From positions 248,001 through 312,000 of the forward strand of contig NZ_SOAU01000001.1 of the NCBI RefSeq assembly GCF_004364865.1: a DNA stretch of 64,000 nucleotides, in the 5' to 3' direction. Numbering within the stretch: position 1 is the stretch's first letter; each line of letters begins with the position of its first letter. The position numbers and the translations under genes are program-made. Of the stretch, positions 1 through 64,000 are shown one piece after another. The stretch comes from Ilumatobacter fluminis. GTDB lineage: Bacteria > Actinomycetota > Acidimicrobiia > Acidimicrobiales > Ilumatobacteraceae. The notes below the pieces were generated by a model. It was not told the origin of the DNA. It did not search any database and worked only from the letters and a program-made list of their open reading frames with translations.

Positions 1-120
1 ACCAGGTCCACCGGGATGCGGGCAGCTTCCGAGACGCCGGGAGCCACCGTGGAGGACGAATGCGACGCCGTGGAACGGAATCGTCGGGAACGGTCGGGCT
101 CGGCCTGCGAACATGGGGGT

Positions 121-546
121 GTGACGGCGGAGGAGATCATCGAGTTGTTGCGGTTGGAGCCACACCCCGAGGGCGGGCACTACACCGAGACGTGGCGTGG
201 CCCGGCAGGGGAGGGCGGCCGGGCGACGGCGACCCTCATCTATTTCATGCTCCGCGAGGGAGAACGATCGCACTGGCACCGGGTCGACGCCGCCGAGACG
301 TGGTGCTGGCACGCCGGCGCCCCGCTCCGGCTCCGAATCGACGACTGGGAGGTGTCCCTCGGCGCCGATCTGCTCGCCGGCGAACGCCCGCACGCGGTCG
401 TCCCGGCCGACTCGTGGCAGGCCGCCGAGACCACGGGCGAGTGGACGCTCGTCTCCTGTGTCGTCGCCCCCGGGTTCGATTTCGACGGGTTCGAGCTGGC
501 CCCGCCGGGCTGGGAGTACGGCCAGCCCAACCCGGGTTCGGGCTGA
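121..546 (+). CDS. DUF985 cupin-fold protein
   Basis: This gene encodes a 141-residue protein of the DUF985 cupin type, a small beta-barrel fold related to yeast YML079w whose substrate is unknown. What can be seen is the family's opening pattern (LLRLEPHPEGGHYTETWR), the phrase TATLIYFMLREGERSHWHRVDAAETWCWHAG, split here as a conserved SHWHRVDAAE core, and the ending WEYGQ. The His residues of SHWH would be the usual metal or ligand site in cupins. I chose the GTG at 121 because family similarity begins there. The frame is open back to an ATG at 16, but those 35 residues look unlike protein. The gene lies 18 bp before the DUF2207 gene on the same strand and may be cotranscribed with it. The family assignment is confident; no function is claimed. 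Confidence 0.82.
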   Translation: MTAEEIIELLRLEPHPEGGHYTETWRGPAGEGGRATATLIYFMLREGERSHWHRVDAAETWCWHAGAPLRLRIDDWEVSLGADLLAGERPHAVVPADSWQAAETTGEWTLVSCVVAPGFDFDGFELAPPGWEYGQPNPGSG

Positions 547-564
547 GCGGAGGAGTAGAACGGC

Positions 565-2352
565 ATGGGCATGATCGGCAAGATCTCACCGCTGCGGCAC
601 CTGTCGGTCGGTGTCGCCGTCGTCGGCACGACCGTCCTGACGGCGACCGGGATCATCGGCGGCGGCGCTCCGGAGAAGTACGACCAGTGGCAGTCGGTCG
701 TCGAACCGGCCGGCGCCGACGGGGTCCGCCTCACGCACGTGATCGACCAGGACTTCGGTTCGAACGACCGGCGCGGCCACGAGACCTACATCCCGAACGA
801 CTTCGGCGAACCCGTCGACATCACGGCCGAGTCACCCGACGCACCCGATGCCGTCACCGCGACCGACTTCGGCATCGACACCCGCATCCGCATCGGCGAG
901 GTCAACACCTTCATCACCGGCCAGCACCGGTACACCCTCGCCTACACGCTGCCCGAGGCGAAGCTCGACACCGGCATCCTGTCGCTCGACGTGCTCGGCG
1001 ACGACGGCGCCGAGATCGACGAGTTCGAACTCGTCGTGACCGGCTGGGTGCTCGGCGATCCGCTCTGCTTCGTCGGCGCCGCCGGCTCGAGCAACCAGTG
1101 CGAGCTCGTCGAGTCGGAGGACGGTTTCTACCGGTGGACCGTCGACGGAGTCGGCGAGAACCAGGGCGTCACCGTCGAAGGTGACATCCTCGGATCGGCG
1201 GATGTCGTGTCGGTCGAGCCGCCGCCGCTGCCGGAACGGCGCACCACCTACACCGGTGTGCTCACGCTCGCCGTGCTCGCGCTCGGCGTCATCGGCGGTG
1301 GCGGCACCTTCCTGTGGGCCCGCCGCAAGGGGCGCAACGAGGTGTTCGCCGGCGGAGCGGCCGAAGCGGCGTACGGGAAGATGCCGCCGCCCGGTTCGGC
1401 AGCGATGGCGGGTGGCACCACCTCGACCGAACTGATCACCGACGCCCGTATGGCCGACCTCGCCACGATCGAGTTCGTCCCACCGAAGGGACTGGCGCCG
1501 TGGCAAGGCCGAGTGCTCCTCGACGAGCACGCCGACTCCGGCACCATCGAGGCGTGGCTCTCCGGACTCGCCGGCATGGAGGCGATCGAGATCGTCGACG
1601 ACGGCAAGAACATGATCATCAAGAGCGGACCGAAACGCGAGCTGTTGAGCCCGGACGACGAACGACTCCTCGACGCCCTCCTCCAGGGCGGCCAGCAGTA
1701 CACGACCGGCAAGTTCAACTCGAAGTTCGCCGCTGCCTGGTCGGCGATCGGAGCGCACCAGAAACAGCAGTTGGCGCAGAGCGGCTGGTGGAAGCACCTG
1801 CCGCCCGGCAGCGGCCTCGGCACCGGCGGCAGCAGCGGCTCGCCGTTCGGTCTGATCATGGTGTTCGTCTTCATCATGATCTGGTCGGGGTCGATCTTCA
1901 CCGCCGTGATCGGCTGGTTCCAGAACCCGGTGATGGCGCTGATCGTCGGGCTCGTGTTCCCGACGATCGTGGCGTACTTCATGTACCGGGTGCTCCTGCC
2001 CGCTCGCAGCGCCGTCGGGTCGGCGCTCGCGCTCCGCACCGAGTCGTTCCGACGGTTCCTGCACGAGAGCGAGGGCCACCACGTGGAATGGGCGTGGGAG
2101 CACGGGGTGCTGCGCGAGTACTCCGGGTGGGCGGTCGCGCTCGGCGAGGCCGACGCCTGGTCGCGGGCGCTCGAGCGGGCGAACGTACCGCCACCCGCCC
2201 GGATGAGTGCCACGCCGATCATCATCGCCAACCGCATGTCGTCGGTGCAGTCGTCGTACACCAAGCCGTCGTCGAGCAGCGGCGGGAGCGGCGGCTTCCG
2301 AGGCGGCAGCGTCGGCGGTGGCGGAGGAGGCGGCTCTCGCGGCAGCTGGTGA
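565..2352 (+). CDS. DUF2207 family membrane protein
   Basis: This is a 595-residue membrane protein of the DUF2207 (YciQ-like) family, whose role is unknown. It has an N-terminal hydrophobic segment at about residues 10-32 that can act as a signal or anchor, then an extracytoplasmic beta-rich domain to about 225. A membrane segment follows at about 231-255, then a cytoplasmic stretch, two further membrane segments at about 428-478, and a soluble domain ending in a Gly/Ser-rich tail (GGSVGGGGGGGSRGSW). This order and the Gly-rich tail are typical of the family. The start is well supported by GGAGGAG about 9 bases upstream of the ATG. The gene follows the cupin gene closely. Confidence 0.85.
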   Translation: MGMIGKISPLRHLSVGVAVVGTTVLTATGIIGGGAPEKYDQWQSVVEPAGADGVRLTHVIDQDFGSNDRRGHETYIPNDFGEPVDITAESPDAPDAVTATDFGIDTRIRIGEVNTFITGQHRYTLAYTLPEAKLDTGILSLDVLGDDGAEIDEFELVVTGWVLGDPLCFVGAAGSSNQCELVESEDGFYRWTVDGVGENQGVTVEGDILGSADVVSVEPPPLPERRTTYTGVLTLAVLALGVIGGGGTFLWARRKGRNEVFAGGAAEAAYGKMPPPGSAAMAGGTTSTELITDARMADLATIEFVPPKGLAPWQGRVLLDEHADSGTIEAWLSGLAGMEAIEIVDDGKNMIIKSGPKRELLSPDDERLLDALLQGGQQYTTGKFNSKFAAAWSAIGAHQKQQLAQSGWWKHLPPGSGLGTGGSSGSPFGLIMVFVFIMIWSGSIFTAVIGWFQNPVMALIVGLVFPTIVAYFMYRVLLPARSAVGSALALRTESFRRFLHESEGHHVEWAWEHGVLREYSGWAVALGEADAWSRALERANVPPPARMSATPIIIANRMSSVQSSYTKPSSSSGGSGGFRGGSVGGGGGGGSRGSW

Positions 2353-2420
2353 CCGCATGGTTGCCGGACGACGGGGACCCCGTTCGTCGGACCGCCGCCG
2401 CTCCTGATACGAACACGTCC

Positions 2421-3284
2421 ATGGAGATCGGTTGCGTCCTGCCACACCACGAGATCGGGAGCGATCCCGGGGCGATCCGGGCGTTCGCCCAGGGCGCCGA
2501 GGAGTTGGGCATGACCCACCTGCTCGCGTACGACCACGTCGTCGGTGTCGATCGCAACCGGCCCGGCGGCTTCGAGGGCCCGTACGACTCGAACACCCAG
2601 TTCCACGAGCCGTTCGTGCTGTTCGGCTTCATGGCGGCGTGCACCACCACGATCGAGTTCGCCTCGGCGATCATCATCCTGCCGCAGCGCCAGACGGTGC
2701 TCGCGGCGAAGCAGGCCGCCGAGGTGGCGATCCTGTCCGACAACCGGTTCGTGATGGGGATCGGCGTGGGCTGGAACGACGTCGAGTACGACGCCTTGAA
2801 CGAGGAGTTCGGCAACCGCGGCAAGCGGCAGGAAGAACAGGTCGACCTCATGCGTCGGCTCTGGACCGAAGACGTGTTCAGCTACGACGGCGAGTACCAC
2901 CACTTCGAACACGCCTGCATCGCGCCGCGTCCGTCGCAGTCGATCCCGATCCTGTTCGGCGGCTCGGCGCCGGCACTGCTCGATCGGGCGGCCCGGCTCG
3001 GCGACGGCTGGTTCCCGCTCGGCACGCCGAACGACAAGTCGGCGGCCCGCATCGCCGAGATGAAGCAGGCCCGAGAGGCAGCCGGCAAGTCGTGGGACGG
3101 GTTCGAGATCCGCGCCCAGGCCCAGTACGCCGGCGGTGACCCCGACCGCTGGCGCGGCCACGCCCAGAAGTGGGCCGATCTGGGCGCGACCCACATCGCC
3201 ATCGCCACCCACAACGCCGGCGACACCGATGTCGACGGCCACCTCGCCCGCATCGCCGAATACCAGGCCGCCATCGCCGACTGA
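2421..3284 (+). CDS. LLM-class F420-dependent oxidoreductase
   Basis: This gene encodes a 287-residue luciferase-like monooxygenase-fold protein of the type that uses reduced F420. The TIM-barrel features are the N-terminal MEIGCVLPHHEIG strand, AEELGMTHLLAYDHV, the strand ending SAIIILPQRQ, and RFVMGIGVGWNDVEYDAL. The phrase PIPILFGGSAPALLDRAARLGDGW is also present in slightly varied form (SIPILFGGSAPALLDR). These are hallmarks of the LLM F420 family common in actinobacteria; the substrate cannot be read from sequence. The ATG at 2421 was chosen because the alignment to the family begins there, although the frame is open far upstream. It converges on the PPOX gene, with a hairpin-forming repeat between the two stops. 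Confidence 0.88.
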   Translation: MEIGCVLPHHEIGSDPGAIRAFAQGAEELGMTHLLAYDHVVGVDRNRPGGFEGPYDSNTQFHEPFVLFGFMAACTTTIEFASAIIILPQRQTVLAAKQAAEVAILSDNRFVMGIGVGWNDVEYDALNEEFGNRGKRQEEQVDLMRRLWTEDVFSYDGEYHHFEHACIAPRPSQSIPILFGGSAPALLDRAARLGDGWFPLGTPNDKSAARIAEMKQAREAAGKSWDGFEIRAQAQYAGGDPDRWRGHAQKWADLGATHIAIATHNAGDTDVDGHLARIAEYQAAIAD

Positions 3285-3331
3285 CCACGAGCGGCCACCG
3301 CCGACTGCCATCGCAGTCCGGCCAGCGGACG

Positions 3332-3409
3332 CCTGGTCGATTAAATCGCCTGTGCGTCCACCGGTGGACTCCTGGTGGATTTAATCGCCTTGGGGTCCGG
3401 GGTGGGGGC
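3332..3409. terminator. Two-copy 39-bp repeat with hairpin between convergent genes
   Basis: Two imperfect 39-bp copies start at 3332 and 3371, each beginning CCTGGT and containing an AT-rich core in otherwise GC-rich DNA. The cores GATTAAATC (3339-3347) and GATTTAATC (3378-3386) are exact reverse complements, so the pair can fold into a 9-bp stem. Because it lies between the stop codons of two convergent genes (3284 and 3414), a bidirectional terminator is the simplest reading. There is no U-tract, so this is inference. Confidence 0.45.
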
Positions 3410-3413
3410 GGCG

Positions 3414-3899
3414 TCAGGTGGCGATCTCGCCCTTGGTGCCGAGGTCGGGGGTGTCGTCGGTGACGAAAGCCTTGGCCATCTCGAAGATCTGGGCGAGCCG
3501 GTTCGGCGCCGCCCAGTACGACCAGCTCTCGCTGCTGACCCGCATCACGATCGCGTCGGCCTTGTCGTCGAAGAACTGTTTCGAGACGTCGTCCCACAGT
3601 TCGTCGACGGCGGTGGGATCGTCGACGTAGTGCGCTGTCCCCGACACCGACACCCAGGTCGTGCCCTCGTCGACGAGCGCGACGTCGACCCGCTGACCGT
3701 CGGCGCGCCAGCCTGCGTCGCGGGTCACGAGGAAGTCGACCCCGCCGTCGTCGGTGATCTGCTGCACGGTGAGCGGGCGTGAGCTGAGTGCCCCGTCCTC
3801 CTCGACCGTGGTCACCATCGCGACCCGCACGTCCTCGACGCGCTCTCGCACCTGCTCCAACGTCAGTTCGTCGTCCATGCCCGCTTCGGTACCCGCCAT
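3414..3899 (-). CDS. Pyridoxamine 5'-phosphate oxidase-fold (general stress 26-like) protein
   Basis: The product is a 161-residue protein of the split-beta-barrel FMN-binding PPOX superfamily, closest to general stress protein 26-like members. The pattern VRVAMVTTVEEDGALSSRP followed by VDFLVTRDAGW, GTTWVSVSGTAHYVDDP, and a Trp-containing WSYWAAP stretch fits the family, in which FMN or F420 binds at the dimer interface. The substrate is unknown. The start is uncertain: ATG at 3899 (used here) or at 3878 (MDDELTLEQV), neither with a clear ribosome-binding site. The frame remains open upstream to 4208, but that part is made of tandem DNA repeats and I do not count it as coding. Confidence 0.75.
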   Translation of the reverse strand: MAGTEAGMDDELTLEQVRERVEDVRVAMVTTVEEDGALSSRPLTVQQITDDGGVDFLVTRDAGWRADGQRVDVALVDEGTTWVSVSGTAHYVDDPTAVDELWDDVSKQFFDDKADAIVMRVSSESWSYWAAPNRLAQIFEMAKAFVTDDTPDLGTKGEIAT

Positions 3900-3953
3900 C
3901 ACGACGCCGCAACCCCATGTCTCCCCGTCGATCAGCCGCGAGCCGTCCCACCA

Positions 3954-4230
3954 CTTCTCGGTGACTGTCGTCCGGGATCCCGTACCAGAGGCCCCGAGAA
4001 GTGCGGGCGCGTTCTCGGGTGCGGTTCTTGGTGGCTGTCGTCCGGGTTTCCGCACGGGAGGCGCCGAGAACCGTCGGCGCGCTCTCGGGGCCGTCCCATC
4101 GCTTCTCGGTGGCTGTTGTCCGGTGTCCCGTACCAGAGGCCCCGAGAAGTGCGGGCGCGTTCTCGGGTGGTGGGTTCTCGGTGGCTGTCGTCCGGGTTTC
4201 CGTACCACTGACGCCGAGCATCCCGACGGG
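3954..4230. repeat. Tandem degenerate repeat, A-B-A-B order
   Basis: Four copies of a 58-77 bp unit run through the gap between the PPOX gene and the next minus-strand gene: 3954-4023, 4024-4100, 4101-4172 and 4173-4230. Each begins with a variant of TTCTCGGTGGCTGTCGTCCG. Copies 1 and 3 share an identical 44-bp stretch, and copies 2 and 4 share an identical 23-bp stretch, giving a higher-order period of about 148 bp. Inside copies 1-3 a CCGAGAA...TTCTCGG-type inverted repeat can form a hairpin. No mobile gene is present. The stretch 3900-4268 otherwise holds nothing I recognise. Confidence 0.85.
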
Positions 4231-4268
4231 CCGGGCGACGGCCTGGGTGCCGGACGACGCTGCTGTCG

Positions 4269-5180
4269 TCAGGCGGCGCGGTACGTGCCCGGGGCGATCT
4301 CGGTGGCTTCGCCTCGTTCGAGCATGCGTTGGACGTGGAGGCTCGCGCAGCGACGTTCGACGCTGTCGGCGAAGGTGTGGTCGACGTGGGGCCGGTACAC
4401 GAACCGATGCGCCACCATGTCGTCGAGGGTGCGCGGCTCGCGCAGGAACTCCAGCATCGCCTCGTGTCGACGGGGGATGACGGCGTGGAACGAGTCGAGC
4501 AGCTCGAGAAAACGCTCCCGACCCTCGATGACGCCCTTGTGGTGGAACGTCACGTAGTACTCGGCCTCCTCGTCACGCACGGCGGCGAGCGACTCGTCGA
4601 ACTGGTCGAGGTCGCTCCACACGTCGCCGTAGTACGGGCCGAAGCCGGTCAGGTCGATGTCGGAGAGGAAGAACACGCCGTCACTGATCCGGAATCCGGA
4701 GTGGCCACGGGTGTGGCCGGGCAGGTGCTGCGCCTCGACGTGCACCGTCCCGAGATCCCACACGTGGCCGTCGGTGAACCCCTCGGCATCGGGTCGCGGC
4801 GTGTAGTTGAAATGCTCGATCACCTCGGCGGCGAACTGCTCCCGGGTCTCGCCGGTGAGTCCGTACACCTCCATCAGCCCGTCGATGCTGCGAGCGCCCG
4901 GCAGGTCGTCGTCGTGGATGTGGACCCGCGCGTCGGTGAACAGGCCGTTGCCCGGCATGTGGTCTTCGTGGCTGTGCGAGTTGATGACCGCATCGATCGG
5001 TGCCGGGGCGCCGCCCATCGACACGACGTCGACCGACGGATCGATGATGACGGCCTCGCCGGCGCCCCGCACCAGCAGCGAGTTGCCCGACGGGTACTTG
5101 CCATTCTCGGCCCCGACCAGGACCGAGACGTGCTCGGTCAGTCGGAGTTCTCGATCGGCCCAATCCACCACACTCGCCAT
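4269..5180 (-). CDS. Metallo-beta-lactamase-fold hydrolase
   Basis: This gene encodes a 303-residue metallo-beta-lactamase-fold hydrolase. The metal-binding motif HSHEDH sits at about residues 89-94 in the context INSHSHEDHMPGNG. A second histidine is in HLPGHTRGHSGF and an aspartate in FFLSDIDLTGFGP, matching the usual ligands for a two-metal site. The C-terminal third is a helical region with VERRCASLHVQRMLERGEA, as in LACTB2- or glyoxalase II-like proteins that carry a small winged-helix end. The substrate cannot be told. The start MASVVDWADREL is the first in-frame ATG. Its upstream neighbour on this strand is the small DcrB-like gene that ends at 5291. Confidence 0.8.
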   Translation of the reverse strand: MASVVDWADRELRLTEHVSVLVGAENGKYPSGNSLLVRGAGEAVIIDPSVDVVSMGGAPAPIDAVINSHSHEDHMPGNGLFTDARVHIHDDDLPGARSIDGLMEVYGLTGETREQFAAEVIEHFNYTPRPDAEGFTDGHVWDLGTVHVEAQHLPGHTRGHSGFRISDGVFFLSDIDLTGFGPYYGDVWSDLDQFDESLAAVRDEEAEYYVTFHHKGVIEGRERFLELLDSFHAVIPRRHEAMLEFLREPRTLDDMVAHRFVYRPHVDHTFADSVERRCASLHVQRMLERGEATEIAPGTYRAA

Positions 5181-5290
5181 GCGCCGATTGTGTCAGCCGA
5201 GCGTGGCACGCACGTCGTCGGACCAGGCGAGCGACTCCGACGGTCGAGTGATCACGGGCAAGGACTGAACCCGTCCGTAGGGGTGACCGG

Positions 5291-5803
5291 CTACGCGGAT
5301 TCGACGGCGGAGCGGGGGCGGAGGTCGAACCGGAACGAGGCGATGATGTCGCGGATCTCCTGAAGGCGGTGTTCGTGCTCGACCTCGAAGTGGCCGATGA
5401 TCTCGAACAGCTCGACCGGCCGATCCTCACCGAAACGCGGACCGAAGAACGCGGTGTACAGCTGACCCTTGCGGCGGGCGTCGTCGCCGTCGCCGACGGT
5501 GATCTCGGCCACCCGGAGATACGACGGGCGGCCGTGCAACAGCCCCTTGCGGGACACGCCGACCTTGGCGTCGGGGTCGGTCGCCTTCAGGGCGCCGATC
5601 GCGGCGCGGGTGACGAGGTCGAGATCGAACTGGGCCGATACTCGTTTCCACATAATCCCGCAGTTCGTGCCTTCCTCGTCGTCGACGGTCAGGTAGGCGA
5701 GATGGGTGGCGGTCTGGCGAGCCGACCATCGGTCGGGCGTCTCGAACGAGAACGGGGTGATGGTCCAGAAGTCCTCGCTCGGGACGGCGTGGCGTTGCGA
5801 CAT
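5291..5803 (-). CDS. DcrB/PsbP-like small protein 1
   Basis: The 170-residue product has no signal peptide. It begins SEDFWTITPFSFETPDRWSA, has a strand-rich centre, and ends with FGPRFGEDRPVELFEIIGHF and a helix before IIASFRFDL. The layout (Phe/Trp-rich strand, 'P..W' turn, long strands, terminal ASF) resembles the DcrB/PsbP/LpqN-like fold; this is tentative. It is clearly paralogous to the gene at 12385-12894, which has FWTITPFTMTVPETWTAKQT and GPKFGDDQPVELFELVAHL. It starts 10 bp after the large beta-repeat gene stops and is probably its cotranscribed partner, driven from the palindrome-bearing promoter at about 8562. Confidence 0.7.
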   Translation of the reverse strand: MSQRHAVPSEDFWTITPFSFETPDRWSARQTATHLAYLTVDDEEGTNCGIMWKRVSAQFDLDLVTRAAIGALKATDPDAKVGVSRKGLLHGRPSYLRVAEITVGDGDDARRKGQLYTAFFGPRFGEDRPVELFEIIGHFEVEHEHRLQEIRDIIASFRFDLRPRSAVESA

Positions 5804-5813
5804 GGCGGCTCCT

Positions 5814-8489
5814 TCAGTCGAGCAGGTCGTCGGTCGTCGGTTCGTCGATCGGCAGCGGTTCGGGTTCCGGCAGGGGTGCCGGCGCCTCGACCTCGAGCTG
5901 CGGTTCGGGGATCGGTTCGGGCATCGGCTCGGGAGCGGCTTCCACGACCGGCGTCGGTTCGGGCAGCGGTTCCGGTGCGGGTTCCACGACCGGCGTCGGT
6001 TCGGGTGTCGGCGCTACCGCCGGTGCGACCGGTTCGGCACCCTTGGTCCTGGCAGGTTGCTCGGGGGCAGGTCCGGGTTCCGGCGTCGGTGTGGGAGTGG
6101 CGGCCGGCCCTGCCGGCTCGGTGCCGGTGCGAGTCGGCTGCGCCAGCGCTGGATCGGTCGCGGGTTCGGTCTCGGGTTCGGGGGCCGGTGTCGGCGTTCG
6201 GGTGATCGGGTCGTCGAGCAGGTCGTCGGTGAGGGCAGGGCGATCGGCAGCGGGGTCGTGCACCGGTTGGTCGTGCAGCCGTTCGCCGTTGTCTTCGTCG
6301 ATCGCTCGGTCGTGTGCTCGGTCGTCGGGTCGGATGGGGTGGTCGAGTGGCTCGTCGGTCGGGTCGGGTTGCTCGGTGGCCAGGTTTCGCACGGGTTCGG
6401 CTTCACGCAGCGGTGCAGCCCGGTCAGCGTCGGCCGTCCCGTCGTGCGTCGGTTCATCGGGTCGGATGCGGCGGTCGGTGGCGAGCGGCTCGTCGTTGCC
6501 CTCGAACACGACCGCCGGCTCATCGAAGGTCGTGTCGGCGCTCTCGTCGACCATTCGGCCGGTCGACGTGACGATGTCGTCGAACGGGTCGGTGGGAGCG
6601 GGGTCGGGTCGGGTCGGGTGATCTCCGGAAACGTCTCGGCCGGGCCTCGCCGTTCCCTCCGACACCCGACCCGGGAAGTTGCCGGTTGTCGTGTCGTCGG
6701 CCGCGTGGGTCGGGAGGTCGCTGGCCCTCGTCGCTTCCTCCGACACCCGACCCGGGAGGTCGGCGGTCGTTGCGTCCGCGGTGTCGTCGTCGGTGCGGAG
6801 CCGGCGTTCTCGCATGCGGGTCTCGTCGGCCAGATCGCGGCGCCGAACGTCGTCGCTCTCGTCGACAGAGGAGTCGTCGGGCGTGTCGATCTCGTCACCG
6901 ACACCCATGTCGTCGTGCCAGCTCAGGTCGAGCTGCGACTCCGGTTCGGTGCGCTCCTCGTGGTGGTACTCGCCGTAGGTGCCGACGCCCTCATCGGTGT
7001 CGGCGCGCACGCCGATCTCCATCGACGACGACCACGGATCGGCGAGCGGTCCGCTGTCGGGCGTCTCCATCGTGCCGCCGAGTTCGACGCCGGCTCCGGT
7101 GCCGTCGGCCGTACCGTCGGTGCGGAAGTCGCCGCCGACGTGGAGACCCCAGTCGCCGACCCAGGCGTGGCCGGCGACGAATCCGGCCTCGCCCGACATC
7201 TCGAAGCCGCCGGGCCCGACGTCGACCGCCGCCTCACCGGCCGCACCGACGTAGGCACCGAAGGCGTTCAGCGTGACCTCGCCGTCGGCGGTGATCTCGA
7301 CGCCGTCGGACCCGACGTCGATCCCGAGGCTGCCCTCGCCCTGCACCGTGACCAGGCCGAGCTGCATCTCGACGAACGCATCCACGTCGGCCGAGAACTC
7401 GCCGTCCTCCCACTCGACGTCGAGACTGCCGCCGGCCTCGGCGAAGCCGAGGTCGATCTCGGCGTCGGCCTCGAACGACCAGTTGCCGTCGCTGTCCCAG
7501 TTGACCCCGGCGCCGACCTCGATGAAGACGAGATCGACCGATGCCGAGATCCCCTTCTCGGGTCCGATCAGATCGACGTCGACCTCGACGATCGCCAGAT
7601 CGACCGACACCGTGCCGTCCTCGTAGTACTCGATGATCCCGAGTAGCGACCACTCCGGCTCTTCCGGGTTGGGAACGACGTTGATGACCTCACCGTCGTC
7701 GATCCACATCGTGTAGTCGGCGCCCGGTGGGTCGTAGGTGGCGAGCGCCTCGCCCTCGGGCTGGAACGGTGCGACGTTGCCCGTGTCCAGTTGGTAGACG
7801 ACCTCGCCGGTCTCGGCGTTGACGACCTGGGTGTCGTACGTCGGCGGCCCCATCGGGACGGTGTAGGCCTCGAACGCCTCGGTGTCGGGAGGGAGCCCCA
7901 TCGCGACGGTCATGGGACCGCCGACCGTGAAGGTCGAATGGTCGACCTCGTCGAGCGTGCCCACCAGTTCCCCGTCGGCCACGACGACCTGCTCCCCGTT
8001 GTAGAGCTCGAACACCTCGAGCGCACCGTCGTCGCTGTACACCTGTCCGACGTAGACCGGATCTTCGGGGAAGGCCACCGCGACGACCTCGCCGTCGGCA
8101 TTCACCATGTAGGTAGCACCGTCGGGCATCAGGTAGATGTCGACCGGTTCGCCGTCGTGGGTGTCGGAGCCGAGGTAGTACGGATCCCCGTTCGCAGCGG
8201 CCTCCGCTCGGGCAGCCGCCTCGGCTTCCTCCGCTTCGCGAGCGGCTTGCGCCTCGGCGATCTCCTCGGCCCGCACCTCGTGGCGGCCCTGCTCACGAGC
8301 CTGGATGTCCTCCCACGTCTGGACGGGAGCGTCGATCTCGGGGTCGCCGTCACCGTCGTTGTCGAGTCCGGAGAACGGGTCGCGTTCGAAGCCGCTGCCA
8401 CCGTCGGTACCGATCGTGTCCGGGCCGTCGTACTGGGTGGCCTCGTTCCCCTCGAGTGATCCGGTGACGGGTGGGTCGATGTTGCTCAC
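5814..8489 (-). CDS. Large acidic beta-repeat protein 1
   Basis: The product is an 891-residue, very acidic protein of unknown function. Residues 1-60 are disordered and carry DPFSGLD. An Ala/Glu-rich coiled-coil segment follows (about 65-100), then short beta repeats of the type 'YYLGS..DGEPVDIYLMPDGATYM'. A long central region (about 270-500) alternates Gly/Val/Asp strands and may form a beta-solenoid or barrel. The last 380 residues are low-complexity and rich in Pro, Glu, Asp and Arg, ending in PEP repeats. There is no signal peptide. It is paralogous to the protein at 8613-12383. The start is GTG at 8489, preceded by GAGGAG. A palindromic element family occurs inside the gene (6611-6672, 6707-6753). 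An ATCGGG-N6-CCCGAT site lies 72 bp upstream. Confidence 0.75.
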   Translation of the reverse strand: MSNIDPPVTGSLEGNEATQYDGPDTIGTDGGSGFERDPFSGLDNDGDGDPEIDAPVQTWEDIQAREQGRHEVRAEEIAEAQAAREAEEAEAAARAEAAANGDPYYLGSDTHDGEPVDIYLMPDGATYMVNADGEVVAVAFPEDPVYVGQVYSDDGALEVFELYNGEQVVVADGELVGTLDEVDHSTFTVGGPMTVAMGLPPDTEAFEAYTVPMGPPTYDTQVVNAETGEVVYQLDTGNVAPFQPEGEALATYDPPGADYTMWIDDGEVINVVPNPEEPEWSLLGIIEYYEDGTVSVDLAIVEVDVDLIGPEKGISASVDLVFIEVGAGVNWDSDGNWSFEADAEIDLGFAEAGGSLDVEWEDGEFSADVDAFVEMQLGLVTVQGEGSLGIDVGSDGVEITADGEVTLNAFGAYVGAAGEAAVDVGPGGFEMSGEAGFVAGHAWVGDWGLHVGGDFRTDGTADGTGAGVELGGTMETPDSGPLADPWSSSMEIGVRADTDEGVGTYGEYHHEERTEPESQLDLSWHDDMGVGDEIDTPDDSSVDESDDVRRRDLADETRMRERRLRTDDDTADATTADLPGRVSEEATRASDLPTHAADDTTTGNFPGRVSEGTARPGRDVSGDHPTRPDPAPTDPFDDIVTSTGRMVDESADTTFDEPAVVFEGNDEPLATDRRIRPDEPTHDGTADADRAAPLREAEPVRNLATEQPDPTDEPLDHPIRPDDRAHDRAIDEDNGERLHDQPVHDPAADRPALTDDLLDDPITRTPTPAPEPETEPATDPALAQPTRTGTEPAGPAATPTPTPEPGPAPEQPARTKGAEPVAPAVAPTPEPTPVVEPAPEPLPEPTPVVEAAPEPMPEPIPEPQLEVEAPAPLPEPEPLPIDEPTTDDLLD
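6611..6672. repeat. REP-like palindromic element inside a coding sequence (copy 1)
   Basis: This 62-bp element has ends GGGTCGGGTG (6611) and CACCCGACCC (6663), a 10-bp inverted repeat, and an interior with CCGGAAACG and CCGTTCCCTCCG. It closely matches the intergenic element at 49858-49915. Here it is read in frame by the minus-strand gene, at about residues 605-626. Confidence 0.75.
6707..6753. repeat. REP-like palindromic element inside a coding sequence (copy 2)
   Basis: This shorter 47-bp relative has ends GGGTCGGGAG and CACCCGACCC and the interior TTCCTCCGACACCC. It lies 34 bp from copy 1. Together the two encode the repeated peptide pattern PGRVSE at about residues 578-626 of the large acidic protein. 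Confidence 0.65.
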
Positions 8490-8561
8490 GGTGTGCTCCT
8501 CGTGCCGGTGCGGGACGGGCCGTTCATGGTGCCCATGGTGACGGCCGCCGGGCGGCGCTGC

Positions 8562-8579
8562 ATCGGGAGGATCCCCGAT
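8562..8579 (-). promoter_or_regulatory. ATCGGG-N6-CCCGAT palindrome, site 1
   Basis: The site reads ATCGGG-AGGATC-CCCGAT and lies 72 bp upstream of the GTG of the large beta-repeat gene 1. It is an exact member of the six-site family described in the findings, and all members are preceded by C. An operator for a dimeric regulator is inferred. Confidence 0.8.
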
Positions 8580-8612
8580 CGCGACTCCCGGCGGCTCGTC
8601 ACGCTGGACATG

Positions 8613-11600
8613 TCAGGCCTGCTCGTCCATCAGGTCGGGTTCGGGCTCGAGGTCGGCTTCGGCCTCGACGGGAACGATCGGCTCGGGTTCGATCTCGACC
8701 ACCGGTTCGATGATCGGCTCGTCGACCACGACCGGTTCGATCGCCGGTTCGGCCGGCTGGACGATCGGTTCGGCCGGCTGTTCCAGCACCGGCTCGGGCG
8801 TCGGTGTCGGCTCGACGGGCTGGACCGTCGCAGCGGCCTGCGGTTCCGGCGCAGCCGGGCTCGCCGCTCGGACCGCCGTGATGTCGTCGTCGAGCAGGCC
8901 GTCGCGTGCCGGCGCATTGTCGCCCGACGCCACGACCGAGTCGGGCGCGATGTCGGGACGATCGATCCCTCTCGGCGCCTGGTCGACGCCGGCGTCGGCC
9001 GTCACCGGCTCGGTGTCGGGTCGCTCGATGCCACCGGGCGACTGGTCAGGGGTTGCAACCGTCGTCACCGGGTCGACGTCGTTCACCGGGTCCGACGGGG
9101 GAGGCGGTGCCGGGTTCGAGGCCGTCTGGGCTTGGCCGCGGAGGATGGGTGGGCCGTCGGCGATGTCGCCGAGGCCACCGTCGCCGTCGCCGAGGATGGG
9201 GTCGCGTCCGAGTCCGTCGGGGCGTCCGTCGCCGTCTTCGTCGATGTCCATGAGGCGTTCGGTGAAGATCGGCGGCTTGTTGGTGGGGCCGTCGGCGGGT
9301 GGTTCTGGTGCGGGCTCGTCGTCGGGGTCGACGCCGAACAGGGGGCGTCGGGGCCCGTTCGGGTCGGGGTCGGGTTCGGGGTCCGGTGCCGGTTCGTCGG
9401 CGGGGTTGGTCGCGTCGCCGTCTCGTCGCTGCCAGATCTTGGGCCTGCCCGAGCCGGGCCCGCCGCCGCCGGTGTCGGTGTCGTCGTCTTCCTCGGCCGG
9501 CGGTGGCGGCGCGGGGTTGGAGGCGGTTTGGGCTTGGCCGCGGAGGATGGGTGGTCCGTCGGCGATGTCGCCGAGGTCACCGTCGCCGTCGCCGAGGATG
9601 GGGTCGCGTCCGAGTCCGTCGGGGCGTCCGTCGCCGTCTTCGTCGATGTCCATGAGGCGTTCGGTGAAGATCGGCGGCTTGTTGGTGGGGCCGTCGGCGG
9701 GTGGTTCGGGTGCGGGTTCGTCGTCGGGGTCGACGCCGAACAGGGGTGGGCGTGGCCCGTTGGGGTCGGGGTCGGGTTCGGGGTCCGGTGCCGGTTCGTC
9801 GGCGGGGTCGGTCGCGTCGCCGTCTCGTCGCTGCCAGATCTTGGGCCTGCCCGAGCCGGGCCCGCCGCCGCCGGTGTCGCCGTCGTCGTCTTCCTCGGCC
9901 GGCGGAGGCGGCGCCGGCATCGACGCAGTCTGGGCGTCGTCGCCCGAGTCCCTTCGGACACCTTCGATCGTGGGCCCGCGCTCGTCGTCACCGATGCGGG
10001 CTTCACCCGAGTCCTTCCGGACACCCTCCAGGCCCGGATGCATCCCGACGGCAGCTTCATCGCCCGAGTCATCATCGTCCGACTCGTCATCGTCCGACTC
10101 GTCGGCGGGTGCTTCACCGATGCCGGCCGTGCCGTCCTCGCGCCACTCGACGCCGGTCGAGCCGTCGACGTCGTCCTCGGGGAGATCCGGGTCGCCGTGG
10201 CGGTCGTAGTCCTCCTTGGTGACGCCGGTGTCGAGGTGTTCGTTTCGCACCTCTGGGTTCGAGATGCCGTCCTGGTCGAGCGTCGAGTAGACGCCGGTCA
10301 TGCCGGTCTCGTCGCCGTCCTTGTCGTTGGTCGAACCGTAGATGCCGCCGGTCACCGACGAGCCGCCGATCGTGCCGTCGGTGTGGACCTGCGCCTCGGC
10401 GCCCGCTCGCACCTCGCCGATACCTTGGGCGCCGGCGCCGCGGTAGTACTCGTAGGTGGCGGTCACGCCATCGCTGTCGACGTCGATCGAGTACTGCTCG
10501 CCACCGGACACGTAGGCGCCGAGCATGCCGACCTTGCCGTCCCAGCCGTAGGTGCCCTCGAAGCCGTCGGGTCCTACTTCCACGTAGCCCTCGACGTCGA
10601 GGTCGATGTCGAAACCGGCCGGCACCGTCATGTCCATCTCCACGTCGGCGCCGGCGTACAGCGTGCCGTCCGAGGTGAGGCCGGCCTCGCCGTGGATGTC
10701 GAACGCGACACCCTGGCCGCCGACCTCGAGGTCGAGCGAAGCGTCGACGTAGACGTCGAACCCGTCCTCGCCGATCGACAGGCCGTAGCCGAGCTCGCCG
10801 ACACCGGCCACGTCGGCATTGACGTCGACGTCGATGCCTTCCTCGTCCCAGGCGACGCCGGCTTCGACCGAGCCGACCCAGTCGGCGCCCTCGATCAGCT
10901 CGCCGAGCCCGTCGCTCGAGAACCAGATGCCGCCGTCGGCGCCGAGATCCACCGTGACCTCACCGGCGCCCAGGTCGACCGTGACCGAACCGTCCTCGTA
11001 GTAGGTCACGATGCCGAGCACCGACCACTCCTCGTCGGGCGGCAACTCGAACGCGTCGACGATGTTGCCGTCGCTGTCGATGACGAGCACATAATCCTCG
11101 CCGGGAGGCGCGTAGTACGTGAACATTCCGGCCGGGTCGGTGGATCCGGTGTCCGAGCCGACCACGACCTCGTCGCTGTCGGCGGCGTAGACGACGCTGT
11201 CGTAGCTCGGGGGTCCCTTGGGGACCGCGTACACCTCCTCGATGTTGCCGTGCGGGGGGACCGGGGCGTAGTACGTGTCGAGTTCGACGTCGTCGAGGTA
11301 GCCGACGAAGTCGCCGTCACCGTCGACGATCACCATGTCGCCGTTCGGCAGCTCGATCAGCGAGCACGACTCACCGTCGACGCTCACCTGGCCCTGGTAC
11401 TCGGGTTCTTCACCCTCGGGCCACTCGAACCCGACGACCTCACGATCGTCGACCGCCACGTAGGCGATGCTGCCGTCGGGCATCTCCCAGACCTCGACGA
11501 GCTCGCCGTCGACCTCGGTCGTGCCCTCGAAGAACGGGTCGCCGGCGTCGTGCGCTGCGTCGCGGGCGTCGTCCTTGGCGTCCTTCGACTCCCACTTCAG

Positions 11601-12383
11601 GTCGACGACGGTCTCGGTCTCGGGATCGAAGTAGACGGTGCTGCCGTCGGGCATCAACCAGATCTGCACCTCGACACCGTCGACCGTCGTCGTGCCGTCG
11701 TAGTAGGCGTCGCCGTTCGCGTGCGCTTCCTCGATCGCCTCCCGGCGCTCCTGTCGCTCGGCGATCGCGTCCATGTCGGCACGCACGACGCCCGTGTCGA
11801 CCGCCAGGTCGCTGTCGCGGACCTCGGACATGGTGCCGTCGCCGACGAGCTCCATGCGGCTCGTGTCGATCTGGCGGTCGCCCTCGTCGCTACCCATCGC
11901 CTCGCGGGCGACGGCCGCGCCCGCTCCGGCGGCTCGGGGCTGGTCGACGGCGTGGACATTCTCCATCGTGATGGTGAGGTACGGGTCGGCCTCGGGTTGC
12001 GAGCCGGCCGGACCACTGTTGCCCGTCGCTCCGACTGCGTCCCGGGCACCGCCGGCCACGGGCTGATCGACCACGTTCTCCATCGTGATGGTGAGGTACG
12101 GGTCGGCCTCGGGTTGCGAGACGCCCGGGATGGCGGTCTCGACTTGGGCGACCTGGTCCGGCGTCCGGTCGCCGGCCGGCTGCGCCATGACCGTCTCGAA
12201 CGCGTCTGCCATGTGGGGTGAGTCACCCGACTGCGACGTGGCGGGTTCACCCGCTTCGGTGGTCTGGATCGGTTCGACGACCTCGACGTGTTCGGGGCCG
12301 CTGCTCTGCTGGATCAGCGAGACGATCTCGCTCTCGCGCTCGCCACGGGTGGCGAGGCGGTCGGTCGTGGTGTTCCCGCTCAT
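8613..12383 (-). CDS. Large acidic beta-repeat protein 2 with duplicated EF-hand-like segment
   Basis: The product is a 1256-residue acidic protein of unknown function, paralogous to the protein at 5814-8489. Near the N-terminus the phrase EADPYLTITMENV occurs twice. A short coiled coil (DAIAERQERREAIEEAHANG) follows, then the same 'DG.EV.IWLMPDGST' beta repeats. A long alternating Val/Gly/Asp strand region comes next. The C-terminal part contains a 134-residue segment present twice in tandem, each with DIDEDGDGRPDG, an EF-hand or thrombospondin-3-like calcium loop, then a Pro/Glu tail. There is no signal peptide. The ATG at 12383 lies 1 bp before the stop of the DcrB-like gene upstream, so the two are cotranscribed and probably translationally coupled. 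Confidence 0.75.
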   Translation of the reverse strand: MSGNTTTDRLATRGERESEIVSLIQQSSGPEHVEVVEPIQTTEAGEPATSQSGDSPHMADAFETVMAQPAGDRTPDQVAQVETAIPGVSQPEADPYLTITMENVVDQPVAGGARDAVGATGNSGPAGSQPEADPYLTITMENVHAVDQPRAAGAGAAVAREAMGSDEGDRQIDTSRMELVGDGTMSEVRDSDLAVDTGVVRADMDAIAERQERREAIEEAHANGDAYYDGTTTVDGVEVQIWLMPDGSTVYFDPETETVVDLKWESKDAKDDARDAAHDAGDPFFEGTTEVDGELVEVWEMPDGSIAYVAVDDREVVGFEWPEGEEPEYQGQVSVDGESCSLIELPNGDMVIVDGDGDFVGYLDDVELDTYYAPVPPHGNIEEVYAVPKGPPSYDSVVYAADSDEVVVGSDTGSTDPAGMFTYYAPPGEDYVLVIDSDGNIVDAFELPPDEEWSVLGIVTYYEDGSVTVDLGAGEVTVDLGADGGIWFSSDGLGELIEGADWVGSVEAGVAWDEEGIDVDVNADVAGVGELGYGLSIGEDGFDVYVDASLDLEVGGQGVAFDIHGEAGLTSDGTLYAGADVEMDMTVPAGFDIDLDVEGYVEVGPDGFEGTYGWDGKVGMLGAYVSGGEQYSIDVDSDGVTATYEYYRGAGAQGIGEVRAGAEAQVHTDGTIGGSSVTGGIYGSTNDKDGDETGMTGVYSTLDQDGISNPEVRNEHLDTGVTKEDYDRHGDPDLPEDDVDGSTGVEWREDGTAGIGEAPADESDDDESDDDDSGDEAAVGMHPGLEGVRKDSGEARIGDDERGPTIEGVRRDSGDDAQTASMPAPPPPAEEDDDGDTGGGGPGSGRPKIWQRRDGDATDPADEPAPDPEPDPDPNGPRPPLFGVDPDDEPAPEPPADGPTNKPPIFTERLMDIDEDGDGRPDGLGRDPILGDGDGDLGDIADGPPILRGQAQTASNPAPPPPAEEDDDTDTGGGGPGSGRPKIWQRRDGDATNPADEPAPDPEPDPDPNGPRRPLFGVDPDDEPAPEPPADGPTNKPPIFTERLMDIDEDGDGRPDGLGRDPILGDGDGGLGDIADGPPILRGQAQTASNPAPPPPSDPVNDVDPVTTVATPDQSPGGIERPDTEPVTADAGVDQAPRGIDRPDIAPDSVVASGDNAPARDGLLDDDITAVRAASPAAPEPQAAATVQPVEPTPTPEPVLEQPAEPIVQPAEPAIEPVVVDEPIIEPVVEIEPEPIVPVEAEADLEPEPDLMDEQA
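9127..9930. repeat. 402-bp tandem duplication within a coding sequence
   Basis: Two nearly identical 402-bp units (about 9127-9528 and 9529-9930) encode the 134-residue segment from AQTAS to PPILRGQ. Only a few substitutions separate them, so the duplication looks recent or is kept uniform by conversion. Confidence 0.9.
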
Positions 12384-12384
12384 G

Positions 12385-12894
12385 TCACGCCTCCTCGCTG
12401 CGCTGGAGGCTGAACTGGAACGAGGCGCAGATGGCGAGGGCCTCACGGAAGGCTGCACGGTCGCCCTGGGGGAGATGGGCGACGAGCTCGAACAGCTCGA
12501 CCGGCTGGTCGTCGCCGAACTTCGGTCCGTGGAGGGCGATGTAGAGCTGGGCCACCGGACGCTCCGACGTGGAGAACTCGGTGACGCGCATCAGCGACTT
12601 GACGCCGTTGAGCTTTCCGGGCTTCGCCTCGATCAGCTTGGCGTCGCCGTCGGCGCGGCGGATGTTGGCGACGTGGACGTCGGCGCTGGCCAGGAGGCCG
12701 AGCCCGGCGGGCACTCGCTGCCACCGCACGGCGATCGTCGATCCGCCGTCGGGCGACGTCGCGTACACCAGGTGGTCGACGGTCTGCTTCGCGGTCCAGG
12801 TCTCCGGCACCGTCATGGTGAACGGCGTGATCGTCCAGAACTGGGCGCTCGGGACGACGAGCGGGGTCATGGTGGGGAGAGCGGTGTCGGTCAT
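12385..12894 (-). CDS. DcrB/PsbP-like small protein 2
   Basis: The 169-residue product is the paralogue of the protein at 5291-5803 and is predicted to be cytoplasmic, because I see no signal peptide. Conserved features are FWTITPFTMTVPETW, GPKFGDDQPVELFELVAHL and the closing ASFQFSL. The fold is tentatively DcrB/PsbP-like and no activity is known. I used ATG 12894 (MTDTALPTMTPL); an internal ATG at 12870 is possible. It is the first gene after palindrome site 2 (63 bp upstream) and is followed directly by the large beta-repeat gene 2. The gene order is the reverse of the 5.3-8.5 kb pair. Confidence 0.7.
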   Translation of the reverse strand: MTDTALPTMTPLVVPSAQFWTITPFTMTVPETWTAKQTVDHLVYATSPDGGSTIAVRWQRVPAGLGLLASADVHVANIRRADGDAKLIEAKPGKLNGVKSLMRVTEFSTSERPVAQLYIALHGPKFGDDQPVELFELVAHLPQGDRAAFREALAICASFQFSLQRSEEA

Positions 12895-12956
12895 CGTGCT
12901 GGTCCTTCGGGTGGTTGGCTCATGTGTCGATCGTGAACGACCACCGCCCGGGGCAC

Positions 12957-12974
12957 ATCGGGAAGATCCCCGAT
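12957..12974 (-). promoter_or_regulatory. ATCGGG-N6-CCCGAT palindrome, site 2
   Basis: The site reads ATCGGG-AAGATC-CCCGAT and lies between the stop of the Ig-domain lipoprotein gene (12984) and the start of the DcrB-like gene (12894). It is an exact member of the family. Confidence 0.82.
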
Positions 12975-12983
12975 CCGCCTCGG

Positions 12984-14897
12984 TCAGCAGCCGACTCGGA
13001 GTGTGATGCGAGTGGTGTCGGTCTGTCCGGTGGCCGAGTTGCGGGCGACGATCTGGATGGCGTAGTCGCCGGGGTTGGCCGGCGCCGTCGTGTCGATCCG
13101 CCAGTTGCTGCCACTCCGCCCGAGTGCGATCTGGCTGCCGCCGAGTTGTGCGCCGACCTGATCGACGACGCCCGTCGTCTGCGCTCCGATCGCCACCGAC
13201 TGCCCGCACTTGGCCGGATTCGGGTTGGCGGCTGCATTCGTGATCGTCGGCGGGGCGGGCGGTTGCGTCGTCGTGGTGGTCGGTGCCGCCGTGGTGGTGG
13301 GCGCCGCGGTCGTCGTGGGGGCGTGGGTCGTGGTCGTGTTCGCGGGCGGCTGCGTCGTCGTCGTGTCGGTCGGAGCCTGCGTCGTCGTCGTGACACCCGG
13401 GTCGCACGCGGACGGGCGGCGGAGTCGGCCCTCCTGCTGCAGGGTGCGTGTCTGGCCGTCGACGGTGGCTCGGATCTGCACGCCGAGCGTCGATCGGTCG
13501 GGCATGCCGGCCCAGCCGTCGAACGGGCCGAGCGTGCCGCGCCATGCACCGTTCGCGTAGCCGAGGGCACGTTCGACTTGTTGGCCGTTGGCGGTGCGGG
13601 CGGTGACGACCACCGACGACGCCCGTTGCGGGGCGGTCGCGGCGATGGTGAACGTGGTGGCGCCGCCCGGGCAGAAGCCCGAACCGGTCGCCCAGATCTC
13701 GAGCGGGTTCGGCGTCGCCGTGACGGTGAACTCCTGATCGGTCGGCTCGTCGGGCGTCGTGTCGTCCGGGATCGAGCCGTCCGGGTCGGTGGGCACTGTG
13801 TCGGCAGGGTCGACGCACGGCCGCACGAGGGTCACCGACACGGTCTTGATGGCGGTTGTGCCGTAGACGTCGGTGGCGGTGACGGTGAACGTCACGACGA
13901 CCTGTTCGCCGGCGGGCGGGGAGCCGAACGGTCCGAGCTGCACACTGAAGTCGCGTTCGCCCCGGGCCTGCATCGAGCGCGACACGGTCGATCCGTCGGG
14001 CAGCGTGCCCGTGGCGGTCATCCCGACGACGGCGCCCGACGCCTGCACCCGGATGCCGACCTGCGTCGGACGATCGAAGCAGTCGGCCACTTCCTTGCCG
14101 ACGATCACGCCGTCGGCCGGGTTGGTGGTGACCTGGAGCGACACCGGCCCGGGCAGGCTCCGCCTCCGGTTCTCGTTCGTGCCGTCGCACGGCTCGGGTG
14201 CTCGAACGGTGAGGCCGAGGTCGGCTACGACCTCGTCGCCGTCGACGGTGCGGGCGACGACGGTGACGGCCATGGCCCGATCGCGCCGGTTCGTCGCCTC
14301 GATCGGGCCCACGATCGCCCGCCACACCCCGTCGTCGCCGACGGCGAAATCGAGGCTGCGACGCCGACCGGCGTCGCCGTCCGGCTCGGTCGTGGTCGTC
14401 ACGACGGGATCGTCCTCCGCCGTCGTCGTGGTCGTACTGGTGGTCGTCGAGCTGGTCGTCGTGCTCGTCGAGGTGTCGGCGTCCGGGTCGACCCGTTCGA
14501 AGAACGCACGAACGCCGAGCACGTCGTCCGGGTCGACGCCATCGAGTTCGGCGGAGAACACGGCCACCGCCGGTTCGGCCGGGCTGCAGATGTCGTCGCG
14601 GTCGGTCGTGGCCCAGATGAACGCCTGGTCCGACTCGACGTGCAGTTCCAGATCGCCGGCGCGGGCGGTCGCCGCGAGCACCTCGACCAGGGGCAGGGTC
14701 GTGCTGGTCGTCGAGGTCGACGACGTGGTCGTGGTCGCCGCCTCGGTCGTGGTGGTGGATGCGGCGGTCGTCGTCGACGCATCGGTCGATGCGGTCGTGG
14801 TCGCCGTCTCGTCGTCGCCGCCTGCGCACGCCGCGGCGAACAGGGCGAGGGCTGCGAGCGAGGCGGCGAGCCGTCGGGGCGCGGATGTCGACATCAT
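12984..14897 (-). CDS. Ig-domain lipoprotein with Thr-rich linkers
   Basis: The product is a 637-residue exported lipoprotein. It opens with basic residues and a hydrophobic stretch ending in LFAAAC, so Cys24 is the likely lipidated residue. A long Thr/Ser linker follows. Next come about four beta-sandwich domains with Cys-containing junctions (for example VRAPEPC, VTLVRPC, RRPSAC), then a second Thr/Pro linker at about residues 515-555, and a last domain beginning PPTITNAAANPNP. This is an extracytoplasmic scaffold of unknown partner; I recognise no catalytic motif. Two adjacent ATGs (14897 and 14894) are both possible starts. It has its own ATCGGG-N6-CCCGAT site 34 bp upstream, which places it in the same apparent regulon as the dynamins. 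Confidence 0.75.
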   Translation of the reverse strand: MMSTSAPRRLAASLAALALFAAACAGGDDETATTTASTDASTTTAASTTTTEAATTTTSSTSTTSTTLPLVEVLAATARAGDLELHVESDQAFIWATTDRDDICSPAEPAVAVFSAELDGVDPDDVLGVRAFFERVDPDADTSTSTTTSSTTTSTTTTTAEDDPVVTTTTEPDGDAGRRRSLDFAVGDDGVWRAIVGPIEATNRRDRAMAVTVVARTVDGDEVVADLGLTVRAPEPCDGTNENRRRSLPGPVSLQVTTNPADGVIVGKEVADCFDRPTQVGIRVQASGAVVGMTATGTLPDGSTVSRSMQARGERDFSVQLGPFGSPPAGEQVVVTFTVTATDVYGTTAIKTVSVTLVRPCVDPADTVPTDPDGSIPDDTTPDEPTDQEFTVTATPNPLEIWATGSGFCPGGATTFTIAATAPQRASSVVVTARTANGQQVERALGYANGAWRGTLGPFDGWAGMPDRSTLGVQIRATVDGQTRTLQQEGRLRRPSACDPGVTTTTQAPTDTTTTQPPANTTTTHAPTTTAAPTTTAAPTTTTTQPPAPPTITNAAANPNPAKCGQSVAIGAQTTGVVDQVGAQLGGSQIALGRSGSNWRIDTTAPANPGDYAIQIVARNSATGQTDTTRITLRVGC

Positions 14898-14931
14898 GTG
14901 GCCATCGTCCCGCCGGACCGGCTGTGGTCAC

Positions 14932-14949
14932 ATCGGGAGAACTCCCGAT
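14932..14949 (-). promoter_or_regulatory. ATCGGG-N6-CCCGAT palindrome, site 3
   Basis: The site reads ATCGGG-AGAACT-CCCGAT and sits 34 bp upstream of the lipoprotein start, in the 73-bp gap after the third DcrB-like gene. It is exact in both arms. Confidence 0.82.
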
Positions 14950-14970
14950 CGGTGGCCAGATCGATGCGGT

Positions 14971-15447
14971 TCACGCCGGGTCGGCCTCTCGGAACGAGGC
15001 GACCACGTCGACGAAGACGGGCCCGAACTCGTCGAGCTCGCCCACGGGGGCGGTGCCGACGAACGAGAACGCATCGCGAGCCGGACCCGACTCGATGAGG
15101 AACATCGCCTGCAGCTGCGCCACCGGGGTCGTGCCGCCGATCGCGACCTCGCGGAGGTACACCAGTCGGTCGCCGAAGCGACCCGTCCGCTGCGCCCGGA
15201 TCTCCGCCGACGGGTGAGCCTGTCGTTGGCGAGCGAACGACCGGACGGCGACGTCGCGCAACCCGGTCTCGTCGTCGACACGCAGCGAGGTGACGGTGAT
15301 CGAACGAGTCGGGTGACGCTCGTCGCTCAGTCGGGCGACTGCACCGGGTGCCGTCACCGCGACCCACCCGTCGGCGACGTCGACGTCGAACGTCGGCACC
15401 GCCGGGACATCGCCCGAAGGAATTCGCACCGTCTGCTTGTCCACCAT
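14971..15447 (-). CDS. DcrB/PsbP-like small protein 3
   Basis: The 158-residue product resembles the other two small proteins in outline more than in detail. It has a strand with VADGWVAVTAP near residues 25-35, a central RTGRFGDRLVYLREVAIGG, and a terminal VDVVASFREADPA that recalls the ASF ending of its relatives. No signal peptide is visible. The fold call is tentative. It is transcribed divergently from the LuxR-type regulator, across a 269-bp region filled by 56-bp repeats, and it lacks the palindromic site seen upstream of its neighbours. Confidence 0.6.
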   Translation of the reverse strand: MVDKQTVRIPSGDVPAVPTFDVDVADGWVAVTAPGAVARLSDERHPTRSITVTSLRVDDETGLRDVAVRSFARQRQAHPSAEIRAQRTGRFGDRLVYLREVAIGGTTPVAQLQAMFLIESGPARDAFSFVGTAPVGELDEFGPVFVDVVASFREADPA

Positions 15448-15542
15448 CGCCAGCCTCTGCACACACTCGTGATCACGTGCCGACCGTGGTTGCCGGCACC
15501 TCGACAACAGTAGTGACGACCCTTCAGGTGATCTTTCGAAAT

Positions 15543-15685
15543 GAACAGAAGGGGTCAGGCACCTGCTGTTCAGGAACTCCGATGACCGTCCACTCGTGGA
15601 ACAGAAGGGGTCAGGCACCTTCTGTTCAGGAACTCTGATGACCGTCCACTCGTGGAACAGAAGGTGCCTGACCCCTTCCGTTCGG
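15543..15685. repeat. 56-bp tandem repeats with inverted third copy in the regulator's promoter region
   Basis: Two direct copies (15543-15598 and 15599-15654) differ at only two positions. A third, partial copy (15655-15685) carries the core in inverted orientation. The core AGAAGGGGTCAGGCACCTTCT is itself an imperfect palindrome with a 6-bp stem. A 13-base piece of the same core (AGAAGGGGTCAGG) recurs at 17425-17437. The block ends 31 bp before the start codon of the regulator gene. Confidence 0.9.
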
Positions 15686-15716
15686 GCTGCGTCGAACTGG
15701 CTAGCGTCGAGCGGCG

Positions 15717-17117
15717 ATGGACGTGGTGGGTCGCGACGAGGTGATCGGCGAGGCACGAGCCCTGCTCGCAGGCGGTGCCGGCGCCCTCGCGGTCGTCGGC
15801 CCGGCCGGTTCGGGTGTCAGCGCGGTGCTCGCTGCTGTCGCCGACGAAGCCCACGCCATCGGCCGACCGCTCGTCACCGGCGCCGGTCGACCGGCCGAAC
15901 AGCACGTGCCGGCGGCGCTGCTGCGCGAGTTGGCGACCGGCGACGAGGCACTGGCCACCGTCCTCCGCGGCGTCGCCGGCGACGACGACGGCGGCTACGC
16001 GATCGCCGTGTTCGAGTGGGCGTCGGCGGGCCGACCCGTCGCCTTGATCGTCGATGACCTCCATCTCGCCGACGGCCCGTCGGGCGATGCGATCACCCAC
16101 CTCGCCCGACGCGCCGAACTGACCTCGGTGACCCTCGTCATCGGCACACACGACGCAGCCGGGCTCGACGGTGTCACGACGATCGAGCTCACTGCACTGT
16201 CGGCCGACGACCTGATCGGTGTGCTCGAACGACGCGTCGGGTCGATCGACCCGTCGGTCGCACGGGCAATCGCCCAGCTGGCCGAGGGATCGCCGCTCGT
16301 CGCCGTCGAGGTCGCCCGTTCCCTCGACGATGCGCAGCGGCGCGGCACCGAACCGTTGCCGTCGTTCGCCGCCGTCGCCGCGCCGATCCGGCATGCGTTC
16401 GCGCACGGCGTCGAAGGGCTCCCCGACGACACGCGCCGGGCGCTGTGCCTGGCCGCCGCCGAACCCACCGGCGAGGTCCGTGTGATCGCCGCCGCACTGC
16501 GTTCCCTCGGTGACGACCTCGCCGCCCTCGAACCCGCTGAGGACGTCGGCATCATCACCATCGCCGACGGCGAGGTCGTGTTCGACCACCCGATCCGCCG
16601 CAGCGTCGCCTACCACCAACTCGCCCCCGCCAGCAGGCGTGGCGCCCACCGGGCGCTCGCCGCGGCACTCGACGCGCCGCAGGACGCGGAGCGTCGTCTC
16701 GCCCACCTCGTCGCCGGTGTGATCGAGCCGAACGAGTCGCTCGCATCCGACCTCGAGTTCGCCGCCGAGGCGGCCGAGCGCCGACGTGACGCGCTCGAGG
16801 CGCGGCGGTGGTGGCTCGCCGCATCGCGCCTGTCGCCCGACGCCGCCGACGCCGAGCGACGTCGTCATCGCGCCGACGCTGCCGGTTCGCTCGACGGCGA
16901 TCCGCTCGCCGCCCTCACGAAGGCCGAGCGACGGGTGGCGGCCGTGGTCGGCAGTGGCGCCACCAACAAGGCAACCGCCGAGACGTTGTACGTGAGCGTC
17001 AAGACGGTCGACGCGCACCTCCAGTCGATCTACCGCAAGCTCGCCATCTCGTCGCGAGCCGAGCTCGCGGTGCTCGTCACGCAAGCCGGACTGGCCGGGG
17101 CGGGGAGGGCCGGATGA
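15717..17117 (+). CDS. LuxR-type AAA transcriptional regulator with degenerate P-loop
   Basis: The 466-residue product has an N-terminal AAA/STAND-type NTPase region and a C-terminal LuxR (GerE) helix-turn-helix at about residues 400-460 (LTKAERRVAAVV, then YVSVKTVDAHLQSIYRKL). The Walker B-like strand LIVDDLHLAD is intact. The P-loop reads GPAGSGVSAV, where family members normally have Lys in place of Val, so ATP binding may be lost or changed. Mycobacterial IniR, which controls the dynamin genes iniA and iniC, has a similar overall plan; orthology is not shown. It overlaps the next gene by ATGA. It is the obvious candidate to bind the ATCGGG-N6-CCCGAT sites on both sides of it. Confidence 0.82.
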   Translation: MDVVGRDEVIGEARALLAGGAGALAVVGPAGSGVSAVLAAVADEAHAIGRPLVTGAGRPAEQHVPAALLRELATGDEALATVLRGVAGDDDGGYAIAVFEWASAGRPVALIVDDLHLADGPSGDAITHLARRAELTSVTLVIGTHDAAGLDGVTTIELTALSADDLIGVLERRVGSIDPSVARAIAQLAEGSPLVAVEVARSLDDAQRRGTEPLPSFAAVAAPIRHAFAHGVEGLPDDTRRALCLAAAEPTGEVRVIAAALRSLGDDLAALEPAEDVGIITIADGEVVFDHPIRRSVAYHQLAPASRRGAHRALAAALDAPQDAERRLAHLVAGVIEPNESLASDLEFAAEAAERRRDALEARRWWLAASRLSPDAADAERRRHRADAAGSLDGDPLAALTKAERRVAAVVGSGATNKATAETLYVSVKTVDAHLQSIYRKLAISSRAELAVLVTQAGLAGAGRAG

Positions 17118-17422
17118 GCGACACGAGTCGGGTCGACCGCTGGCTGCTCGATGCCGGCTTCGACCCCGATCCCGACGCCGCGCTGACCGGTCGCGCCGCC
17201 GACGAACTCGGGGCCTCCGGCGACTCGGGCGCACCCGACCCGTGGGCCGATGCGGCGCCGGTCGTCGGGCTCGACGAGGGCCAGCGCGACTACCTCGACG
17301 CCACGAGCCCCGACCTGAGCGGCGGCCTGCCCGCTCAACTCCTCGACGGCAGCGACCCCTTCTCCGGCCTCGACCCCGACGCCCTCGCCGACGCCGACCA
17401 GATCATCGACCTCGACGACTGA
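17114..17422 (+). CDS. Small acidic protein, partner of the LuxR-type regulator
   Basis: This 102-residue Asp-rich protein is of unknown function and is translationally coupled to the regulator by a 4-bp overlap. Its N-terminus (VDRWLLDAGFDPDPDAA) loosely resembles that of the 225-residue acidic protein ahead of the dynamins (SWLDRHLDHRPGWADA). It contains DPFSGLD at residues 81-87, a string also found near the N-terminus of the large acidic protein at 5814-8489. It lacks a signal peptide and membrane segment. It could modulate the regulator or act as an adaptor within the system, but that is inference. Confidence 0.7.
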   Translation: MSDTSRVDRWLLDAGFDPDPDAALTGRAADELGASGDSGAPDPWADAAPVVGLDEGQRDYLDATSPDLSGGLPAQLLDGSDPFSGLDPDALADADQIIDLDD

Positions 17423-17432
17423 CCAGAAGGGG

Positions 17433-18866
17433 TCAGGTGGTGTAGCGGCGTTCGTGGTGTCTTGTCATGGTGTCGGCGACGGTGATCTCGAGCGGGCCGG
17501 CGAGGGGATCGGTCGCCACCTCACGCCAGCGGGTCATCGCCGCCAGTGCAGCATCACGGTCGGCGTTCGCCGGTCCCGACATCGCCTGCTCGACGTCGGT
17601 GGCGAGGTCGGCCGGGAGCCTCACCGCACCCGACAGCACCAGGTGCGCCGCATTGAGCAGCGCGAACTCCGCCGCGCTGGCGTCGGCCCGGTCGACCTCG
17701 GCGGCGAGGGTCGCTGCATCCGGATGGCCGACGGCGGTCAACTCGGCCACCAGGCCTCGCAGCGCGACGAGCGTCGTCCTCGCCTTCAGCAGCCGTGCTC
17801 GCGGCATGAACTGGTCGGCGATCAGCCGTCGGAGTGCCGACAGCCCCGACAGGTCGACGAGATGGTCGGACAGCTCGCGGGCGGAACCAACCGTTCCGGT
17901 CACGATCGCATCGATCGCCGCCCGGACCCCGAAGATGCCGAGCCGGTCGAGCAGGTCGCGGCGGATCTCGGCGGTGAGCGGGCTGGCGTTCACGTCGCAG
18001 AAGTCGTCGACCGACAGCAGCAGCCGCACTCGCTCGCCGTCCGGCATCGCCGCCAGTTGTGCGAGCTGTGCGTACTCAGACTCCCGGAGGGTCAGCCCGG
18101 TCTCGGCCAGCAGACCCGCCACCGCGACCACGTCAGACACCAACGTCCGCACGTCGGGGTCGCCGGCGTAGCGTTTTGCGATCCGGTGCGCCGACTCCAT
18201 CGCGTTCGGGCGACACGCCCCGATCTCGTCCGACCGTGACAGCACGGCGACGGCGTTCACCGGTGAGGCGCCGGCGACCGATCGGTCCATGAACGAGCCG
18301 AGGAAGTCGGCGTCGGCCTTGTGGAGGTGCCGCATCAGGTAGATGACGGCGTCGGCGTTCGCCGGGTTGGTGCGATCGTGGTCGAGGAACGCTTGGGTTC
18401 GCTGGCTGTTCTCGTCGTTGAGCGACGCCAGACCGGGCGTGTCGATGAGGGTGATCTCGGTGAGGGAGCGGCTCGGCCAGCCGACGTCGAGCCGGTCGAT
18501 CTCGTCGGCGTGTCGACCGAGGTCGATCGCAAGCGCACCCTCGTCGCGCTTGAACGTGAGCGGGACGCGGCGCCCGTCGGCGAGATCGGCGGCCACCTCG
18601 TAGCCGTCGGCGTGGTGGTACAGGGTGACCAGATGGGTGCACTCGCCCGCATCGGTCGCCGCCAGTCGTTCGCCGACCAGCGCGTTGAGCAGGGTCGACT
18701 TGCCCGCCTTCACGCGTCCGGCGATCGCGATCCGCAGGGGTCCGCGGAAGCGCTCGGCGATCGCCGTCGCCCGGTCGGCGTGTGGGCTGCCGGCCGTCAG
18801 GCGCTCGGCGGTGTCGCACAGTTCGCCGACGGTGGTGACCACGTCGAGATTCGGCCGATCGCTCAT
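17433..18866 (-). CDS. Dynamin-like GTPase B (IniC-like position)
   Basis: The 477-residue product is a dynamin-superfamily GTPase. The G1 loop GRVKAGKSTLLNAL is at about residues 56-69, the switch/G3 motif is IDTPGLASLND, and the G4 position reads LSRSDEIG, a variant of the usual TKxD. The rest is helical, as in the stalk of bacterial dynamins, and no clear transmembrane paddle is seen. Its start overlaps the stop of dynamin A (ATGA). Such paired, overlapping dynamins occur in actinobacteria as IniA/IniC-type membrane-remodelling proteins, which respond to cell-wall stress in mycobacteria. Heteromeric action with dynamin A at the membrane is inferred from the pairing. Confidence 0.85.
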   Translation of the reverse strand: MSDRPNLDVVTTVGELCDTAERLTAGSPHADRATAIAERFRGPLRIAIAGRVKAGKSTLLNALVGERLAATDAGECTHLVTLYHHADGYEVAADLADGRRVPLTFKRDEGALAIDLGRHADEIDRLDVGWPSRSLTEITLIDTPGLASLNDENSQRTQAFLDHDRTNPANADAVIYLMRHLHKADADFLGSFMDRSVAGASPVNAVAVLSRSDEIGACRPNAMESAHRIAKRYAGDPDVRTLVSDVVAVAGLLAETGLTLRESEYAQLAQLAAMPDGERVRLLLSVDDFCDVNASPLTAEIRRDLLDRLGIFGVRAAIDAIVTGTVGSARELSDHLVDLSGLSALRRLIADQFMPRARLLKARTTLVALRGLVAELTAVGHPDAATLAAEVDRADASAAEFALLNAAHLVLSGAVRLPADLATDVEQAMSGPANADRDAALAAMTRWREVATDPLAGPLEITVADTMTRHHERRYTT

Positions 18867-20680
18867 GCCGCACCTCCGGCCAACTCGTCGAGCCCGGCGG
18901 CGAGGGTGTCGCCCCGTTCGAGCATTGCCCTGATCCCAGCAGCGCGTTCGGTTGCGGCCTGCTCGCCGGCCGCGAGGGTTTGTTGCGCCTGCTGGGCGGC
19001 GGCCGTCCAGCTCGTCTGCAGATCGCCGATCAGTGCGATGAACTCGTCACGCAGCTCGCGCTGCACCGATCGGAGGAACTGGGTGATCTCGTTCATCACC
19101 TCGAACTGGACCTCGTCGGTGAAGGAGCGCAGCTGGGTGCGCGCGCCCTGACGCCGTTGCTGCAGCTTCCGTTTCCGGTCGTCCATCAGCTGGAACCCAC
19201 CGAACAGGGCGCCGGCGCCGAGCAGCACCGGGTTCGACGCGATGAACAGCGCCGCCGCCTGCGGGAGGAACTGGCTGCTGACACCGAGCATGAGCACGCC
19301 GCCCTGAGCGCCGCGCAGACCCGTGATGCCGGTGCGGAACGCACGGCCGCCCGACGACTCCGACGGATCGATGTCGCGCGCCCGCCACATCGACGCCGTG
19401 TCGAGCACGTCGAACTGGCGTGACTCGCTCGGCCCGATCACGTCGTCGGCTGCGAGCAGCTCGGCGAGTTCGGCCCGGATCGAACCGCGGCCGGTCTCGA
19501 TCGACACGAACGCCTCGGTCACCGTGTCGGCGACGTCGCTCTGCAACGTGGCGGCGAGCCCGTCCCACTGCTCGGCCGTCTTCAGCGTCTCGATCTGTTC
19601 CTCGATGATCCGGGTCGTCTCGCGAACCCGGCCGCGGAGCCGGTGCGTCACCTCGCTCGACAGGTCGGTGATGCGATCGCCGAGCACGGTCTGCCAACGC
19701 GCCGACCCGCCGCGCAAGGTCTCGAGCCGCTGTGTCGCCGCGTCTGCCTGCTCCCGGAGTCGCTCGGCGGCAGCCGGATCGGTGAGTGCCTCGAGTTCGG
19801 CGCGCAGCACCGACTCCGTCGATCGGATCATGGCGGCGGTCTCGCCGGCGGCACGCGTCGCCGCGTTCGCCTTGGCCGGTCCGATGACCCGCTTCGCGAG
19901 CACCTGGATCAGCTCGGGGATGCCGCTCCGTTCGTTGAGTTCGCGGTCGCGGGCGGTGAACGCCGCCTGGCGCAGCGCCGAACTCACCGGGACGATCGGG
20001 ATGTCGAGGTCGCGACGGTCGAGGTGCGCCCGGTCGAGATCGAGGATGCGTCGCCATTCGGGTGCGATGTCGGTCTTGGTGAGGGCGATGACGACGTCGG
20101 GGCACCGTTCGCGGGCGATGGCCAGGAAGTCGAGCTCGGGTGCCGTCAACTCGGAGGTGGCGTCGCTGACGAACACCAGCCCGTCGGCGAACGGCAGGAA
20201 CGAGAGGGTGGCGCTGGCGTGACCGGCACCGAGGCCGCCCATGCCGGGCGAGTCGACCAGGGCGAGGCCGTCGGCGAGGAGCGGGCTCGGGACGAGCACG
20301 TCGACGCGCTCGATCCGGCGGTCGCTGGTCGACCCGTGTTCGGTGACGTACGTGGCCACCTCGTCGACGGCGATCCGTTCGGCCTTCGGCTCGTCGTCAC
20401 CGACGTAGCGGACGACGGCGTCGGCCTGCTCGCCGTGGCGGACGAGGGTCAGGGTCGCGGTCGCGATGTCGTCGTCGACCGGGCAGAGCTCTTGGCCGAT
20501 CAGTGCGTTCAGGAGTGAGCTCTTGCCCTGCTTGAACTCGCCGACGATGCACACCACCGTGTTCGGCCGAGCGGCCCGCACACGTGCAGCCTGGGCGCGA
20601 TCGGCGAGATCGGCGCGGCCAGCCGAGCGGAGCAGCTCACCGGCTGCGGCGAGCGACTGGTCGAGATCGGCCACGCTCAT
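18863..20680 (-). CDS. Dynamin-like GTPase A with membrane paddle (IniA-like)
   Basis: The 605-residue product is a bacterial dynamin-like GTPase. It shows G1 GEFKQGKSSLLNAL at about residues 46-59, G3 VDSPGMGG and G4 ALTKTDIAPEW, then a long coiled helical region. A hydrophobic hairpin, VLMLGVSSQFLPQAAALFI followed by VLLGAGALFGGFQLM, lies at about residues 470-510 and fits the membrane-inserting paddle. It is followed by the basic stretch DDRKRKLQQRRQ. The chosen ATG overlaps the stop of the acidic gene upstream. It is the second gene of a three-gene operon headed by palindrome site 4. A role in membrane repair or remodelling is known for mycobacterial relatives; here it is inferred. Confidence 0.88.
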   Translation of the reverse strand: MSVADLDQSLAAAGELLRSAGRADLADRAQAARVRAARPNTVVCIVGEFKQGKSSLLNALIGQELCPVDDDIATATLTLVRHGEQADAVVRYVGDDEPKAERIAVDEVATYVTEHGSTSDRRIERVDVLVPSPLLADGLALVDSPGMGGLGAGHASATLSFLPFADGLVFVSDATSELTAPELDFLAIARERCPDVVIALTKTDIAPEWRRILDLDRAHLDRRDLDIPIVPVSSALRQAAFTARDRELNERSGIPELIQVLAKRVIGPAKANAATRAAGETAAMIRSTESVLRAELEALTDPAAAERLREQADAATQRLETLRGGSARWQTVLGDRITDLSSEVTHRLRGRVRETTRIIEEQIETLKTAEQWDGLAATLQSDVADTVTEAFVSIETGRGSIRAELAELLAADDVIGPSESRQFDVLDTASMWRARDIDPSESSGGRAFRTGITGLRGAQGGVLMLGVSSQFLPQAAALFIASNPVLLGAGALFGGFQLMDDRKRKLQQRRQGARTQLRSFTDEVQFEVMNEITQFLRSVQRELRDEFIALIGDLQTSWTAAAQQAQQTLAAGEQAATERAAGIRAMLERGDTLAAGLDELAGGAA

Positions 20681-21354
20681 CCGTCGGTGCCCTCGTCGAG
20701 GTCGTCGAACGCGTCGTAGCCGGAGTCGGCCGCGTCGTCGCCGGACGGCTCCGACGTCCACGACGGGTCGGTGGCCCCGACGCCATCGGCCACGGCGTCG
20801 CCGCCAGGTGCATCCTCGGCGACGTCGAACGAGTCGAACGCGTCGTACGGGCCGACCCCGGTGTCAGCCGGGCCGGCGTCGTCACTGTCAGCGGGTGGGG
20901 GCGTCGCCGTCGATGGGTCGGCGGGTGCGGGTGCGATGTCGTCGACGACCACATCGTCGGTGTCGTCCGTGTCGACGGTCGGGTCGGGGAGTTCCTCGGT
21001 CTGTGCTTCCGTCTCGGCGACGAACTCGTCGAACGGGTCGACCAGGCTCGGCTCGGAGTCGGTGTCCGACACCGTGTCGGAAGCGGTGGGGACGGCGAAC
21101 TCGGTGTCGACGTCGTCGCGAGCTGCGAGGTCGTCCTCGGTGATCTCGATCTGGTCGACGTCGTCGGTGAGGCCTGTGATCATCGCGTCGCCGAGCCACG
21201 AGTCGCCTGCGGGAGCGGGCGACTCGTCGAGTGCGGCAGCGGCGGCGGCGTCCGTACTCGGGTCGATCTCGACGCCGTCGGCGGGCGCGTCGGCCCAGCC
21301 GGGGCGGTGGTCGAGGTGGCGGTCGAGCCAGCTCGGGGCGGGAGCGTGGTCCAT
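20677..21354 (-). CDS. Acidic disordered protein heading the dynamin operon
   Basis: This 225-residue protein is dominated by Asp, Ala, Pro and Thr and is probably disordered. It has recurrent short aromatic-acidic motifs: DPFDEF at residues 106-111, and YDAFDSFD and YDAFDDLD near the end. It has no signal peptide or membrane segment and I know no homologue. It holds the position that iniB holds in the mycobacterial iniBAC operon, but the compositions differ, so I do not call it IniB. The start lies 35 bp from palindrome site 4. Overlap with dynamin A (ATGA) implies coupled translation and suggests an adaptor for the GTPases. Confidence 0.72.
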   Translation of the reverse strand: MDHAPAPSWLDRHLDHRPGWADAPADGVEIDPSTDAAAAAALDESPAPAGDSWLGDAMITGLTDDVDQIEITEDDLAARDDVDTEFAVPTASDTVSDTDSEPSLVDPFDEFVAETEAQTEELPDPTVDTDDTDDVVVDDIAPAPADPSTATPPPADSDDAGPADTGVGPYDAFDSFDVAEDAPGGDAVADGVGATDPSWTSEPSGDDAADSGYDAFDDLDEGTDG

Positions 21355-21389
21355 GGTTCGGAAGCTAGACGATCGGTCTCGGGGTCGAC

Positions 21390-21407
21390 ATCGGGAACAT
21401 CCCCGAT
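21390..21407 (-). promoter_or_regulatory. ATCGGG-N6-CCCGAT palindrome, site 4
   Basis: The site reads ATCGGG-AACATC-CCCGAT and lies in the 54-bp gap between the methyltransferase stop (21409) and the acidic gene start (21354). It would serve the acidic protein-dynamin A-dynamin B operon. Confidence 0.83.
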
Positions 21408-21408
21408 C

Positions 21409-22515
21409 TCATGGGGCGTGGCGGGGGAGGTGGGCGACCACGACGCTGCCGGGTGTCGGGCGGTGTCCTTCGCGGCGGACCGACATCGGTTCGACCACGA
21501 CCACGTCGAAGCCGGCGGTGAGCAGCTCTCGCTCGACCCAGTCGTCGTCGTGCAGGTAGCGACCCGAGAGATCGGCTCGGAAGCCGTTCGCCGTGGTCGC
21601 CGCCGTGTCCCCCGGCGCGAGCCGTTCGAGGGTGGCGACGAGCCAGCCACCGGGACGGAGTGCCCGTGCGGTCGCCGCGAACACGGGGCGGAGGTCGCCG
21701 ACGTAGATGAACGCGTCAGCGGCGACGACCGCGTCGAGCCCAGTCGGGACCGTGTCGAGGTAGTCGACGAAGTCGGCTTCGGCAACGGCGTCGTAGACGG
21801 GGCGACTGTCGAACGTTCGGGCTGCAGCGTGATCGAGCATGCGGGGCGACAGGTCGACGCCCGTGAGATGCCCGTTCCAGGGCGTCGCATCGCGCAGGCG
21901 GTCGCCGACCAGGCCGGTTCCGCAACCGAGGTCGGCGAGCGTCGAGTCGGCGCGGAGCTCGCCGTCGCCGATCAGGTCGGCGACGAGGTCTGCCATGACG
22001 TCGGGGCCTCGGTAGCCGAGCTTCGCAAGGTGGCCCTCGAACCGGTCGGCGTAGTGGTCGAACAGCTCGGCGATGTATCCGGCTTCGGGGCGGGCGTGGG
22101 TGTGACCGTCCCGGATCTGACGGGCGATCGCCGCGAAGTGGGCGACGGTCGGGTCGCCCGGTCGGGCCGCCTCCCAACCGAGCGACGCCTCGACGAACAG
22201 GTCGAGATCCTGGGTGCAGCGGGCGTGTCTCGACAGCCGGCACCACGCGCCGGCGTCGTTCGGGTCGAGCTCGACGGCGAGCCGATCGGCGTCGACCGCG
22301 CGCCCGTCGGCTCGGAGGAGCGCGACGAGGCCGTGACGGAGGCGGGGCTCGGAGGGCACCGCCTCGGTGAGGCGACCGAGCAGATCGATCGCCTCGCCGG
22401 TGCGGCCCGCCGCATGCAGGGCTCGCACCTCGTCGTGCCAGCTCCGCAGGGTCCGCCGCCCATCCGCTGCGACGACGGGCGTCGCAGTCGCCCTCGTCGT
22501 GGTCGTCGCGGTCAC
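21409..22515 (-). CDS. Class I SAM-dependent methyltransferase with N-terminal TPR-like region
   Basis: The 368-residue product has an N-terminal helical region (to about 150) with TPR-like spacing (ALHAAGRTGEAIDLLGRL, then DPNDAGAWCRLSRHAR). It is followed by a Rossmann methyltransferase domain with motif I LADLGCGTGLVGDRL, acidic loop VDLSPRML, motif IV VVAADAFIYV and the post-motif ARALRPGGWLVATLE. The substrate is unknown. It resembles TPR-methyltransferases of the type annotated near trans-aconitate or DUF-class enzymes. The start is a GTG located 2 bp after the stop of the repeat-protein gene, so the two form an operon under palindrome site 5. Modification of a system component is possible but unproven. 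Confidence 0.85.
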   Translation of the reverse strand: MTATTTTRATATPVVAADGRRTLRSWHDEVRALHAAGRTGEAIDLLGRLTEAVPSEPRLRHGLVALLRADGRAVDADRLAVELDPNDAGAWCRLSRHARCTQDLDLFVEASLGWEAARPGDPTVAHFAAIARQIRDGHTHARPEAGYIAELFDHYADRFEGHLAKLGYRGPDVMADLVADLIGDGELRADSTLADLGCGTGLVGDRLRDATPWNGHLTGVDLSPRMLDHAAARTFDSRPVYDAVAEADFVDYLDTVPTGLDAVVAADAFIYVGDLRPVFAATARALRPGGWLVATLERLAPGDTAATTANGFRADLSGRYLHDDDWVERELLTAGFDVVVVEPMSVRREGHRPTPGSVVVAHLPRHAP

Positions 22516-22517
22516 GA

Positions 22518-23810
22518 TCAGGCTCCGAACGAGTCGTCGAGTCCGTCGTCGTGCACTCCGTCGATCTGGGCGATGAGGTCGGCCGAATCGGGTGCCGGGT
22601 CAACGAGCTGATCCCCACCGTCGAGCGGCGCCAGCGCATCGCCGACGGGGTCGGCCGTCTGCTGCATCGCCGTTTCACCGGTCGGCACGATCGCCTCGTC
22701 CATGCCGGACACATCCTTGAACGACTCGCCCTCGCGGGGCACATCGGTCGGCACGGCGAATTTGAAGGTGCCGTCGATGACACTGTTGCCGTCGGAGTTG
22801 GTGACGTCGGCGGTCTCGTCGACGGGAAGACCCTTCGGCGACGACTTGTCGAGCTGCGGCGAGGCCTTGTCGACGAGCCCGTTCTCGGTGATCGGATCGT
22901 CGAAGGTGACCTTGATCTCTTCGTAGTTGAACGGGTCGTTGCTGATCGGGCCGTCCACGTCATCGGCCTTGTGATCGACGACGTCGTCGGCCTTGTGATC
23001 GACGACTCCGTCGGGCAGGGGGTCGGTGAGGGTGACCTTGATCTCCTCGTAGGCGAGGGGATCGTTGGTGACGGGTCCGTCGATGTCGTCGGCTTTGTGG
23101 TCGACGACGCTGTCGGTGTCGGTGTCGATGAACTCGCCGGTCTTGACCTGTCCGGTGGCTGCGGTGTCGGTCAGGCTCTCGCCTTCCTCGACCTTCCAGG
23201 TCGGGTCGATGGGATCGGTGATCTCGCCGGCCTTGTGGGCGGGGGAGATCGGGCCGTCGAAGGTGACCTTGATCTCCTCGAAGTTGGTCTCGGGCCGGTC
23301 GAGCTTCATCGCGACGTCGTCGGCTTTGTGGTCGACGACGCTGTCGGTGTCGGTGTCGATGAACTCGCCGGTCTTGACCTGTCCGGTGGCTGCGGCGTCG
23401 CGCAGGCTCTCGCCTTCCTCGACCTTCCAGTCGCGATCGAGCGGGTCGATGATGTCGCCGCTCTTCCACGCGGTGCCGTCGCCGTCATCGACGATGTCGC
23501 CGCTCTTCCACGAGGTGGGACTGCCGTCGTCGACGATGTCGGCCGTCTTGACCTGGTCGACCTTCCACGACGCCGGGTCGTTCGGATCGAGATGCTCGGC
23601 GCCGTCGAGCTTCATGGCGGTCGTGTCGCCGCCATCGACGATGTTGTTCCACTTCAGATTCGTCGAGGTCGGATCGTCACTCGGCGCCTCGAACTTCACA
23701 CCGTCGCCGGTCTGCTCCGTCTGCTCCGACTCACGACGTTCGCGGATGCGGTGGCGGATCCGGTCGGCGTCGGGCATGCGTTGGATGTCGTCGTCGGGCA
23801 GTTCGGGCAT
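22518..23810 (-). CDS. Repeat-rich acidic protein (WKVEEGES/VVDHKADD repeats)
   Basis: This 430-residue hydrophilic protein of unknown function is built from short repeats. WKSGDIVDDG-like units stand at residues 90-130. Then comes a 77-residue unit occurring twice, with WKVEEGESL, ATGQVKTGEFIDTDTD, SVVDHKADD and YEEIKVTF-like elements. Further VVDHKADD copies follow, with NDPFNYEEIKV near residue 300. There is no signal peptide. The start is firm because GGAGAGGAG lies just upstream of the ATG at 23810. It is headed by palindrome site 5 and followed by the methyltransferase. The repeated Lys/Asp-rich modules look like multivalent binding or structural units, which is inference. Confidence 0.75.
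   Translation of the reverse strand: MPELPDDDIQRMPDADRIRHRIRERRESEQTEQTGDGVKFEAPSDDPTSTNLKWNNIVDGGDTTAMKLDGAEHLDPNDPASWKVDQVKTADIVDDGSPTSWKSGDIVDDGDGTAWKSGDIIDPLDRDWKVEEGESLRDAAATGQVKTGEFIDTDTDSVVDHKADDVAMKLDRPETNFEEIKVTFDGPISPAHKAGEITDPIDPTWKVEEGESLTDTAATGQVKTGEFIDTDTDSVVDHKADDIDGPVTNDPLAYEEIKVTLTDPLPDGVVDHKADDVVDHKADDVDGPISNDPFNYEEIKVTFDDPITENGLVDKASPQLDKSSPKGLPVDETADVTNSDGNSVIDGTFKFAVPTDVPREGESFKDVSGMDEAIVPTGETAMQQTADPVGDALAPLDGGDQLVDPAPDSADLIAQIDGVHDDGLDDSFGA
23098..23398. repeat. Internal 231-bp period repeat in the repeat-protein gene
   Basis: The stretch beginning near 23098 recurs near 23328 with almost no change over about 65 bp, a spacing of about 230 bp (77 codons). It encodes ATGQVKTGEFIDTDTD and SVVDHKADD. 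Confidence 0.85.
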
Positions 23811-23883
23811 GGTGGGCTCCTCTCCTCGTCGGAGCGTCCGCTCCGTGTGTGAAGACATCATCCCGAGCCACGCGGGATGCGGC

Positions 23884-23901
23884 ATCGGGAATCCTCCCGA
23901 T
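23884..23901. promoter_or_regulatory. ATCGGG-N6-CCCGAT palindrome, site 5, in a divergent promoter region
   Basis: The site reads ATCGGG-AATCCT-CCCGAT. It lies 73 bp from the start of the repeat-protein gene on the minus strand and 70 bp from the start of the plus-strand SUKH-like gene, so it could control both directions. Confidence 0.82.
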
Positions 23902-23971
23902 CCACACAATCAGACGACCTTCGGGAACTCTTTCGGTGCCCGGCCACCTCCGGTCGTGCGACGATGAGGCG

Positions 23972-24451
23972 ATGGGTGCGCCGGTCGATCGAGAGTTGCT
24001 CGATCGACTCGACGCGGCGCTCGCTGCGATCGCCGAGGCAGTGCCGTGGGCCGAGCGGTCGGCGAACCGAGTCGTCTGGGCAACCGGCGCTGCCGATGCA
24101 GGCAACGATGTCGACGACGACCTCGGCGACGTCGCGCGGTTCGACCGCCAGTGCAGCGAGATCCGGGCGGCCGATGTCGGCAACGGCTGGTTCGTCCATC
24201 CGGCCGACCGTCGACGGCCCAGGTCCGACGTCCCGACGGAGATCGACGGATTCGGGCCGTGCACACCGTTCGGGTCGAGCGGCGGTGGTGACTGGTTCGT
24301 CCTGTCCGCCGACGGTTCGGTCTGGATGCTGCCGCCGTCGACGATTCGCAACGGCCACTACGAGCCGGGTCCCGTGGCGATCACTCAGGTCGCGCCGTCG
24401 ATCCGTGGGTTCGTCGAGGTGATCCTCGCCGCCGCCACCTCGGAGCCCTGA
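23972..24451 (+). CDS. SUKH/SMI1-like small protein
   Basis: The 159-residue product has an N-terminal helix (DRELLDRLDAALAAIAEAVPW), then a section with FGPCTPFGSSGGGDWFVL and SADGSVWMLPPSTI, and a terminal helix IRGFVEVILAAAT. The DGF..FG.GGGDWF...DG.VW order resembles SUKH/SMI1-KNR4-like domains, which usually act as protein-binding or immunity modules. The similarity is weak and read by eye only. The gene is divergent from the repeat protein, shares palindrome site 5, and lies 62 bp before the Hsp70 gene, with which it may be cotranscribed. Confidence 0.55.
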   Translation: MGAPVDRELLDRLDAALAAIAEAVPWAERSANRVVWATGAADAGNDVDDDLGDVARFDRQCSEIRAADVGNGWFVHPADRRRPRSDVPTEIDGFGPCTPFGSSGGGDWFVLSADGSVWMLPPSTIRNGHYEPGPVAITQVAPSIRGFVEVILAAATSEP

Positions 24452-24513
24452 CGGCGGCGCCTCTGGCGACGTGGTTGAAGCCCGGCCGAAGCCGGTCGGC
24501 CATGATGGGCGCC

Positions 24514-26730
24514 ATGCCAGCCGGACCACGCTTCGCCGTCGGAGTCGACCTCGGAACCACGTACACCTGCGCCGCCGTCAGCGAACCGCCGGGTGAACGC
24601 GCCCGTGTGGTGCAGCTCACCGGCACGTCGCAGACGATCCCCTCCGTCGTGTCGATCACCGACGAGGGCGTCGTCGCGGGCGAAGCCGCCGAGCGTCGAC
24701 TCGTGTCGCACCCGCAGACGACGGCCCGCGAGTTCAAGCGCCGACTGGGCGATGCGACACCGATCGTGCTCGGCTCCGAGACCTACGGCGCCGAGGTGCT
24801 GACCGGGCATCTGCTCGGTGAGGTGTTGCAGCGGGTCGAGCGCAACGAGGGCGGCAGCCCCGCCGTCGTCGGTCTGGCGCACCCCGCGTCGTGGGGTCCG
24901 TTCCGACTCGATCTGTTGCGCGACGCCGGACGGCACGCCGGCCTCGACGAGGTCGTGCTGGTGCCCGAGCCCGTCGCCGCCGCCGTCGCAAACCGTGACC
25001 GGGTCGAGGCCGATTCACGGGTGGCCGTGTACGACCTCGGCGGGGGAACGTTCGATGCCGCCGTCGTCCAGATGGGAGCCACAGCGGGCGCCGAGGTGTC
25101 GGTGGTCGGCACGCCCGAAGGCGTCGAGCGTCTTGGCGGCATCGACTTCGACCAGGCGATCATGGCCCACGTCGACTCGGTGCTCGACGGGCAGGTGTTC
25201 GCCCTCGACTCGTCCGACCCCGAGGCCCGTTCCGCGCTGATGCGGCTGCGGGCCGAGTGTCAGGCCGCCAAGGAGCATCTGAGCCAGGACAGCGACGCCG
25301 ACGTCAACGTCTCGCTCCCGTCGTTGCAGACGACCGTGCGCATCACCCGCGCCGAGTTCGAGGCGATGGTGCGCCCTCGCCTTGCCGACTCGCTCGCCGT
25401 GCTCGACCGGGTGGTCGCCTCCGCCGGTGGCTGGGAGGCGATCTCGTCGGTGCTCCTGGTCGGCGGATCGTCGAACATCCCCGCCGTCGCCCAGGCGGTG
25501 AGCGAGCACACGGGGCGCCCCGTCGTCACGGCGACATCGCCCCACCTGGCGATCTCGATGGGTACGGCGATGGTCGCTGCCGGCGGGCTCGAGCCCGCGC
25601 CGGTGGCCGCCGCCCCGGTGGCAGCGGGAGCGGCGACTGCCGCCGCCCGGGCCGCCGGCGACGATGCGTCGTCGGGGTCGGGTCGTCCGGGCTGGCTGCT
25701 GCCGGTCGGCATCGTCGTGCTCGTGCTCGCCGCCATCGGCGGGTACTTCGCGTTCGCCGGCGGTGGCGACGACGACGAGGAAGCGTCGGTCGAGACGACC
25801 GCGCCGGCCACGACCGTGCCCGGTGCCACCACCGTGCCGGCCACCACCGTGCCCGGAGCGACGACGGTGCCGGCGACCGACCCACCCACCACCGAACCGC
25901 CGACGACGGAACCGCCCGCCACCACGACCCCGTCGACCGACGCTCCCGCCACCACGGCTCCCGACGTGCCCGTCGTCGACGTGGCGATCCAGGAGTGCGG
26001 CCCGGCCGACTCGTCGATCCTCGGCGTCGTGTTCCAGTCGGGCGCCCTGGTCGCCGTCGGTGACGACGGCGTGTCGAACCTCGACGGCGCGACGGTCGAC
26101 CCGTGCTCGCTCGACCTGACTGCTCGCATCCCGACCGGTGTCACCCTGCTCGACTCGCCGAACGGCGCCGCCGCGGCGGGCGACGCGATGGCGGTGGCCA
26201 CACCGGCCGGCGGCGTCATCGTGAACGGCTCCACCGGCAACGTCGTGCAGTGCGATCTGCTCACGGGGCCGCTCACGGTCAACAGCGACGGTGTGTCGTT
26301 CCCGATCGTCGACGGCACGGTGCTGCGCCTGCGTGCCGAGGCCGACGGTTGCTCCGAGCGGGACAACAGCACCTTCGAGGGCCTCCTCGCCACGGCGATT
26401 GCCGCCGGCTCGACCGAGCAGCTCGCCGTCGGCGGCACGGCCGATGGCGCCGTGCAGCTCTGGGTGTACGACCGGGTCGACAACCGGAACGTGGTCGACG
26501 GCTTCGGCTCGGTTGATGGCGTCGCCTCGTGCAACGGCCGCTGGTGCGTGATCGACCTCACCGATCAGCTCGTCCACGTCGTCGAGATCGACGGCACCTA
26601 CACCGGTGCCGCACCGATCGCCGGCACCCCACTCGAGGGTGTCTCGTCGATCCTGGCGACCAGCCCCACCGGCAACGGCCCCGCCATCGTCTCCACCGAC
26701 ACCAACATCATCACCCTCACCGCCCCCTGA
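24514..26730 (+). CDS. Membrane-anchored Hsp70 with extracytoplasmic domain
   Basis: The 738-residue product starts with an Hsp70/actin-type nucleotide-binding domain (about residues 1-365). It has phosphate-1 VGVDLGTTYTCAAV, phosphate-2 VAVYDLGGGTFDAAVV and the adenosine motif LLVGGSSNIPAVAQAV. The usual substrate-binding domain is absent. Instead there is an Ala-rich stretch, one membrane segment (about 393-415, PVGIVVLVLAAIGGYFAF), a Thr/Pro linker of TTVPGATTVPA-type repeats, and an exported beta-rich domain of about 250 residues with several Cys. The likely topology is ATPase inside and sensor or binder outside. Starts at 24502 and 24505 are also possible. Hsp70s with this kind of tail occur near dynamin genes in other actinobacteria; the role is unknown. 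Confidence 0.85.
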   Translation: MPAGPRFAVGVDLGTTYTCAAVSEPPGERARVVQLTGTSQTIPSVVSITDEGVVAGEAAERRLVSHPQTTAREFKRRLGDATPIVLGSETYGAEVLTGHLLGEVLQRVERNEGGSPAVVGLAHPASWGPFRLDLLRDAGRHAGLDEVVLVPEPVAAAVANRDRVEADSRVAVYDLGGGTFDAAVVQMGATAGAEVSVVGTPEGVERLGGIDFDQAIMAHVDSVLDGQVFALDSSDPEARSALMRLRAECQAAKEHLSQDSDADVNVSLPSLQTTVRITRAEFEAMVRPRLADSLAVLDRVVASAGGWEAISSVLLVGGSSNIPAVAQAVSEHTGRPVVTATSPHLAISMGTAMVAAGGLEPAPVAAAPVAAGAATAAARAAGDDASSGSGRPGWLLPVGIVVLVLAAIGGYFAFAGGGDDDEEASVETTAPATTVPGATTVPATTVPGATTVPATDPPTTEPPTTEPPATTTPSTDAPATTAPDVPVVDVAIQECGPADSSILGVVFQSGALVAVGDDGVSNLDGATVDPCSLDLTARIPTGVTLLDSPNGAAAAGDAMAVATPAGGVIVNGSTGNVVQCDLLTGPLTVNSDGVSFPIVDGTVLRLRAEADGCSERDNSTFEGLLATAIAAGSTEQLAVGGTADGAVQLWVYDRVDNRNVVDGFGSVDGVASCNGRWCVIDLTDQLVHVVEIDGTYTGAAPIAGTPLEGVSSILATSPTGNGPAIVSTDTNIITLTAP

Positions 26731-26731
26731 G

Positions 26732-27072
26732 CCGGGAACGGTGCGCGAAACCGAACGCTCGAGCCGTCGGTGCGACCCACAGGACCCCGGGTCAGGTGAC
26801 CGTCGGTAACGGGTTCGGCTGTGCCTCACCCGTCACCTGTGGCACCTGACCCGTGTCGGTCGAGAGTCAGCGGCCCGGGTGTCGGAGAGCGTGCGGGTCA
26901 GGTGTCGCAGGTGACGGCGAGGAACGAGCCGTTACCGGAGATCACCTGACCCGGGAACGGTGTGCGAACCGAAGAGCTCAAGCCGTCGGTGCGACCCACA
27001 GGACCCCGGGTCGGGTGACCGTCGGTAACGGGTTCGGCTGTGCCTCACCCGTCACCTGTGGCACCTGACCCG
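26732..27072. repeat. Two 122-bp direct repeats flanking an inverted palindromic element
   Basis: Near-identical 122-bp copies at 26732-26853 and 26951-27072 begin CCGGGAACGGTG. Each contains a 64-bp element (26789-26852 and 27008-27071) bounded by GGGTCRGGTG and CACCTGACCC. Between them, 26895-26952 carries a related 58-bp element in inverted orientation. This fills the 360-bp gap between the Hsp70 gene and the minus-strand gene ending at 27091. No coding potential is credited and no transposase is present. Hairpins here could terminate both convergent genes. Confidence 0.92.
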
Positions 27073-27090
27073 ACCTGCGATCGGGCCAGG

Positions 27091-27873
27091 TCAGGGTTCG
27101 GGGTGCAGGGACGCGAGCGAATCGAGGAGCGACGGGAACGGGCGGCCGAGCAGCTCGTCGCAGCGCGGCGCGAGTTGGTCGATCGCGTCATCGAGCGGAC
27201 CGAGGAGCAGGAGTGCGTCGCCCCGCTCGAGCTCGAGGTGGCGAGCGAAGTGGTCCCGCACCCGGGGTCCGCCGCCTGCCGGCAACGAGTCGTACAGAGC
27301 GATCGGGTAGGCGGCGGTCAGCACGCCGGTTCGCACGTCGAACTCGTGAGGCGCGGGTGTGTCTCCAACGCTGAATCGCGCACGGAGCTCCGCCCCGAGC
27401 TCGGCCGCGGCGGCCTGCGACGCTCGGTCGTCCCGCCACGGGTACGGGTCGAAGCGGCCGAACGTCTCGGCCACGATCGGGTTGGCGGTGCGAGTGGCCC
27501 ACCACGTGCAGTGCCAGGCCCGCCCGAGCGCCATGCGGAGCAGGACCATCGGTAGGTAGAAGCCGCTGCCGCGCAGGCTCGAGTGCACGGCGGCGAGCGC
27601 CAGATAGAGCACTCGCCCGGCAGCCAGCTCGATCGCATCGACCATGAACACGGCACGGCAGCGACCCTGTTCGAACAGGTAGATGCCGACCTCGGCACCG
27701 AGGAGGAACTTCTCGACATCGGCGTCGTCGACGACGTCTGCGATCGGCGCGAACCCGTCGCGGACCAGCTCCCAGAGGTCGTCGTGGAGATCGGCGCGCC
27801 GACGCTCCGGGATGTTGTCCTTGGGAGATGGCCATACCTCCGCCGGGAGGTCACCGACCCGCAGCTCGATCAT
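27091..27873 (-). CDS. Hypothetical protein with GNAT-like features
   Basis: The product is a 260-residue soluble protein. A central stretch, VLYLALAAVHSSLRGSGFYLPMVLLRMAL, resembles the beta4-loop-alpha3 acyl-CoA-binding segment of GNAT acetyltransferases (RGSGFY in place of the usual R/QxxGxG/A). It is followed by WHCTWWATRTANPIVAETFGRF, which fits the strand-helix after it. The N- and C-terminal parts are not recognised. The GNAT call is a weak reading by eye and the substrate is unknown. It converges with the Hsp70 gene across the repeat block, and it lies downstream of the lipoprotein hydrolase on the same strand, 65 bp away. Confidence 0.5.
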   Translation of the reverse strand: MIELRVGDLPAEVWPSPKDNIPERRRADLHDDLWELVRDGFAPIADVVDDADVEKFLLGAEVGIYLFEQGRCRAVFMVDAIELAAGRVLYLALAAVHSSLRGSGFYLPMVLLRMALGRAWHCTWWATRTANPIVAETFGRFDPYPWRDDRASQAAAAELGAELRARFSVGDTPAPHEFDVRTGVLTAAYPIALYDSLPAGGGPRVRDHFARHLELERGDALLLLGPLDDAIDQLAPRCDELLGRPFPSLLDSLASLHPEP

Positions 27874-27938
27874 CGAGTCAGGATGTCAGATGACGTCCGC
27901 CTCGTCGGACACCGTCGACTCGTCCCGGCCGGATCGGC

Positions 27939-29048
27939 TCAGGTGTGGTGCCAGTCGAAGGGGCCGGAGAGGTTCTGGTCGACGAGGTCGAAGTAGGTGC
28001 TGGGGTCGCCGTCGGTGGTGACGGTGTCGACGAACTCGGTGCCGACCCGGGCGATCGTGCGCACCATCGTGCGGCACTGTTCTGCGCTGCCGCCGGCCCG
28101 CTGACACCCGCTCCGGCTCAGGTTGAACGCGTCGTGGCGGGCGGCGCCGTGGTCGACCCAGAGCATGAAGCTGGTCGGGTCGTCCGGGAGCAGCGAGAAC
28201 GTGGCACGCCGATCGGTCGCCTGGGTCGACCCGGTGGAGTCGCCTTTACCCGTCAGGAACAGCATCGGCCGGTCGAGCTCGTCGAACCGGTCCTCGGTCA
28301 GCGAACGGGCCTCCACACCGGGCGGGGAGGCGGTCACGAACGCGATCGGGCGGTCGTCGCTCGGCGGTGCCAGCTCGTCGTCGAACACCCAGTCGACACC
28401 GGCGACCACCATCGTGCTGATCGCTCCGGCCGAGTGTCCGCCGTAGACGATCCGGTCGGCGTCGATGCCCGCTTCGGCGCCGCGTTCGTCGATCCAGTCG
28501 AACACCTGCTGCACGTCGTGCGGTCGATCCCAGTAGAGCGTGTTGTACAGCTCGCACGGCGACGCTCCGACGGCGTCGCACACGGCCTCGCGTTCCTCGG
28601 CGGAACGGCCGGGGTGGGCGACGGCGACGAAGGCGTAACCGGCCTCGTTGAACGCCTTGCCCCACGTCTCGCCGACCCGGCCGGGGTCGTCCTTGCCGCG
28701 GCTCCCGCCGTGCGACCAGACCACCACCGGCACCTCGCCGTCGGCGTCCACGGCGTCGCCGACGGCGGCCGGCATCCGCACCTCGAACCGGACCGCCCGG
28801 TCGGCCCCGGTCACGTCTTCGTAGAACAGCTCGACCACACCGTTGCGCCCGGCGCTGCGGTGCGCCGGCGCCGTCACGTCGGCAACCGACGCCGTGGTGG
28901 AGACGGCCAGACCGGCCGTCGTCGCCGTCGCCTCGGTGGCCTCACCCCGCAGGCCGGGCTGGCAGCCGACCGCCAACAGGCCGACGGCCAGCCCGGCCGA
29001 CAGCCGGGTGGTCAGGATGGATGATCGGGAACCGCCGCTCGTACGCAT
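27939..29048 (-). CDS. Lipoprotein alpha/beta hydrolase
   Basis: The 369-residue product is exported and probably lipidated: the signal ends LLAVGC with Cys29. It is followed by an alpha/beta-hydrolase domain related to dienelactone hydrolase or PAF-acetylhydrolase-like esterases. Ser206 sits in the nucleophile elbow GGHSAGAIS. The oxyanion region is WSHGGSRGKDD, and a late acid/His pair is plausible around KGDSTG and HGAARHDAF. The substrate is unknown. A variant of the palindromic site lies 34 bp upstream, which suggests membership in the dynamin-system regulon. The msrB gene lies immediately upstream on the same strand, 75 bp away. Confidence 0.78.
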   Translation of the reverse strand: MRTSGGSRSSILTTRLSAGLAVGLLAVGCQPGLRGEATEATATTAGLAVSTTASVADVTAPAHRSAGRNGVVELFYEDVTGADRAVRFEVRMPAAVGDAVDADGEVPVVVWSHGGSRGKDDPGRVGETWGKAFNEAGYAFVAVAHPGRSAEEREAVCDAVGASPCELYNTLYWDRPHDVQQVFDWIDERGAEAGIDADRIVYGGHSAGAISTMVVAGVDWVFDDELAPPSDDRPIAFVTASPPGVEARSLTEDRFDELDRPMLFLTGKGDSTGSTQATDRRATFSLLPDDPTSFMLWVDHGAARHDAFNLSRSGCQRAGGSAEQCRTMVRTIARVGTEFVDTVTTDGDPSTYFDLVDQNLSGPFDWHHT

Positions 29049-29082
29049 ACCCAGATCGAACCCGATGCCCGGATCCCGGAAC

Positions 29083-29100
29083 ATCGGGAAGATTCCCGGT
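29083..29100 (-). promoter_or_regulatory. ATCGGG-N6-CCCGGT, near-exact palindrome, site 6
   Basis: The left arm is exact, the centre is AAGATT, and the right arm differs at one base. The spacing (34 bp to the start codon) matches sites 3 and 4. It lies between the msrB stop and the lipoprotein hydrolase start. Confidence 0.65.
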
Positions 29101-29123
29101 TCGCGACAGCGGCGATGACGGCG

Positions 29124-29528
29124 TCAGGCGTCGCGCTTCTGGAGGTTGATGCTCGCCGAGTTGATGCAGTAGCGCTGGCCGGTCGGCTCGGGGCCGTCGG
29201 GGAAGATGTGGCCGAGGTGGGCGCCGCAGTTGTTGCAGCGGACCTCGGTGCGCACCATGCCGTGGCTGCGGTCTTCGATGTACTCGATCTTGTCGGAGTC
29301 GAGCGCGTCGAAGAAGCTCGGCCAGCCGCAGTGCGAGTCGTACTTGGTGTCGGAGTCGAACAGGTCGATGCCGCACACGATGCACTCGTAGGTGCCCGGG
29401 TCTTTCGTGTCCCAGTACTCGCCGGTGAAGGCACGTTCGGTGCCCGCTTCCTGCGTGACGTGGAACTGCATCGGCGTCAGCTTGAGCTTCAGCTCCTCGG
29501 TGGTGGGAACGTCCGGTCGATCAGCCAT
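29124..29528 (-). CDS. msrB: Peptide-methionine (R)-S-oxide reductase
   Basis: The 134-residue cytosolic enzyme reduces the R epimer of methionine sulfoxide in proteins. It has the full family signature: zinc-binding pairs CIVCG and CNNCG, the [11 protein letters not shown] stretch, [12 protein letters not shown], and the catalytic Cys in RYCINSASI near the C-terminus. The length is normal for a stand-alone MsrB. ATG 29528 was chosen because family similarity ([18 protein letters not shown]) starts shortly after it; the frame stays open upstream without protein-like content. The electron donor is presumably thioredoxin. Confidence 0.95.
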
Positions 29529-29689
29529 GCACCCAGGATGCCGCATCCGGAGGCCCACCAAACCGTCGGGCACGCGAGTTCGCGAACTGTTTCGGACGTT
29601 CCGGCGACAACATCCGGATGGAGTCGGCGTCGGGAACTCTGCGTCACGATCGGGAAATTCGCGACCTCGTTTCCGTTCGTGCGTTCCCG

Positions 29690-29703
29690 TCACCTTCCTG
29701 TGG
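29690..29703 (+). promoter_or_regulatory. Shared Tad promoter-region block, copy 1
   Basis: TCACCTTCCTGTGG here is identical to 36461-36474. The preceding 25 or so bases (TCGTTTCCGTTCGTGCGTTCC) are also similar. It lies 52 bp before the ATG of the prepilin peptidase gene. A promoter or activator site common to both Tad transcription units is inferred. Confidence 0.55.
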
Positions 29704-29755
29704 TCGACGAGGTGTCCTTCACGGCCTGTGACCGACGTCTCACCGACCGTCTACC

Positions 29756-30385
29756 ATGACCCCGATCCGATCGACGTTCAGTCCTATGTCCACCACGACC
29801 TCGCGCGATGACGTCCGGATCGTCGACTCGTTCGGCGATGGCGGGAAGCCGATCCGGCGCGCCCCGATGCTCGGCGCCGTTGCCGGGCTTGCCGCCGCCG
29901 GACTCCTCACATCGTTCGGCGGCACGACGGCGCTCTGGTTCGCGTCGGCCCTCGTCGCTGCCGGAGCTGCCGCCGGCGACGACCTCCGCCGCGGCCGGTT
30001 GCCCGATCGACTGGTCGCGCTCATCGCAGTGCTCGGCTTGACCGCGGCAGTCATCATCGACGGCGCCGGCGGTGCGATCGCATTCCTCACCGGCGCACTC
30101 GCGCTGGGCGCCCCGCTGCTCGCGTTCCATCTCGCCTCGCCCTGCTCGATGGCGTTCGGCGACGTGAAGTACGCAGCAGCGATCGGCGGGTTGCTCGGCA
30201 TCGTCGGGATCGACGTCGGCGACCGGCTCTTCCTCGCCATGACGGCCCTCACGGTCGCCAGCGCCGCTGCGGTGCTCGGCGCCGTCGCCGTCCGCAGCCG
30301 GCAGGTGCCGTTCGGCCCGTCGTTGTTCCTCGGCACCTGCGTCACCCTCGTGTTCGCCGTCGCCACCAGGAGCCCCCTCGCATGA
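29756..30385 (+). CDS. A24-family prepilin peptidase
   Basis: The 209-residue integral membrane aspartyl peptidase is expected to cleave the Flp pilin and TadE/G-like pseudopilins encoded downstream. Two conserved Asp sites are visible: AAGDDLRRGRLPDRL at about residues 73-87 and MAFGDVKYAAAIGG at about 130-143, the latter a variant of the GxGD motif with Ala at the first position. About five hydrophobic segments are present. The start could also be the ATG at 29786 (MSTTTSRDD). It is the first gene of the Tad operon and overlaps the CpaB gene by 4 bp. Confidence 0.85.
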   Translation: MTPIRSTFSPMSTTTSRDDVRIVDSFGDGGKPIRRAPMLGAVAGLAAAGLLTSFGGTTALWFASALVAAGAAAGDDLRRGRLPDRLVALIAVLGLTAAVIIDGAGGAIAFLTGALALGAPLLAFHLASPCSMAFGDVKYAAAIGGLLGIVGIDVGDRLFLAMTALTVASAAAVLGAVAVRSRQVPFGPSLFLGTCVTLVFAVATRSPLA

Positions 30386-31011
30386 CCAACGACTCCGCCC
30401 ACGTCGACGGTGAGGCCCGCGGCTTCCGTCCCGGCTCGCGACGGCGTGCCCGCATCGCCGCCGGTGTGGCGATCGCTGCGGCCGCTGTCCTGGCGAACGT
30501 CCTCATCTACACCTCGCTCAGCGACTCGACCGAGGTCGTCCAGTTCGTCGACAACGTGCGAGCCGGGGAGCGGATCGGCAGCGCCGACGTGCGACTCGTC
30601 GAGATCGACGGTGACGTCGCCGGCGCCGATCTCGTCACCGCCGACCAGCTCGGCAGCATCGTCAACCAGTACGCACGCACCTTCATCCCGTCCGGCTCGC
30701 TGGCCTCCATCTATGTCGTCCAACCGGATCCACTCGTGACGGCCGGAACGGCGGTCGTGGCGGTGGCGCCCGCCGACGGGCTCGTCCCGACCGGCATCAC
30801 CGAGCGGTCCCGCGTCCGGCTCGTCCTGCCGGACGGTGGCGGTATCGAGGGGCGTGTCGTCTCGATCGCCCGCAACGACGTCGGGGGAGCGGACTCGCTG
30901 TCGGTCGAGGTCGCCGAAGCCGACGCAGCCATCGTCGCCGGTGGAGACGACTTTCTCGTCGCCCTGCTCGATCCGCAGGTCGACCCCGCAACCGAGGCGA
31001 ACGGCAGCTGA
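30382..31011 (+). CDS. CpaB/RcpC-like SAF-domain pilus assembly protein
   Basis: The 209-residue protein has one N-terminal membrane segment (about residues 26-46, IAAGVAIAAAAVLANVLIY). It is followed by a SAF domain (VVQFVDNVRAGERIGSADVRLVEI) and a second beta domain with RVRLVLPDGGG. This is the plan of CpaB/RcpC, a periplasmic or cell-wall component of Flp pilus secretion. Start and stop overlap the neighbours by 4 and 1 bp, so it is firmly within the operon. Confidence 0.85.
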   Translation: MTNDSAHVDGEARGFRPGSRRRARIAAGVAIAAAAVLANVLIYTSLSDSTEVVQFVDNVRAGERIGSADVRLVEIDGDVAGADLVTADQLGSIVNQYARTFIPSGSLASIYVVQPDPLVTAGTAVVAVAPADGLVPTGITERSRVRLVLPDGGGIEGRVVSIARNDVGGADSLSVEVAEADAAIVAGGDDFLVALLDPQVDPATEANGS

Positions 31012-31772
31012 TGTCGATCGTCGCCGTGACCGGGGATGCGTCGACGACGACGTCGGTCGCGCTGGCGGCGGCCTGGGCCTCGGGTGACGATCTCGTCCTC
31101 GTGGAGGCGGACCCCTCCGGTGGTGACGCCGCTGCCTGGTTCGACATGCCCGTCGAACCGTCGCTCTCGAGCGTCGTGACCCGGGTGCTCGACGGGGCCT
31201 GGCCCGACATCGAGCGGCTGACCCGCCTGGCCGGCAACGGACTGCGCGTCCTGCCGGCACCGTCGTCGCTGGCCGAGGCGACCCAGGCGGTCGACGAGGC
31301 GGCCCGCACCGTCGTGCCCGTCCTCTCCGCCATGCGTACGCCGGTCGCGATCGTCGACGTCGGTCGTCACGCCCCGCTCCCGAACCCGTTCCTCGGGGCA
31401 GCGGCCATCACCGTGGTCGTCCACCGGCAGTCGACCCAGTCGGCGCGAGCGGCGGCCGTTCGATTGCAGCGCCTCATCGAGCACGTCGACCGTGCCGGAC
31501 GATCCACGTCGTCGGTCGTCGTCGCCGTGATCGGCGCCGAGCCGTTCTCGATCGCCGAGATCGAGCGCTTCCTCGCGGATGGCGTCGGCGCGACACCGGT
31601 GGTCGGTCTCCCCGTCGACGAGTTGGCGGCTGCGGTGCTCGCCGGCCGGACCGGCGTGTCGGCCAAGCGGCTCGGTCGGCTCCCGCTGATCCGGGCCGCA
31701 CGCGACCTGGCCGTCAGTGTCGATCGGTCGCTCCAGGCGACCGCCGACCCACTTTGGAAGACGGCGCGATGA
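31011..31772 (+). CDS. TadZ/CpaE-like MinD-fold protein with lost Walker A lysines
   Basis: The 253-residue protein occupies the TadZ/CpaE position between CpaB and the TadA ATPase. It keeps the MinD/ParA fold outline: VEADPSGGDAAAWFDM after strand 2, IVDVGRHAPLPNP as the Walker B-like strand, and a late VVAVIGAEPFSIAEI. The P-loop, however, reads TGDASTTTSVALAAA and has no lysine. Other TadZ proteins also have atypical P-loops and work as polar localisers of the Tad machinery, so a non-ATPase anchor role is plausible. Its stop overlaps the tadA start (ATGA). Confidence 0.78.
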   Translation: MSIVAVTGDASTTTSVALAAAWASGDDLVLVEADPSGGDAAAWFDMPVEPSLSSVVTRVLDGAWPDIERLTRLAGNGLRVLPAPSSLAEATQAVDEAARTVVPVLSAMRTPVAIVDVGRHAPLPNPFLGAAAITVVVHRQSTQSARAAAVRLQRLIEHVDRAGRSTSSVVVAVIGAEPFSIAEIERFLADGVGATPVVGLPVDELAAAVLAGRTGVSAKRLGRLPLIRAARDLAVSVDRSLQATADPLWKTAR

Positions 31773-33166
31773 CCACCATCGACTCGGCCGAGGAACGCGC
31801 GGCGCTCGTCCGGTTCGTCACCGACCGGGTCGCCGGCAGATTGGTGGAGGCGATCGAGGCGGACGAGCACGACGGCGCCGAGCGCAACGGCTCGACGCCG
31901 GCGCTGTCGGGCGACGCCCGCCGTCAGCAGTTGCTCGTCGGTTCGTGGCTGAGCGAGGAGATCGCCCAGGTCAACCAGGACCGTCTTCGTCGCGGCGCCT
32001 CGCCGCTGTCGGAGATGGCCGACCGCGACATTCGTGCCCGTGTCGTCGCCGAACTGACCGGCACCGGTCCGCTCGAGCCGTACATGACCGATCCGTCCGT
32101 CGAGGAGATCGACGTCAACTCGCACACGTCGACGTGGGTCACCTACACCGACGGCCGCAAGGTCGACGTCGGTGCGCTCTGGGAGTCGCCCGCATCGCTC
32201 ACCGCGTATCAGAAGCGGTTGGCGAGGCGGATGACCGGCACGGGTGAGGGCCGCCTCGACACCCAGTCGCCGATGCTCACGTTCCAGGCCGACGACGGCT
32301 CTCGCGTGGTCATGGTGCTCGGCGGCCGTAGTGAGCACGGCGTGTCGACGCACCCCCGGATCGCCATTCGACGCTTCGTCCTGCAGCGTGAGGGACTCGG
32401 CGGGCTGGCCAGCCGCGGCATGTTCCCGACCGGCATGGTGAGCCAGCTCGAGGCGATGGTCCGATGCGGCTTCACCATCCTCGTCAGCGGACCTCCCGGC
32501 GCGGGCAAGACGACGCTGCTCACCGAGCTGCTCGGTGCCGTGTCGCCACGCGAGCGCATCATCACCGTCGAGAAGAACCTGCTCGAGCTCAAGCTCGAAG
32601 ACGACCCCCGGCACCCCGACGCGCCGGCGCTCTACACCCGCCACGCGAACGCGGAAGGGGAGGGCGAGATCACGACCCGCCAGCTGGTCGAACTCACCCG
32701 TCGCCTGAATCCCGACCGCGTGGTCGTCGGCGAGCTGGTGGAGGACGAGGCACTCGACATGCTCGACGTGGCGTCGATGTGCAAGCGCGGCTCGCTCGCC
32801 ACGATCCACGCGCACACCTCCGACGTCGTGGTGCAGCGGCTGGCCTACTACGTGTCGAAGTCGAACACGAGCCTGCCGGAGTTCGCGGTGTGGAGCCTGA
32901 TCGCCCAGACCGTCGACTTCATCGTCCACATCGACCTCGTCCGCAACGAAGCCGACGACGACGCCGTGCCGCAGCGGCGTGTCACCTCCATCATCGAGAT
33001 CGGTGGACTCGGCGAACGGGGCGGCCTCGCCACGACCGAGGTGTGGTCGATCGGCGACAGCGGGCGACTCACTCAGGTCGCCCCGCTGTCTACGCGTCAC
33101 CTCCAACGACTTCGGCTCGCGGGTTACGACCCGCGCTCGTTCGCACCCGGGAGCGGACCGTCGTGA
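31769..33166 (+). CDS. tadA: TadA/CpaF secretion ATPase
   Basis: The 465-residue protein is the hexameric motor of the Tad pilus. It has the N-terminal CpaF domain, then FTILVSGPPGAGKTTLLTEL (Walker A), the Asp/Glu-box region VEKNLLELKL, the Walker B-equivalent DRVVVGELVEDEALDML, and the His box LATIHAHTSD. Length and order match the CpaF/TadA branch of the VirB11-like ATPases. It should work in the cytoplasm against TadB and TadC. Both ends overlap neighbouring genes (ATGA at 31769; GTGA at 33163), which indicates tight translational coupling. Confidence 0.95.
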   Translation: MTTIDSAEERAALVRFVTDRVAGRLVEAIEADEHDGAERNGSTPALSGDARRQQLLVGSWLSEEIAQVNQDRLRRGASPLSEMADRDIRARVVAELTGTGPLEPYMTDPSVEEIDVNSHTSTWVTYTDGRKVDVGALWESPASLTAYQKRLARRMTGTGEGRLDTQSPMLTFQADDGSRVVMVLGGRSEHGVSTHPRIAIRRFVLQREGLGGLASRGMFPTGMVSQLEAMVRCGFTILVSGPPGAGKTTLLTELLGAVSPRERIITVEKNLLELKLEDDPRHPDAPALYTRHANAEGEGEITTRQLVELTRRLNPDRVVVGELVEDEALDMLDVASMCKRGSLATIHAHTSDVVVQRLAYYVSKSNTSLPEFAVWSLIAQTVDFIVHIDLVRNEADDDAVPQRRVTSIIEIGGLGERGGLATTEVWSIGDSGRLTQVAPLSTRHLQRLRLAGYDPRSFAPGSGPS

Positions 33167-34008
33167 TCGCGCTCGTCGTGCTCACCACCGTGGTGTTCGT
33201 CGTCGGGGTGGCGATCGCGGTCATCCCACCGAGCGATGCGCCGTCGGTGCCGTCCGACCCGCGCCGCACGCGTCGTCTCGCCATTCGTGCGCTCGGCGGG
33301 CTGGCGATCGGTACGACCGTCGCACTGGTGTCGGGATGGATCGTGCCGGGCGCTGTCCTCGGCGTCGGTGCGGCGTGGGCAATCGGCGGCTGGCAGCAAC
33401 GCCAGCGATCCAGTGACGCCGAGATCCAGCGCCTCGACGCACTCGCCAGCTGGGTCGAGAACGTCCGCGACGTCCTCATGGCCGGTGAGCAACCGATCGG
33501 CGCCATCACGTCGACCGTGGGAGCGTGCTCGCCCGTCATCCGACCGCACGTCCGCCGCCTCGCAGTGGGCCTGGGTCAGCAGGATCCCGAGGTCGCGTTC
33601 CGGCGGTTCGCCGACGATCTCGACGATCCGCTCGCCGACCTCGTCGCCGCCGGGCTGGCGATCGCGATCCGTCGTGGCGCCCGAACGGTGCCGGTCCTCA
33701 CCTCGCTCGCCGAGCAGACCCGCGAGCAGGTCGACCGCCGTCGACTCGTCGAAGCCGAGCGTGCGCCGACGCGGCGTGAGGTGCAGGCGCTCACCGCCAT
33801 CATGGCGACGCTCGTGCTCCTCCTGCTCGTCTTCGGTCGCAGCGAGTACCTCGCCGCTTACGACACGACGGGCGGTCAGATCTTCCTCGGGCTCGCCCTT
33901 GCCGGCTACGTCGGGCTCATCGTCCGGGTTCAGCACCTGGCACGGTTCCCTCGGCCCGGCCGCTTCCTGACCGGTGTCGCCACCCAACCGGCGGGAGGAG
34001 GGCGATGA
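33163..34008 (+). CDS. tadB: TadB-type inner-membrane platform protein
   Basis: The 281-residue protein is a type II secretion F-domain membrane protein. N-terminal hydrophobic segments lie at about residues 1-20 and 42-75. The cytoplasmic F domain holds WVENVRDVLMAGEQPIGAI and RFADDLDDPLADLVAAGLAIAI, and membrane segments close it at about 215-255. It pairs with TadC to couple the TadA motor to pilin insertion. The start is GTG overlapping the tadA stop; the frame is open upstream but reads as a shadow of tadA. Confidence 0.9.
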   Translation: MIALVVLTTVVFVVGVAIAVIPPSDAPSVPSDPRRTRRLAIRALGGLAIGTTVALVSGWIVPGAVLGVGAAWAIGGWQQRQRSSDAEIQRLDALASWVENVRDVLMAGEQPIGAITSTVGACSPVIRPHVRRLAVGLGQQDPEVAFRRFADDLDDPLADLVAAGLAIAIRRGARTVPVLTSLAEQTREQVDRRRLVEAERAPTRREVQALTAIMATLVLLLLVFGRSEYLAAYDTTGGQIFLGLALAGYVGLIVRVQHLARFPRPGRFLTGVATQPAGGGR

Positions 34009-34880
34009 GCGGCGTCGGTGTGATCGTGGTCGTGACGCTCGTCGGCGTCGGCGGGCTGTTACTCGCCGCGAGCGGCTACCTGCAGCCGGCGCCGTCGCTC
34101 GAACGCGTCGTCGCTCACCTCCAACGCCCGGCCACCGGGCGCACCGACACCCGCAGCAGCGACCGCTGGACCGGTCCCCTGTCCGACGCCGCACGTCGCC
34201 ATCCTCGTCTGTTCCCGACCGACGCCGAACTCGCTCTCGTCGGTCGACCCGTCGAACAGCACGCGGTGTTCTTGCTCACGGCGGCCCTCGTCGGCTTCGT
34301 CCTGCCGGGGCTCGTGGTGTTGCTCCTGCAATCCGCCGGTGTGATCGGTCTCGGCTGGTACGCGCCGTTGCTCTTGTCGCTCGCCGGTGCCGCGGTCGGA
34401 CCGTTCGTCGTCCACACGGCGACCGTCGAGGAGGCGGAACGGATCCGTAGCGATCTCCGCTATCAGGTGTCGGCCTACCTCGACGTCGTCACGATGCTGC
34501 TCGCCGGCAACACCGGCTACGAGGGAGCGCTCGAGCAGGCTGCCGCCGCAGGCGACGGTCGCCTCTTCGTCGAGCTCCGACGACGGATGCGGGAGTCGGG
34601 CGCTCGCGGCGCCAGCCTCACCGATGCACTCGATCGCACCGGCGACGAACTCGGACTCGACGAGCTCCAGCAAGTGGCGAGCACGGCCGCGCTCAGCGCC
34701 GCCGAGGGCGCCCCCGTTGCCCGCACCCTCGCCGCCAAGTGCGCCACCCTCCGCTCCGCCCTCGCGACGGAGCAGGAGTCCGAGGCCCGCCTCCGCACGA
34801 GCCGCCTCACCACACCCATCGTGGGTATGGCGCTGATTTTCATGTCGCTCGTCATCTACCCGGCGCTCAGCCTCACCTGA
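34005..34880 (+). CDS. tadC: TadC-type inner-membrane platform protein
   Basis: The 291-residue protein is the second F-domain platform protein. It has membrane segments at about residues 4-25, 85-110 and 115-140, a cytoplasmic helical domain with YLDVVTMLLAGNTGYEGALEQAA and LQQVASTAALSAAEGA, and a last segment near the end (PIVGMALIFMSLVIYPALSL). It overlaps tadB by 4 bp. The order tadA-tadB-tadC followed by a small pilin is standard for actinobacterial Tad loci. Confidence 0.92.
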   Translation: MSGVGVIVVVTLVGVGGLLLAASGYLQPAPSLERVVAHLQRPATGRTDTRSSDRWTGPLSDAARRHPRLFPTDAELALVGRPVEQHAVFLLTAALVGFVLPGLVVLLLQSAGVIGLGWYAPLLLSLAGAAVGPFVVHTATVEEAERIRSDLRYQVSAYLDVVTMLLAGNTGYEGALEQAAAAGDGRLFVELRRRMRESGARGASLTDALDRTGDELGLDELQQVASTAALSAAEGAPVARTLAAKCATLRSALATEQESEARLRTSRLTTPIVGMALIFMSLVIYPALSLT

Positions 34881-34935
34881 CCGATGAGCAGCCGAGCGCA
34901 CGTCCCGATCCCAGTCACCACAAGGAGCAACCACC

Positions 34936-35181
34936 ATGCGATTGATGATGCAGGCTGCGACCCAGCAGCTCTACTCGAACCTGCTGCGCCTCGTCCCCGA
35001 CGACGCCGACCCGACCGACGAGGCGCTGGAGCGACGCGACCGCGGCGCCGTCTCGCTCGAGCAGGTGCTGTGGTTCGTCGCCGTCGGCGTGAGCGTCGCG
35101 GTGGTGGCGGCCATCCTCTGGACGCAGATCATCGACACGGCCAACGAGACCGACAACATCGACCAGCCGGTCGCCCCCTGA
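34936..35181 (+). CDS. flp: Flp-type pilin
   Basis: The 81-residue protein has a charged leader of about 37 residues ending in RRDRG. It is followed by AVSLEQVLWFVAVGVSVAVVAAILW, giving a class III prepilin site with cleavage after Gly and Glu at +5. A short tail follows. It is the likely major pilin of the Tad system, cleaved by the prepilin peptidase at 29756. AAGGAG stands 8-9 bases before the ATG, which would allow the strong translation expected of a structural subunit, whereas its neighbours rely on overlapping starts. Confidence 0.82.
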   Translation: MRLMMQAATQQLYSNLLRLVPDDADPTDEALERRDRGAVSLEQVLWFVAVGVSVAVVAAILWTQIIDTANETDNIDQPVAP

Positions 35182-35564
35182 CCGAGCCCCCGCTGTCAGC
35201 GTCGGGTCGCGACCGCGGCTCGACCTCACTGACCTTGGTGCTCCTGACGCCCATCTTCACGGTGGTCGCGTTCATGGCGTTCCAGGCAGCGATGTGGACC
35301 CACGCCCGCACCGAGGCACGAGCCGCAGCGCGCGATGCGGCGGTCCTGGTCGGCCGCTTCGGCGCCGAACCCGCAGACGTCCGACGCTCGACGAGCGAGT
35401 CGCTCGACGACAAGTCGGTGCTCGAGCTGAGGGAGGTCACGATCGTCGAGGCGTCCGGCACGGTCCGTGTGACCATCGCTGCGACGGCCCACGGCATCAT
35501 CACCGGCACGTCGTCCGATTTCGAGGTGACCGAGGCCGTGCCGGTGGAGGAATACCGGCCGTGA
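35178..35564 (+). CDS. TadE-like pseudopilin, probably from a CTG start
   Basis: The 128-residue protein has RDRGSTSLTLVLLTPIFTVVAFMAF, a TadE-type N-terminal membrane segment with a preceding Gly, then a helix rich in Ala/Arg (RTEARAAARDAA) and a beta-rich tail. No ATG, GTG or TTG lies between the flp stop and the membrane segment in this frame. The CTG at 35178 overlaps the flp stop as CTGA, mirroring the ATGA overlaps elsewhere in the operon, and is my best candidate. The next alternative, a TTG, falls within the hydrophobic segment and would truncate it. Confidence 0.7.
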   Translation: MTEPPLSASGRDRGSTSLTLVLLTPIFTVVAFMAFQAAMWTHARTEARAAARDAAVLVGRFGAEPADVRRSTSESLDDKSVLELREVTIVEASGTVRVTIAATAHGIITGTSSDFEVTEAVPVEEYRP

Positions 35565-35983
35565 ACGTCCGGCGTGACCGCGGCGTTGCCAACGCCCTGG
35601 GACTCGTCCTGATCGCGCCGGCGTCGATCGGCCTCGCCCTGCTCGTGGTCACACTGGGCCGAGCCGTCGACACCGACGCTCAACTCCGCACCGCTGCCGA
35701 GGCCGCCGCGCAAGCCGCTGCGCTGGAGCGTGACGTCTCCTCGGCGGGAGCGGCCGCGCAACGGCTCGTCGACGACATGTTCGCCGACGACTCGATCTGC
35801 AAGCCCGACCGACCGCGTGCCGACACGTCGTATGCGAACGACAGCGGTGTGCCGGTCGACGCCGGTGCGATGTCCGGAGGAGTGGTCACGGTCATCGTCG
35901 GGTGCCCGGGCGGGGGCGACGGCGAACTCAGCGATCCCGTCGTGGCGCACGCCACGGTCGATCGATTCAGGTCCGGCGGATGA
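35561..35983 (+). CDS. TadE/TadG-like pseudopilin 2
   Basis: The 140-residue protein begins RRDRGVANALGLVLIAPASIGLALLVV, again a Gly before a single membrane segment. An Ala-rich helix follows (AEAAAQAAALERDV), then a small domain with two Cys residues (DSICKPDRP and IVGCPGGG) that could form a disulfide. GTG 35561 overlaps the previous stop, and its own stop overlaps the next ATG. A minor pseudopilin or pilus-associated role is inferred from position and architecture. Confidence 0.75.
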   Translation: MNVRRDRGVANALGLVLIAPASIGLALLVVTLGRAVDTDAQLRTAAEAAAQAAALERDVSSAGAAAQRLVDDMFADDSICKPDRPRADTSYANDSGVPVDAGAMSGGVVTVIVGCPGGGDGELSDPVVAHATVDRFRSGG

Positions 35984-36435
35984 GCGCCGTCGCTCCGTCG
36001 GATGACCGCCGACTTCGCGGCGACCGCGGCCAGGCGTTCGTGGTGGCGCTGGTCGTGATGTTCACCTTCACCGGGGCAGCGGCGATCTGGCTCGCTCGCG
36101 ACGTGAACCAGCGGGTGTCCGACCGATCGGCGCTGCAATCGGTCGCCTTCCAAGCGGCACGGTCGGGCGCACAACAGATCGACGTCGGCGGGCTCCGCGG
36201 TGGTACCGGTGAGGCGCTGGTGATCGACGAGGGTGCCGCTCGGGAAGCGGCGAGCGAGACGGCCGAGTTGCTCGCATCGCAATACGGCCTCGAGGCGCGC
36301 ATCATCGCGCAGGGCTACGACAACGGTCGCGCCGACACCTGGGCGGTCACGCTGGCGCTCAACGCCGACCCGGGCGACAACACCGACGGGTCGCTGTCGG
36401 TCACCGGGGTCGCTCACGCCGAGGTCGGCGGATGA
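35980..36435 (+). CDS. TadE/TadG-like pseudopilin 3
   Basis: The 151-residue protein has RRLRGDRGQAFVVALVVMFTFTGAAAIW, a TadG-type N-terminal segment, followed by an Ala-rich helix (SALQSVAFQAARSGAQQI) and a C-terminal beta region. It is the last of three small membrane-anchored proteins after flp. ATG 35980 overlaps the preceding stop. The operon may end here, because the following 70 bp carry the repeat of the Tad promoter-region block. Confidence 0.75.
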   Translation: MSAVAPSDDRRLRGDRGQAFVVALVVMFTFTGAAAIWLARDVNQRVSDRSALQSVAFQAARSGAQQIDVGGLRGGTGEALVIDEGAAREAASETAELLASQYGLEARIIAQGYDNGRADTWAVTLALNADPGDNTDGSLSVTGVAHAEVGG

Positions 36436-36460
36436 TTCGTTTTCCGTTTCGGGTTCCTCA

Positions 36461-36474
36461 TCACCTTCCTGTGG
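36461..36474 (+). promoter_or_regulatory. Shared Tad promoter-region block, copy 2
   Basis: TCACCTTCCTGTGG is identical to 29690-29703 and is preceded by the similar TCGTTTTCCGTTTCGGGTTCC. It lies 31 bp upstream of the ATG of the LysM-BTAD gene. Confidence 0.55.
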
Positions 36475-36505
36475 GTGAACGACCGACTCCGCGAGGTGCC
36501 ATGGG

Positions 36506-39500
36506 ATGAACTCGACGACCTCGAAGCTCTCCTCGTTCCTCCGCGCCCTCGTCCTGCTCGTACTCGTGGCGGTCGTCGTGCCGTGGCTGCTGATCTGGGC
36601 GGCGAACCGGCGCTTCGGTGGGCCGGCGCCGTGGTCGGCGATGCCGCCGGTCGGCGACTGGAGCGCATCGACGATCGGCGATGCGCTCACCGAGCGGCTG
36701 TCGGAGTCGACGATCGCCGACATCGTGATCCGTTCGTCGCTGACCGTCGTGTGGCTCGTCGTGATCGTGTTGCTCGTCACCGTGGTCGCCGAACTGGTGC
36801 ACATGGTGCGCCACGCCGGTATCGCCATGCCGCGGGTGCGCGGTCTCGGCCCATCACAAGACCTGGCCCGGATCATCGCCGCCGGGTTGTTGGTCGTCGT
36901 GCCGATGCTCTCGTCGTCGACGGCGATCGCCGACGACTCGCCGCTGCGCCTGCCCGAGGGGCGTGCGCCGGCAACGGTCGAGGCGCGTCCGGACAACGCA
37001 TGGATCGACTCGGCCGTTCCGCCGACCGTCGCTGCTGCGCCGGCGGTGGGTGGCAACGTCGAGGCAGCGCCTGCACCGGGACGGTCGGCACCGGCTTCCG
37101 ACGCCACCGGGTCGTACACGGTCCGGCCGGGCGACTCGGTGTACGGCATCGCCGAGCGACTGGCAGGCCCCGATCAGGCGTCGATCTCGGCGTTGGCGAA
37201 CAGCATCCTCGACCTCAACCTCGGGCAACGGATGGTCGACGGCCAGATGTTCTCGAACGCCGCCTACATCGACGTCGGCTGGGTGCTCCAGCTGCCGCCT
37301 GGCACGCCATCGCCGTCGTCCGACACGGTGACGGCAGCAGCGCACGTGGTCGACGAGGGCGAGACGTTGTGGTCGATCGCCGAGGACGAGTTGGGCGACG
37401 CCTCCCGGTGGCCTGAGATCTACGAGGCCAACGAGGGGCGCACCTTCGACGACGGACGGCAGCTGTCGGACCCCGACATGATCCAGCCCGGCTGGAACCT
37501 CGACCTGCCCACCGACCGAGCGCTGACCGACGACGACGCCGGCGCCGTGTCCGAGCAGTCCGAGGCGCCAGCGGTGATCGTCGAGTCGGACGCTCCGGCA
37601 GACGCCGAGTTCGTCGACGACGTCGAACAACACGACCCACCGGCGCCGTCGCAGCGGGACAACGCATGGGTGTCGACGACTGCCATGCAACCGGTCTCCG
37701 CCGACGACGCAGCGGACGGCGCGACCGACGATGCCGTCGAGCGGGCAGCCGACCGACCGACGGACGAGGCACGACCCGACGCGACCGTCGACCGAGCAGC
37801 GTCCGACGGGCTGCCCGAACCGGCGGTCGCGGCACCGCCGGTCGCGCCGAGCGTTCGGCCGGACACCGGCACTGACGCCGAACCCGACGAGTCGGCCGTC
37901 GAGCTGCTCACCCTCGAACGGGCAGCGATGTTGTCGGCGGGTGTGCTCACCCTGCTCGCCGTGCTTCGCCGTCGCCGCATGCGTCAGGCGCCGCCGAACT
38001 CTTGCCTGCCACAACCGCGACCCGAGGTCGTGCGGGCCGAACGCGCGCTGCGCACGATCGACGCCGGCGACCGATTCGCCCGGGTCGACATCGCCATCCG
38101 GGCTGCCGCCATGCCCCTCGTCGACCAGAGTGCCCGCGTCCTTGCCGTCGCCGTCGGACCCGACGGTGACGTCGAGCTGTGGGCATCGACCGGCTGTGAA
38201 CTCGACGCGCCGTGGGAGGCCGGCGCCGAGCCCCATCGCTGGCTCCTGCCGGCGAGCACGCCCATCGAGTTGCTCGCCCCGGAGGCCCGGCGGGTCGGTG
38301 CACCGTGCCCGACCCTCGTCCAGCTCGGGACGTGCGACGACGGGCGAGACCTGTACGTCGACCTCGAAGCGCTCGAGGCGATCGAGGTCGGCGGGCCCGG
38401 AGCGGCCGCCGACGCGATCGTCGCCGCTGTTGCGGCCACGTTGGCCGCGTCGGTGCTGGCCGAGGTCACGACCCTCGTCGGTGTCGGCGTCGCGGACGAT
38501 GCATTCCTCGGCCATCGCAATCACCGGCCCGCACGGAGCGTGCAAGCAGCCTTCTCGACCGCCGCTGACGCCATCGGTTCGACCGCACGAGCCGACCGGT
38601 CGACGTTCGATCTGCGCGCCCGGGTCACGTCCGGTGAGACCTGGGAACCGGCGGTCGTGCTGGCCGGGGCCGCGGCCGGCACCGTGACGCCACCCGACAA
38701 TCGCACCGGCCTCGCCGTGGTGTCGGCCTCGCCGATCCATGGGCCGTCCTCGCGGCTGGCGCCCGAGACGGGCTCGTGGGTGCTCCGGCCGCTCGGGGTG
38801 CGCCTGACCCCGATCGGATTGAGCGCCGACGACGTCGCCGCGCTCGCCGCCGTCGTCGACGTCGCCGAGCCCGAACCGATCATCGAGCTGGACGACGACC
38901 GCACCATGGCGCCGCAGGACTTCGACGAGTCGGCACCGATCGGAATTGACGAGCCATCGTCGGACGAGGGTGCGGTGCCCGAGGCCGGCGAGCCGGCGGT
39001 CGCGCCGCTCGAGCACGCCCTCGTCGTTCGCCTGCTCGGACCGGTGTCGGTGGAGTCGACCGACGGTCGCGAGGTCGAGTTCGAACGATCCAAGACGAAG
39101 GAGCTCATCGCGTGGTTGGCGACGCACCGCGATCGCTCGACCCGTTCGAACGCCAGGGCGGCGCTCTGGGAACTCGATGTCCGTGACGCCACCTTCTCCA
39201 ACGTCGTGTCCGAGGCGCGTCGGGCGATGGCCCGCTGCGTCGAGCCGCCCGACGGCGAGGAATGGCTGGGGCGCACGATGACCGACTCGCTCCCGCTGCA
39301 CCCTCTGGTGGTGTCCGACGTCGATCTCGTCGAGCACGCACTCGACGCTGCCCGCCTCCAGCCGCCGGCTCAGGCGATCGAAACCCTGCGGGGAGCGCTC
39401 GACTGGATCCGGAGCGTTCCGTTCGAGGGCACGTCGTACCTGTGGCCCGACGCCGAGGGGATCACGTCGGCGCTCGTGCTGCGCGCCATCACCCTCACGT

Positions 39501-39751
39501 CGGCGCTCGCCGACCACTGCCTGTCGCTCGGTGACGTCGACGGTGTGTTCGAGGCGACGAGCCGGGGCCTGCAGGTACTGCCCGCCCACGAGGAGATGAT
39601 CGCCGTCCGCATGCGCGCCTACGCCAAGGTCGGCGACCGGGCCGGCATCCGCCACGAGTGGGAGAGCTACGAGCGAGCGATCACCACCGACCCATGGAGC
39701 GACGGCGAACCCAGCCCCAAGATGCTCGACCTCCGCCGCGAACTCCTGTAG
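36506..39751 (+). CDS. LysM and BTAD-domain membrane protein of the Tad locus
   Basis: The 1081-residue protein has N-terminal membrane segments at about residues 12-33, 75-95 and 122-142. Two LysM-like domains follow at about 201-265 (YTVRPGDSVYGIAERLAG) and 278-335 (HVVDEGETLWSIAEDELG), then an acidic linker and another hydrophobic segment near 475-490 followed by RRRRMR. The C-terminal region (about 835-1081) holds an OmpR-like winged helix (VRLLGPVSVESTDG, SKTKELIAWLATHR) and a BTAD helical domain. Proteins of this mixed type are common in actinobacterial Tad loci and may link cell-wall binding to assembly or signalling. The role is unproven. Confidence 0.85.
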   Translation: MNSTTSKLSSFLRALVLLVLVAVVVPWLLIWAANRRFGGPAPWSAMPPVGDWSASTIGDALTERLSESTIADIVIRSSLTVVWLVVIVLLVTVVAELVHMVRHAGIAMPRVRGLGPSQDLARIIAAGLLVVVPMLSSSTAIADDSPLRLPEGRAPATVEARPDNAWIDSAVPPTVAAAPAVGGNVEAAPAPGRSAPASDATGSYTVRPGDSVYGIAERLAGPDQASISALANSILDLNLGQRMVDGQMFSNAAYIDVGWVLQLPPGTPSPSSDTVTAAAHVVDEGETLWSIAEDELGDASRWPEIYEANEGRTFDDGRQLSDPDMIQPGWNLDLPTDRALTDDDAGAVSEQSEAPAVIVESDAPADAEFVDDVEQHDPPAPSQRDNAWVSTTAMQPVSADDAADGATDDAVERAADRPTDEARPDATVDRAASDGLPEPAVAAPPVAPSVRPDTGTDAEPDESAVELLTLERAAMLSAGVLTLLAVLRRRRMRQAPPNSCLPQPRPEVVRAERALRTIDAGDRFARVDIAIRAAAMPLVDQSARVLAVAVGPDGDVELWASTGCELDAPWEAGAEPHRWLLPASTPIELLAPEARRVGAPCPTLVQLGTCDDGRDLYVDLEALEAIEVGGPGAAADAIVAAVAATLAASVLAEVTTLVGVGVADDAFLGHRNHRPARSVQAAFSTAADAIGSTARADRSTFDLRARVTSGETWEPAVVLAGAAAGTVTPPDNRTGLAVVSASPIHGPSSRLAPETGSWVLRPLGVRLTPIGLSADDVAALAAVVDVAEPEPIIELDDDRTMAPQDFDESAPIGIDEPSSDEGAVPEAGEPAVAPLEHALVVRLLGPVSVESTDGREVEFERSKTKELIAWLATHRDRSTRSNARAALWELDVRDATFSNVVSEARRAMARCVEPPDGEEWLGRTMTDSLPLHPLVVSDVDLVEHALDAARLQPPAQAIETLRGALDWIRSVPFEGTSYLWPDAEGITSALVLRAITLTSALADHCLSLGDVDGVFEATSRGLQVLPAHEEMIAVRMRAYAKVGDRAGIRHEWESYERAITTDPWSDGEPSPKMLDLRRELL

Positions 39752-39776
39752 CCGGTGGCGCCTCGCCTACAGGGAT

Positions 39777-39897
39777 CGTCGGATGAGGTCAGACCCCAAC
39801 CGACGACCGTGCCGGGGTGCGCAGTCCTGCGATGTCGGTTGGGGTCCGACCTCATCCGACGTGCGTTCCGTCGGTTGGGGTCTGACCTCATCCGACG
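39777..39897. repeat. 29-bp repeat: one forward and two inverted copies
   Basis: Unit 1 (39777-39805) is the exact reverse complement of unit 3 (39869-39897). Unit 2 (39834-39861) is a 28-bp near-copy of unit 3 with one internal substitution. The unit contains GGATGAGGTCAGACCCCAAC. It lies between the Tad locus and the hydrolase gene and can form a 29-bp perfect stem. It could act as a terminator; the copy number also suggests a mobile palindromic element. Confidence 0.9.
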
Positions 39898-39916
39898 GGT
39901 TGGGTACGGTCCGGGG

Positions 39917-40846
39917 ATGGATCCGTTGGTGTACGAGACCAAGACGGTGAACGGGGTCGAGCTCGAAGTCGCCGTCGCCAACCCGGGCGGGGAACGTGGG
40001 CTGGCGTTGCTGGTGCACGGGTTCCCGGAGTCGGCGTTCTCGTGGCGATTCCAGATCCCGATGCTCGCCGAGATGGGGTACGAGGTGTGGGCGCCGAACA
40101 CCCGCGGCTACCGCAACTCCGACAAGCCGCCCAAGGTGTCCGACTATTCGATCGATCATCTGCTCGACGATCTCGGTGCACTGATCGACCTGTCGGGCCA
40201 CGAACGGGTCACGCTCATGGCGCACGACTGGGGCGCCATCCAGGCGTGGATGTTCGCCATCCGCAAGGTGCGTCCGCTCGAACGGCTCGTCATCATGAAC
40301 GTGCCGCATCCCACCTGTGGCCAGCGCGAACTGCGCCGGTTCAGGCAGCTCCGCAAGTCGTGGTACATCTTCTTCTTCCAGATCCCGAAGCTGCCCGAGT
40401 GGATGCTCCTCCGCAACGACGCACGACCGATCGCCGAGGTGTTCACCAGTTCGACGCGGGACCCGAACCGGTTCCCGCCGGAGATCACCGACGAGTTCCG
40501 TCGCGCCGCGCAGCGGCCCGGCGCGATGACGGCGATGGTGAACTACTACCGGGCGCTCGTCCGCGGCGCCCGCACGGCACGCAAGGAGGTGCTCGCCTCC
40601 GTCGACACACCGACGCTGATGATTTGGGGCGAAGAAGACGGCGCCCTCTCGAAGGAGACGACCGACGGCACCGACGAATACGTGCGGAACCTCACCCTGC
40701 GGTTCCTGCCGGGGGTCTCGCACTGGGTCCAGCAGGAAGCGCCCGAAGAGGTCAACGCCATGCTCGCCGCCTGGCTGAACGACGAACCGGTCCCCGAAGC
40801 GGACCAGATCCGCTCGTCCCGCCTCCCCGACCCGGCCCTGCACTGA
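39917..40846 (+). CDS. Alpha/beta hydrolase (epoxide hydrolase-like)
   Basis: The 309-residue soluble hydrolase has LVHGFPESAFSWRFQI (oxyanion HGFPES), a nucleophile elbow LMAHDWGAIQAW with Asp as nucleophile, and a final PGVSHWVQQEAPEEV carrying the His. The Asp nucleophile and HGFPE motif point to epoxide hydrolases or haloalkane dehalogenase-like enzymes rather than esterases. The substrate is unknown. ATG 39917 was used, because upstream codons run through the 29-bp repeat block. Confidence 0.85.
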   Translation: MDPLVYETKTVNGVELEVAVANPGGERGLALLVHGFPESAFSWRFQIPMLAEMGYEVWAPNTRGYRNSDKPPKVSDYSIDHLLDDLGALIDLSGHERVTLMAHDWGAIQAWMFAIRKVRPLERLVIMNVPHPTCGQRELRRFRQLRKSWYIFFFQIPKLPEWMLLRNDARPIAEVFTSSTRDPNRFPPEITDEFRRAAQRPGAMTAMVNYYRALVRGARTARKEVLASVDTPTLMIWGEEDGALSKETTDGTDEYVRNLTLRFLPGVSHWVQQEAPEEVNAMLAAWLNDEPVPEADQIRSSRLPDPALH

Positions 40847-40852
40847 CGCACC

Positions 40853-41083
40853 ATGGCCGAGCGCCCGCTGGCATCGACCAAGGCCCGGATCTCTGGCTGG
40901 ATCTGCCTGGGCGCTGCCGTCCTCATGGCGGGGCTGGAGCTCGCGTCCCGGCTTCGGGAGACCGACCGTCCCGCCAACCTGTTCATCCCGGCCGCGGTGT
41001 TCGTGGTCGTGGGCCTGCTGTGCCTGTGGCTCGACCGGGTGTTCATGCGTGCGTACGCAACACCCCGGCGCCGCGGTCGCTGA
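40853..41083 (+). CDS. Small two-helix membrane protein
   Basis: This 76-residue protein has two hydrophobic segments (about residues 15-32 and 44-63) and a basic C-terminus (PRRRGR). It follows the hydrolase by 6 bp and is probably cotranscribed. I recognise no family. Confidence 0.6.
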   Translation: MAERPLASTKARISGWICLGAAVLMAGLELASRLRETDRPANLFIPAAVFVVVGLLCLWLDRVFMRAYATPRRRGR

Positions 41084-41099
41084 CCGTCCCCGTTCGTCG

Positions 41100-41405
41100 T
41101 CAGTGGGCGCCGTATTGGTACTGGACGGCGGCTCGGTTGACGACGTGGCCCTTGATGAGCTCCTCGATGACGAGGACGTGCTTCGGGTGGTCTCGGTAGG
41201 CGATGAAGCCGTGAACGTTGTCGAAGTCGGCCACCACGACGTAGTCGTAGTTGCCCTCGGAGATGTTCACGTCGCGGCCGTGCACGTAGCTGCGGATCTC
41301 CTCGATCTCGGGCGGCAGCGCACTCAACGCGTCACGCAGCCGCTCGATGTGCTCGTCGTCGACGTGCTCGTCGAACTCGAACATGACGACGTGGCGGAAT
41401 GGCAT
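41100..41405 (-). CDS. Dabb (stress-responsive A/B barrel) domain protein
   Basis: The 101-residue ferredoxin-like barrel protein begins MPFRHVVMFEFDEHVDDEHI. It has IRSYVHGRDVNISEGNYDYVVVADFD and RDHPKHVLVIEELI, the normal Dabb layout. Such proteins act as dimers with varied roles. It lies 29 bp downstream of disA and may be read with it. Confidence 0.85.
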   Translation of the reverse strand: MPFRHVVMFEFDEHVDDEHIERLRDALSALPPEIEEIRSYVHGRDVNISEGNYDYVVVADFDNVHGFIAYRDHPKHVLVIEELIKGHVVNRAAVQYQYGAH

Positions 41406-41433
41406 GCGGGCGACCTCCGGGGCGCTGGCCCGA

Positions 41434-42507
41434 TCAGTGGTACTGATCGAGGATGGTGTTCTCGGCGACGCGCTGGAGGGTATCGCGCACCGTGCCGGCG
41501 ATCGCTGCGTCGACACCGTCGACGTCCATCAGGTCGTCGACCGTCGCACGCTGCAACCGGGCCAGATCGCCGAAGTCGTTCACGATGCGAGCGGCGACGT
41601 CGGCCGGGAGGGTGCTCACCCGGCGCAGCAGGCGCAGGCCGCGCGGCGAGATGTCGTCGTCGAGATCGACGTCGCCGAGGTGCATGCTCGTCAACGCCAT
41701 GCGGGCGTCGAGCACGTCGTCGTCGCGCAGGCGGGCCATCTCGCCGAGCGTGTCGTCGACGTGGCGGGCAGGCGGCAGATAGTCGGCGATGACCAGATCG
41801 AGTTCGTCGTCGATGTCGCTGTAGATCTCGTCGAGCTGGAGCCGGAGGAGACGGGCGTCGACACCGAGCTCGACGATCATCGTCTCGATCTCGTCGGCGA
41901 TGCGGTGCACCATCTCACCTCGCTGCACGACGCTCACCATGTCGCGAACCGTCACCACGTCTTCGATCTCGAGCGACGTCAACTTCGCGATCGCGTCGTC
42001 GAGGCGGACCTTGTAGCGCTCGAGCGTCTGCAGGGCCTGGTTCGCCCGGTCGAGCAGCGGCCCGATCTCTTGCAGCTGACGCTTCGTGCCGCCGGCGTAC
42101 ACGTTGATGACGCCCATCTCCTCCGACGCGGAGATGACGGGCACGTCGAGCGAACGGGCGACTCGTTCGGCGGTGCGGTGACGGGTGCCGGTCTCGCTGG
42201 TGGGCACCGTCGGGTCGGGCACCAGGTGGACGTTGGCGCGTGCGATACGGCCGCCGTCTTCGGTGATGATGATCGCGCCGTCCATCTTCGCCAGCTCGCT
42301 GAGACGCTGCGGGCTGAACGGCGAGTCGACCAGGAAGCCGCCCGAACAGATGGCGAGCACTTCGGGATCGTCGGACAACACGAGCAGCGCTCCCGCCTTC
42401 GAGCGGACGATGCGATCGATGCCGTCACGGAGTGGCTGCCCCGGTGCGACACGAGACAGCGCGTTCCGCATCGTCTCGTTCGCTCCGCTGTAGCGCGTCA
42501 CCACCAT
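41434..42507 (-). CDS. disA: DNA integrity scanning protein, diadenylate cyclase
   Basis: The 357-residue protein makes c-di-AMP from two ATP and scans DNA for branched structures. The N-terminal DAC domain has the catalytic MDGAIII (DGA) and GTRHRTAERVA (RHR) motifs. A helical linker follows (ERYKVRLDDAIAKL), and the C-terminus has helix-hairpin-helix repeats (FGDLARLQRATVDDLMDVDGV). Length and motifs are those of ordinary DisA. It lies directly downstream of radA, as in many actinobacteria, which supports a shared DNA-damage context. Confidence 0.95.
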   Translation of the reverse strand: MVVTRYSGANETMRNALSRVAPGQPLRDGIDRIVRSKAGALLVLSDDPEVLAICSGGFLVDSPFSPQRLSELAKMDGAIIITEDGGRIARANVHLVPDPTVPTSETGTRHRTAERVARSLDVPVISASEEMGVINVYAGGTKRQLQEIGPLLDRANQALQTLERYKVRLDDAIAKLTSLEIEDVVTVRDMVSVVQRGEMVHRIADEIETMIVELGVDARLLRLQLDEIYSDIDDELDLVIADYLPPARHVDDTLGEMARLRDDDVLDARMALTSMHLGDVDLDDDISPRGLRLLRRVSTLPADVAARIVNDFGDLARLQRATVDDLMDVDGVDAAIAGTVRDTLQRVAENTILDQYH

Positions 42508-42576
42508 GGGCCGATTCTATGTGACGGTCGCATGACGCCGCCTCCCCAATCTGAACTGTCGATGACCGATCGGTGA

Positions 42577-43917
42577 TCAGGTGAGGCCGGCGGCGGCGAG
42601 GGCTTCGGGCAGGGTGGCGGCGCGGAGCAGGTGGAGGTGGGCGTCGTCGGGGTCGGGAGCCGACCGGGGACCGATCACGCGCCGGAACCCGAGCCGGGCC
42701 GCCTCGGCCAGGCGGCGTGGCGTGTGGGCCACCTGGCGGATCTCGCCGCCGAGGCCGACCTCGCCGAACACCGCCATGTCGGCCGGGAGCGGCCGGTCGT
42801 TCATGGCGCTCACGATCGCCAGGCACGCCGCCAGGTCGAGCCCCGGCTCGGCGAGGCGCACACCACCGACGGTGGAGGCGTACACGTCGGTCTGGCTCGT
42901 CGGGATGCGGGCCCGCTGCTGCAACACCGCCAGGAGTAGGGCCAACCGGTTCGAGTCGATGCCCTGGGTGGTGCGGCGCGCCGGCACGTTGGGCGGCGCC
43001 GGCGTGGTGAGCGCCTGTACCTCGACCAGCAGCGGACGCTGGCCGTCGATCGTCGGTGCGACCGCCGACCCCGGGATGCCGGTGCGGCGGTCGCCGAGGA
43101 ACAGCTCGCTCGGGTCGGGCACCCCTTCGAGACCGTGGCCGACCATCTCGAACAGGCCGAGTTCGTTGGTGGGGCCGAACCGGTGCTTGGTGGCACGCAG
43201 GAGACGGAGCGCGTGATGGCGTTCGCCCTCGAACGACAACACGGTGTCGACCAGGTGCTCGAGCACCCGCGGTCCGGCCAGCGACCCTTCTTTGGTGACG
43301 TGGCCGACGAGCACGACCGGCACGCCGCGCTGCTTGGCCCGGTTCACCAGCTGTTGAGCGCATCCGCGCACCTGCACCACCGACCCGGGCGGCGAGCCGA
43401 GCGCCGGGTCGTGCACCGTCTGCACGGAGTCGATCACGACGATGTCGGGCTTGGTGTCGTCGATGCTGGCCAGGATGTGGGGGAGTGCCGTCTCGGCGAG
43501 CAGCCACAGGTCGGGCCGCACCGCGTCGAGTCGTTCGGCGCGCAGCCGCACCTGTTGGGCGCTCTCCTCGGCGGTGACGTAGAGGGCGGTGCCGCCGAAC
43601 GCCGCCAGCAGCTGCAGCAACAGGGTGCTCTTGCCGATGCCCGGCTCGCCGCCGAGCAGGGTGACCGACCCGGCCACCAGCCCACCGCCCAGCACCCGAT
43701 CGAGCTCACCGATGCAGGTGGCGCGCGGCCGACTCGTGAGCGGATCGACGTCGCCGATGCGCGAGGCCGGTCCGGCGGCGGGGATCGTGGGCGCCGACGC
43801 GACGGCGACCTCTTCGACCAACGTGTTCCACTGCCCGCACGACGAGCACTGCCCCGCCCACTTGGTGTGCGTCGCACCGCAGTCGCCGCAGACGTGTTCG
43901 ATCCTGCTCTTGGCCAT
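42577..43917 (-). CDS. radA: DNA repair protein RadA
   Basis: The 446-residue RecA-family ATPase promotes branch migration in recombination. It has the N-terminal zinc finger HVCGDCGATHTKWAGQCSSCG, Walker A LLGGEPGIGKSTLL, Walker B DIVVIDSVQT and the C-terminal Lon-protease-like domain (PADMAVFGEVGLGGEIRQV). The RadA-specific KNRFG motif reads KHRFG here, an Asn to His change. ATGs at 43926 and 43929 are alternatives to the chosen MAKSR start. It lies 69 bp upstream of disA on the same strand. Confidence 0.94.
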   Translation of the reverse strand: MAKSRIEHVCGDCGATHTKWAGQCSSCGQWNTLVEEVAVASAPTIPAAGPASRIGDVDPLTSRPRATCIGELDRVLGGGLVAGSVTLLGGEPGIGKSTLLLQLLAAFGGTALYVTAEESAQQVRLRAERLDAVRPDLWLLAETALPHILASIDDTKPDIVVIDSVQTVHDPALGSPPGSVVQVRGCAQQLVNRAKQRGVPVVLVGHVTKEGSLAGPRVLEHLVDTVLSFEGERHHALRLLRATKHRFGPTNELGLFEMVGHGLEGVPDPSELFLGDRRTGIPGSAVAPTIDGQRPLLVEVQALTTPAPPNVPARRTTQGIDSNRLALLLAVLQQRARIPTSQTDVYASTVGGVRLAEPGLDLAACLAIVSAMNDRPLPADMAVFGEVGLGGEIRQVAHTPRRLAEAARLGFRRVIGPRSAPDPDDAHLHLLRAATLPEALAAAGLT

Positions 43918-43973
43918 GCCCGCCATCATGACGAGGGGGTGTCACACGGTTGCGGATACCGCGCGACCCCTGG

Positions 43974-44774
43974 TCAGCCGGGGCCGTCCGCGACGACCCG
44001 CTCGACGAGGGCGACGTCGGGCGGTGAGGCGAACTCGTGCATGCACCAAGTGACGGGGGAGTCGGCCCACTGGGCGCCGTCGGAGCCGGGATCGACCGGG
44101 CACACGAAGTCGAACCCGTCGAGGCTGCCGCGATGCTCCCGCACGATCGCCGCCGCCTCGTCGACACCGTCGCGGTCGAGGCCGATCAGGTCGAGCCCCT
44201 GCCCGAACCGAGCGGCACGCCGAACCGGCTTGCCCGTGCCCCGCGCCGCGAACCAGATCGGCGGGTGGGGCTGCTGGAACGGTGTCGGCAGGAACCGCAC
44301 TTCACCGTGGGCGAACGGCTCCTCCTCGCGAGAGAAGTACTCGCCGCTCCACGCGCCGAGGAGGAACTCGACACCGGCGTCGAGACGACGTCCCATCTCG
44401 CGGGGCTCGTCGACCTCGCCGAACGCCGAGAGTTCGCCGCCACGGTCGACGCCGAGTCCGAGGCCGACGATCAGCCGACCGCCGCTCAGCCGGTCGAGCG
44501 ACACGGTCTCACGGGCGAACACCTGCGGTCGCCGACGCGTGATCGGCGTGACCATCGCACCGAACCGGACCCTCGACGTCGCCTGGGCGATCGCGGCCAG
44601 GCTGACGGTCGGACTGCCGATCACCTCGGTCTCGTCCGCCGGGCGCATGACGTGGTCCCACACGAACACCCCGTCCCAACCCGCTTGTTCGGCGCGCACC
44701 GCGAGGTCGGCGACCACCACCGGGTCGCTCAGCTCGCCGAACGGTGGGAGGGAGATGCCGTGCTTCACCCCCAC
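43974..44774 (-). CDS. LLM-class oxidoreductase
   Basis: The 266-residue product is a second luciferase-like monooxygenase-fold protein. It has AEQAGWDGVFVWDHVMRP, VRFGAMVTPITRRRPQVFARE and LSGGRLIVGLGLGVD. These features and the actinobacterial setting favour F420 use, but the cofactor is not proven. It is shorter than many relatives, with a compact C-terminal half. The substrate is unknown. It sits between radA and a two-component system on the same strand, but with no overlap. Confidence 0.82.
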   Translation of the reverse strand: MGVKHGISLPPFGELSDPVVVADLAVRAEQAGWDGVFVWDHVMRPADETEVIGSPTVSLAAIAQATSRVRFGAMVTPITRRRPQVFARETVSLDRLSGGRLIVGLGLGVDRGGELSAFGEVDEPREMGRRLDAGVEFLLGAWSGEYFSREEEPFAHGEVRFLPTPFQQPHPPIWFAARGTGKPVRRAARFGQGLDLIGLDRDGVDEAAAIVREHRGSLDGFDFVCPVDPGSDGAQWADSPVTWCMHEFASPPDVALVERVVADGPG

Positions 44775-44826
44775 GACGGTAGCGAGGGCCGTACCGATCT
44801 GGCGCTGGACGAGTCGTGCGCCTGGA

Positions 44827-45492
44827 TCAGGGGTGGTGGCCGAGGCCGGCGTCGCGGGCTCGGGCGATGGCGGCGCCGCGGTCGGCGACGCCGAGCTTGT
44901 TGAGGACGTTCGACAGGTTGTTCCGCACGGTCTTGTCGCTCAGCCCGAGACGCCGGGCGATCGTCAGGTTGTCGAGCCCCTGCGCCACCAGTTCGAGCAC
45001 GTCGCGCTCTCGGTCGGTCAGCTGCGGGAACACCCGGGCGCGGGCCCGGGTCCCCGCCAGGTGCGGCAGCGCACGGGCCGCCACGCCCGGCGACAGCAAC
45101 AACTCGCCGGCGGCGACCGCCCGCACCGCCCGCTCGATCTCGGTCGGTCCGGCCCCCTTCAACACGTATCCGCGAGCGCCGGCCCGAAGCGCAGCGAGCA
45201 CGTTGTCGTCATCGTCGAGCATGGTCACGACCAGGACCCCGACCTCGGGACAGCGGGCCACGATCTCGCGCGTCGCGACGACGCCCGACTCCTCGCCCAG
45301 GTTGAGATCCATCAGGACGACATCGGGCCGGAGCTCGACGACGGTGTCGATCGAACCGCGCAGATCGTCGGCCTCGCCCACGACCTCGAACCCGTCGAGC
45401 GAGGCGAGCAGCGCGACCATGCCCATCCGGAACACCGGATGGTCGTCCACGACCACGAGCCGGAGCACGCCGTCACCCACCGCCTCGCTCAC
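44827..45492 (-). CDS. NarL/LuxR-family response regulator
   Basis: The 221-residue protein has a receiver domain with VVVDDHPVFRMGM, the phospho-acceptor Asp in VVLMDLNLGEESG, and a Lys in GYVLKGAG. It is followed by a LuxR helix-turn-helix (LTDRERDVLELVAQGLDNLTIARRLGLS, split here as LTDRERDVLELV and NLTIARRLGLSDKTVRNNL). The GTG start overlaps the stop of the sensor kinase by 4 bp, so the two are coupled and form a cognate pair. Confidence 0.92.
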   Translation of the reverse strand: MSEAVGDGVLRLVVVDDHPVFRMGMVALLASLDGFEVVGEADDLRGSIDTVVELRPDVVLMDLNLGEESGVVATREIVARCPEVGVLVVTMLDDDDNVLAALRAGARGYVLKGAGPTEIERAVRAVAAGELLLSPGVAARALPHLAGTRARARVFPQLTDRERDVLELVAQGLDNLTIARRLGLSDKTVRNNLSNVLNKLGVADRGAAIARARDAGLGHHP

Positions 45493-47561
45493 GTCGTCAC
45501 CCGCCCTGACCGGAGCGGCACGGCGACCCGCACGACCGATCCGCCGCCGAGCGGATGGTCGATGGCCAGCGATCCGCCGAGCGACGACGCCCGTTCGCGC
45601 ATCGACTGCAGCCCGACACCGCTGACGGTGGTGTCGTCGAACCCGACGCCGTCGTCGCGTACTTCGGCGACGATCGTCGAGCCGTCGGACCGAACCGTGA
45701 TCGTGCACCGGGACGCGTCGGCGTGGCGCACCACGTTGCGCACGGCCTCGGCGATCAGCCCGTAGAGGGTGGTGGCCATCGCGGTCGGCACGTCGAGCTG
45801 CTGGTCGGTGTCGACGACGAAGCTGACCCCGCTCGCACGATGACGCGCCGCCAGCTCCTGCAGTGCGGCGACCAACCCGAGTTCGATCAGCACCGGCGGG
45901 ACGAGGTCGCGCGCGAGGGTTCGGACGTCCTCGACCCGGGCGTCGATCTCGTTGCCCAGCCGATCGAGCAGCTCGAGCGCCCGGTCCGGATCGGTGCGGA
46001 TCAGGTTCCGCACGGCGCTCAGCCCGTAGCCGATGCCGGCGAGTGCCGGACCGAACCCGTCGTGCAGCTCACGTCGGATCGCCCGCCGTTCCTCGTCACG
46101 CGCGGTCATCAGCCGGGAGCGCGACTCGGCGAGCTCTCCGACCTTCACGGCCAACAGTGCGGCGACGGCGAGTGTCGGCAGGAGCGAGTCGAGCGCTCGA
46201 CGGGTCCGCTGGTCGAGGCGCTCGCCCGGACGCGGGCTGACGGTCAACGCGCCCACCAACTCGTCGTCGACCAATAACGGCAAGGCGACGTCGTCGGGAT
46301 CACCGACCGTGCCGACGGTGAGGGTGCCCGGGTGGCCGTCCGCCGTCACGTCGATCGCCGCGCCCGCCAGTCGCAACGATTCGACCACGCCCTCGAGCAG
46401 GCTCGACAACAGCAGCTCCGGGTCGCGCGGCGACGTCAGGCGGCCACCGATCCGAGCGACCGCGTTGAGCGGTTCGTGCGCGTCGCCGTGGACGAGGCGG
46501 TCGACACGCCGCTGCACCCACCGGCGCACCGGTTCGACCGCGGCGGCGACCAGCGCAGCGGCGACGACCCGTCCGACCCCCGCCGTCAGGTCGGGCAGCA
46601 GCAACCCGATCGCCGCGACGGTGGCGACGTAGGCGAACAACAAGGTGGCGGTGAGCAGCGACCAGCCGACGGCCCGGCTGACGGCGATGCGGACACCCCA
46701 CAGGCGCTGCCCGAGCACGGCCACCAGCAGCGCGGCCGGGAAGAACAGTTGCGACACGAGGTGCAGCAACGGCGTCGTCCACACCGGGAGCGGCTCGATC
46801 CACGCCGCAGGCAAGGCGAGCGGGAGGAACGCCAACGTCATCAGCGCCCCACCCACGGCGAGCCACCCGAGACCCCGCCGCTCGTCGAGCCCGTCGAGCC
46901 GACGCCAACGCCGGGCGACGTCCGCCGCCGCGGCCAGGCCGACGACCACGATCGCGATCATGAAGCCGCGTTCGATCCAGTCGAGCTGATCGACCCACCA
47001 CTCGCTCTCGACCGCGAGCGGCATCACCGACGGGCCGTCGGGCCACGGATACGGGTCGGTCCACCGCTCGAGCACGAAGCCGACCGTCACCGCCGTGCCG
47101 GCTGCGATCCCGATCTTCCCGACGACGTCGAGTGGTCGGCGACGGACGAGCCATGGCGCGACCAGGATCATGCCCAGCGTGCCGGGGATCCACGCCCAGC
47201 TCTGCGCCGACGAGAACAGAGCGAGCGTCGGCAGGTCGGGATGGTCGGGCTGGAACTGTGTCCACTGGGACGATGCCGCGGCCACCGCCCCGCCGAGCGC
47301 GGTGACCACGACGATCCACACGACCGGGCGATCGACCCGGGTCAGCAGCACCCAGCCCACGGCTCCGTAGACGATCGCGTCGGCCAGGTCGACGAGGAAG
47401 TACCACTGGCCGACGTGCCACGGCGGCTGCACCGCCGCGTACAGCCCGATCGCCAGCGCCGCGATCAGGTAGGTGGCGACCAACAACACGGTGGCGACGA
47501 CCGGATGACCGTCGTGCTCGACCGGGGCGGGCTCGCGCCGGGGCTCAGCGGCGCGGGTCAT
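45489..47561 (-). CDS. Multi-pass sensor histidine kinase (HisKA_3 type)
   Basis: The 690-residue membrane kinase has about nine hydrophobic segments in its first 350 residues. A GAF-like region with PLLVDDELVGALTV follows, then the dimerisation box RDEERRAIRRELHDGFGPAL (His as phosphorylation site), and an HATPase with LIAEAVRNVVRHADAS and VRDDGVGFDD. It phosphorylates the response regulator encoded just downstream. The signal is unknown; the large membrane region may sense lipid or envelope state. ATG 47561 was preferred, with 47597 as the alternative. Confidence 0.9.
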   Translation of the reverse strand: MTRAAEPRREPAPVEHDGHPVVATVLLVATYLIAALAIGLYAAVQPPWHVGQWYFLVDLADAIVYGAVGWVLLTRVDRPVVWIVVVTALGGAVAAASSQWTQFQPDHPDLPTLALFSSAQSWAWIPGTLGMILVAPWLVRRRPLDVVGKIGIAAGTAVTVGFVLERWTDPYPWPDGPSVMPLAVESEWWVDQLDWIERGFMIAIVVVGLAAAADVARRWRRLDGLDERRGLGWLAVGGALMTLAFLPLALPAAWIEPLPVWTTPLLHLVSQLFFPAALLVAVLGQRLWGVRIAVSRAVGWSLLTATLLFAYVATVAAIGLLLPDLTAGVGRVVAAALVAAAVEPVRRWVQRRVDRLVHGDAHEPLNAVARIGGRLTSPRDPELLLSSLLEGVVESLRLAGAAIDVTADGHPGTLTVGTVGDPDDVALPLLVDDELVGALTVSPRPGERLDQRTRRALDSLLPTLAVAALLAVKVGELAESRSRLMTARDEERRAIRRELHDGFGPALAGIGYGLSAVRNLIRTDPDRALELLDRLGNEIDARVEDVRTLARDLVPPVLIELGLVAALQELAARHRASGVSFVVDTDQQLDVPTAMATTLYGLIAEAVRNVVRHADASRCTITVRSDGSTIVAEVRDDGVGFDDTTVSGVGLQSMRERASSLGGSLAIDHPLGGGSVVRVAVPLRSGRVTT

Positions 47562-47647
47562 GTTCGACCAACGACGGCGGCTGACGGTTCGTGGCACGGG
47601 ATCGTACTCTCGGCGGGGAGGGGTGAACAGCCGGTTCCGGAGCCCGG

Positions 47648-48370
47648 TCAGGCCTCGACCGTGAGGGTCGTGACCATGCCGTGATGGGCGTGGGTGTCGG
47701 TCGGCGGCGCGTCGCCGTCGGGCTGTTCACCGTTCTCGGCGACCGGCAGGGTGCAGATCACGAGGTACGAGCCCGGCTCGAGATCGACCAGCGTCGTCGC
47801 GGCGGCGCCCGGCTGCTCGACGAAGACCAGCCCGACCGGCCGGGCCTGCTGCATCAGCTGCTCCATCGGCAGGTCGCGGAGCTCGTCGGCGGCCTGACCG
47901 TCGGCGCCCGTCAGGATGACCAGCTCGTGGGGTTGACCCGAAGCGGTGTCGTTCGCCAACCGCACGGCGACACGTCCCGACGAGATCGAGGACGGGAGTC
48001 CGTCGAAGGCGTAGTCGATCCCGGACACGTCGAGTGCGACGACCGAATCACAGTCGTCGAACACGGCGGCGCCGACGCGCTCGTTGGCGGCGGCGAACTC
48101 GGGAGTCGACATCGCACTCGGGTCGTCACTGTTGAACGCGGCGACGACGACGCCGACGTCCTCCTCGAGCGAGTCGGGCGCAGCCTCGCCGAACGCCGTG
48201 GCAGCGGCGCCGAGCGCACTCGGATCGCCGAAGAAGCCGGCCTGGAGCTCGGCGTATCGATCGCACGCCGCGGTCGACATCGACTCGGCGTCGTCGCCGC
48301 ATGCGGTGGCGACGGCGGCGAGCAACAGGGCACCGCCGACGAGACGGGCGCTGGAACGGGTGGGGGACAT
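47648..48370 (-). CDS. Secreted lipoprotein with cupredoxin-like C-terminus
   Basis: The 240-residue protein has a lipoprotein signal ending AAVATAC (Cys at about residue 24). A helical part follows (AACDRYAELQAGFFGDPSAL), then a C-terminal beta domain with GRVAVRLANDTASGQPHEL, LEPGSYLVICTLP and a His-rich end (DTHAHHGMVTTLTV). The last features resemble cupredoxins and may bind copper; the ligand set is not certain. It is divergent from the small lipoprotein at 48696. Confidence 0.72.
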   Translation of the reverse strand: MSPTRSSARLVGGALLLAAVATACGDDAESMSTAACDRYAELQAGFFGDPSALGAAATAFGEAAPDSLEEDVGVVVAAFNSDDPSAMSTPEFAAANERVGAAVFDDCDSVVALDVSGIDYAFDGLPSSISSGRVAVRLANDTASGQPHELVILTGADGQAADELRDLPMEQLMQQARPVGLVFVEQPGAAATTLVDLEPGSYLVICTLPVAENGEQPDGDAPPTDTHAHHGMVTTLTVEA

Positions 48371-48695
48371 GCTGATTCCTTTCGTCGACCGGACCGTCCG
48401 GCTCGACTGCTCCACGATCCGACGCCCGGCGTCCCCCGGCCCAGTGGACCGTGTCCCGGTCGACCGGGAGATCCGGCCGGGACAATCGAGCGCTCGATGG
48501 TCGCGGTGCCGGCCCGCAGCGCCGGGCGTGGACCGGGGTGGGAGCGACCCGGTCGACCACGTCGACCCGGGACACCGCTCCGCAGCGACGGAAGCGGGCG
48601 GAACCGACCGGCCGTCGGCGGCGTCCGAACGGCCCGACTCACCGGAACGTCCGGCGAGCGCCACGGGCACTGCCCACCCACGAGAGGAACCACCC
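48371..48695. promoter_or_regulatory. Divergent promoter region with GTCGACC-type palindromes
   Basis: This 325-bp non-coding stretch separates two divergent lipoprotein genes. It contains the perfect 14-bp palindrome CCCGGTCGACCGGG at 48455-48468 and a related pair CCCGGTCGAC (48548) and GTCGACCCGGG (48561). These look like operator candidates, but no regulator is identified. No gene is credited here, although several frames are open. Confidence 0.4.
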
Positions 48696-48959
48696 ATGAC
48701 CCGAATCATCAGCGCCATCGCCGCCGGACTCCTGTTCATCGGCACGGCCGGATGCGGCACCGACGACGACGCCGACCGCGACCCGGTCGTCGACACGACC
48801 GACGCACCGTCCGACGTACCGACCGACGCCGTCGACCCGGCCGGAGCGGCCTGCCCGGTCGGCGACGCCGACTGCTACGAGACCGGCGCCGAAACGCCAG
48901 CCGATCCGCCAGCCGATCCGGCCGGCGACGCGACGGGCGCCATTGCGCTCCTGGCGTGA
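48696..48959 (+). CDS. Small lipoprotein
   Basis: The 87-residue protein has a signal peptide with a lipobox, LLFIGTAGC, followed by an acidic, Pro/Asp-rich mature part containing two further Cys ([12 protein letters not shown]). GAGAGGA stands just upstream of the ATG. The function is unknown. The frame is open upstream for 200 codons, but the signal peptide and ribosome-binding site fix the start. Confidence 0.7.
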
Positions 48960-48994
48960 CCGACTGCGTCGACACCGCGGCGCCCTGACCGGCA

Positions 48995-49031
48995 CGGGTC
49001 CCGGGCGCATCTCCCAGCCGACCGGGACCCG
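48995..49031. terminator. Hairpin downstream of the small lipoprotein gene
   Basis: A 10-bp perfect stem, CGGGTCCCGG (48995) with CCGGGACCCG (49022), encloses a 17-base loop, 35 bp after the stop codon. It lacks a U-tract, which is usual for GC-rich actinobacteria. Confidence 0.5.
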
Positions 49032-49150
49032 CGCCTCTCGCCATCGGGACGGCGGGCGTCGTTCGATGACGTCGTCCCGACAGCGAGACGAACGCACTCA
49101 CACCGAGTGCTCACCACCAAACAACCAATCAGACCCACGAAGGAACCACC

Positions 49151-49840
49151 ATGTCCACCACCATCGACCCCACCCACCTGACCATCCCGTCCCCCACCGA
49201 GTCGACGACGCCGACCCGACCCGGCTGGGCGATCGCCGGCTGGGTCGCCGGCCTCCTCACCATCCCCGTGTTCGTCGTCATCACCGGCGGGCTCATGACG
49301 TCCACCGACGACCTCATCGACAACCAGCGAGTCCTCGACCAACTCGACGGCAAGGCCGGCTGGGCCTGGGCGTTCCAGACCGGATCGGTCGCCATAGCGC
49401 TCCTCGTCGCCGTGTTCGGCCTCGGGTTGCGTCGACGCCTCGGCGGTCACGTCACCGCCGGCAGCCTGCTCCCCGATCTCGCCGGCGCCGGCATGCTCCT
49501 GGTGTCGGCGCTGCTCCTGGTCGGCGGTGGCATCTCGACCGAGCTGTTCCACTCGCTGCTGCACGCCGACGAGATCGACGCCGACACCGTCGGGGCCCAG
49601 CTCGCCATCTTCAACACGATGGCGTGGGTCTGGGCGGGCGCGGCGCTCACCACGGGTGCCACGGCCGTCGCAGGGCTCCGTCACGGCGCCGTCGGTCGGA
49701 AGCTCGCGATCTTCTCGGCCGTCATGACCGGCCTGATCGTCTTCACCCAGCTGGTGCCGTTCCAGTACATGGCGGTGCTGCCCGGGATGCTGTTCCTGAT
49801 CGTCGCGGGCATCGCTCTCCAGCGCGACGCCACCAACTGA
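49151..49840 (+). CDS. Six-segment membrane protein
   Basis: This 229-residue integral membrane protein has about six hydrophobic segments (for example [19 protein letters not shown] and [14 protein letters not shown]). I do not recognise a family with confidence; DUF4386-like or similar small membrane proteins are possible. ATG 49151 is preceded by GAAGGA. A palindromic repeat element follows 17 bp after the stop and may terminate transcription. Confidence 0.7.
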
Positions 49841-49857
49841 CCGGCCTGCAGGCATCC

Positions 49858-49915
49858 GGGTCGGGTGACCTTCGGAAACGGCGACGCCGTCGCCGTTCCC
49901 TCCGGCACCCGACCC
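49858..49915. repeat. REP-like palindromic element, intergenic
   Basis: This 58-bp element has ends GGGTCGGGTG and CACCCGACCC and an inner palindrome around GGCGACGCCGTCGCC. It matches the coding-sequence copy at 6611-6672 in ends and in the CGGAAACG and CGTTCCCTCCG blocks. It sits between two same-strand genes and may act as a terminator. Confidence 0.85.
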
Positions 49916-49963
49916 GGCGCAGCGCGGCGCCAAGGGTGACACCCCCTCGGTAGGGTGCGACGC

Positions 49964-50524
49964 ATGGCAACTCCGTTTCCTCCGTTCGATGGTTCCGCGC
50001 CCAAGCAGCAGAAGTTCTCCGAGCCGCCCGAGATGGGCATCGACCCCAGCAAGCGCTACACCGCGAACATGTCGACCTCGATGGGTGAGATCGTGATCGC
50101 CCTCGATCCGATCAAGGCGCCGAAGACGGTCAACAACTTCGTCTTCCTCGCGCTCAACCACTACTTCGACGGCATCATCTTCCACCGCATCATCAACGGC
50201 TTCGTGTGCCAGGGTGGCGACCCCACCGGCACCGGCCGCGGCGGCCCGGGCTACCGCTTCGAAGACGAGCTGCCCAAGCCCGGTCAGTACGAGATCGGCT
50301 CGGTCGCCATGGCCAACGCCGGCCCCGACACCAACGGCAGCCAGTTCTTCCTGATCTCGGGCCCGAGCGGCGCCGGCCTCCCGCCGCTGTACAGCCTGTT
50401 CGGCAAGATCGTGAAGGGCCTCGACGTGCTCGAGCAGATGCAGTCGGTCAAGACCGGCGGCGGCGACAAGCCCGTCGACGACGTCATCATCAACTCCGTC
50501 ACCATCACCCAACACGACGACTGA
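49964..50524 (+). CDS. Cyclophilin-type peptidyl-prolyl isomerase
   Basis: The 186-residue cytosolic cyclophilin has the catalytic-site stretch [40 protein letters not shown] and [15 protein letters not shown]. The Arg of FHR and the Gln-Phe-Phe pair are intact, so activity is expected. ATG 49964 was chosen ([11 protein letters not shown]). It stands alone between two palindromic elements. Confidence 0.93.
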
Positions 50525-50537
50525 CACCAACCCTGCG

Positions 50538-50584
50538 AATGCGTGAACAAACTGCGGAATAATTCCGCAGTTTGTTCACGCATT
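50538..50584. repeat. Perfect 47-bp palindrome
   Basis: Arms of 23 bp (50538-50560 and 50562-50584) are exact reverse complements around a single A. The arm begins AATGCGTGAACAAACTGCGG. The base composition is clearly more AT-rich than the surroundings. It lies 13 bp after the cyclophilin stop and 35 bp before the next start codon. Terminator, protein-binding site or mobile palindrome are all possible. Confidence 0.95.
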
Positions 50585-50619
50585 GGCCGAGCGGGGGCTG
50601 GGGGAGAAGGGGGAGCGAG

Positions 50620-51834
50620 ATGGGGCGTGAGCGGTTGTCGGCGTCGCAGGCGCGGCGGGTGGCGCTGGGGGCGCAAGGGTTCGCCGAGCGGCGACCGGCC
50701 GGGCGCGTCGATCGGCGACACCTCCGCAAGGTGCTCGACCGGGTCGGCCTGATCCAGATCGACTCCGTCAACGTCCTGTGCCGCAGCCAGGAGATCCCCC
50801 TGTTCGCCCGGCTCGGCCCGCACCCGCGCACCCTCATCGACGACGCCACCGCCGACGGTGAGCTGTTCGAGTACTGGGTCCACGAGGCGAGCCACGTCCC
50901 GACCGCACACCACCACCTGTACCGCTGGTCGATGCAACACCCCCGGCGATGGGGTGGCTTCAAACGGTTCGTCACCGAGCGCGCCGACTTCATCGAGCAG
51001 ATCTACGACCAGGTCGTCGAACGCGGCCCACTGCTCGCCAGCGATCTCAGCACCCGCGTCGGCAAGAAGGAATCGTGGTGGGACTACGACGACGCCAAAG
51101 TGGCGCTCGAAGTCCTGTTCGATTTCGGCCGCGTCGCCGCCGTCCGCCGGCCCAACGACTTCGCCCGCGTGTACGACATCGCCGAACGGGTCATCCCCGC
51201 CGAGGTCCTCGCCACGCCCACCCCGACCGAGCACGACGCCCGCAAGGCGCTGGTCGAACTGGCCGCTTCGTACTACGGCGTGGCTGCCCTCAACGATCTC
51301 GCCGACTACCACCGGCAGCGCCAGAGCGACATCCGCGAGCTGGTCGCCGAACTCGTCGAGGAAGGCCGTCTCGTCCCCGTCGACGTCGAGGGCTGGAACC
51401 GCCCCGGCTTCCTGCACGCCGACGCACCGATCCCGCGGCGCATCCCGAACCGGGCCCTGCTCAGCCCGTTCGATCCCGTCGTCTGGTACCGAGACCGCGC
51501 CGAGCGCCTGTTCGGCTTCCACTATCGGATCGAGATCTACACCCCGGCGCCGAAGCGCAAGTTCGGCTACTACGTGCTGCCGTTCCTGCTCGGCGACGAC
51601 CTGGTGGCACGCGTCGACCTGAAGGCCGACCGTCCGAACCGCACCCTGCTCGTGCAGAGCGCGTGGGGCGAGCCCGGCATCCCCGAGGTCGAGGTCGCCC
51701 ACGAGCTGGCCGGAGAGCTGGCGTCGATGGCGGGCTGGTTGGGGCTCGAATCGGTCACCGTCGTCGGCGGTGGCGACCTGAGCCCGGCCCTCGCGACCGA
51801 GGTCGCGTCGACCCCGGTCGCCGCCCCGCTCTGA
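50620..51834 (+). CDS. YcaQ-like winged-helix protein (possible DNA glycosylase)
   Basis: The 404-residue protein belongs to the HTH_42/YcaQ group. It has ASQARRVALGAQGF, LRKVLDRVGLIQIDSVNVLCRSQEIPLFARLG (split as VGLIQIDSVNVLCRSQE), and FEYWVHEASHVPTAHHHLYRW. Members of this family include interstrand-crosslink and alkyl-lesion DNA glycosylases, in which a QxQ- or QxD-like motif acts; here QID is visible in LIQIDSV. Repair activity is inferred from the family. The start ATG 50620 has GGAGAAGGGGGAG upstream. Confidence 0.85.
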   Translation: MGRERLSASQARRVALGAQGFAERRPAGRVDRRHLRKVLDRVGLIQIDSVNVLCRSQEIPLFARLGPHPRTLIDDATADGELFEYWVHEASHVPTAHHHLYRWSMQHPRRWGGFKRFVTERADFIEQIYDQVVERGPLLASDLSTRVGKKESWWDYDDAKVALEVLFDFGRVAAVRRPNDFARVYDIAERVIPAEVLATPTPTEHDARKALVELAASYYGVAALNDLADYHRQRQSDIRELVAELVEEGRLVPVDVEGWNRPGFLHADAPIPRRIPNRALLSPFDPVVWYRDRAERLFGFHYRIEIYTPAPKRKFGYYVLPFLLGDDLVARVDLKADRPNRTLLVQSAWGEPGIPEVEVAHELAGELASMAGWLGLESVTVVGGGDLSPALATEVASTPVAAPL

Positions 51835-51883
51835 CGCCGCCGGGGTCCACACCAACCCCCGGTCGCGTCACTACGCTCGGCCC

Positions 51884-53089
51884 GTGACCGATGACGCCGA
51901 CGGCCCCGATGAACGGAGTCCTGACGGCGGCGTGTCGAGCGACGACACGTTCGAGCCCACGTACGGCATCACCGTCCCGCCCGCCAGCGACAGCAGCGTG
52001 CCCGGATGGGTCATCCGAGCGATCATCCTGTTCTGGCTCGGCTTCCTCGCCGTGGCGGTCGCCGGTCACCTGTGGAGCCAGCTGCAGGGGCTCACGCTGC
52101 TCCTGCTCATCTCGCTGTTCCTCGCTCTTGCGATCGAACCCGGCGTCAATCGCCTCGCCCGGCGCGGCTGGCGGCGCGGGAGTGCGACCGCCTCGATCAT
52201 GCTCGGCTTCCTGCTGCTCACCGCCGTGTTCGTCGGCGCGATCGGCACCCTCGTCGGCACCCAGCTGGTCGACCTGCTCAACAACTCCGAGGACTACATC
52301 ACCGACTCCGTCGACCGGGTGAACGACCTGTTCGGCACCGAACTCGACGCGCAGGAGATCGTCGACGAGTTCAACGACCCCGACGGCCGGGTGCAGCAGT
52401 TCATCGACGCCCAACAGGACAACGCGATCGAACTGTCGCTCCAGGCCCTCAACGGCCTGCTCGCGTTCTTCTCGATCCTGCTGTTCACGTATTACCTCGT
52501 CGCCGACGGCCCGCGCTTCCGGCGATCGATCTGCTCGCGTCTGCGCCCCGACCGGCAGCGGCAGGTGCTCGCAGCGTGGGAACTGGCGATCAACAAGACC
52601 GGCGGCTACCTCTACTCCCGGCTGCTGCTCGCCCTCCTGTCGGCGTTCTTCCACTGGATCGTGTTCCAGGCCGCGGCCATCCAGGCGCCGATCCCGTTGG
52701 CGCTGTGGGTCGGCCTGGTCAGCCAGTTCCTGCCGGTCGTCGGCACGTACATCGCCGGCGTGTTGCCGGTGTTGATCACGTTCCTCGACTCGCCGGTGAA
52801 GGCAGCGATCGTGCTGGGATTCATCATCGTGTACCAGCAGGTCGAGAACTACTTCTTCGCTCCCCGCATCACCGCCCGCACGATGGAGCTGCATCCGGCC
52901 GTCGCGTTCGGATCGGCGCTGGCCGGCTTCTCACTGCTCGGCGCCGCGGGGGCGGTGCTCGCGTTACCCGCGGCAGCGATGTTGCAGGCCATCATCGGGG
53001 GATGGGGCCAGCGTCACGAAGTGATCGAGAGTCAGCTGACCGAGATGCGATTACCCGGGCGACCACCGCGCACGGGTGATTCGACATGA
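51884..53089 (+). CDS. AI-2E family transporter
   Basis: The 401-residue membrane protein has the AI-2E/UPF0118 pattern: N-terminal pairs of membrane segments (LLLLISLFLALAIEPGVNRLARR), a soluble insert with LLNNSEDYITDSVDRV, and conserved late segments PLALWVGLVSQFLPVVGTYI and IVYQQVENYFFAPRI. Despite the name, relatives include Na+/H+ antiporters, so the substrate is open. It starts with GTG, and its stop overlaps the asparaginase start by 4 bp. Confidence 0.88.
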   Translation: MTDDADGPDERSPDGGVSSDDTFEPTYGITVPPASDSSVPGWVIRAIILFWLGFLAVAVAGHLWSQLQGLTLLLLISLFLALAIEPGVNRLARRGWRRGSATASIMLGFLLLTAVFVGAIGTLVGTQLVDLLNNSEDYITDSVDRVNDLFGTELDAQEIVDEFNDPDGRVQQFIDAQQDNAIELSLQALNGLLAFFSILLFTYYLVADGPRFRRSICSRLRPDRQRQVLAAWELAINKTGGYLYSRLLLALLSAFFHWIVFQAAAIQAPIPLALWVGLVSQFLPVVGTYIAGVLPVLITFLDSPVKAAIVLGFIIVYQQVENYFFAPRITARTMELHPAVAFGSALAGFSLLGAAGAVLALPAAAMLQAIIGGWGQRHEVIESQLTEMRLPGRPPRTGDST

Positions 53090-54024
53090 CCATCGCCGAC
53101 GCCTTCGTCCCCGTTGCCATCACCGACCGTTCGGGTGTCGACGAGTCGTGCCACTTCGGCGCGGTCGTCGTGCTCGACCCCGACGGCGACGTCGCGTTCT
53201 GCGCGGGTGATCACGACGTCGAGATCTACCCGCGCTCGTCGATGAAGCCGGCCCAGGCCGACGCCATGCTCGGCGGTGGCTGGACCGGCACCCCCGAGCA
53301 GCTCGCTCTTGCGTGCGCCAGCCACGACGGTTCGCCGGTGCATCTCGAGGTGGTGCGCAGCATCCTCGCCGACGCGGGGCTCGACGAGTCGGCGCTCGGC
53401 AACACGCCCGACTGGCCGCTCGAACAGAGTGCCGCCGAGGCGGTCATCGCCGCCGGCGCGCATCGAACGGCGCTGTTCATGAACTGCTCGGGCAAGCACG
53501 CCACGATGGTGGCGACGTGCCTCATCAACGACTGGCCGACCGAGGGCTATCTGCACCCCGACCATCCACTCCAGCTGCTGATCACTTCACGCGTCGAGCA
53601 ACTGATGGGAACGGTCGCCCACATCGGCATCGACGGGTGCGGTGCCCCGGCCCACGTCGTGTCGCTCTCCGGTCTCGCCCGCTCGTTCGCCACCCTCGCC
53701 CACGACCGCGGCGAGGTGTGGGACGCCATGCACCGCTTCCCCGAACTCGTCGGTGGCCCCGACCGGGCGTCGGCCCGTCTCGTCGCCCAGCTGCCCGACG
53801 CCATGGCCAAGGAGGGTGCCGAGGGTGTCTTTGCCGCGGGTCTGCCCGACGGCACCGCGGTCGCGGTCAAGATCGCCGACGGTGCCGCACGCGCCGCCGG
53901 CGTCGTCGCGGCTTCGGCGCTCGCGGCTGTCGGCCACGACGTCGATGCCGTTGCGATCGGCGATCCGATCAAGGGGCACGGACGGTCGGTCGGCCAGCTC
54001 CGTCCACTCGTCGGCGGAGGCTGA
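53086..54024 (+). CDS. Asparaginase (rhizobial type II family)
   Basis: The 312-residue protein belongs to the PF06089-type asparaginases. It has YPRSSMKPAQADAML, ACASHDGSPVHLEVVRSIL, FMNCSGKHATMVATC, IDGCGAPAHVVSLSGLA and a late AVAVKIADGAARA. This family differs from classical type I/II asparaginases and uses Ser-Lys pairs such as SSMK and SGKH. It is translationally coupled to the AI-2E transporter and is followed after 2 bp by a metallo-hydrolase gene. Hydrolysis of asparagine is inferred from the family. Confidence 0.88.
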   Translation: MTIADAFVPVAITDRSGVDESCHFGAVVVLDPDGDVAFCAGDHDVEIYPRSSMKPAQADAMLGGGWTGTPEQLALACASHDGSPVHLEVVRSILADAGLDESALGNTPDWPLEQSAAEAVIAAGAHRTALFMNCSGKHATMVATCLINDWPTEGYLHPDHPLQLLITSRVEQLMGTVAHIGIDGCGAPAHVVSLSGLARSFATLAHDRGEVWDAMHRFPELVGGPDRASARLVAQLPDAMAKEGAEGVFAAGLPDGTAVAVKIADGAARAAGVVAASALAAVGHDVDAVAIGDPIKGHGRSVGQLRPLVGGG

Positions 54025-54026
54025 CC

Positions 54027-54995
54027 GTGGCGGCCCCCGAGTTCCGCTCGCTCGACGAGTTCGAGTACGGCACGGTCGATCAGGTCACGCCGCTCGTCCG
54101 ACGCGTCATCGCGAACAACCCGTCGAAGTTCACCTACCACGGCACCGGCACCTACCTCGTCGGGCACGGCGACGTCGTCGTGATCGACCCAGGACCGTCG
54201 ATCGACTCGCACCGGGACGCGCTGGCCGCAGCGCTGGAAGGGGAGCGGGTGCGTGCGATCCTCGTGACCCACTGCCACGCCGATCACTCACCGCTCGCCG
54301 CATGGATGCGCGACGAGTACGACGCGCCGACGTTCGCATTCGGGCCGCATCCCGAACCCGACCCGGCGATGGTGCCTCCGCCCGAACGCGATGAACACGA
54401 CGACGGCACCGACGACGGCGCCGGCGGGGAACCGGTGGCGATCGAGGAGTCGACCGACTTCGACTTCACGCCCGATCATGCGGTCGTCGACGGCGACCTC
54501 GTCGTGTCCGGCGGCGGCGTCACGATGCGCGCCGTCCACACGCCGGGCCACACCTCGAACCACACCTGCTGGACACTCGACGAGGAGTCGACGTTGTTCA
54601 GCGGCGACCACGTGATGGGGTGGAGCACGACCGTCGTCTCACCGCCCGACGGCGACATGACCGCCTACATCGACTCGCTCCGCAAGGTCGCCGGTCGCGG
54701 CGACGCGGTGCTGTGGCCGACCCACGGCCCGCAGCGCGCCGACGCACGCACGTACGTGTCCGCACTCGTCGACCATCGACTCGCTCGCGAAGCTGCCGTG
54801 CTCGCGCAGATCCGTGCCGGCAAGACGACCGCCCGCGAGATCGTCGAGGTGCTCTACACCGATGTCAGACCCGAGCTCCACAAGCCGGCGCGTCACAGTG
54901 TGTGGGGCCACCTCACGAAGCTGGTCGACGACGGTCTCGTCGCGGTCGACGGTGGCGGACTCGCCGTCATCGACGCGCACTACCGAGCTGTCTGA
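54027..54995 (+). CDS. Metallo-beta-lactamase-fold hydrolase, LACTB2-like
   Basis: The 322-residue protein has the metal motif THCHADHSPLA, VDPGPS-like VIDPGPSIDSH, the second His in HTPGHTSNHTCW, the Asp in LFSGDHVMGW and a last His in WPTHGPQ. The C-terminal winged-helix (VWGHLTKLVDDGLV) is that of LACTB2-type endoribonuclease-like enzymes. A low-complexity Asp/Glu insert lies at about residues 110-145. GTG 54027 starts 2 bp after the asparaginase stop. Confidence 0.87.
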   Translation: MAAPEFRSLDEFEYGTVDQVTPLVRRVIANNPSKFTYHGTGTYLVGHGDVVVIDPGPSIDSHRDALAAALEGERVRAILVTHCHADHSPLAAWMRDEYDAPTFAFGPHPEPDPAMVPPPERDEHDDGTDDGAGGEPVAIEESTDFDFTPDHAVVDGDLVVSGGGVTMRAVHTPGHTSNHTCWTLDEESTLFSGDHVMGWSTTVVSPPDGDMTAYIDSLRKVAGRGDAVLWPTHGPQRADARTYVSALVDHRLAREAAVLAQIRAGKTTAREIVEVLYTDVRPELHKPARHSVWGHLTKLVDDGLVAVDGGGLAVIDAHYRAV

Positions 54996-55387
54996 TCGCC
55001 GAACAGCACCCTCGACCTCTGCTCGAGGGTGAGGCGATGGCGCTGAACCGGGCCCGGACGGGGGCGGAGCGTGCCGTCTCGACCCTGGCGACCAACGCGA
55101 GATCGGGGCTGGCCGGGCCCGGCGACGCCTTAGCACGGAGAATCACCCGGACGGTGGATTTCTCTCAAGAACCTTGACGTTTCATCGACGTGCTGTGGTG
55201 CGTCGAACGCTACATGTGGTCAATTCGCTGTTTTCGGTGCCCCGCGTGCAATATCGCTTTGACACGGTCCCGATCCGAGCGGGACACTGGGAACAGATCG
55301 AGCGCCCCGCCGGTGCACGATCAGGCCACAGGGGGTGGCGTAGGGAACCACCCTCAGGCTCATCTGGCGGATAGAGGAGCAAGAAAA
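54996..55387. other. Non-coding stretch before the giant surface-protein gene
   Basis: The 392-bp gap includes an open frame of 46 codons from ATG 55037 that I do not credit. The second half is less GC-rich than the flanks and probably holds the promoter of the surface-protein gene, but I cannot define -35 or -10 boxes with confidence. GAGGAGCAAG stands just before the start at 55388. Confidence 0.5.
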
Positions 55388-58300
55388 ATGGAGCGGACGG
55401 ATTCCGTCACGACCTGGTTGCGGGTCGTGATCTCAGCAGCACTGGTGATCACACTGGGCACTGCACTGACCTTTGCGGAGAATGCACCGGTTGCCGAAGC
55501 GACGAACGGGACGTTCTTCCCGACGACGTCGTTCCAGATCGACGGCAACCTCACACCGACCGGAACCCCGGCGCCCGACTCGGCGCCACCCGGGTCCGGT
55601 GACTGGACCGGTACCTACGGTCCCGGCGTCACCGTCGACGGCTACCCGACGACCGGCGTCTACTACAACAACCGCACGCCCGACCCGTGCAACGACTCCA
55701 ACGACAACATCGCGTCGGGCGGTATCGAGGTCGGTGAGGGTCCGGTGTGGCCCGAAGTGACCGGTGAACCGAACAAGAAGACCGACCTCCTCGCCATCCG
55801 CCTCGGCGCCGAGGCCGTCGCCGTCCCCTCGGGCGGCGGTGGCTCGCAGATCAACAACATCCTCTACGTCGCGTTCGAAACCTGTAACCCCGGGGCCAGC
55901 GGCACCTTCAACCTCACCATCTTCATCGAGGGTGGTGACGGCCTGCCGCCCTACCTCGTCAACGGCACGGCGACCGGCTCGACCGACGACTACCTCGTCA
56001 TCTTCGACTTCCAGGGCGGCAGCACCGGCGCCGGCCGCCTCTACGACTTCGGCGACGGCGAGTGGACGCTGAACTCGACGATCACCAACACGCAGTTCCA
56101 GCAGTTCCTCAACACCGACCGCACGGTCGGCGAGGTCGCCCTCAACCTCACGTCGGTCGGGATCCCGTCCGACGGCACCGGCGCACCCGGCAGCCCGAAC
56201 GAGGACTCCGAGTGCCGCACCATCACCGTCTCCGGCCAGGCGGCGACCCCGACCGGCGGTTCGCTCAACTCGCAGGTGAAGGACATCCTCGACGTCGACC
56301 CCCTGCAGATCTCGAACTGCGGCAACATCGACATCACCAAGCTCGCCGCCGACGGCGACGCCACCTCGGCGACGCCGTTCCACTACGTCCTCGAGCAGAT
56401 CGATGGAGCGGACGTCCACGATGCGATCCCGACGCTGACGTCGACGCCAGCAGGGCTCGGCGAGCCCGACGGCGATCTCAGTGAGATCGACGCCGACATC
56501 GACCTCGGCGAGACCCACCAGTGGATGAGCGTGCTCGCCCAGCCCGACTACACCCTCGACGAGGTGAGCCTGCCCGACGGGTGGGAGCTCCAGTCGATCG
56601 AGTGCTCGTACTTCGATCCCTTCAACCCCGGCCAGCCCACGCCCGCCGAGGGAGCGACCTGGCTCAACAACTCGACGGCGATCCTGTTCCCCGAGACCGA
56701 CCCGACGTTCCTGATCCCGCCCGAGACGTTCGCCAACCGCGACGTGCTCCCGGCGAGCTGCACGATCGTCAACGATGCCCTGGGTATCACGATCCAGAAG
56801 GTCGGCACGCCCGACGACGGCACGACGTTCACCTTCGACATCGACAACGGTGTCGCCGCCGACCTGCCCGTCGTCATCAACGGCGACTCGGTCTTCCAGA
56901 CCGTGCCCGACCCCGGCACCTACGTCATCACCGAAGACGACATCAACGCCCTCGACGGCGGTGACCTCGATCCCGACTGGACGCTCACCGACATCAGCTG
57001 CACCGATGGCGACGGCGCGACCTCGCCGGTCTACGACCTCGACGCTCGGACGGCGACGGTCGTCGTCGACGGGTCCGACGACGACATCGTCTGCACCTTC
57101 ACCAACGAGCAGGCGTCGCGCATCGTCGTCGAGAAGGTCACCGATCCCGACACCGGCGACACGTTCGACTTCGACGTGGTCGGCCCCGACACCGTGGCCC
57201 TCGACGGCGTCGGCAATGGTGGTTCGGACAACACGGGCGACATCGCCCCCGGCGACTACACCATCACCGAAGACCTCACCGGCGTGAACATCCTCGCCGA
57301 CCCCGACTGGGTCCTCACCTCGGTCGACTGCGGCTCGGGTGACGAGCCGATCATCGGCGGCAACTCCGTGTCGGTCGGCGTCGCAGCCGGCGAGGTGGTC
57401 ACCTGCACCTTCAACAACCAGCAGCAGGGTTCGATCTCGATCGACAAGCAGGTCGTCGACCCCGGCACGACCGACATCGCCACCGACCAGGACGCCACCT
57501 TCAGCTTCGAAGGCGCCGTCACCGGTGACATCACCACGACGGCCGGCGTCACCGACAACGGCGACGCCCTCACCTCGAACCCGGTGATGCCGGGCTCCTA
57601 CACCGTCACCGAAAACACCGCGGCGACGCCGGGCTACACGCTCGAGTCGGTCGACTGCACCGACCCGACCGGCGACTCGGTCCAGAACGGCGACGGCGCC
57701 GACATCGAGCTCGGCTCGGGCGAGGCCGTCAGCTGTACCTTCACGAACAGCCGCAACCAGGCGACGTTCACGCTCCAGAAGCAGTGGGGCGACGGCACCC
57801 TCGACGGCGAGGTCGTCGACCTCGACGCCTCCGCTGCCGGCCCGGCTCCGATCGCTGCGGCGATCGACACGACCGCCACGTCGCCCGCCGGAGCTGCCGG
57901 CACCAACACGATGACGGTCTACTCCGGACAGACGATCACCCTGTCCGAGACCTTCCAGGTCGCCGCGAACGGCGACGCGTACACGACCACGCTGAGCTGT
58001 GGCACCCTGCCCGCCGGCATGGTCCTCACCCCGGCCGTCGGCAACCGCAGCGCCACGCTGACGGTCGGCAACGACCCGGGTGACGTCACCTGCACCTTCG
58101 TCAACACGCCGAAGACCGCAGGGGTCGTGCTCCAGAAGATCTGGGACGACAACAGCAACGTCGGCGACAGCGTGCTCCTCGCCGCCAGCAACGGGTCGGG
58201 CGACGGTCCCGACAACGCCGCGTCCGTCGCCGCGGATGAGCCCGAGTTCCTCGGCCCCGACAACACCGACGACAACTCGGCGTTCGTGCCGGTCGTGGCT

Positions 58301-61300
58301 GGCCAGACGGTGACGATGCTCGAGGCCTTCCAGCCGCTCGAAGCCGGAGACAACTACACGACCACCTTCGACTGCGTGGGCGAGACGGGCACCATCACAC
58401 CGACCGACGCCGAACCGTACGGCTACACCCTCGACATCACGCCGGACGACGTCGCAGCGGGCACGCAGATCGTCTGCTCGTTCACGAACACCCGCATCGA
58501 GGTCGACCTCGTGCTCGAGAAGGACTGGGTCGACGCGAAGATCGACGACGCCGTCACGCTGTCGGCCACCGGCAGCGATACGACGCCGATCGAGTACGCC
58601 TCGACCGCCGACACGGCGACCGAGACCGACACGTCCGGCACCTTCACCGTCTACGCCGGTGAAACCCTGACCCTGGCCGAGACCTGGGACACCGGTGATC
58701 CGGCCGCCTACGACACCGAACTGGTGTGTGTCGGTGCCACCGACACCGACCCGTCGGACGGTCTCGACATCGATCCCGACGACACCTCGATCACCTGCAC
58801 CTGGGAGAACACCCGCCGCAGCGTCGAGGTCCAGGTCGCCAAGGACGTCCGCCCCGACGGCGACGACGGCACGTTCAGCGTGACCCTCAACGACGTCGAG
58901 GTCCTGACCGATGTCGGCGACGGCGACGACGTCGACCCCGACGCCGCCGCCGACGAGACCAGCACCCCGGTGACGATCCTCGTCGGCGACCCCGTCGCTC
59001 TCGAGGAGACCGCCACCGGCCCGGCCGGGCTCGAGAACTACACGAGCACGCTCGCTTGCGACAACGGCATCACGCCCGCCGACAACGACGGCGTGAGTGG
59101 CGACTTCGTCGTCCCGTCGACGCTCGACAGCGACTCGCTCATCACGTGCACCTTCGTCAACACCCGCAAGGAAGCACCGATCACGCTCACCAAGAGCTGG
59201 GGAACCAGCCCCGTCGACGATGACGTCGCCCTCCTCGACATCACCGGCGGCCTCGGCACCGTCACGCCCGGCGTCCACTCCAACGACGGTGGGCTCGACG
59301 CCGACCAGGACGCGACGAGCACGGCCTACGCCGGCGAGACGCTCACCCTCGAGGAATTGCTCGGCGCCGAGTACGACGCCTCGTGGTACGACATCACGCT
59401 CGAGTGCAACGACACGGTCGGTCAGTTCGTGATCGGCGGTTTCGCCACGGTCGGCCAGGAGACGACCGGTTCGATCACGGTTCCGTCCGATCCCACGGCC
59501 ATCACCTGCGAGTTCACCAACCAGCGCAAGTCGGCCGCCCTCGTCGTCGACAAGTCGTGGGTGAACGGCAAGGCCGGCGACGTCGCCGGTATCACCATCG
59601 CCGGCATCGACCCGGCCAGCCCGGGCACCGGTGACTCCACTGCCATCGACGGCAACTTCAACGACCCCAACGTGGCGCAGCTGCCGGTCTGGGTCGGCGA
59701 GGTCGTGGACGTCAGTGAGATCATCACCCTCACCGACCCGCAGGACGCGCCCCGCTACGACACGACCCTCGTCTGTGACGACGAGACCTCGGTCGACGGC
59801 CGCAGCGGCACCGTGACCGTCGACGCCGACGAAGCCGGCACGACGATCACCTGTGACTTCACCAACACCCGCCGCGGTGTCAACCTGACGCTCGGCAAGG
59901 ACTGGGCTGACAGCCCGGACAACGGTGACGCCGTCGATCTGTCGATCAGCGGCGGTCTCATCGAGGCGACGGTCACCGCACCCGAGGCGACCAACAGCAA
60001 CGACGGCGACGACGCCAACGACGCCGACGCCGTCGCTCGTGGTCTCGTCGGCGAGACGCTCACGCTCGCCGAGGTGTTCATCGGTGGCGACGCCGCCAAC
60101 TACGACACCGACTTCGAGTGCCTCGACGGCCAGGGAGCGTTGCTCGACACCCAGGTGACCTACGTCGACGGTGCGCTGACCGCCACCCTCGACATCACCG
60201 CCGACCTGGTCGGCCCGGTCAGCTGCGAGTACACCAACACCCGCAAGCGCGCCGACTTCGAACTGCAGAAGACGTGGCTCGGCTCCGTCGAGGACGACGC
60301 GGTCGAACTGACCGTCGACTCCACCTCGAACGCCGCCCCCGTCGACGCCCTCGCCCCCGGCGGTGACGGCGACAGCACCGAGGTCGTGGCGACGACCGTC
60401 TACGCCGGTGAGACGCTGACCGTCAGCGAGATCATCGACCCCGACGGCACCAACGTGGGCGTCTACGACCCGACCGGCTTCACCTGCGTCGGCACGGGCA
60501 ACGGCACCGTCGCTCCCGACGGCCTCTCGTCGGAACTGACCGTGACCGCTGCCGAGATCGACGCCGCCAACCTGGCCGACGCCACGATCTCGTGTGAGTT
60601 CGAGAACAGCGCCCAGCGCGGCAACATCGTCATCGTCAAGAGCATCGACGGCACCACCGACGGCGAGTTCGATTTCGCCGGCGACTGGTCGGCCGACGGG
60701 ATCGTCACCGACCCCGCCGCCACCGACCCGACCGCCTTCTCGATCCTCACCGACGGCCTGAACGGCTCGGTCACGTTCACCGACGTGCTCGTGCCGAAGG
60801 ACGGCGAGCCGTACAGCATCGTCGAAACCGACCCGACCCCCGAGTACGACGGCACCGAAGTCGTCTGCTCGTCGGCCGATGCGGACGACACCTCGACCGG
60901 GGGCGACACCACGCCGCTGACCGGATCGATCGACCTCGACAACGGTGAGACCGTGACCTGCACGTTCACCAACACCGAGCGCTCGACGATCGTCGTCGTC
61001 AAGGACGCCCAGCCCGACTCGGCTGCCGACTTCGCCTTCACCGGCGACCTCGGAGCGTTCACGCTCGACGACGACGCCGACGGCACGCTGTCGAACACCT
61101 TCACGTCCGACCTCCTGAATGCCGAGGCCGGTTCGACCTACACGGTGAACGAGACACCGACGCCGGGCTGGACGCTCGACATCGCCGCCTCGTCCTGCAC
61201 CAACGGCGACACCTTCGCCGGCGCAGGCGTCGTGATCGACCCCGATCCGGGCACCACCGTGACCTGCACCTTCGTCAACACGGCCAACCCGGCCGGTCTC

Positions 61301-64000
61301 ACCGCCACCAAGGCCGTGAGCGGTGTCGAAGGCGCATGGGGTCCGTTCACCTTCACCCTCTCCGGCGGCACCTTCACCGGTGACGCCGCCCAGGACGTCG
61401 ACTCGGCCGATCCGGTCGCTCAGTGGACGGAGCTGGTCGAGGGTCAGACCTACACCATCGTGGAGAACGAGGTCCCCGGTTACGAGACCGGCGCCGAGTT
61501 CGCCTGCACCCTGATCGACCCGAACGACCCGAACAACCCGGTCGACCTCGTCGACGGCAGCGCCGACGCGGGCTTCCAGTTCACGGCCGTCGCCGGAGGC
61601 GTGTTCTCCTGCGACATCACCAACGTGGCCATCCCCGCCGACGTCTCGGTCGCCAAGACCGTCTCCGGCGTGGCCGACACGCAGGCCTGGTCGTTCGACT
61701 TCTCGATCACGGCCGTGTCCGCCGGCGCCGCCGAGCCCACGCTCGACAGCGCCGACACCACGGTCTCCGACACCGGCTCCGTCACCTCGACCGACACGGT
61801 CGACTGGAGCGGGCTCACCCCGGGTGGCACCTACACCGTCGCCGAGACGGCGCCTGGTGTCGGCTACCTGGCCGGCGAGCTCGTCTGCACCGGCGTGGTC
61901 GACACCGACGACGCTCCGCAGAGCGTCACCTTCGTCGCCCCGCTCGGTGGCGACGGCGTCGAGATCAGCTGTGACATCACGAACACGGCGATCCCGTCGG
62001 AGGTGTCGGTGACGAAGACGGTCGACGGTGGCCTCGACGACGCCCAGGCATGGGCGTTCGAGTTCACCCTGTCGCCCGACGCCACACCGGCCGGCTCGCA
62101 GACGGCGAGCGGAACCGGCGACGGCAATGACACCGTCACCTGGACCGGTCTGGTCCCCGGTGAGACGTACACCGTCGCCGAGGTCCTGCCCGGCGACAAC
62201 AGCACCACGTACGACAACGGCGTCCTCACCTGCTCGATCGGCGACAGCGTCGACGACCAGACCGTGAGCTTCGTCGCCCCGCTCGGCAACGACGGCGTCG
62301 AGGTGGCCTGCACGGTCACCAACACGGCGCAGTCCGACGTCTCGTACGACAAGGTCCTCACCGGTGATCCGGTGCGCAACGACGACGGCACCTGGTCGAT
62401 CGGCTACACGCTGACCGTCGAGAACGCCGCCGACGCAGGCGCCGGCACCTACGACCTGTCTGACACCTTCCTGTTCGGTGAAGGCGTCTCGATCGTCGCC
62501 GACTCGGCGGCCGTCGCCAACACGACGCCGGGCACCATCACCACCAACGCCGCCTTCGACGGCGACACCGATCCGGTCATCGTGACCGGTGAGGCGATCG
62601 CTGCCGGGGCAACCCACACCTACGTCGTCACGGTCGACGTGACCATCGAGGTGGGTCCCGACACGGACGGCGACTGTGTGCGTGAGGACGACGGCGGCAC
62701 CGGCTTCCTGAACGAGATGAGCATCGCCATCGACGGTGGAGAACCCCAGACGACCGACGCATGCGCCGGCTTCGCCACGCTCACCCTCGTCAAGGTGGTC
62801 GTGAACGACGACGGTGGCAACGCCACGGTCGCCGACTTCCCGCTCACCGCCGACGGTCCGGTCACCCTGACCGGCATCTCGGGCACCGACGCCGTCTCCT
62901 CGGCGGTTCCGGCCGGCAGCTACACCCTCTCCGAAGACCAGCTGGTCGAGGGCTATCTGCCGAGCCTGTTCCTCTGCGACGCCGGCACCGGCACCGGCAC
63001 CGTGACACTCGCCGACGGTGACAACGCAACCTGCACGATCACCAACGACGACGAGCCGGTCGACCTGGAGATCACCAAGAACGACGACGGCGTGACCGTC
63101 ATCGCCGGAGGTGCTCCGTTCGACTACACCATCACCGTCCAGAACGTCGGTACCCGCGACGCAGACCTCGGTGAGCCCGTCACCGTCGTCGACGAACTGC
63201 CGCTCCCGCTGCAGTGGGTCTCGTTCCCCGACGACTGCGTGCAGGCGGGTCAGACGCTGACCTGCGACATCGACCCGGCCCTCATGACCGTCGGTGCCGA
63301 CCCCGTCGTCATCACCGCCACCGTGAGCGCCCCGGCCGACGCCGCATCGGGCACCTACGTCAACGAGGCGACGGTCACCACCGAGGACGACCCGGTCTGT
63401 GAGCCGATCGGCGACTGCGAGCCGCCGCCGTGCGAAGAGGCCGCCTCGAACAACAACATCGACTGCGAACCCACCCCGGTCGATCGCGAAGGTGCGATCC
63501 AGATCGTGAAGACCGACGATGTCGCCGCCGGCGACTCGGTCCTGCCCGGTGAGTCGTTCGAGTACACCCTCGAGGTGACCAACATCGGCACGTCGTCGAT
63601 CCTGCCCGGCCTGGTCGTCACCGACGATCTGCCCGCCCAGCTCTCGCTGGTGTCGGTCAGCGGCGGTGCCGGCTGGACCTGCAACAACGCCGACCCGATC
63701 GAGTGCACCTACGCACCGTCGCTGGCCCCAGGTGCGTCGACGCCCGACATCACCGTCGTGGTGTCGGTCAACGCCGACGCCACGGGCACCGAGATCGACA
63801 ACACTGCCGTCGTGCAGGGTGCCGTCGATCGCGAGTGCCCCGAGCCCACCAGCGGCGCCGACCTCTCCGAGGCGTTCGTCCCGGCCTGTAACCAGGTCAC
63901 CGACGACGACGACGAGACGACGCCGATGACGGCACAGGCCGACCTGGCGATCGTGAAGACCGCCTCCGTCGCCACCGTCGGTGCCGGCGGCGAGTTCAAC
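55388..64000 (+). CDS. Giant repetitive surface protein, N-terminal 2871 residues (partial)
   Basis: The frame is open from ATG 55388 to the window end, so the 3' end is missing. It starts with a signal peptide (VVISAALVITLGTALTFA), then a beta-rich N-terminal region of about 300 residues with a few Cys. About 16 tandem domains of roughly 100-125 residues follow (about 56760-62310). Each ends in a C-T-F-x-N-T/R-like motif and restarts with a strand ending in K (for example VVVEK or LQKTW), and many have YTVTE-type strands. They resemble prealbumin-like or DUF5979-type Ig folds. The last part has DUF11-like domains (FDYTITVQNVGT; FEYTLEVTNIGT). A cell-surface adhesin or stalk is inferred. Confidence 0.88.
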   Translation, partial: MERTDSVTTWLRVVISAALVITLGTALTFAENAPVAEATNGTFFPTTSFQIDGNLTPTGTPAPDSAPPGSGDWTGTYGPGVTVDGYPTTGVYYNNRTPDPCNDSNDNIASGGIEVGEGPVWPEVTGEPNKKTDLLAIRLGAEAVAVPSGGGGSQINNILYVAFETCNPGASGTFNLTIFIEGGDGLPPYLVNGTATGSTDDYLVIFDFQGGSTGAGRLYDFGDGEWTLNSTITNTQFQQFLNTDRTVGEVALNLTSVGIPSDGTGAPGSPNEDSECRTITVSGQAATPTGGSLNSQVKDILDVDPLQISNCGNIDITKLAADGDATSATPFHYVLEQIDGADVHDAIPTLTSTPAGLGEPDGDLSEIDADIDLGETHQWMSVLAQPDYTLDEVSLPDGWELQSIECSYFDPFNPGQPTPAEGATWLNNSTAILFPETDPTFLIPPETFANRDVLPASCTIVNDALGITIQKVGTPDDGTTFTFDIDNGVAADLPVVINGDSVFQTVPDPGTYVITEDDINALDGGDLDPDWTLTDISCTDGDGATSPVYDLDARTATVVVDGSDDDIVCTFTNEQASRIVVEKVTDPDTGDTFDFDVVGPDTVALDGVGNGGSDNTGDIAPGDYTITEDLTGVNILADPDWVLTSVDCGSGDEPIIGGNSVSVGVAAGEVVTCTFNNQQQGSISIDKQVVDPGTTDIATDQDATFSFEGAVTGDITTTAGVTDNGDALTSNPVMPGSYTVTENTAATPGYTLESVDCTDPTGDSVQNGDGADIELGSGEAVSCTFTNSRNQATFTLQKQWGDGTLDGEVVDLDASAAGPAPIAAAIDTTATSPAGAAGTNTMTVYSGQTITLSETFQVAANGDAYTTTLSCGTLPAGMVLTPAVGNRSATLTVGNDPGDVTCTFVNTPKTAGVVLQKIWDDNSNVGDSVLLAASNGSGDGPDNAASVAADEPEFLGPDNTDDNSAFVPVVAGQTVTMLEAFQPLEAGDNYTTTFDCVGETGTITPTDAEPYGYTLDITPDDVAAGTQIVCSFTNTRIEVDLVLEKDWVDAKIDDAVTLSATGSDTTPIEYASTADTATETDTSGTFTVYAGETLTLAETWDTGDPAAYDTELVCVGATDTDPSDGLDIDPDDTSITCTWENTRRSVEVQVAKDVRPDGDDGTFSVTLNDVEVLTDVGDGDDVDPDAAADETSTPVTILVGDPVALEETATGPAGLENYTSTLACDNGITPADNDGVSGDFVVPSTLDSDSLITCTFVNTRKEAPITLTKSWGTSPVDDDVALLDITGGLGTVTPGVHSNDGGLDADQDATSTAYAGETLTLEELLGAEYDASWYDITLECNDTVGQFVIGGFATVGQETTGSITVPSDPTAITCEFTNQRKSAALVVDKSWVNGKAGDVAGITIAGIDPASPGTGDSTAIDGNFNDPNVAQLPVWVGEVVDVSEIITLTDPQDAPRYDTTLVCDDETSVDGRSGTVTVDADEAGTTITCDFTNTRRGVNLTLGKDWADSPDNGDAVDLSISGGLIEATVTAPEATNSNDGDDANDADAVARGLVGETLTLAEVFIGGDAANYDTDFECLDGQGALLDTQVTYVDGALTATLDITADLVGPVSCEYTNTRKRADFELQKTWLGSVEDDAVELTVDSTSNAAPVDALAPGGDGDSTEVVATTVYAGETLTVSEIIDPDGTNVGVYDPTGFTCVGTGNGTVAPDGLSSELTVTAAEIDAANLADATISCEFENSAQRGNIVIVKSIDGTTDGEFDFAGDWSADGIVTDPAATDPTAFSILTDGLNGSVTFTDVLVPKDGEPYSIVETDPTPEYDGTEVVCSSADADDTSTGGDTTPLTGSIDLDNGETVTCTFTNTERSTIVVVKDAQPDSAADFAFTGDLGAFTLDDDADGTLSNTFTSDLLNAEAGSTYTVNETPTPGWTLDIAASSCTNGDTFAGAGVVIDPDPGTTVTCTFVNTANPAGLTATKAVSGVEGAWGPFTFTLSGGTFTGDAAQDVDSADPVAQWTELVEGQTYTIVENEVPGYETGAEFACTLIDPNDPNNPVDLVDGSADAGFQFTAVAGGVFSCDITNVAIPADVSVAKTVSGVADTQAWSFDFSITAVSAGAAEPTLDSADTTVSDTGSVTSTDTVDWSGLTPGGTYTVAETAPGVGYLAGELVCTGVVDTDDAPQSVTFVAPLGGDGVEISCDITNTAIPSEVSVTKTVDGGLDDAQAWAFEFTLSPDATPAGSQTASGTGDGNDTVTWTGLVPGETYTVAEVLPGDNSTTYDNGVLTCSIGDSVDDQTVSFVAPLGNDGVEVACTVTNTAQSDVSYDKVLTGDPVRNDDGTWSIGYTLTVENAADAGAGTYDLSDTFLFGEGVSIVADSAAVANTTPGTITTNAAFDGDTDPVIVTGEAIAAGATHTYVVTVDVTIEVGPDTDGDCVREDDGGTGFLNEMSIAIDGGEPQTTDACAGFATLTLVKVVVNDDGGNATVADFPLTADGPVTLTGISGTDAVSSAVPAGSYTLSEDQLVEGYLPSLFLCDAGTGTGTVTLADGDNATCTITNDDEPVDLEITKNDDGVTVIAGGAPFDYTITVQNVGTRDADLGEPVTVVDELPLPLQWVSFPDDCVQAGQTLTCDIDPALMTVGADPVVITATVSAPADAASGTYVNEATVTTEDDPVCEPIGDCEPPPCEEAASNNNIDCEPTPVDREGAIQIVKTDDVAAGDSVLPGESFEYTLEVTNIGTSSILPGLVVTDDLPAQLSLVSVSGGAGWTCNNADPIECTYAPSLAPGASTPDITVVVSVNADATGTEIDNTAVVQGAVDRECPEPTSGADLSEAFVPACNQVTDDDDETTPMTAQADLAIVKTASVATVGAGGEFN

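Follow-up and report, generated by a model that had tools for sequence, protein, structure and literature searches.

The two gene pairs at positions 5291-12894 of the window (the whole 64,000-nt stretch of Ilumatobacter fluminis DNA analysed here) are best explained, with a probability of roughly 0.64, as a duplicated and internally rearranged module inside an IniR/IniAC-type regulon that would include a candidate IniR-like activator, acidic scaffolds and their small partners. The gene set was judged to be a lineage-specific expansion of such a regulon, without a recognisable IniB. Co-regulation of the genes lying behind a common dyad is well supported by their promoter sequences. IniR and iniBAC, a cell-envelope stress system, are already known from mycobacteria. 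The accessible parts of the literature on IniR/iniBAC, on the acidic products of IniB-IniA-IniC systems and on Ilumatobacter dynamins describe no such dyad regulon and no pairs of acidic and DcrB-fold proteins, both of which are, to that extent, new as described here.

The gene pairs and their protein families

All four genes are located on the minus strand, in the transcription order small B, large B, large A, small A. Small B (12385..12894) encodes a protein of 169 aa, and large B (8613..12383) an acidic protein of 1256 aa with a beta-repeat domain and an internal tandem duplication. Large A (5814..8489), which has a GTG start, encodes an acidic protein of 891 aa (acidic fraction 0.23) with a beta-repeat domain at about residues 100-480 and a Pro/Glu-rich tail, and small A (5291..5803) encodes a 170-aa member of the small DcrB/LpqN-fold family. 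The swapped gene order described in the first-pass annotation, with the large gene first in pair A and the small gene first in pair B, was confirmed, and the genes within the pairs, said there to be 10 bp or less apart, were measured to be separated by 10 bp (large A/small A) and 1 bp (small B/large B). Paralogy had been claimed for both kinds of gene and was borne out by pairwise alignment, in which large A and large B are 36% identical over 394 aa (E 2e-43) and small A and small B 39% identical over 156 aa (E 1e-38). The large proteins might have been alike only in low-complexity parts, which had been named as the result that would refute the claim; with SEG low-complexity masking the alignment still has an E value of 4.5e-39, and the paralogy stands. 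The internal duplication of large B (window 9100-9519 and 9520-9939) is recent, with 385 of 420 bases identical.

The proposal that both copies are selected was upheld in part. When small A was compared with its homologue in the sister Ilumatobacter MAG OFTM217 (locus L086), the differences at the three codon positions were found to be 0.32/0.30/0.49, a third-position excess as expected under purifying selection, whereas those of copy B were hardly concentrated at third positions (0.45/0.41/0.42 against A and 0.45/0.41/0.51 against the sister copy). To judge by these codon counts, a signature of purifying selection can be seen between small A and the sister copy, whereas for copy B it is not clear. 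A single-pair ancestor had been suggested as something to look for in relatives; L086 contains one small gene followed by the start of an acidic gene. A, B and the sister copy were not resolved in a tree of five small proteins, and the tree therefore settles neither the time of the duplication nor the ancestral gene order. The small-before-acidic order is shared by pair B and the sister MAG, and the swapped order is seen in pair A only.

The genome contains four large-family genes, namely large A, large B and two stand-alone genes (genome 352262-353680 and 1795942-1797426), the latter two being 43% identical to each other. The 352262 gene gives a weak match to large A (E about 1e-4 over 96 residues). 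A profile (A9) built from the four genes detected no fifth member in this genome and none in four other genomes (one of five, own only), and no homologue of the large family was found in 60 relatives (1/61 genomes, own only). Large-family profiles also gave no match in the sister MAG (0/1), where only 65 codons of the L086 acidic gene are present on the contig. A model of the beta domain of large A was too poor for use (pLDDT 55), and its porin-like matches, which were weak (best E 8e-3, TM 0.2-0.3), were discarded.

The small family has a divergent third member in the window, small 3 (14971..15447, minus strand; 158 aa), with E 1e-5 against small A and 0.012 against small B in pairwise comparison and 6e-8 with the small-family profile. 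No homologue of the small family was found in 60 relatives (1/61, own only) or in 395 other genomes of the phylum (1/396, own only). A contig scan returned one further locus, L086; it used short exact peptide patterns, so that distant relatives would be missed. The model of small B (pLDDT 85) shows the Mog1/PsbP/DcrB/LpqN fold with best Z scores of 14-16, the matches including a Jonesia protein (3lyd, Z 16.0), cyanobacterial PsbP (2xb3, Z 15.7), LpqN (6e5d, Z 14.7) and DcrB (6e8a, Z 14.2). The Pfam DcrB cutoff (PF08786) was not reached, small B scoring 17.7 against 27.2 bits and small A giving no match, and small B is therefore said to have the fold and is not called a DcrB. Small B also differs from these families in lacking a hydrophobic N-terminus and in being encoded beside an acidic protein. 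The fold is generic and serves many roles.

Among the fold matches of small B are also the Eag chaperones SciW (Z 13.1) and EagT6 (Z 12.4), which raises the alternative that these are chaperone-effector pairs, the small protein being an Eag-like (DUF1795/DcrB) chaperone and the large one a secreted effector. In the Eag pairs of type VI secretion a small DcrB-fold protein is likewise encoded directly beside a large protein, an arrangement matched by the two pairs here and by the small gene and large acidic gene of L086, and the available part of one account places the genes of the first two Eags to be studied upstream of those for their effectors (PMC7773334). Eags bind the transmembrane domains of effectors, however, whereas no transmembrane stretch was found in any of the four large-family proteins by hydropathy scan (maximum 19-residue hydropathy 1.15 and 0.89 for the two of the window), and large A and large B contain no PAAR or toxin domain in Pfam (PAAR at E 1 or better). 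The equally good matches to LpqN, PsbP and DcrB, the actinobacterial host and a promoter type common to the pair genes and the dynamins likewise argue against this explanation, which is considered improbable. Two immunity proteins of type VI secretion have the same fold (TplEi, Z 13.7; Tsi3, Z about 10), so that the small proteins might instead protect against toxic large partners. Toxin-immunity pairs would, however, leave the unpaired large-family genes without immunity, and both the lack of any Pfam toxin match in either large protein and the setting, a dyad gene set with dynamins, make this a very improbable account.

The shared dyad and its promoter geometry

Each pair had been reported to carry its own palindrome, and perfect-arm dyads were located at 8562-8579 (ATCGGGAGGATCCCCGAT, preceding large A-small A) and 12957-12974 (ATCGGGAAGATCCCCGAT, preceding small B-large B). 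There is indeed one per pair, but these palindromes are not special to the pairs and are common to many other genes. With the pattern ATCGGG-N6-CCCGAT and up to one mismatch, six dyads were found in the window (8562, 12957, 14932, 21390, 23884 and 29083) against 0.37 expected, a number reached in none of 100 shuffles. The dyad at 14932..14949 precedes the gene of a 637-aa Thr-rich protein (12984..14897, minus strand) with, as judged by eye, a lipoprotein-type N-terminus; that at 21390..21407 precedes the genes acid225-dynA-dynC; and that at 23884..23901 precedes an acidic repeat gene (22518..23810, minus strand), which is followed by the gene of a class I methyltransferase (21409..22515, minus strand; Methyltransf_12 E 4.3e-14). 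The sixth, at 29083..29100, has one mismatch and precedes an alpha/beta-hydrolase-like gene (open frame 27939-29084, minus strand; Pfam matches below cutoff). Five of the dyads lie 34-73 bp upstream of start codons, namely those of the large A, small B, 637-aa, 225-aa acidic and acidic repeat genes.

Outside the window, dyads precede acidic beta-repeat genes (genome 352209 and 1797461), and all four of the large-family genes have one in front. Further dyads are located at 326744, between a lipoprotein-type and a membrane-protein-type gene, and at 559736, before a lipoprotein-type gene (types assigned by eye). Perfect-arm sites number eight in this genome, five of them in the window, and 0-5 in each of 60 relatives. 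A looser pattern gave 11 sites in this genome against 2-6 in seven other genomes, indicating that count alone neither is decisive nor marks the dyad as unique to this genome.

The position of the dyads relative to a second element is more regular. The minus-strand hexamers CACCAT (8535..8540) and CACGAT (12930..12935), both -10-like, each follow their dyad, at 8562 and 12957 respectively, by 21 nt. A hexamer NANNNT was found 21 or 22 nt beyond the dyad on the side facing the gene at 15 of 16 sites from three genomes and on the far side at one of 16, compared with three of 56 readings of 28 control dyads (Fisher P 1e-11 against 15/16). The 16 sites, ten from this genome, two from the sister MAG and four from the family relative G016, are not a random sample, having been chosen, before the spacing was inspected, for the shape of the dyad and a suitable gene next to it; the controls were loci from relatives outside this set, with one G016 C1 site among them. 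The hexamer count excludes G000:1262341, G000:2007596 (which has no suitable gene beside it and showed no hexamer when read either way), the C29, C14 and C23 sites of G016, and four of the six G061 dyads. Across 17 readings, one site being read both ways, seven hexamers were at 21 nt and nine at 22 nt, whereas any other offset from 0 to 59 gave at most one in 17 and the upstream side at most two at any offset. The sole miss, with no -10-like hexamer at 21-22 nt, is the site at 29083, whose dyad is also imperfect. The dyad at 326744 (G000:C1:326744; L064:8744) lies between divergent envelope-type genes and is followed in both directions by a -10-like hexamer at 22 nt, suggestive of a possible two-way promoter.

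In promoters activated by class II LuxR-type proteins the dyad is classically centred near -42.5. If the hexamer at 21-22 nt serves as the -10 element, the dyad centre falls at about -42.5 to -43.5, a position that fits a class II LuxR-type activator. None of the acidic-gene promoters of six relatives of genus g104 was found to have such a dyad at this spacing. In a distant relative (L132), a dyad TCGGGGGGGAATCCCCGA with TAGCGT at 22 nt precedes an acidic gene, which, as one of 15 loci scanned, is suggestive only.

Regulator, dynamins and relatives

An IniR-like regulator of 466 aa is encoded on the plus strand at 15717..17117 and contains an AAA_16 ATPase domain (E 3.3e-8) and a C-terminal LuxR (GerE) HTH (E 4.5e-12). 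Beyond it, on the minus strand, are an IniC-like dynamin gene, dynC (17433..18866; Dynamin_N E 6.6e-11), the IniA-like dynA (18863..20680; IniA 6j72 E 1.5e-90 over query residues 17-591) and, in the iniB position, the gene of a 225-aa hyperacidic protein (20677..21354), with 4-bp overlaps at both junctions. The 225-aa protein, which occupies the place of IniB, matched neither NCBIfam IniB_NTERM nor any Pfam family and is therefore not called an IniB. Large A, large B and the acidic repeat protein, which complete the four window acidic proteins tested, also gave no match to IniB_NTERM. An Hsp70-like ATPase gene (24475..26730, plus strand) follows, and such a gene was also near the dynamins in four of six relatives opened. 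The intergenic stretch from small 3 to the iniR-like gene contains three copies of AACAGAAGGGGTCAGGCACC (two direct, one inverted; 15544-15563, 15600-15619 and 15663-15682) against 0 expected by chance, and similar pieces in L064, recognised by eye, suggest a genome-wide repeat. Further along, a Flp/Tad pilus-like locus occupies about 29.7-36.4 kb of the window on the plus strand, with a T2SSE ATPase (31754-33166, E 1.1e-22) and T2SSF (34005-34880, E 2.2e-8).

The IniA-type dynamin, the adjacent second dynamin, the acidic low-complexity product in the iniB position and a nearby regulator combining AAA and LuxR-HTH domains are all shared with the mycobacterial iniBAC/IniR system (PMC5760070; PMC6715688). 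According to the accessible part of the IniR paper, mycobacterial IniR has an ATPase and LuxR-type DNA-binding make-up, the M. marinum gene is 2454 bp long, IniR of M. tuberculosis controls iniBAC exclusively, and what IniB does in the drug-induced iniBAC response is unclear (PMC5760070); a 2026 paper, in the part available, mentions several IniR-regulated genes (PMC13413693). The present system differs, on this evidence, in its shorter regulator and in having one dyad at about ten places in the genome, and it differs further in the lack of an IniB N-terminal domain in the window acidic proteins tested here, in the pairs of large beta-repeat and DcrB-fold proteins, and in the Hsp70 neighbour. 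Nowhere does the main text of the IniR paper (PMC5760070) use the terms 'palindrom', 'inverted repeat' or 'binding site', and the palindrome reported at the BCG iniBAC promoter is, in the available part of that report, one of HpoR and unlike the dyad found here (PMC13413693).

IniA-like genes were found in 10 of 61 order-level genomes and, at E 1e-30 or better, in 21 of 396 genomes of the phylum, own included in both counts. An acidic-rich ORF (acidic residues well above basic) ends just before dynA at 19 of 26 loci and is absent at seven; the protein in the iniB position of G021 matches IniB_NTERM weakly (21.2 against a cutoff of 40 bits). In the family relative G016, a dyad of the form ACCGGGA...TCCCGG precedes the acidic gene of an acidic-dynA-dynC operon and three other acidic genes. 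In the sister MAG, L086 contains the end of dynC (52% identity), a gene for an IniR-like protein (55% identical across its whole length), a homologue of small 3 (44%), a membrane-protein-like gene and the dyad TTCGGGAATCTTCCCGAT, together with a small-family gene whose product is 54% identical to small A and 36% to small B, and the initial 65 codons of the acidic gene; a second dyad of the sister genome precedes a gene for a 175-aa acidic protein. A link between the dyad and acidic proteins thus appears in three genomes, the acidic proteins being mostly unlike in sequence. Short motifs are common to some of these otherwise unlike proteins behind dyads: the 175-aa protein (L106:861-1499) contains LDKSSPK, also present in the window acidic repeat protein (22518-23810), and its YLIITMEDVID is similar to the YLTITMENVVD repeats found in large B (8613-12383). 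A C-terminal DD-x(0,2)-hydrophobic tail, picked after inspection, was found in 12 of 15 acidic proteins behind dyads against a mean of 1.3 for internal stretches; the outside test, made with acidic ORFs preceding dynA in relatives from the phylum, gave it at only 4 of 19 loci (G395 twice, G290 and G394), and it was dropped as a general trait.

The IniR-like protein is the probable binder of the dyad, as suggested by synteny of regulator, small 3, dyad and small gene in the sister MAG and by the near-identity of the regulator HTH there. Alternatively, a repressor or a different LuxR-type protein might bind the dyad. The regulator query has 17 matches in this genome, the three listed of the 16 others all being LuxR-HTH only, so that the candidate is not unique, and no dyad was detected in the interval separating small 3 from the iniR-like gene. 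Nevertheless, the position near -43 suits an activator, and regulator and dyad have been kept together in the sister MAG; a different binder is accordingly rated unlikely.

Physical pairing of the small and large proteins is the weakest step of the proposed regulon. The first-pass annotation took the two proteins to function as a pair, and a small gene directly before an acidic one does recur in L086; pairing is, however, not obligatory, since the large-family genes at 352262-353680 and 1795942-1797426, two of the four, stand without a small gene next to them, and small 3, one of the three small-family genes, has neither a large neighbour nor a dyad of its own. Adjacency in two pairs and probably a third keeps the pairing plausible, weakened as it is by these unpaired members. 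The genes may instead have been duplicated together behind a shared promoter while their products act separately, a reading to which the unpaired members, the unconserved gene order and the unrelated products mixed in the other dyad operons all lend some weight. Set against it are the recurrence of a small gene next to an acidic one in two tandem copies and in another species, the short gaps, and the rearrangement of one copy, and co-regulation without interaction is held to be a possible though somewhat doubtful explanation.

A proposed model for the regulon

In the preferred reading, that of a duplicated module within an IniR/IniAC-type regulon, an envelope signal would switch on the IniR-like protein (15717-17117), a putative STAND-type ATPase with a LuxR-type HTH. 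The protein would then bind the 18-bp dyad, with its centre some 43 bp upstream of each start site, the bound dyad taking the place of a -35 element and polymerase being recruited by class II activation. Genes activated jointly in this way would comprise the IniA/IniC-type dynamin pair, with a presumed role in membrane fission or repair, the hyperacidic proteins in the place of IniB, and the lipoprotein-type genes. IniA cuts membranes in vitro, according to the accessible part of PMC6715688. The large proteins are predicted to be cytosolic acidic beta-repeat proteins that may form a stress-induced scaffold or coat near the membrane, and the small DcrB/LpqN-fold protein may serve as a soluble adaptor or partner for the large protein of the adjacent gene.

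A broader and decidedly speculative extension is that IniR-type regulators of bacteria other than mycobacteria control a regulon scattered over the genome, whose hyperacidic cytosolic proteins form a stress-induced membrane coat or matrix with the IniA/IniC dynamins. The swapped duplicates of Ilumatobacter would then represent two adaptor-scaffold isoforms, with DcrB-fold adaptors dedicated to the beta-repeat proteins. The dyad provides a concrete candidate site for an IniR-type regulator. With a readable site, promoters of fixed geometry and several acidic proteins that appear to be co-regulated, this environmental lineage would be a tractable place to study the acidic partners of dynamins.
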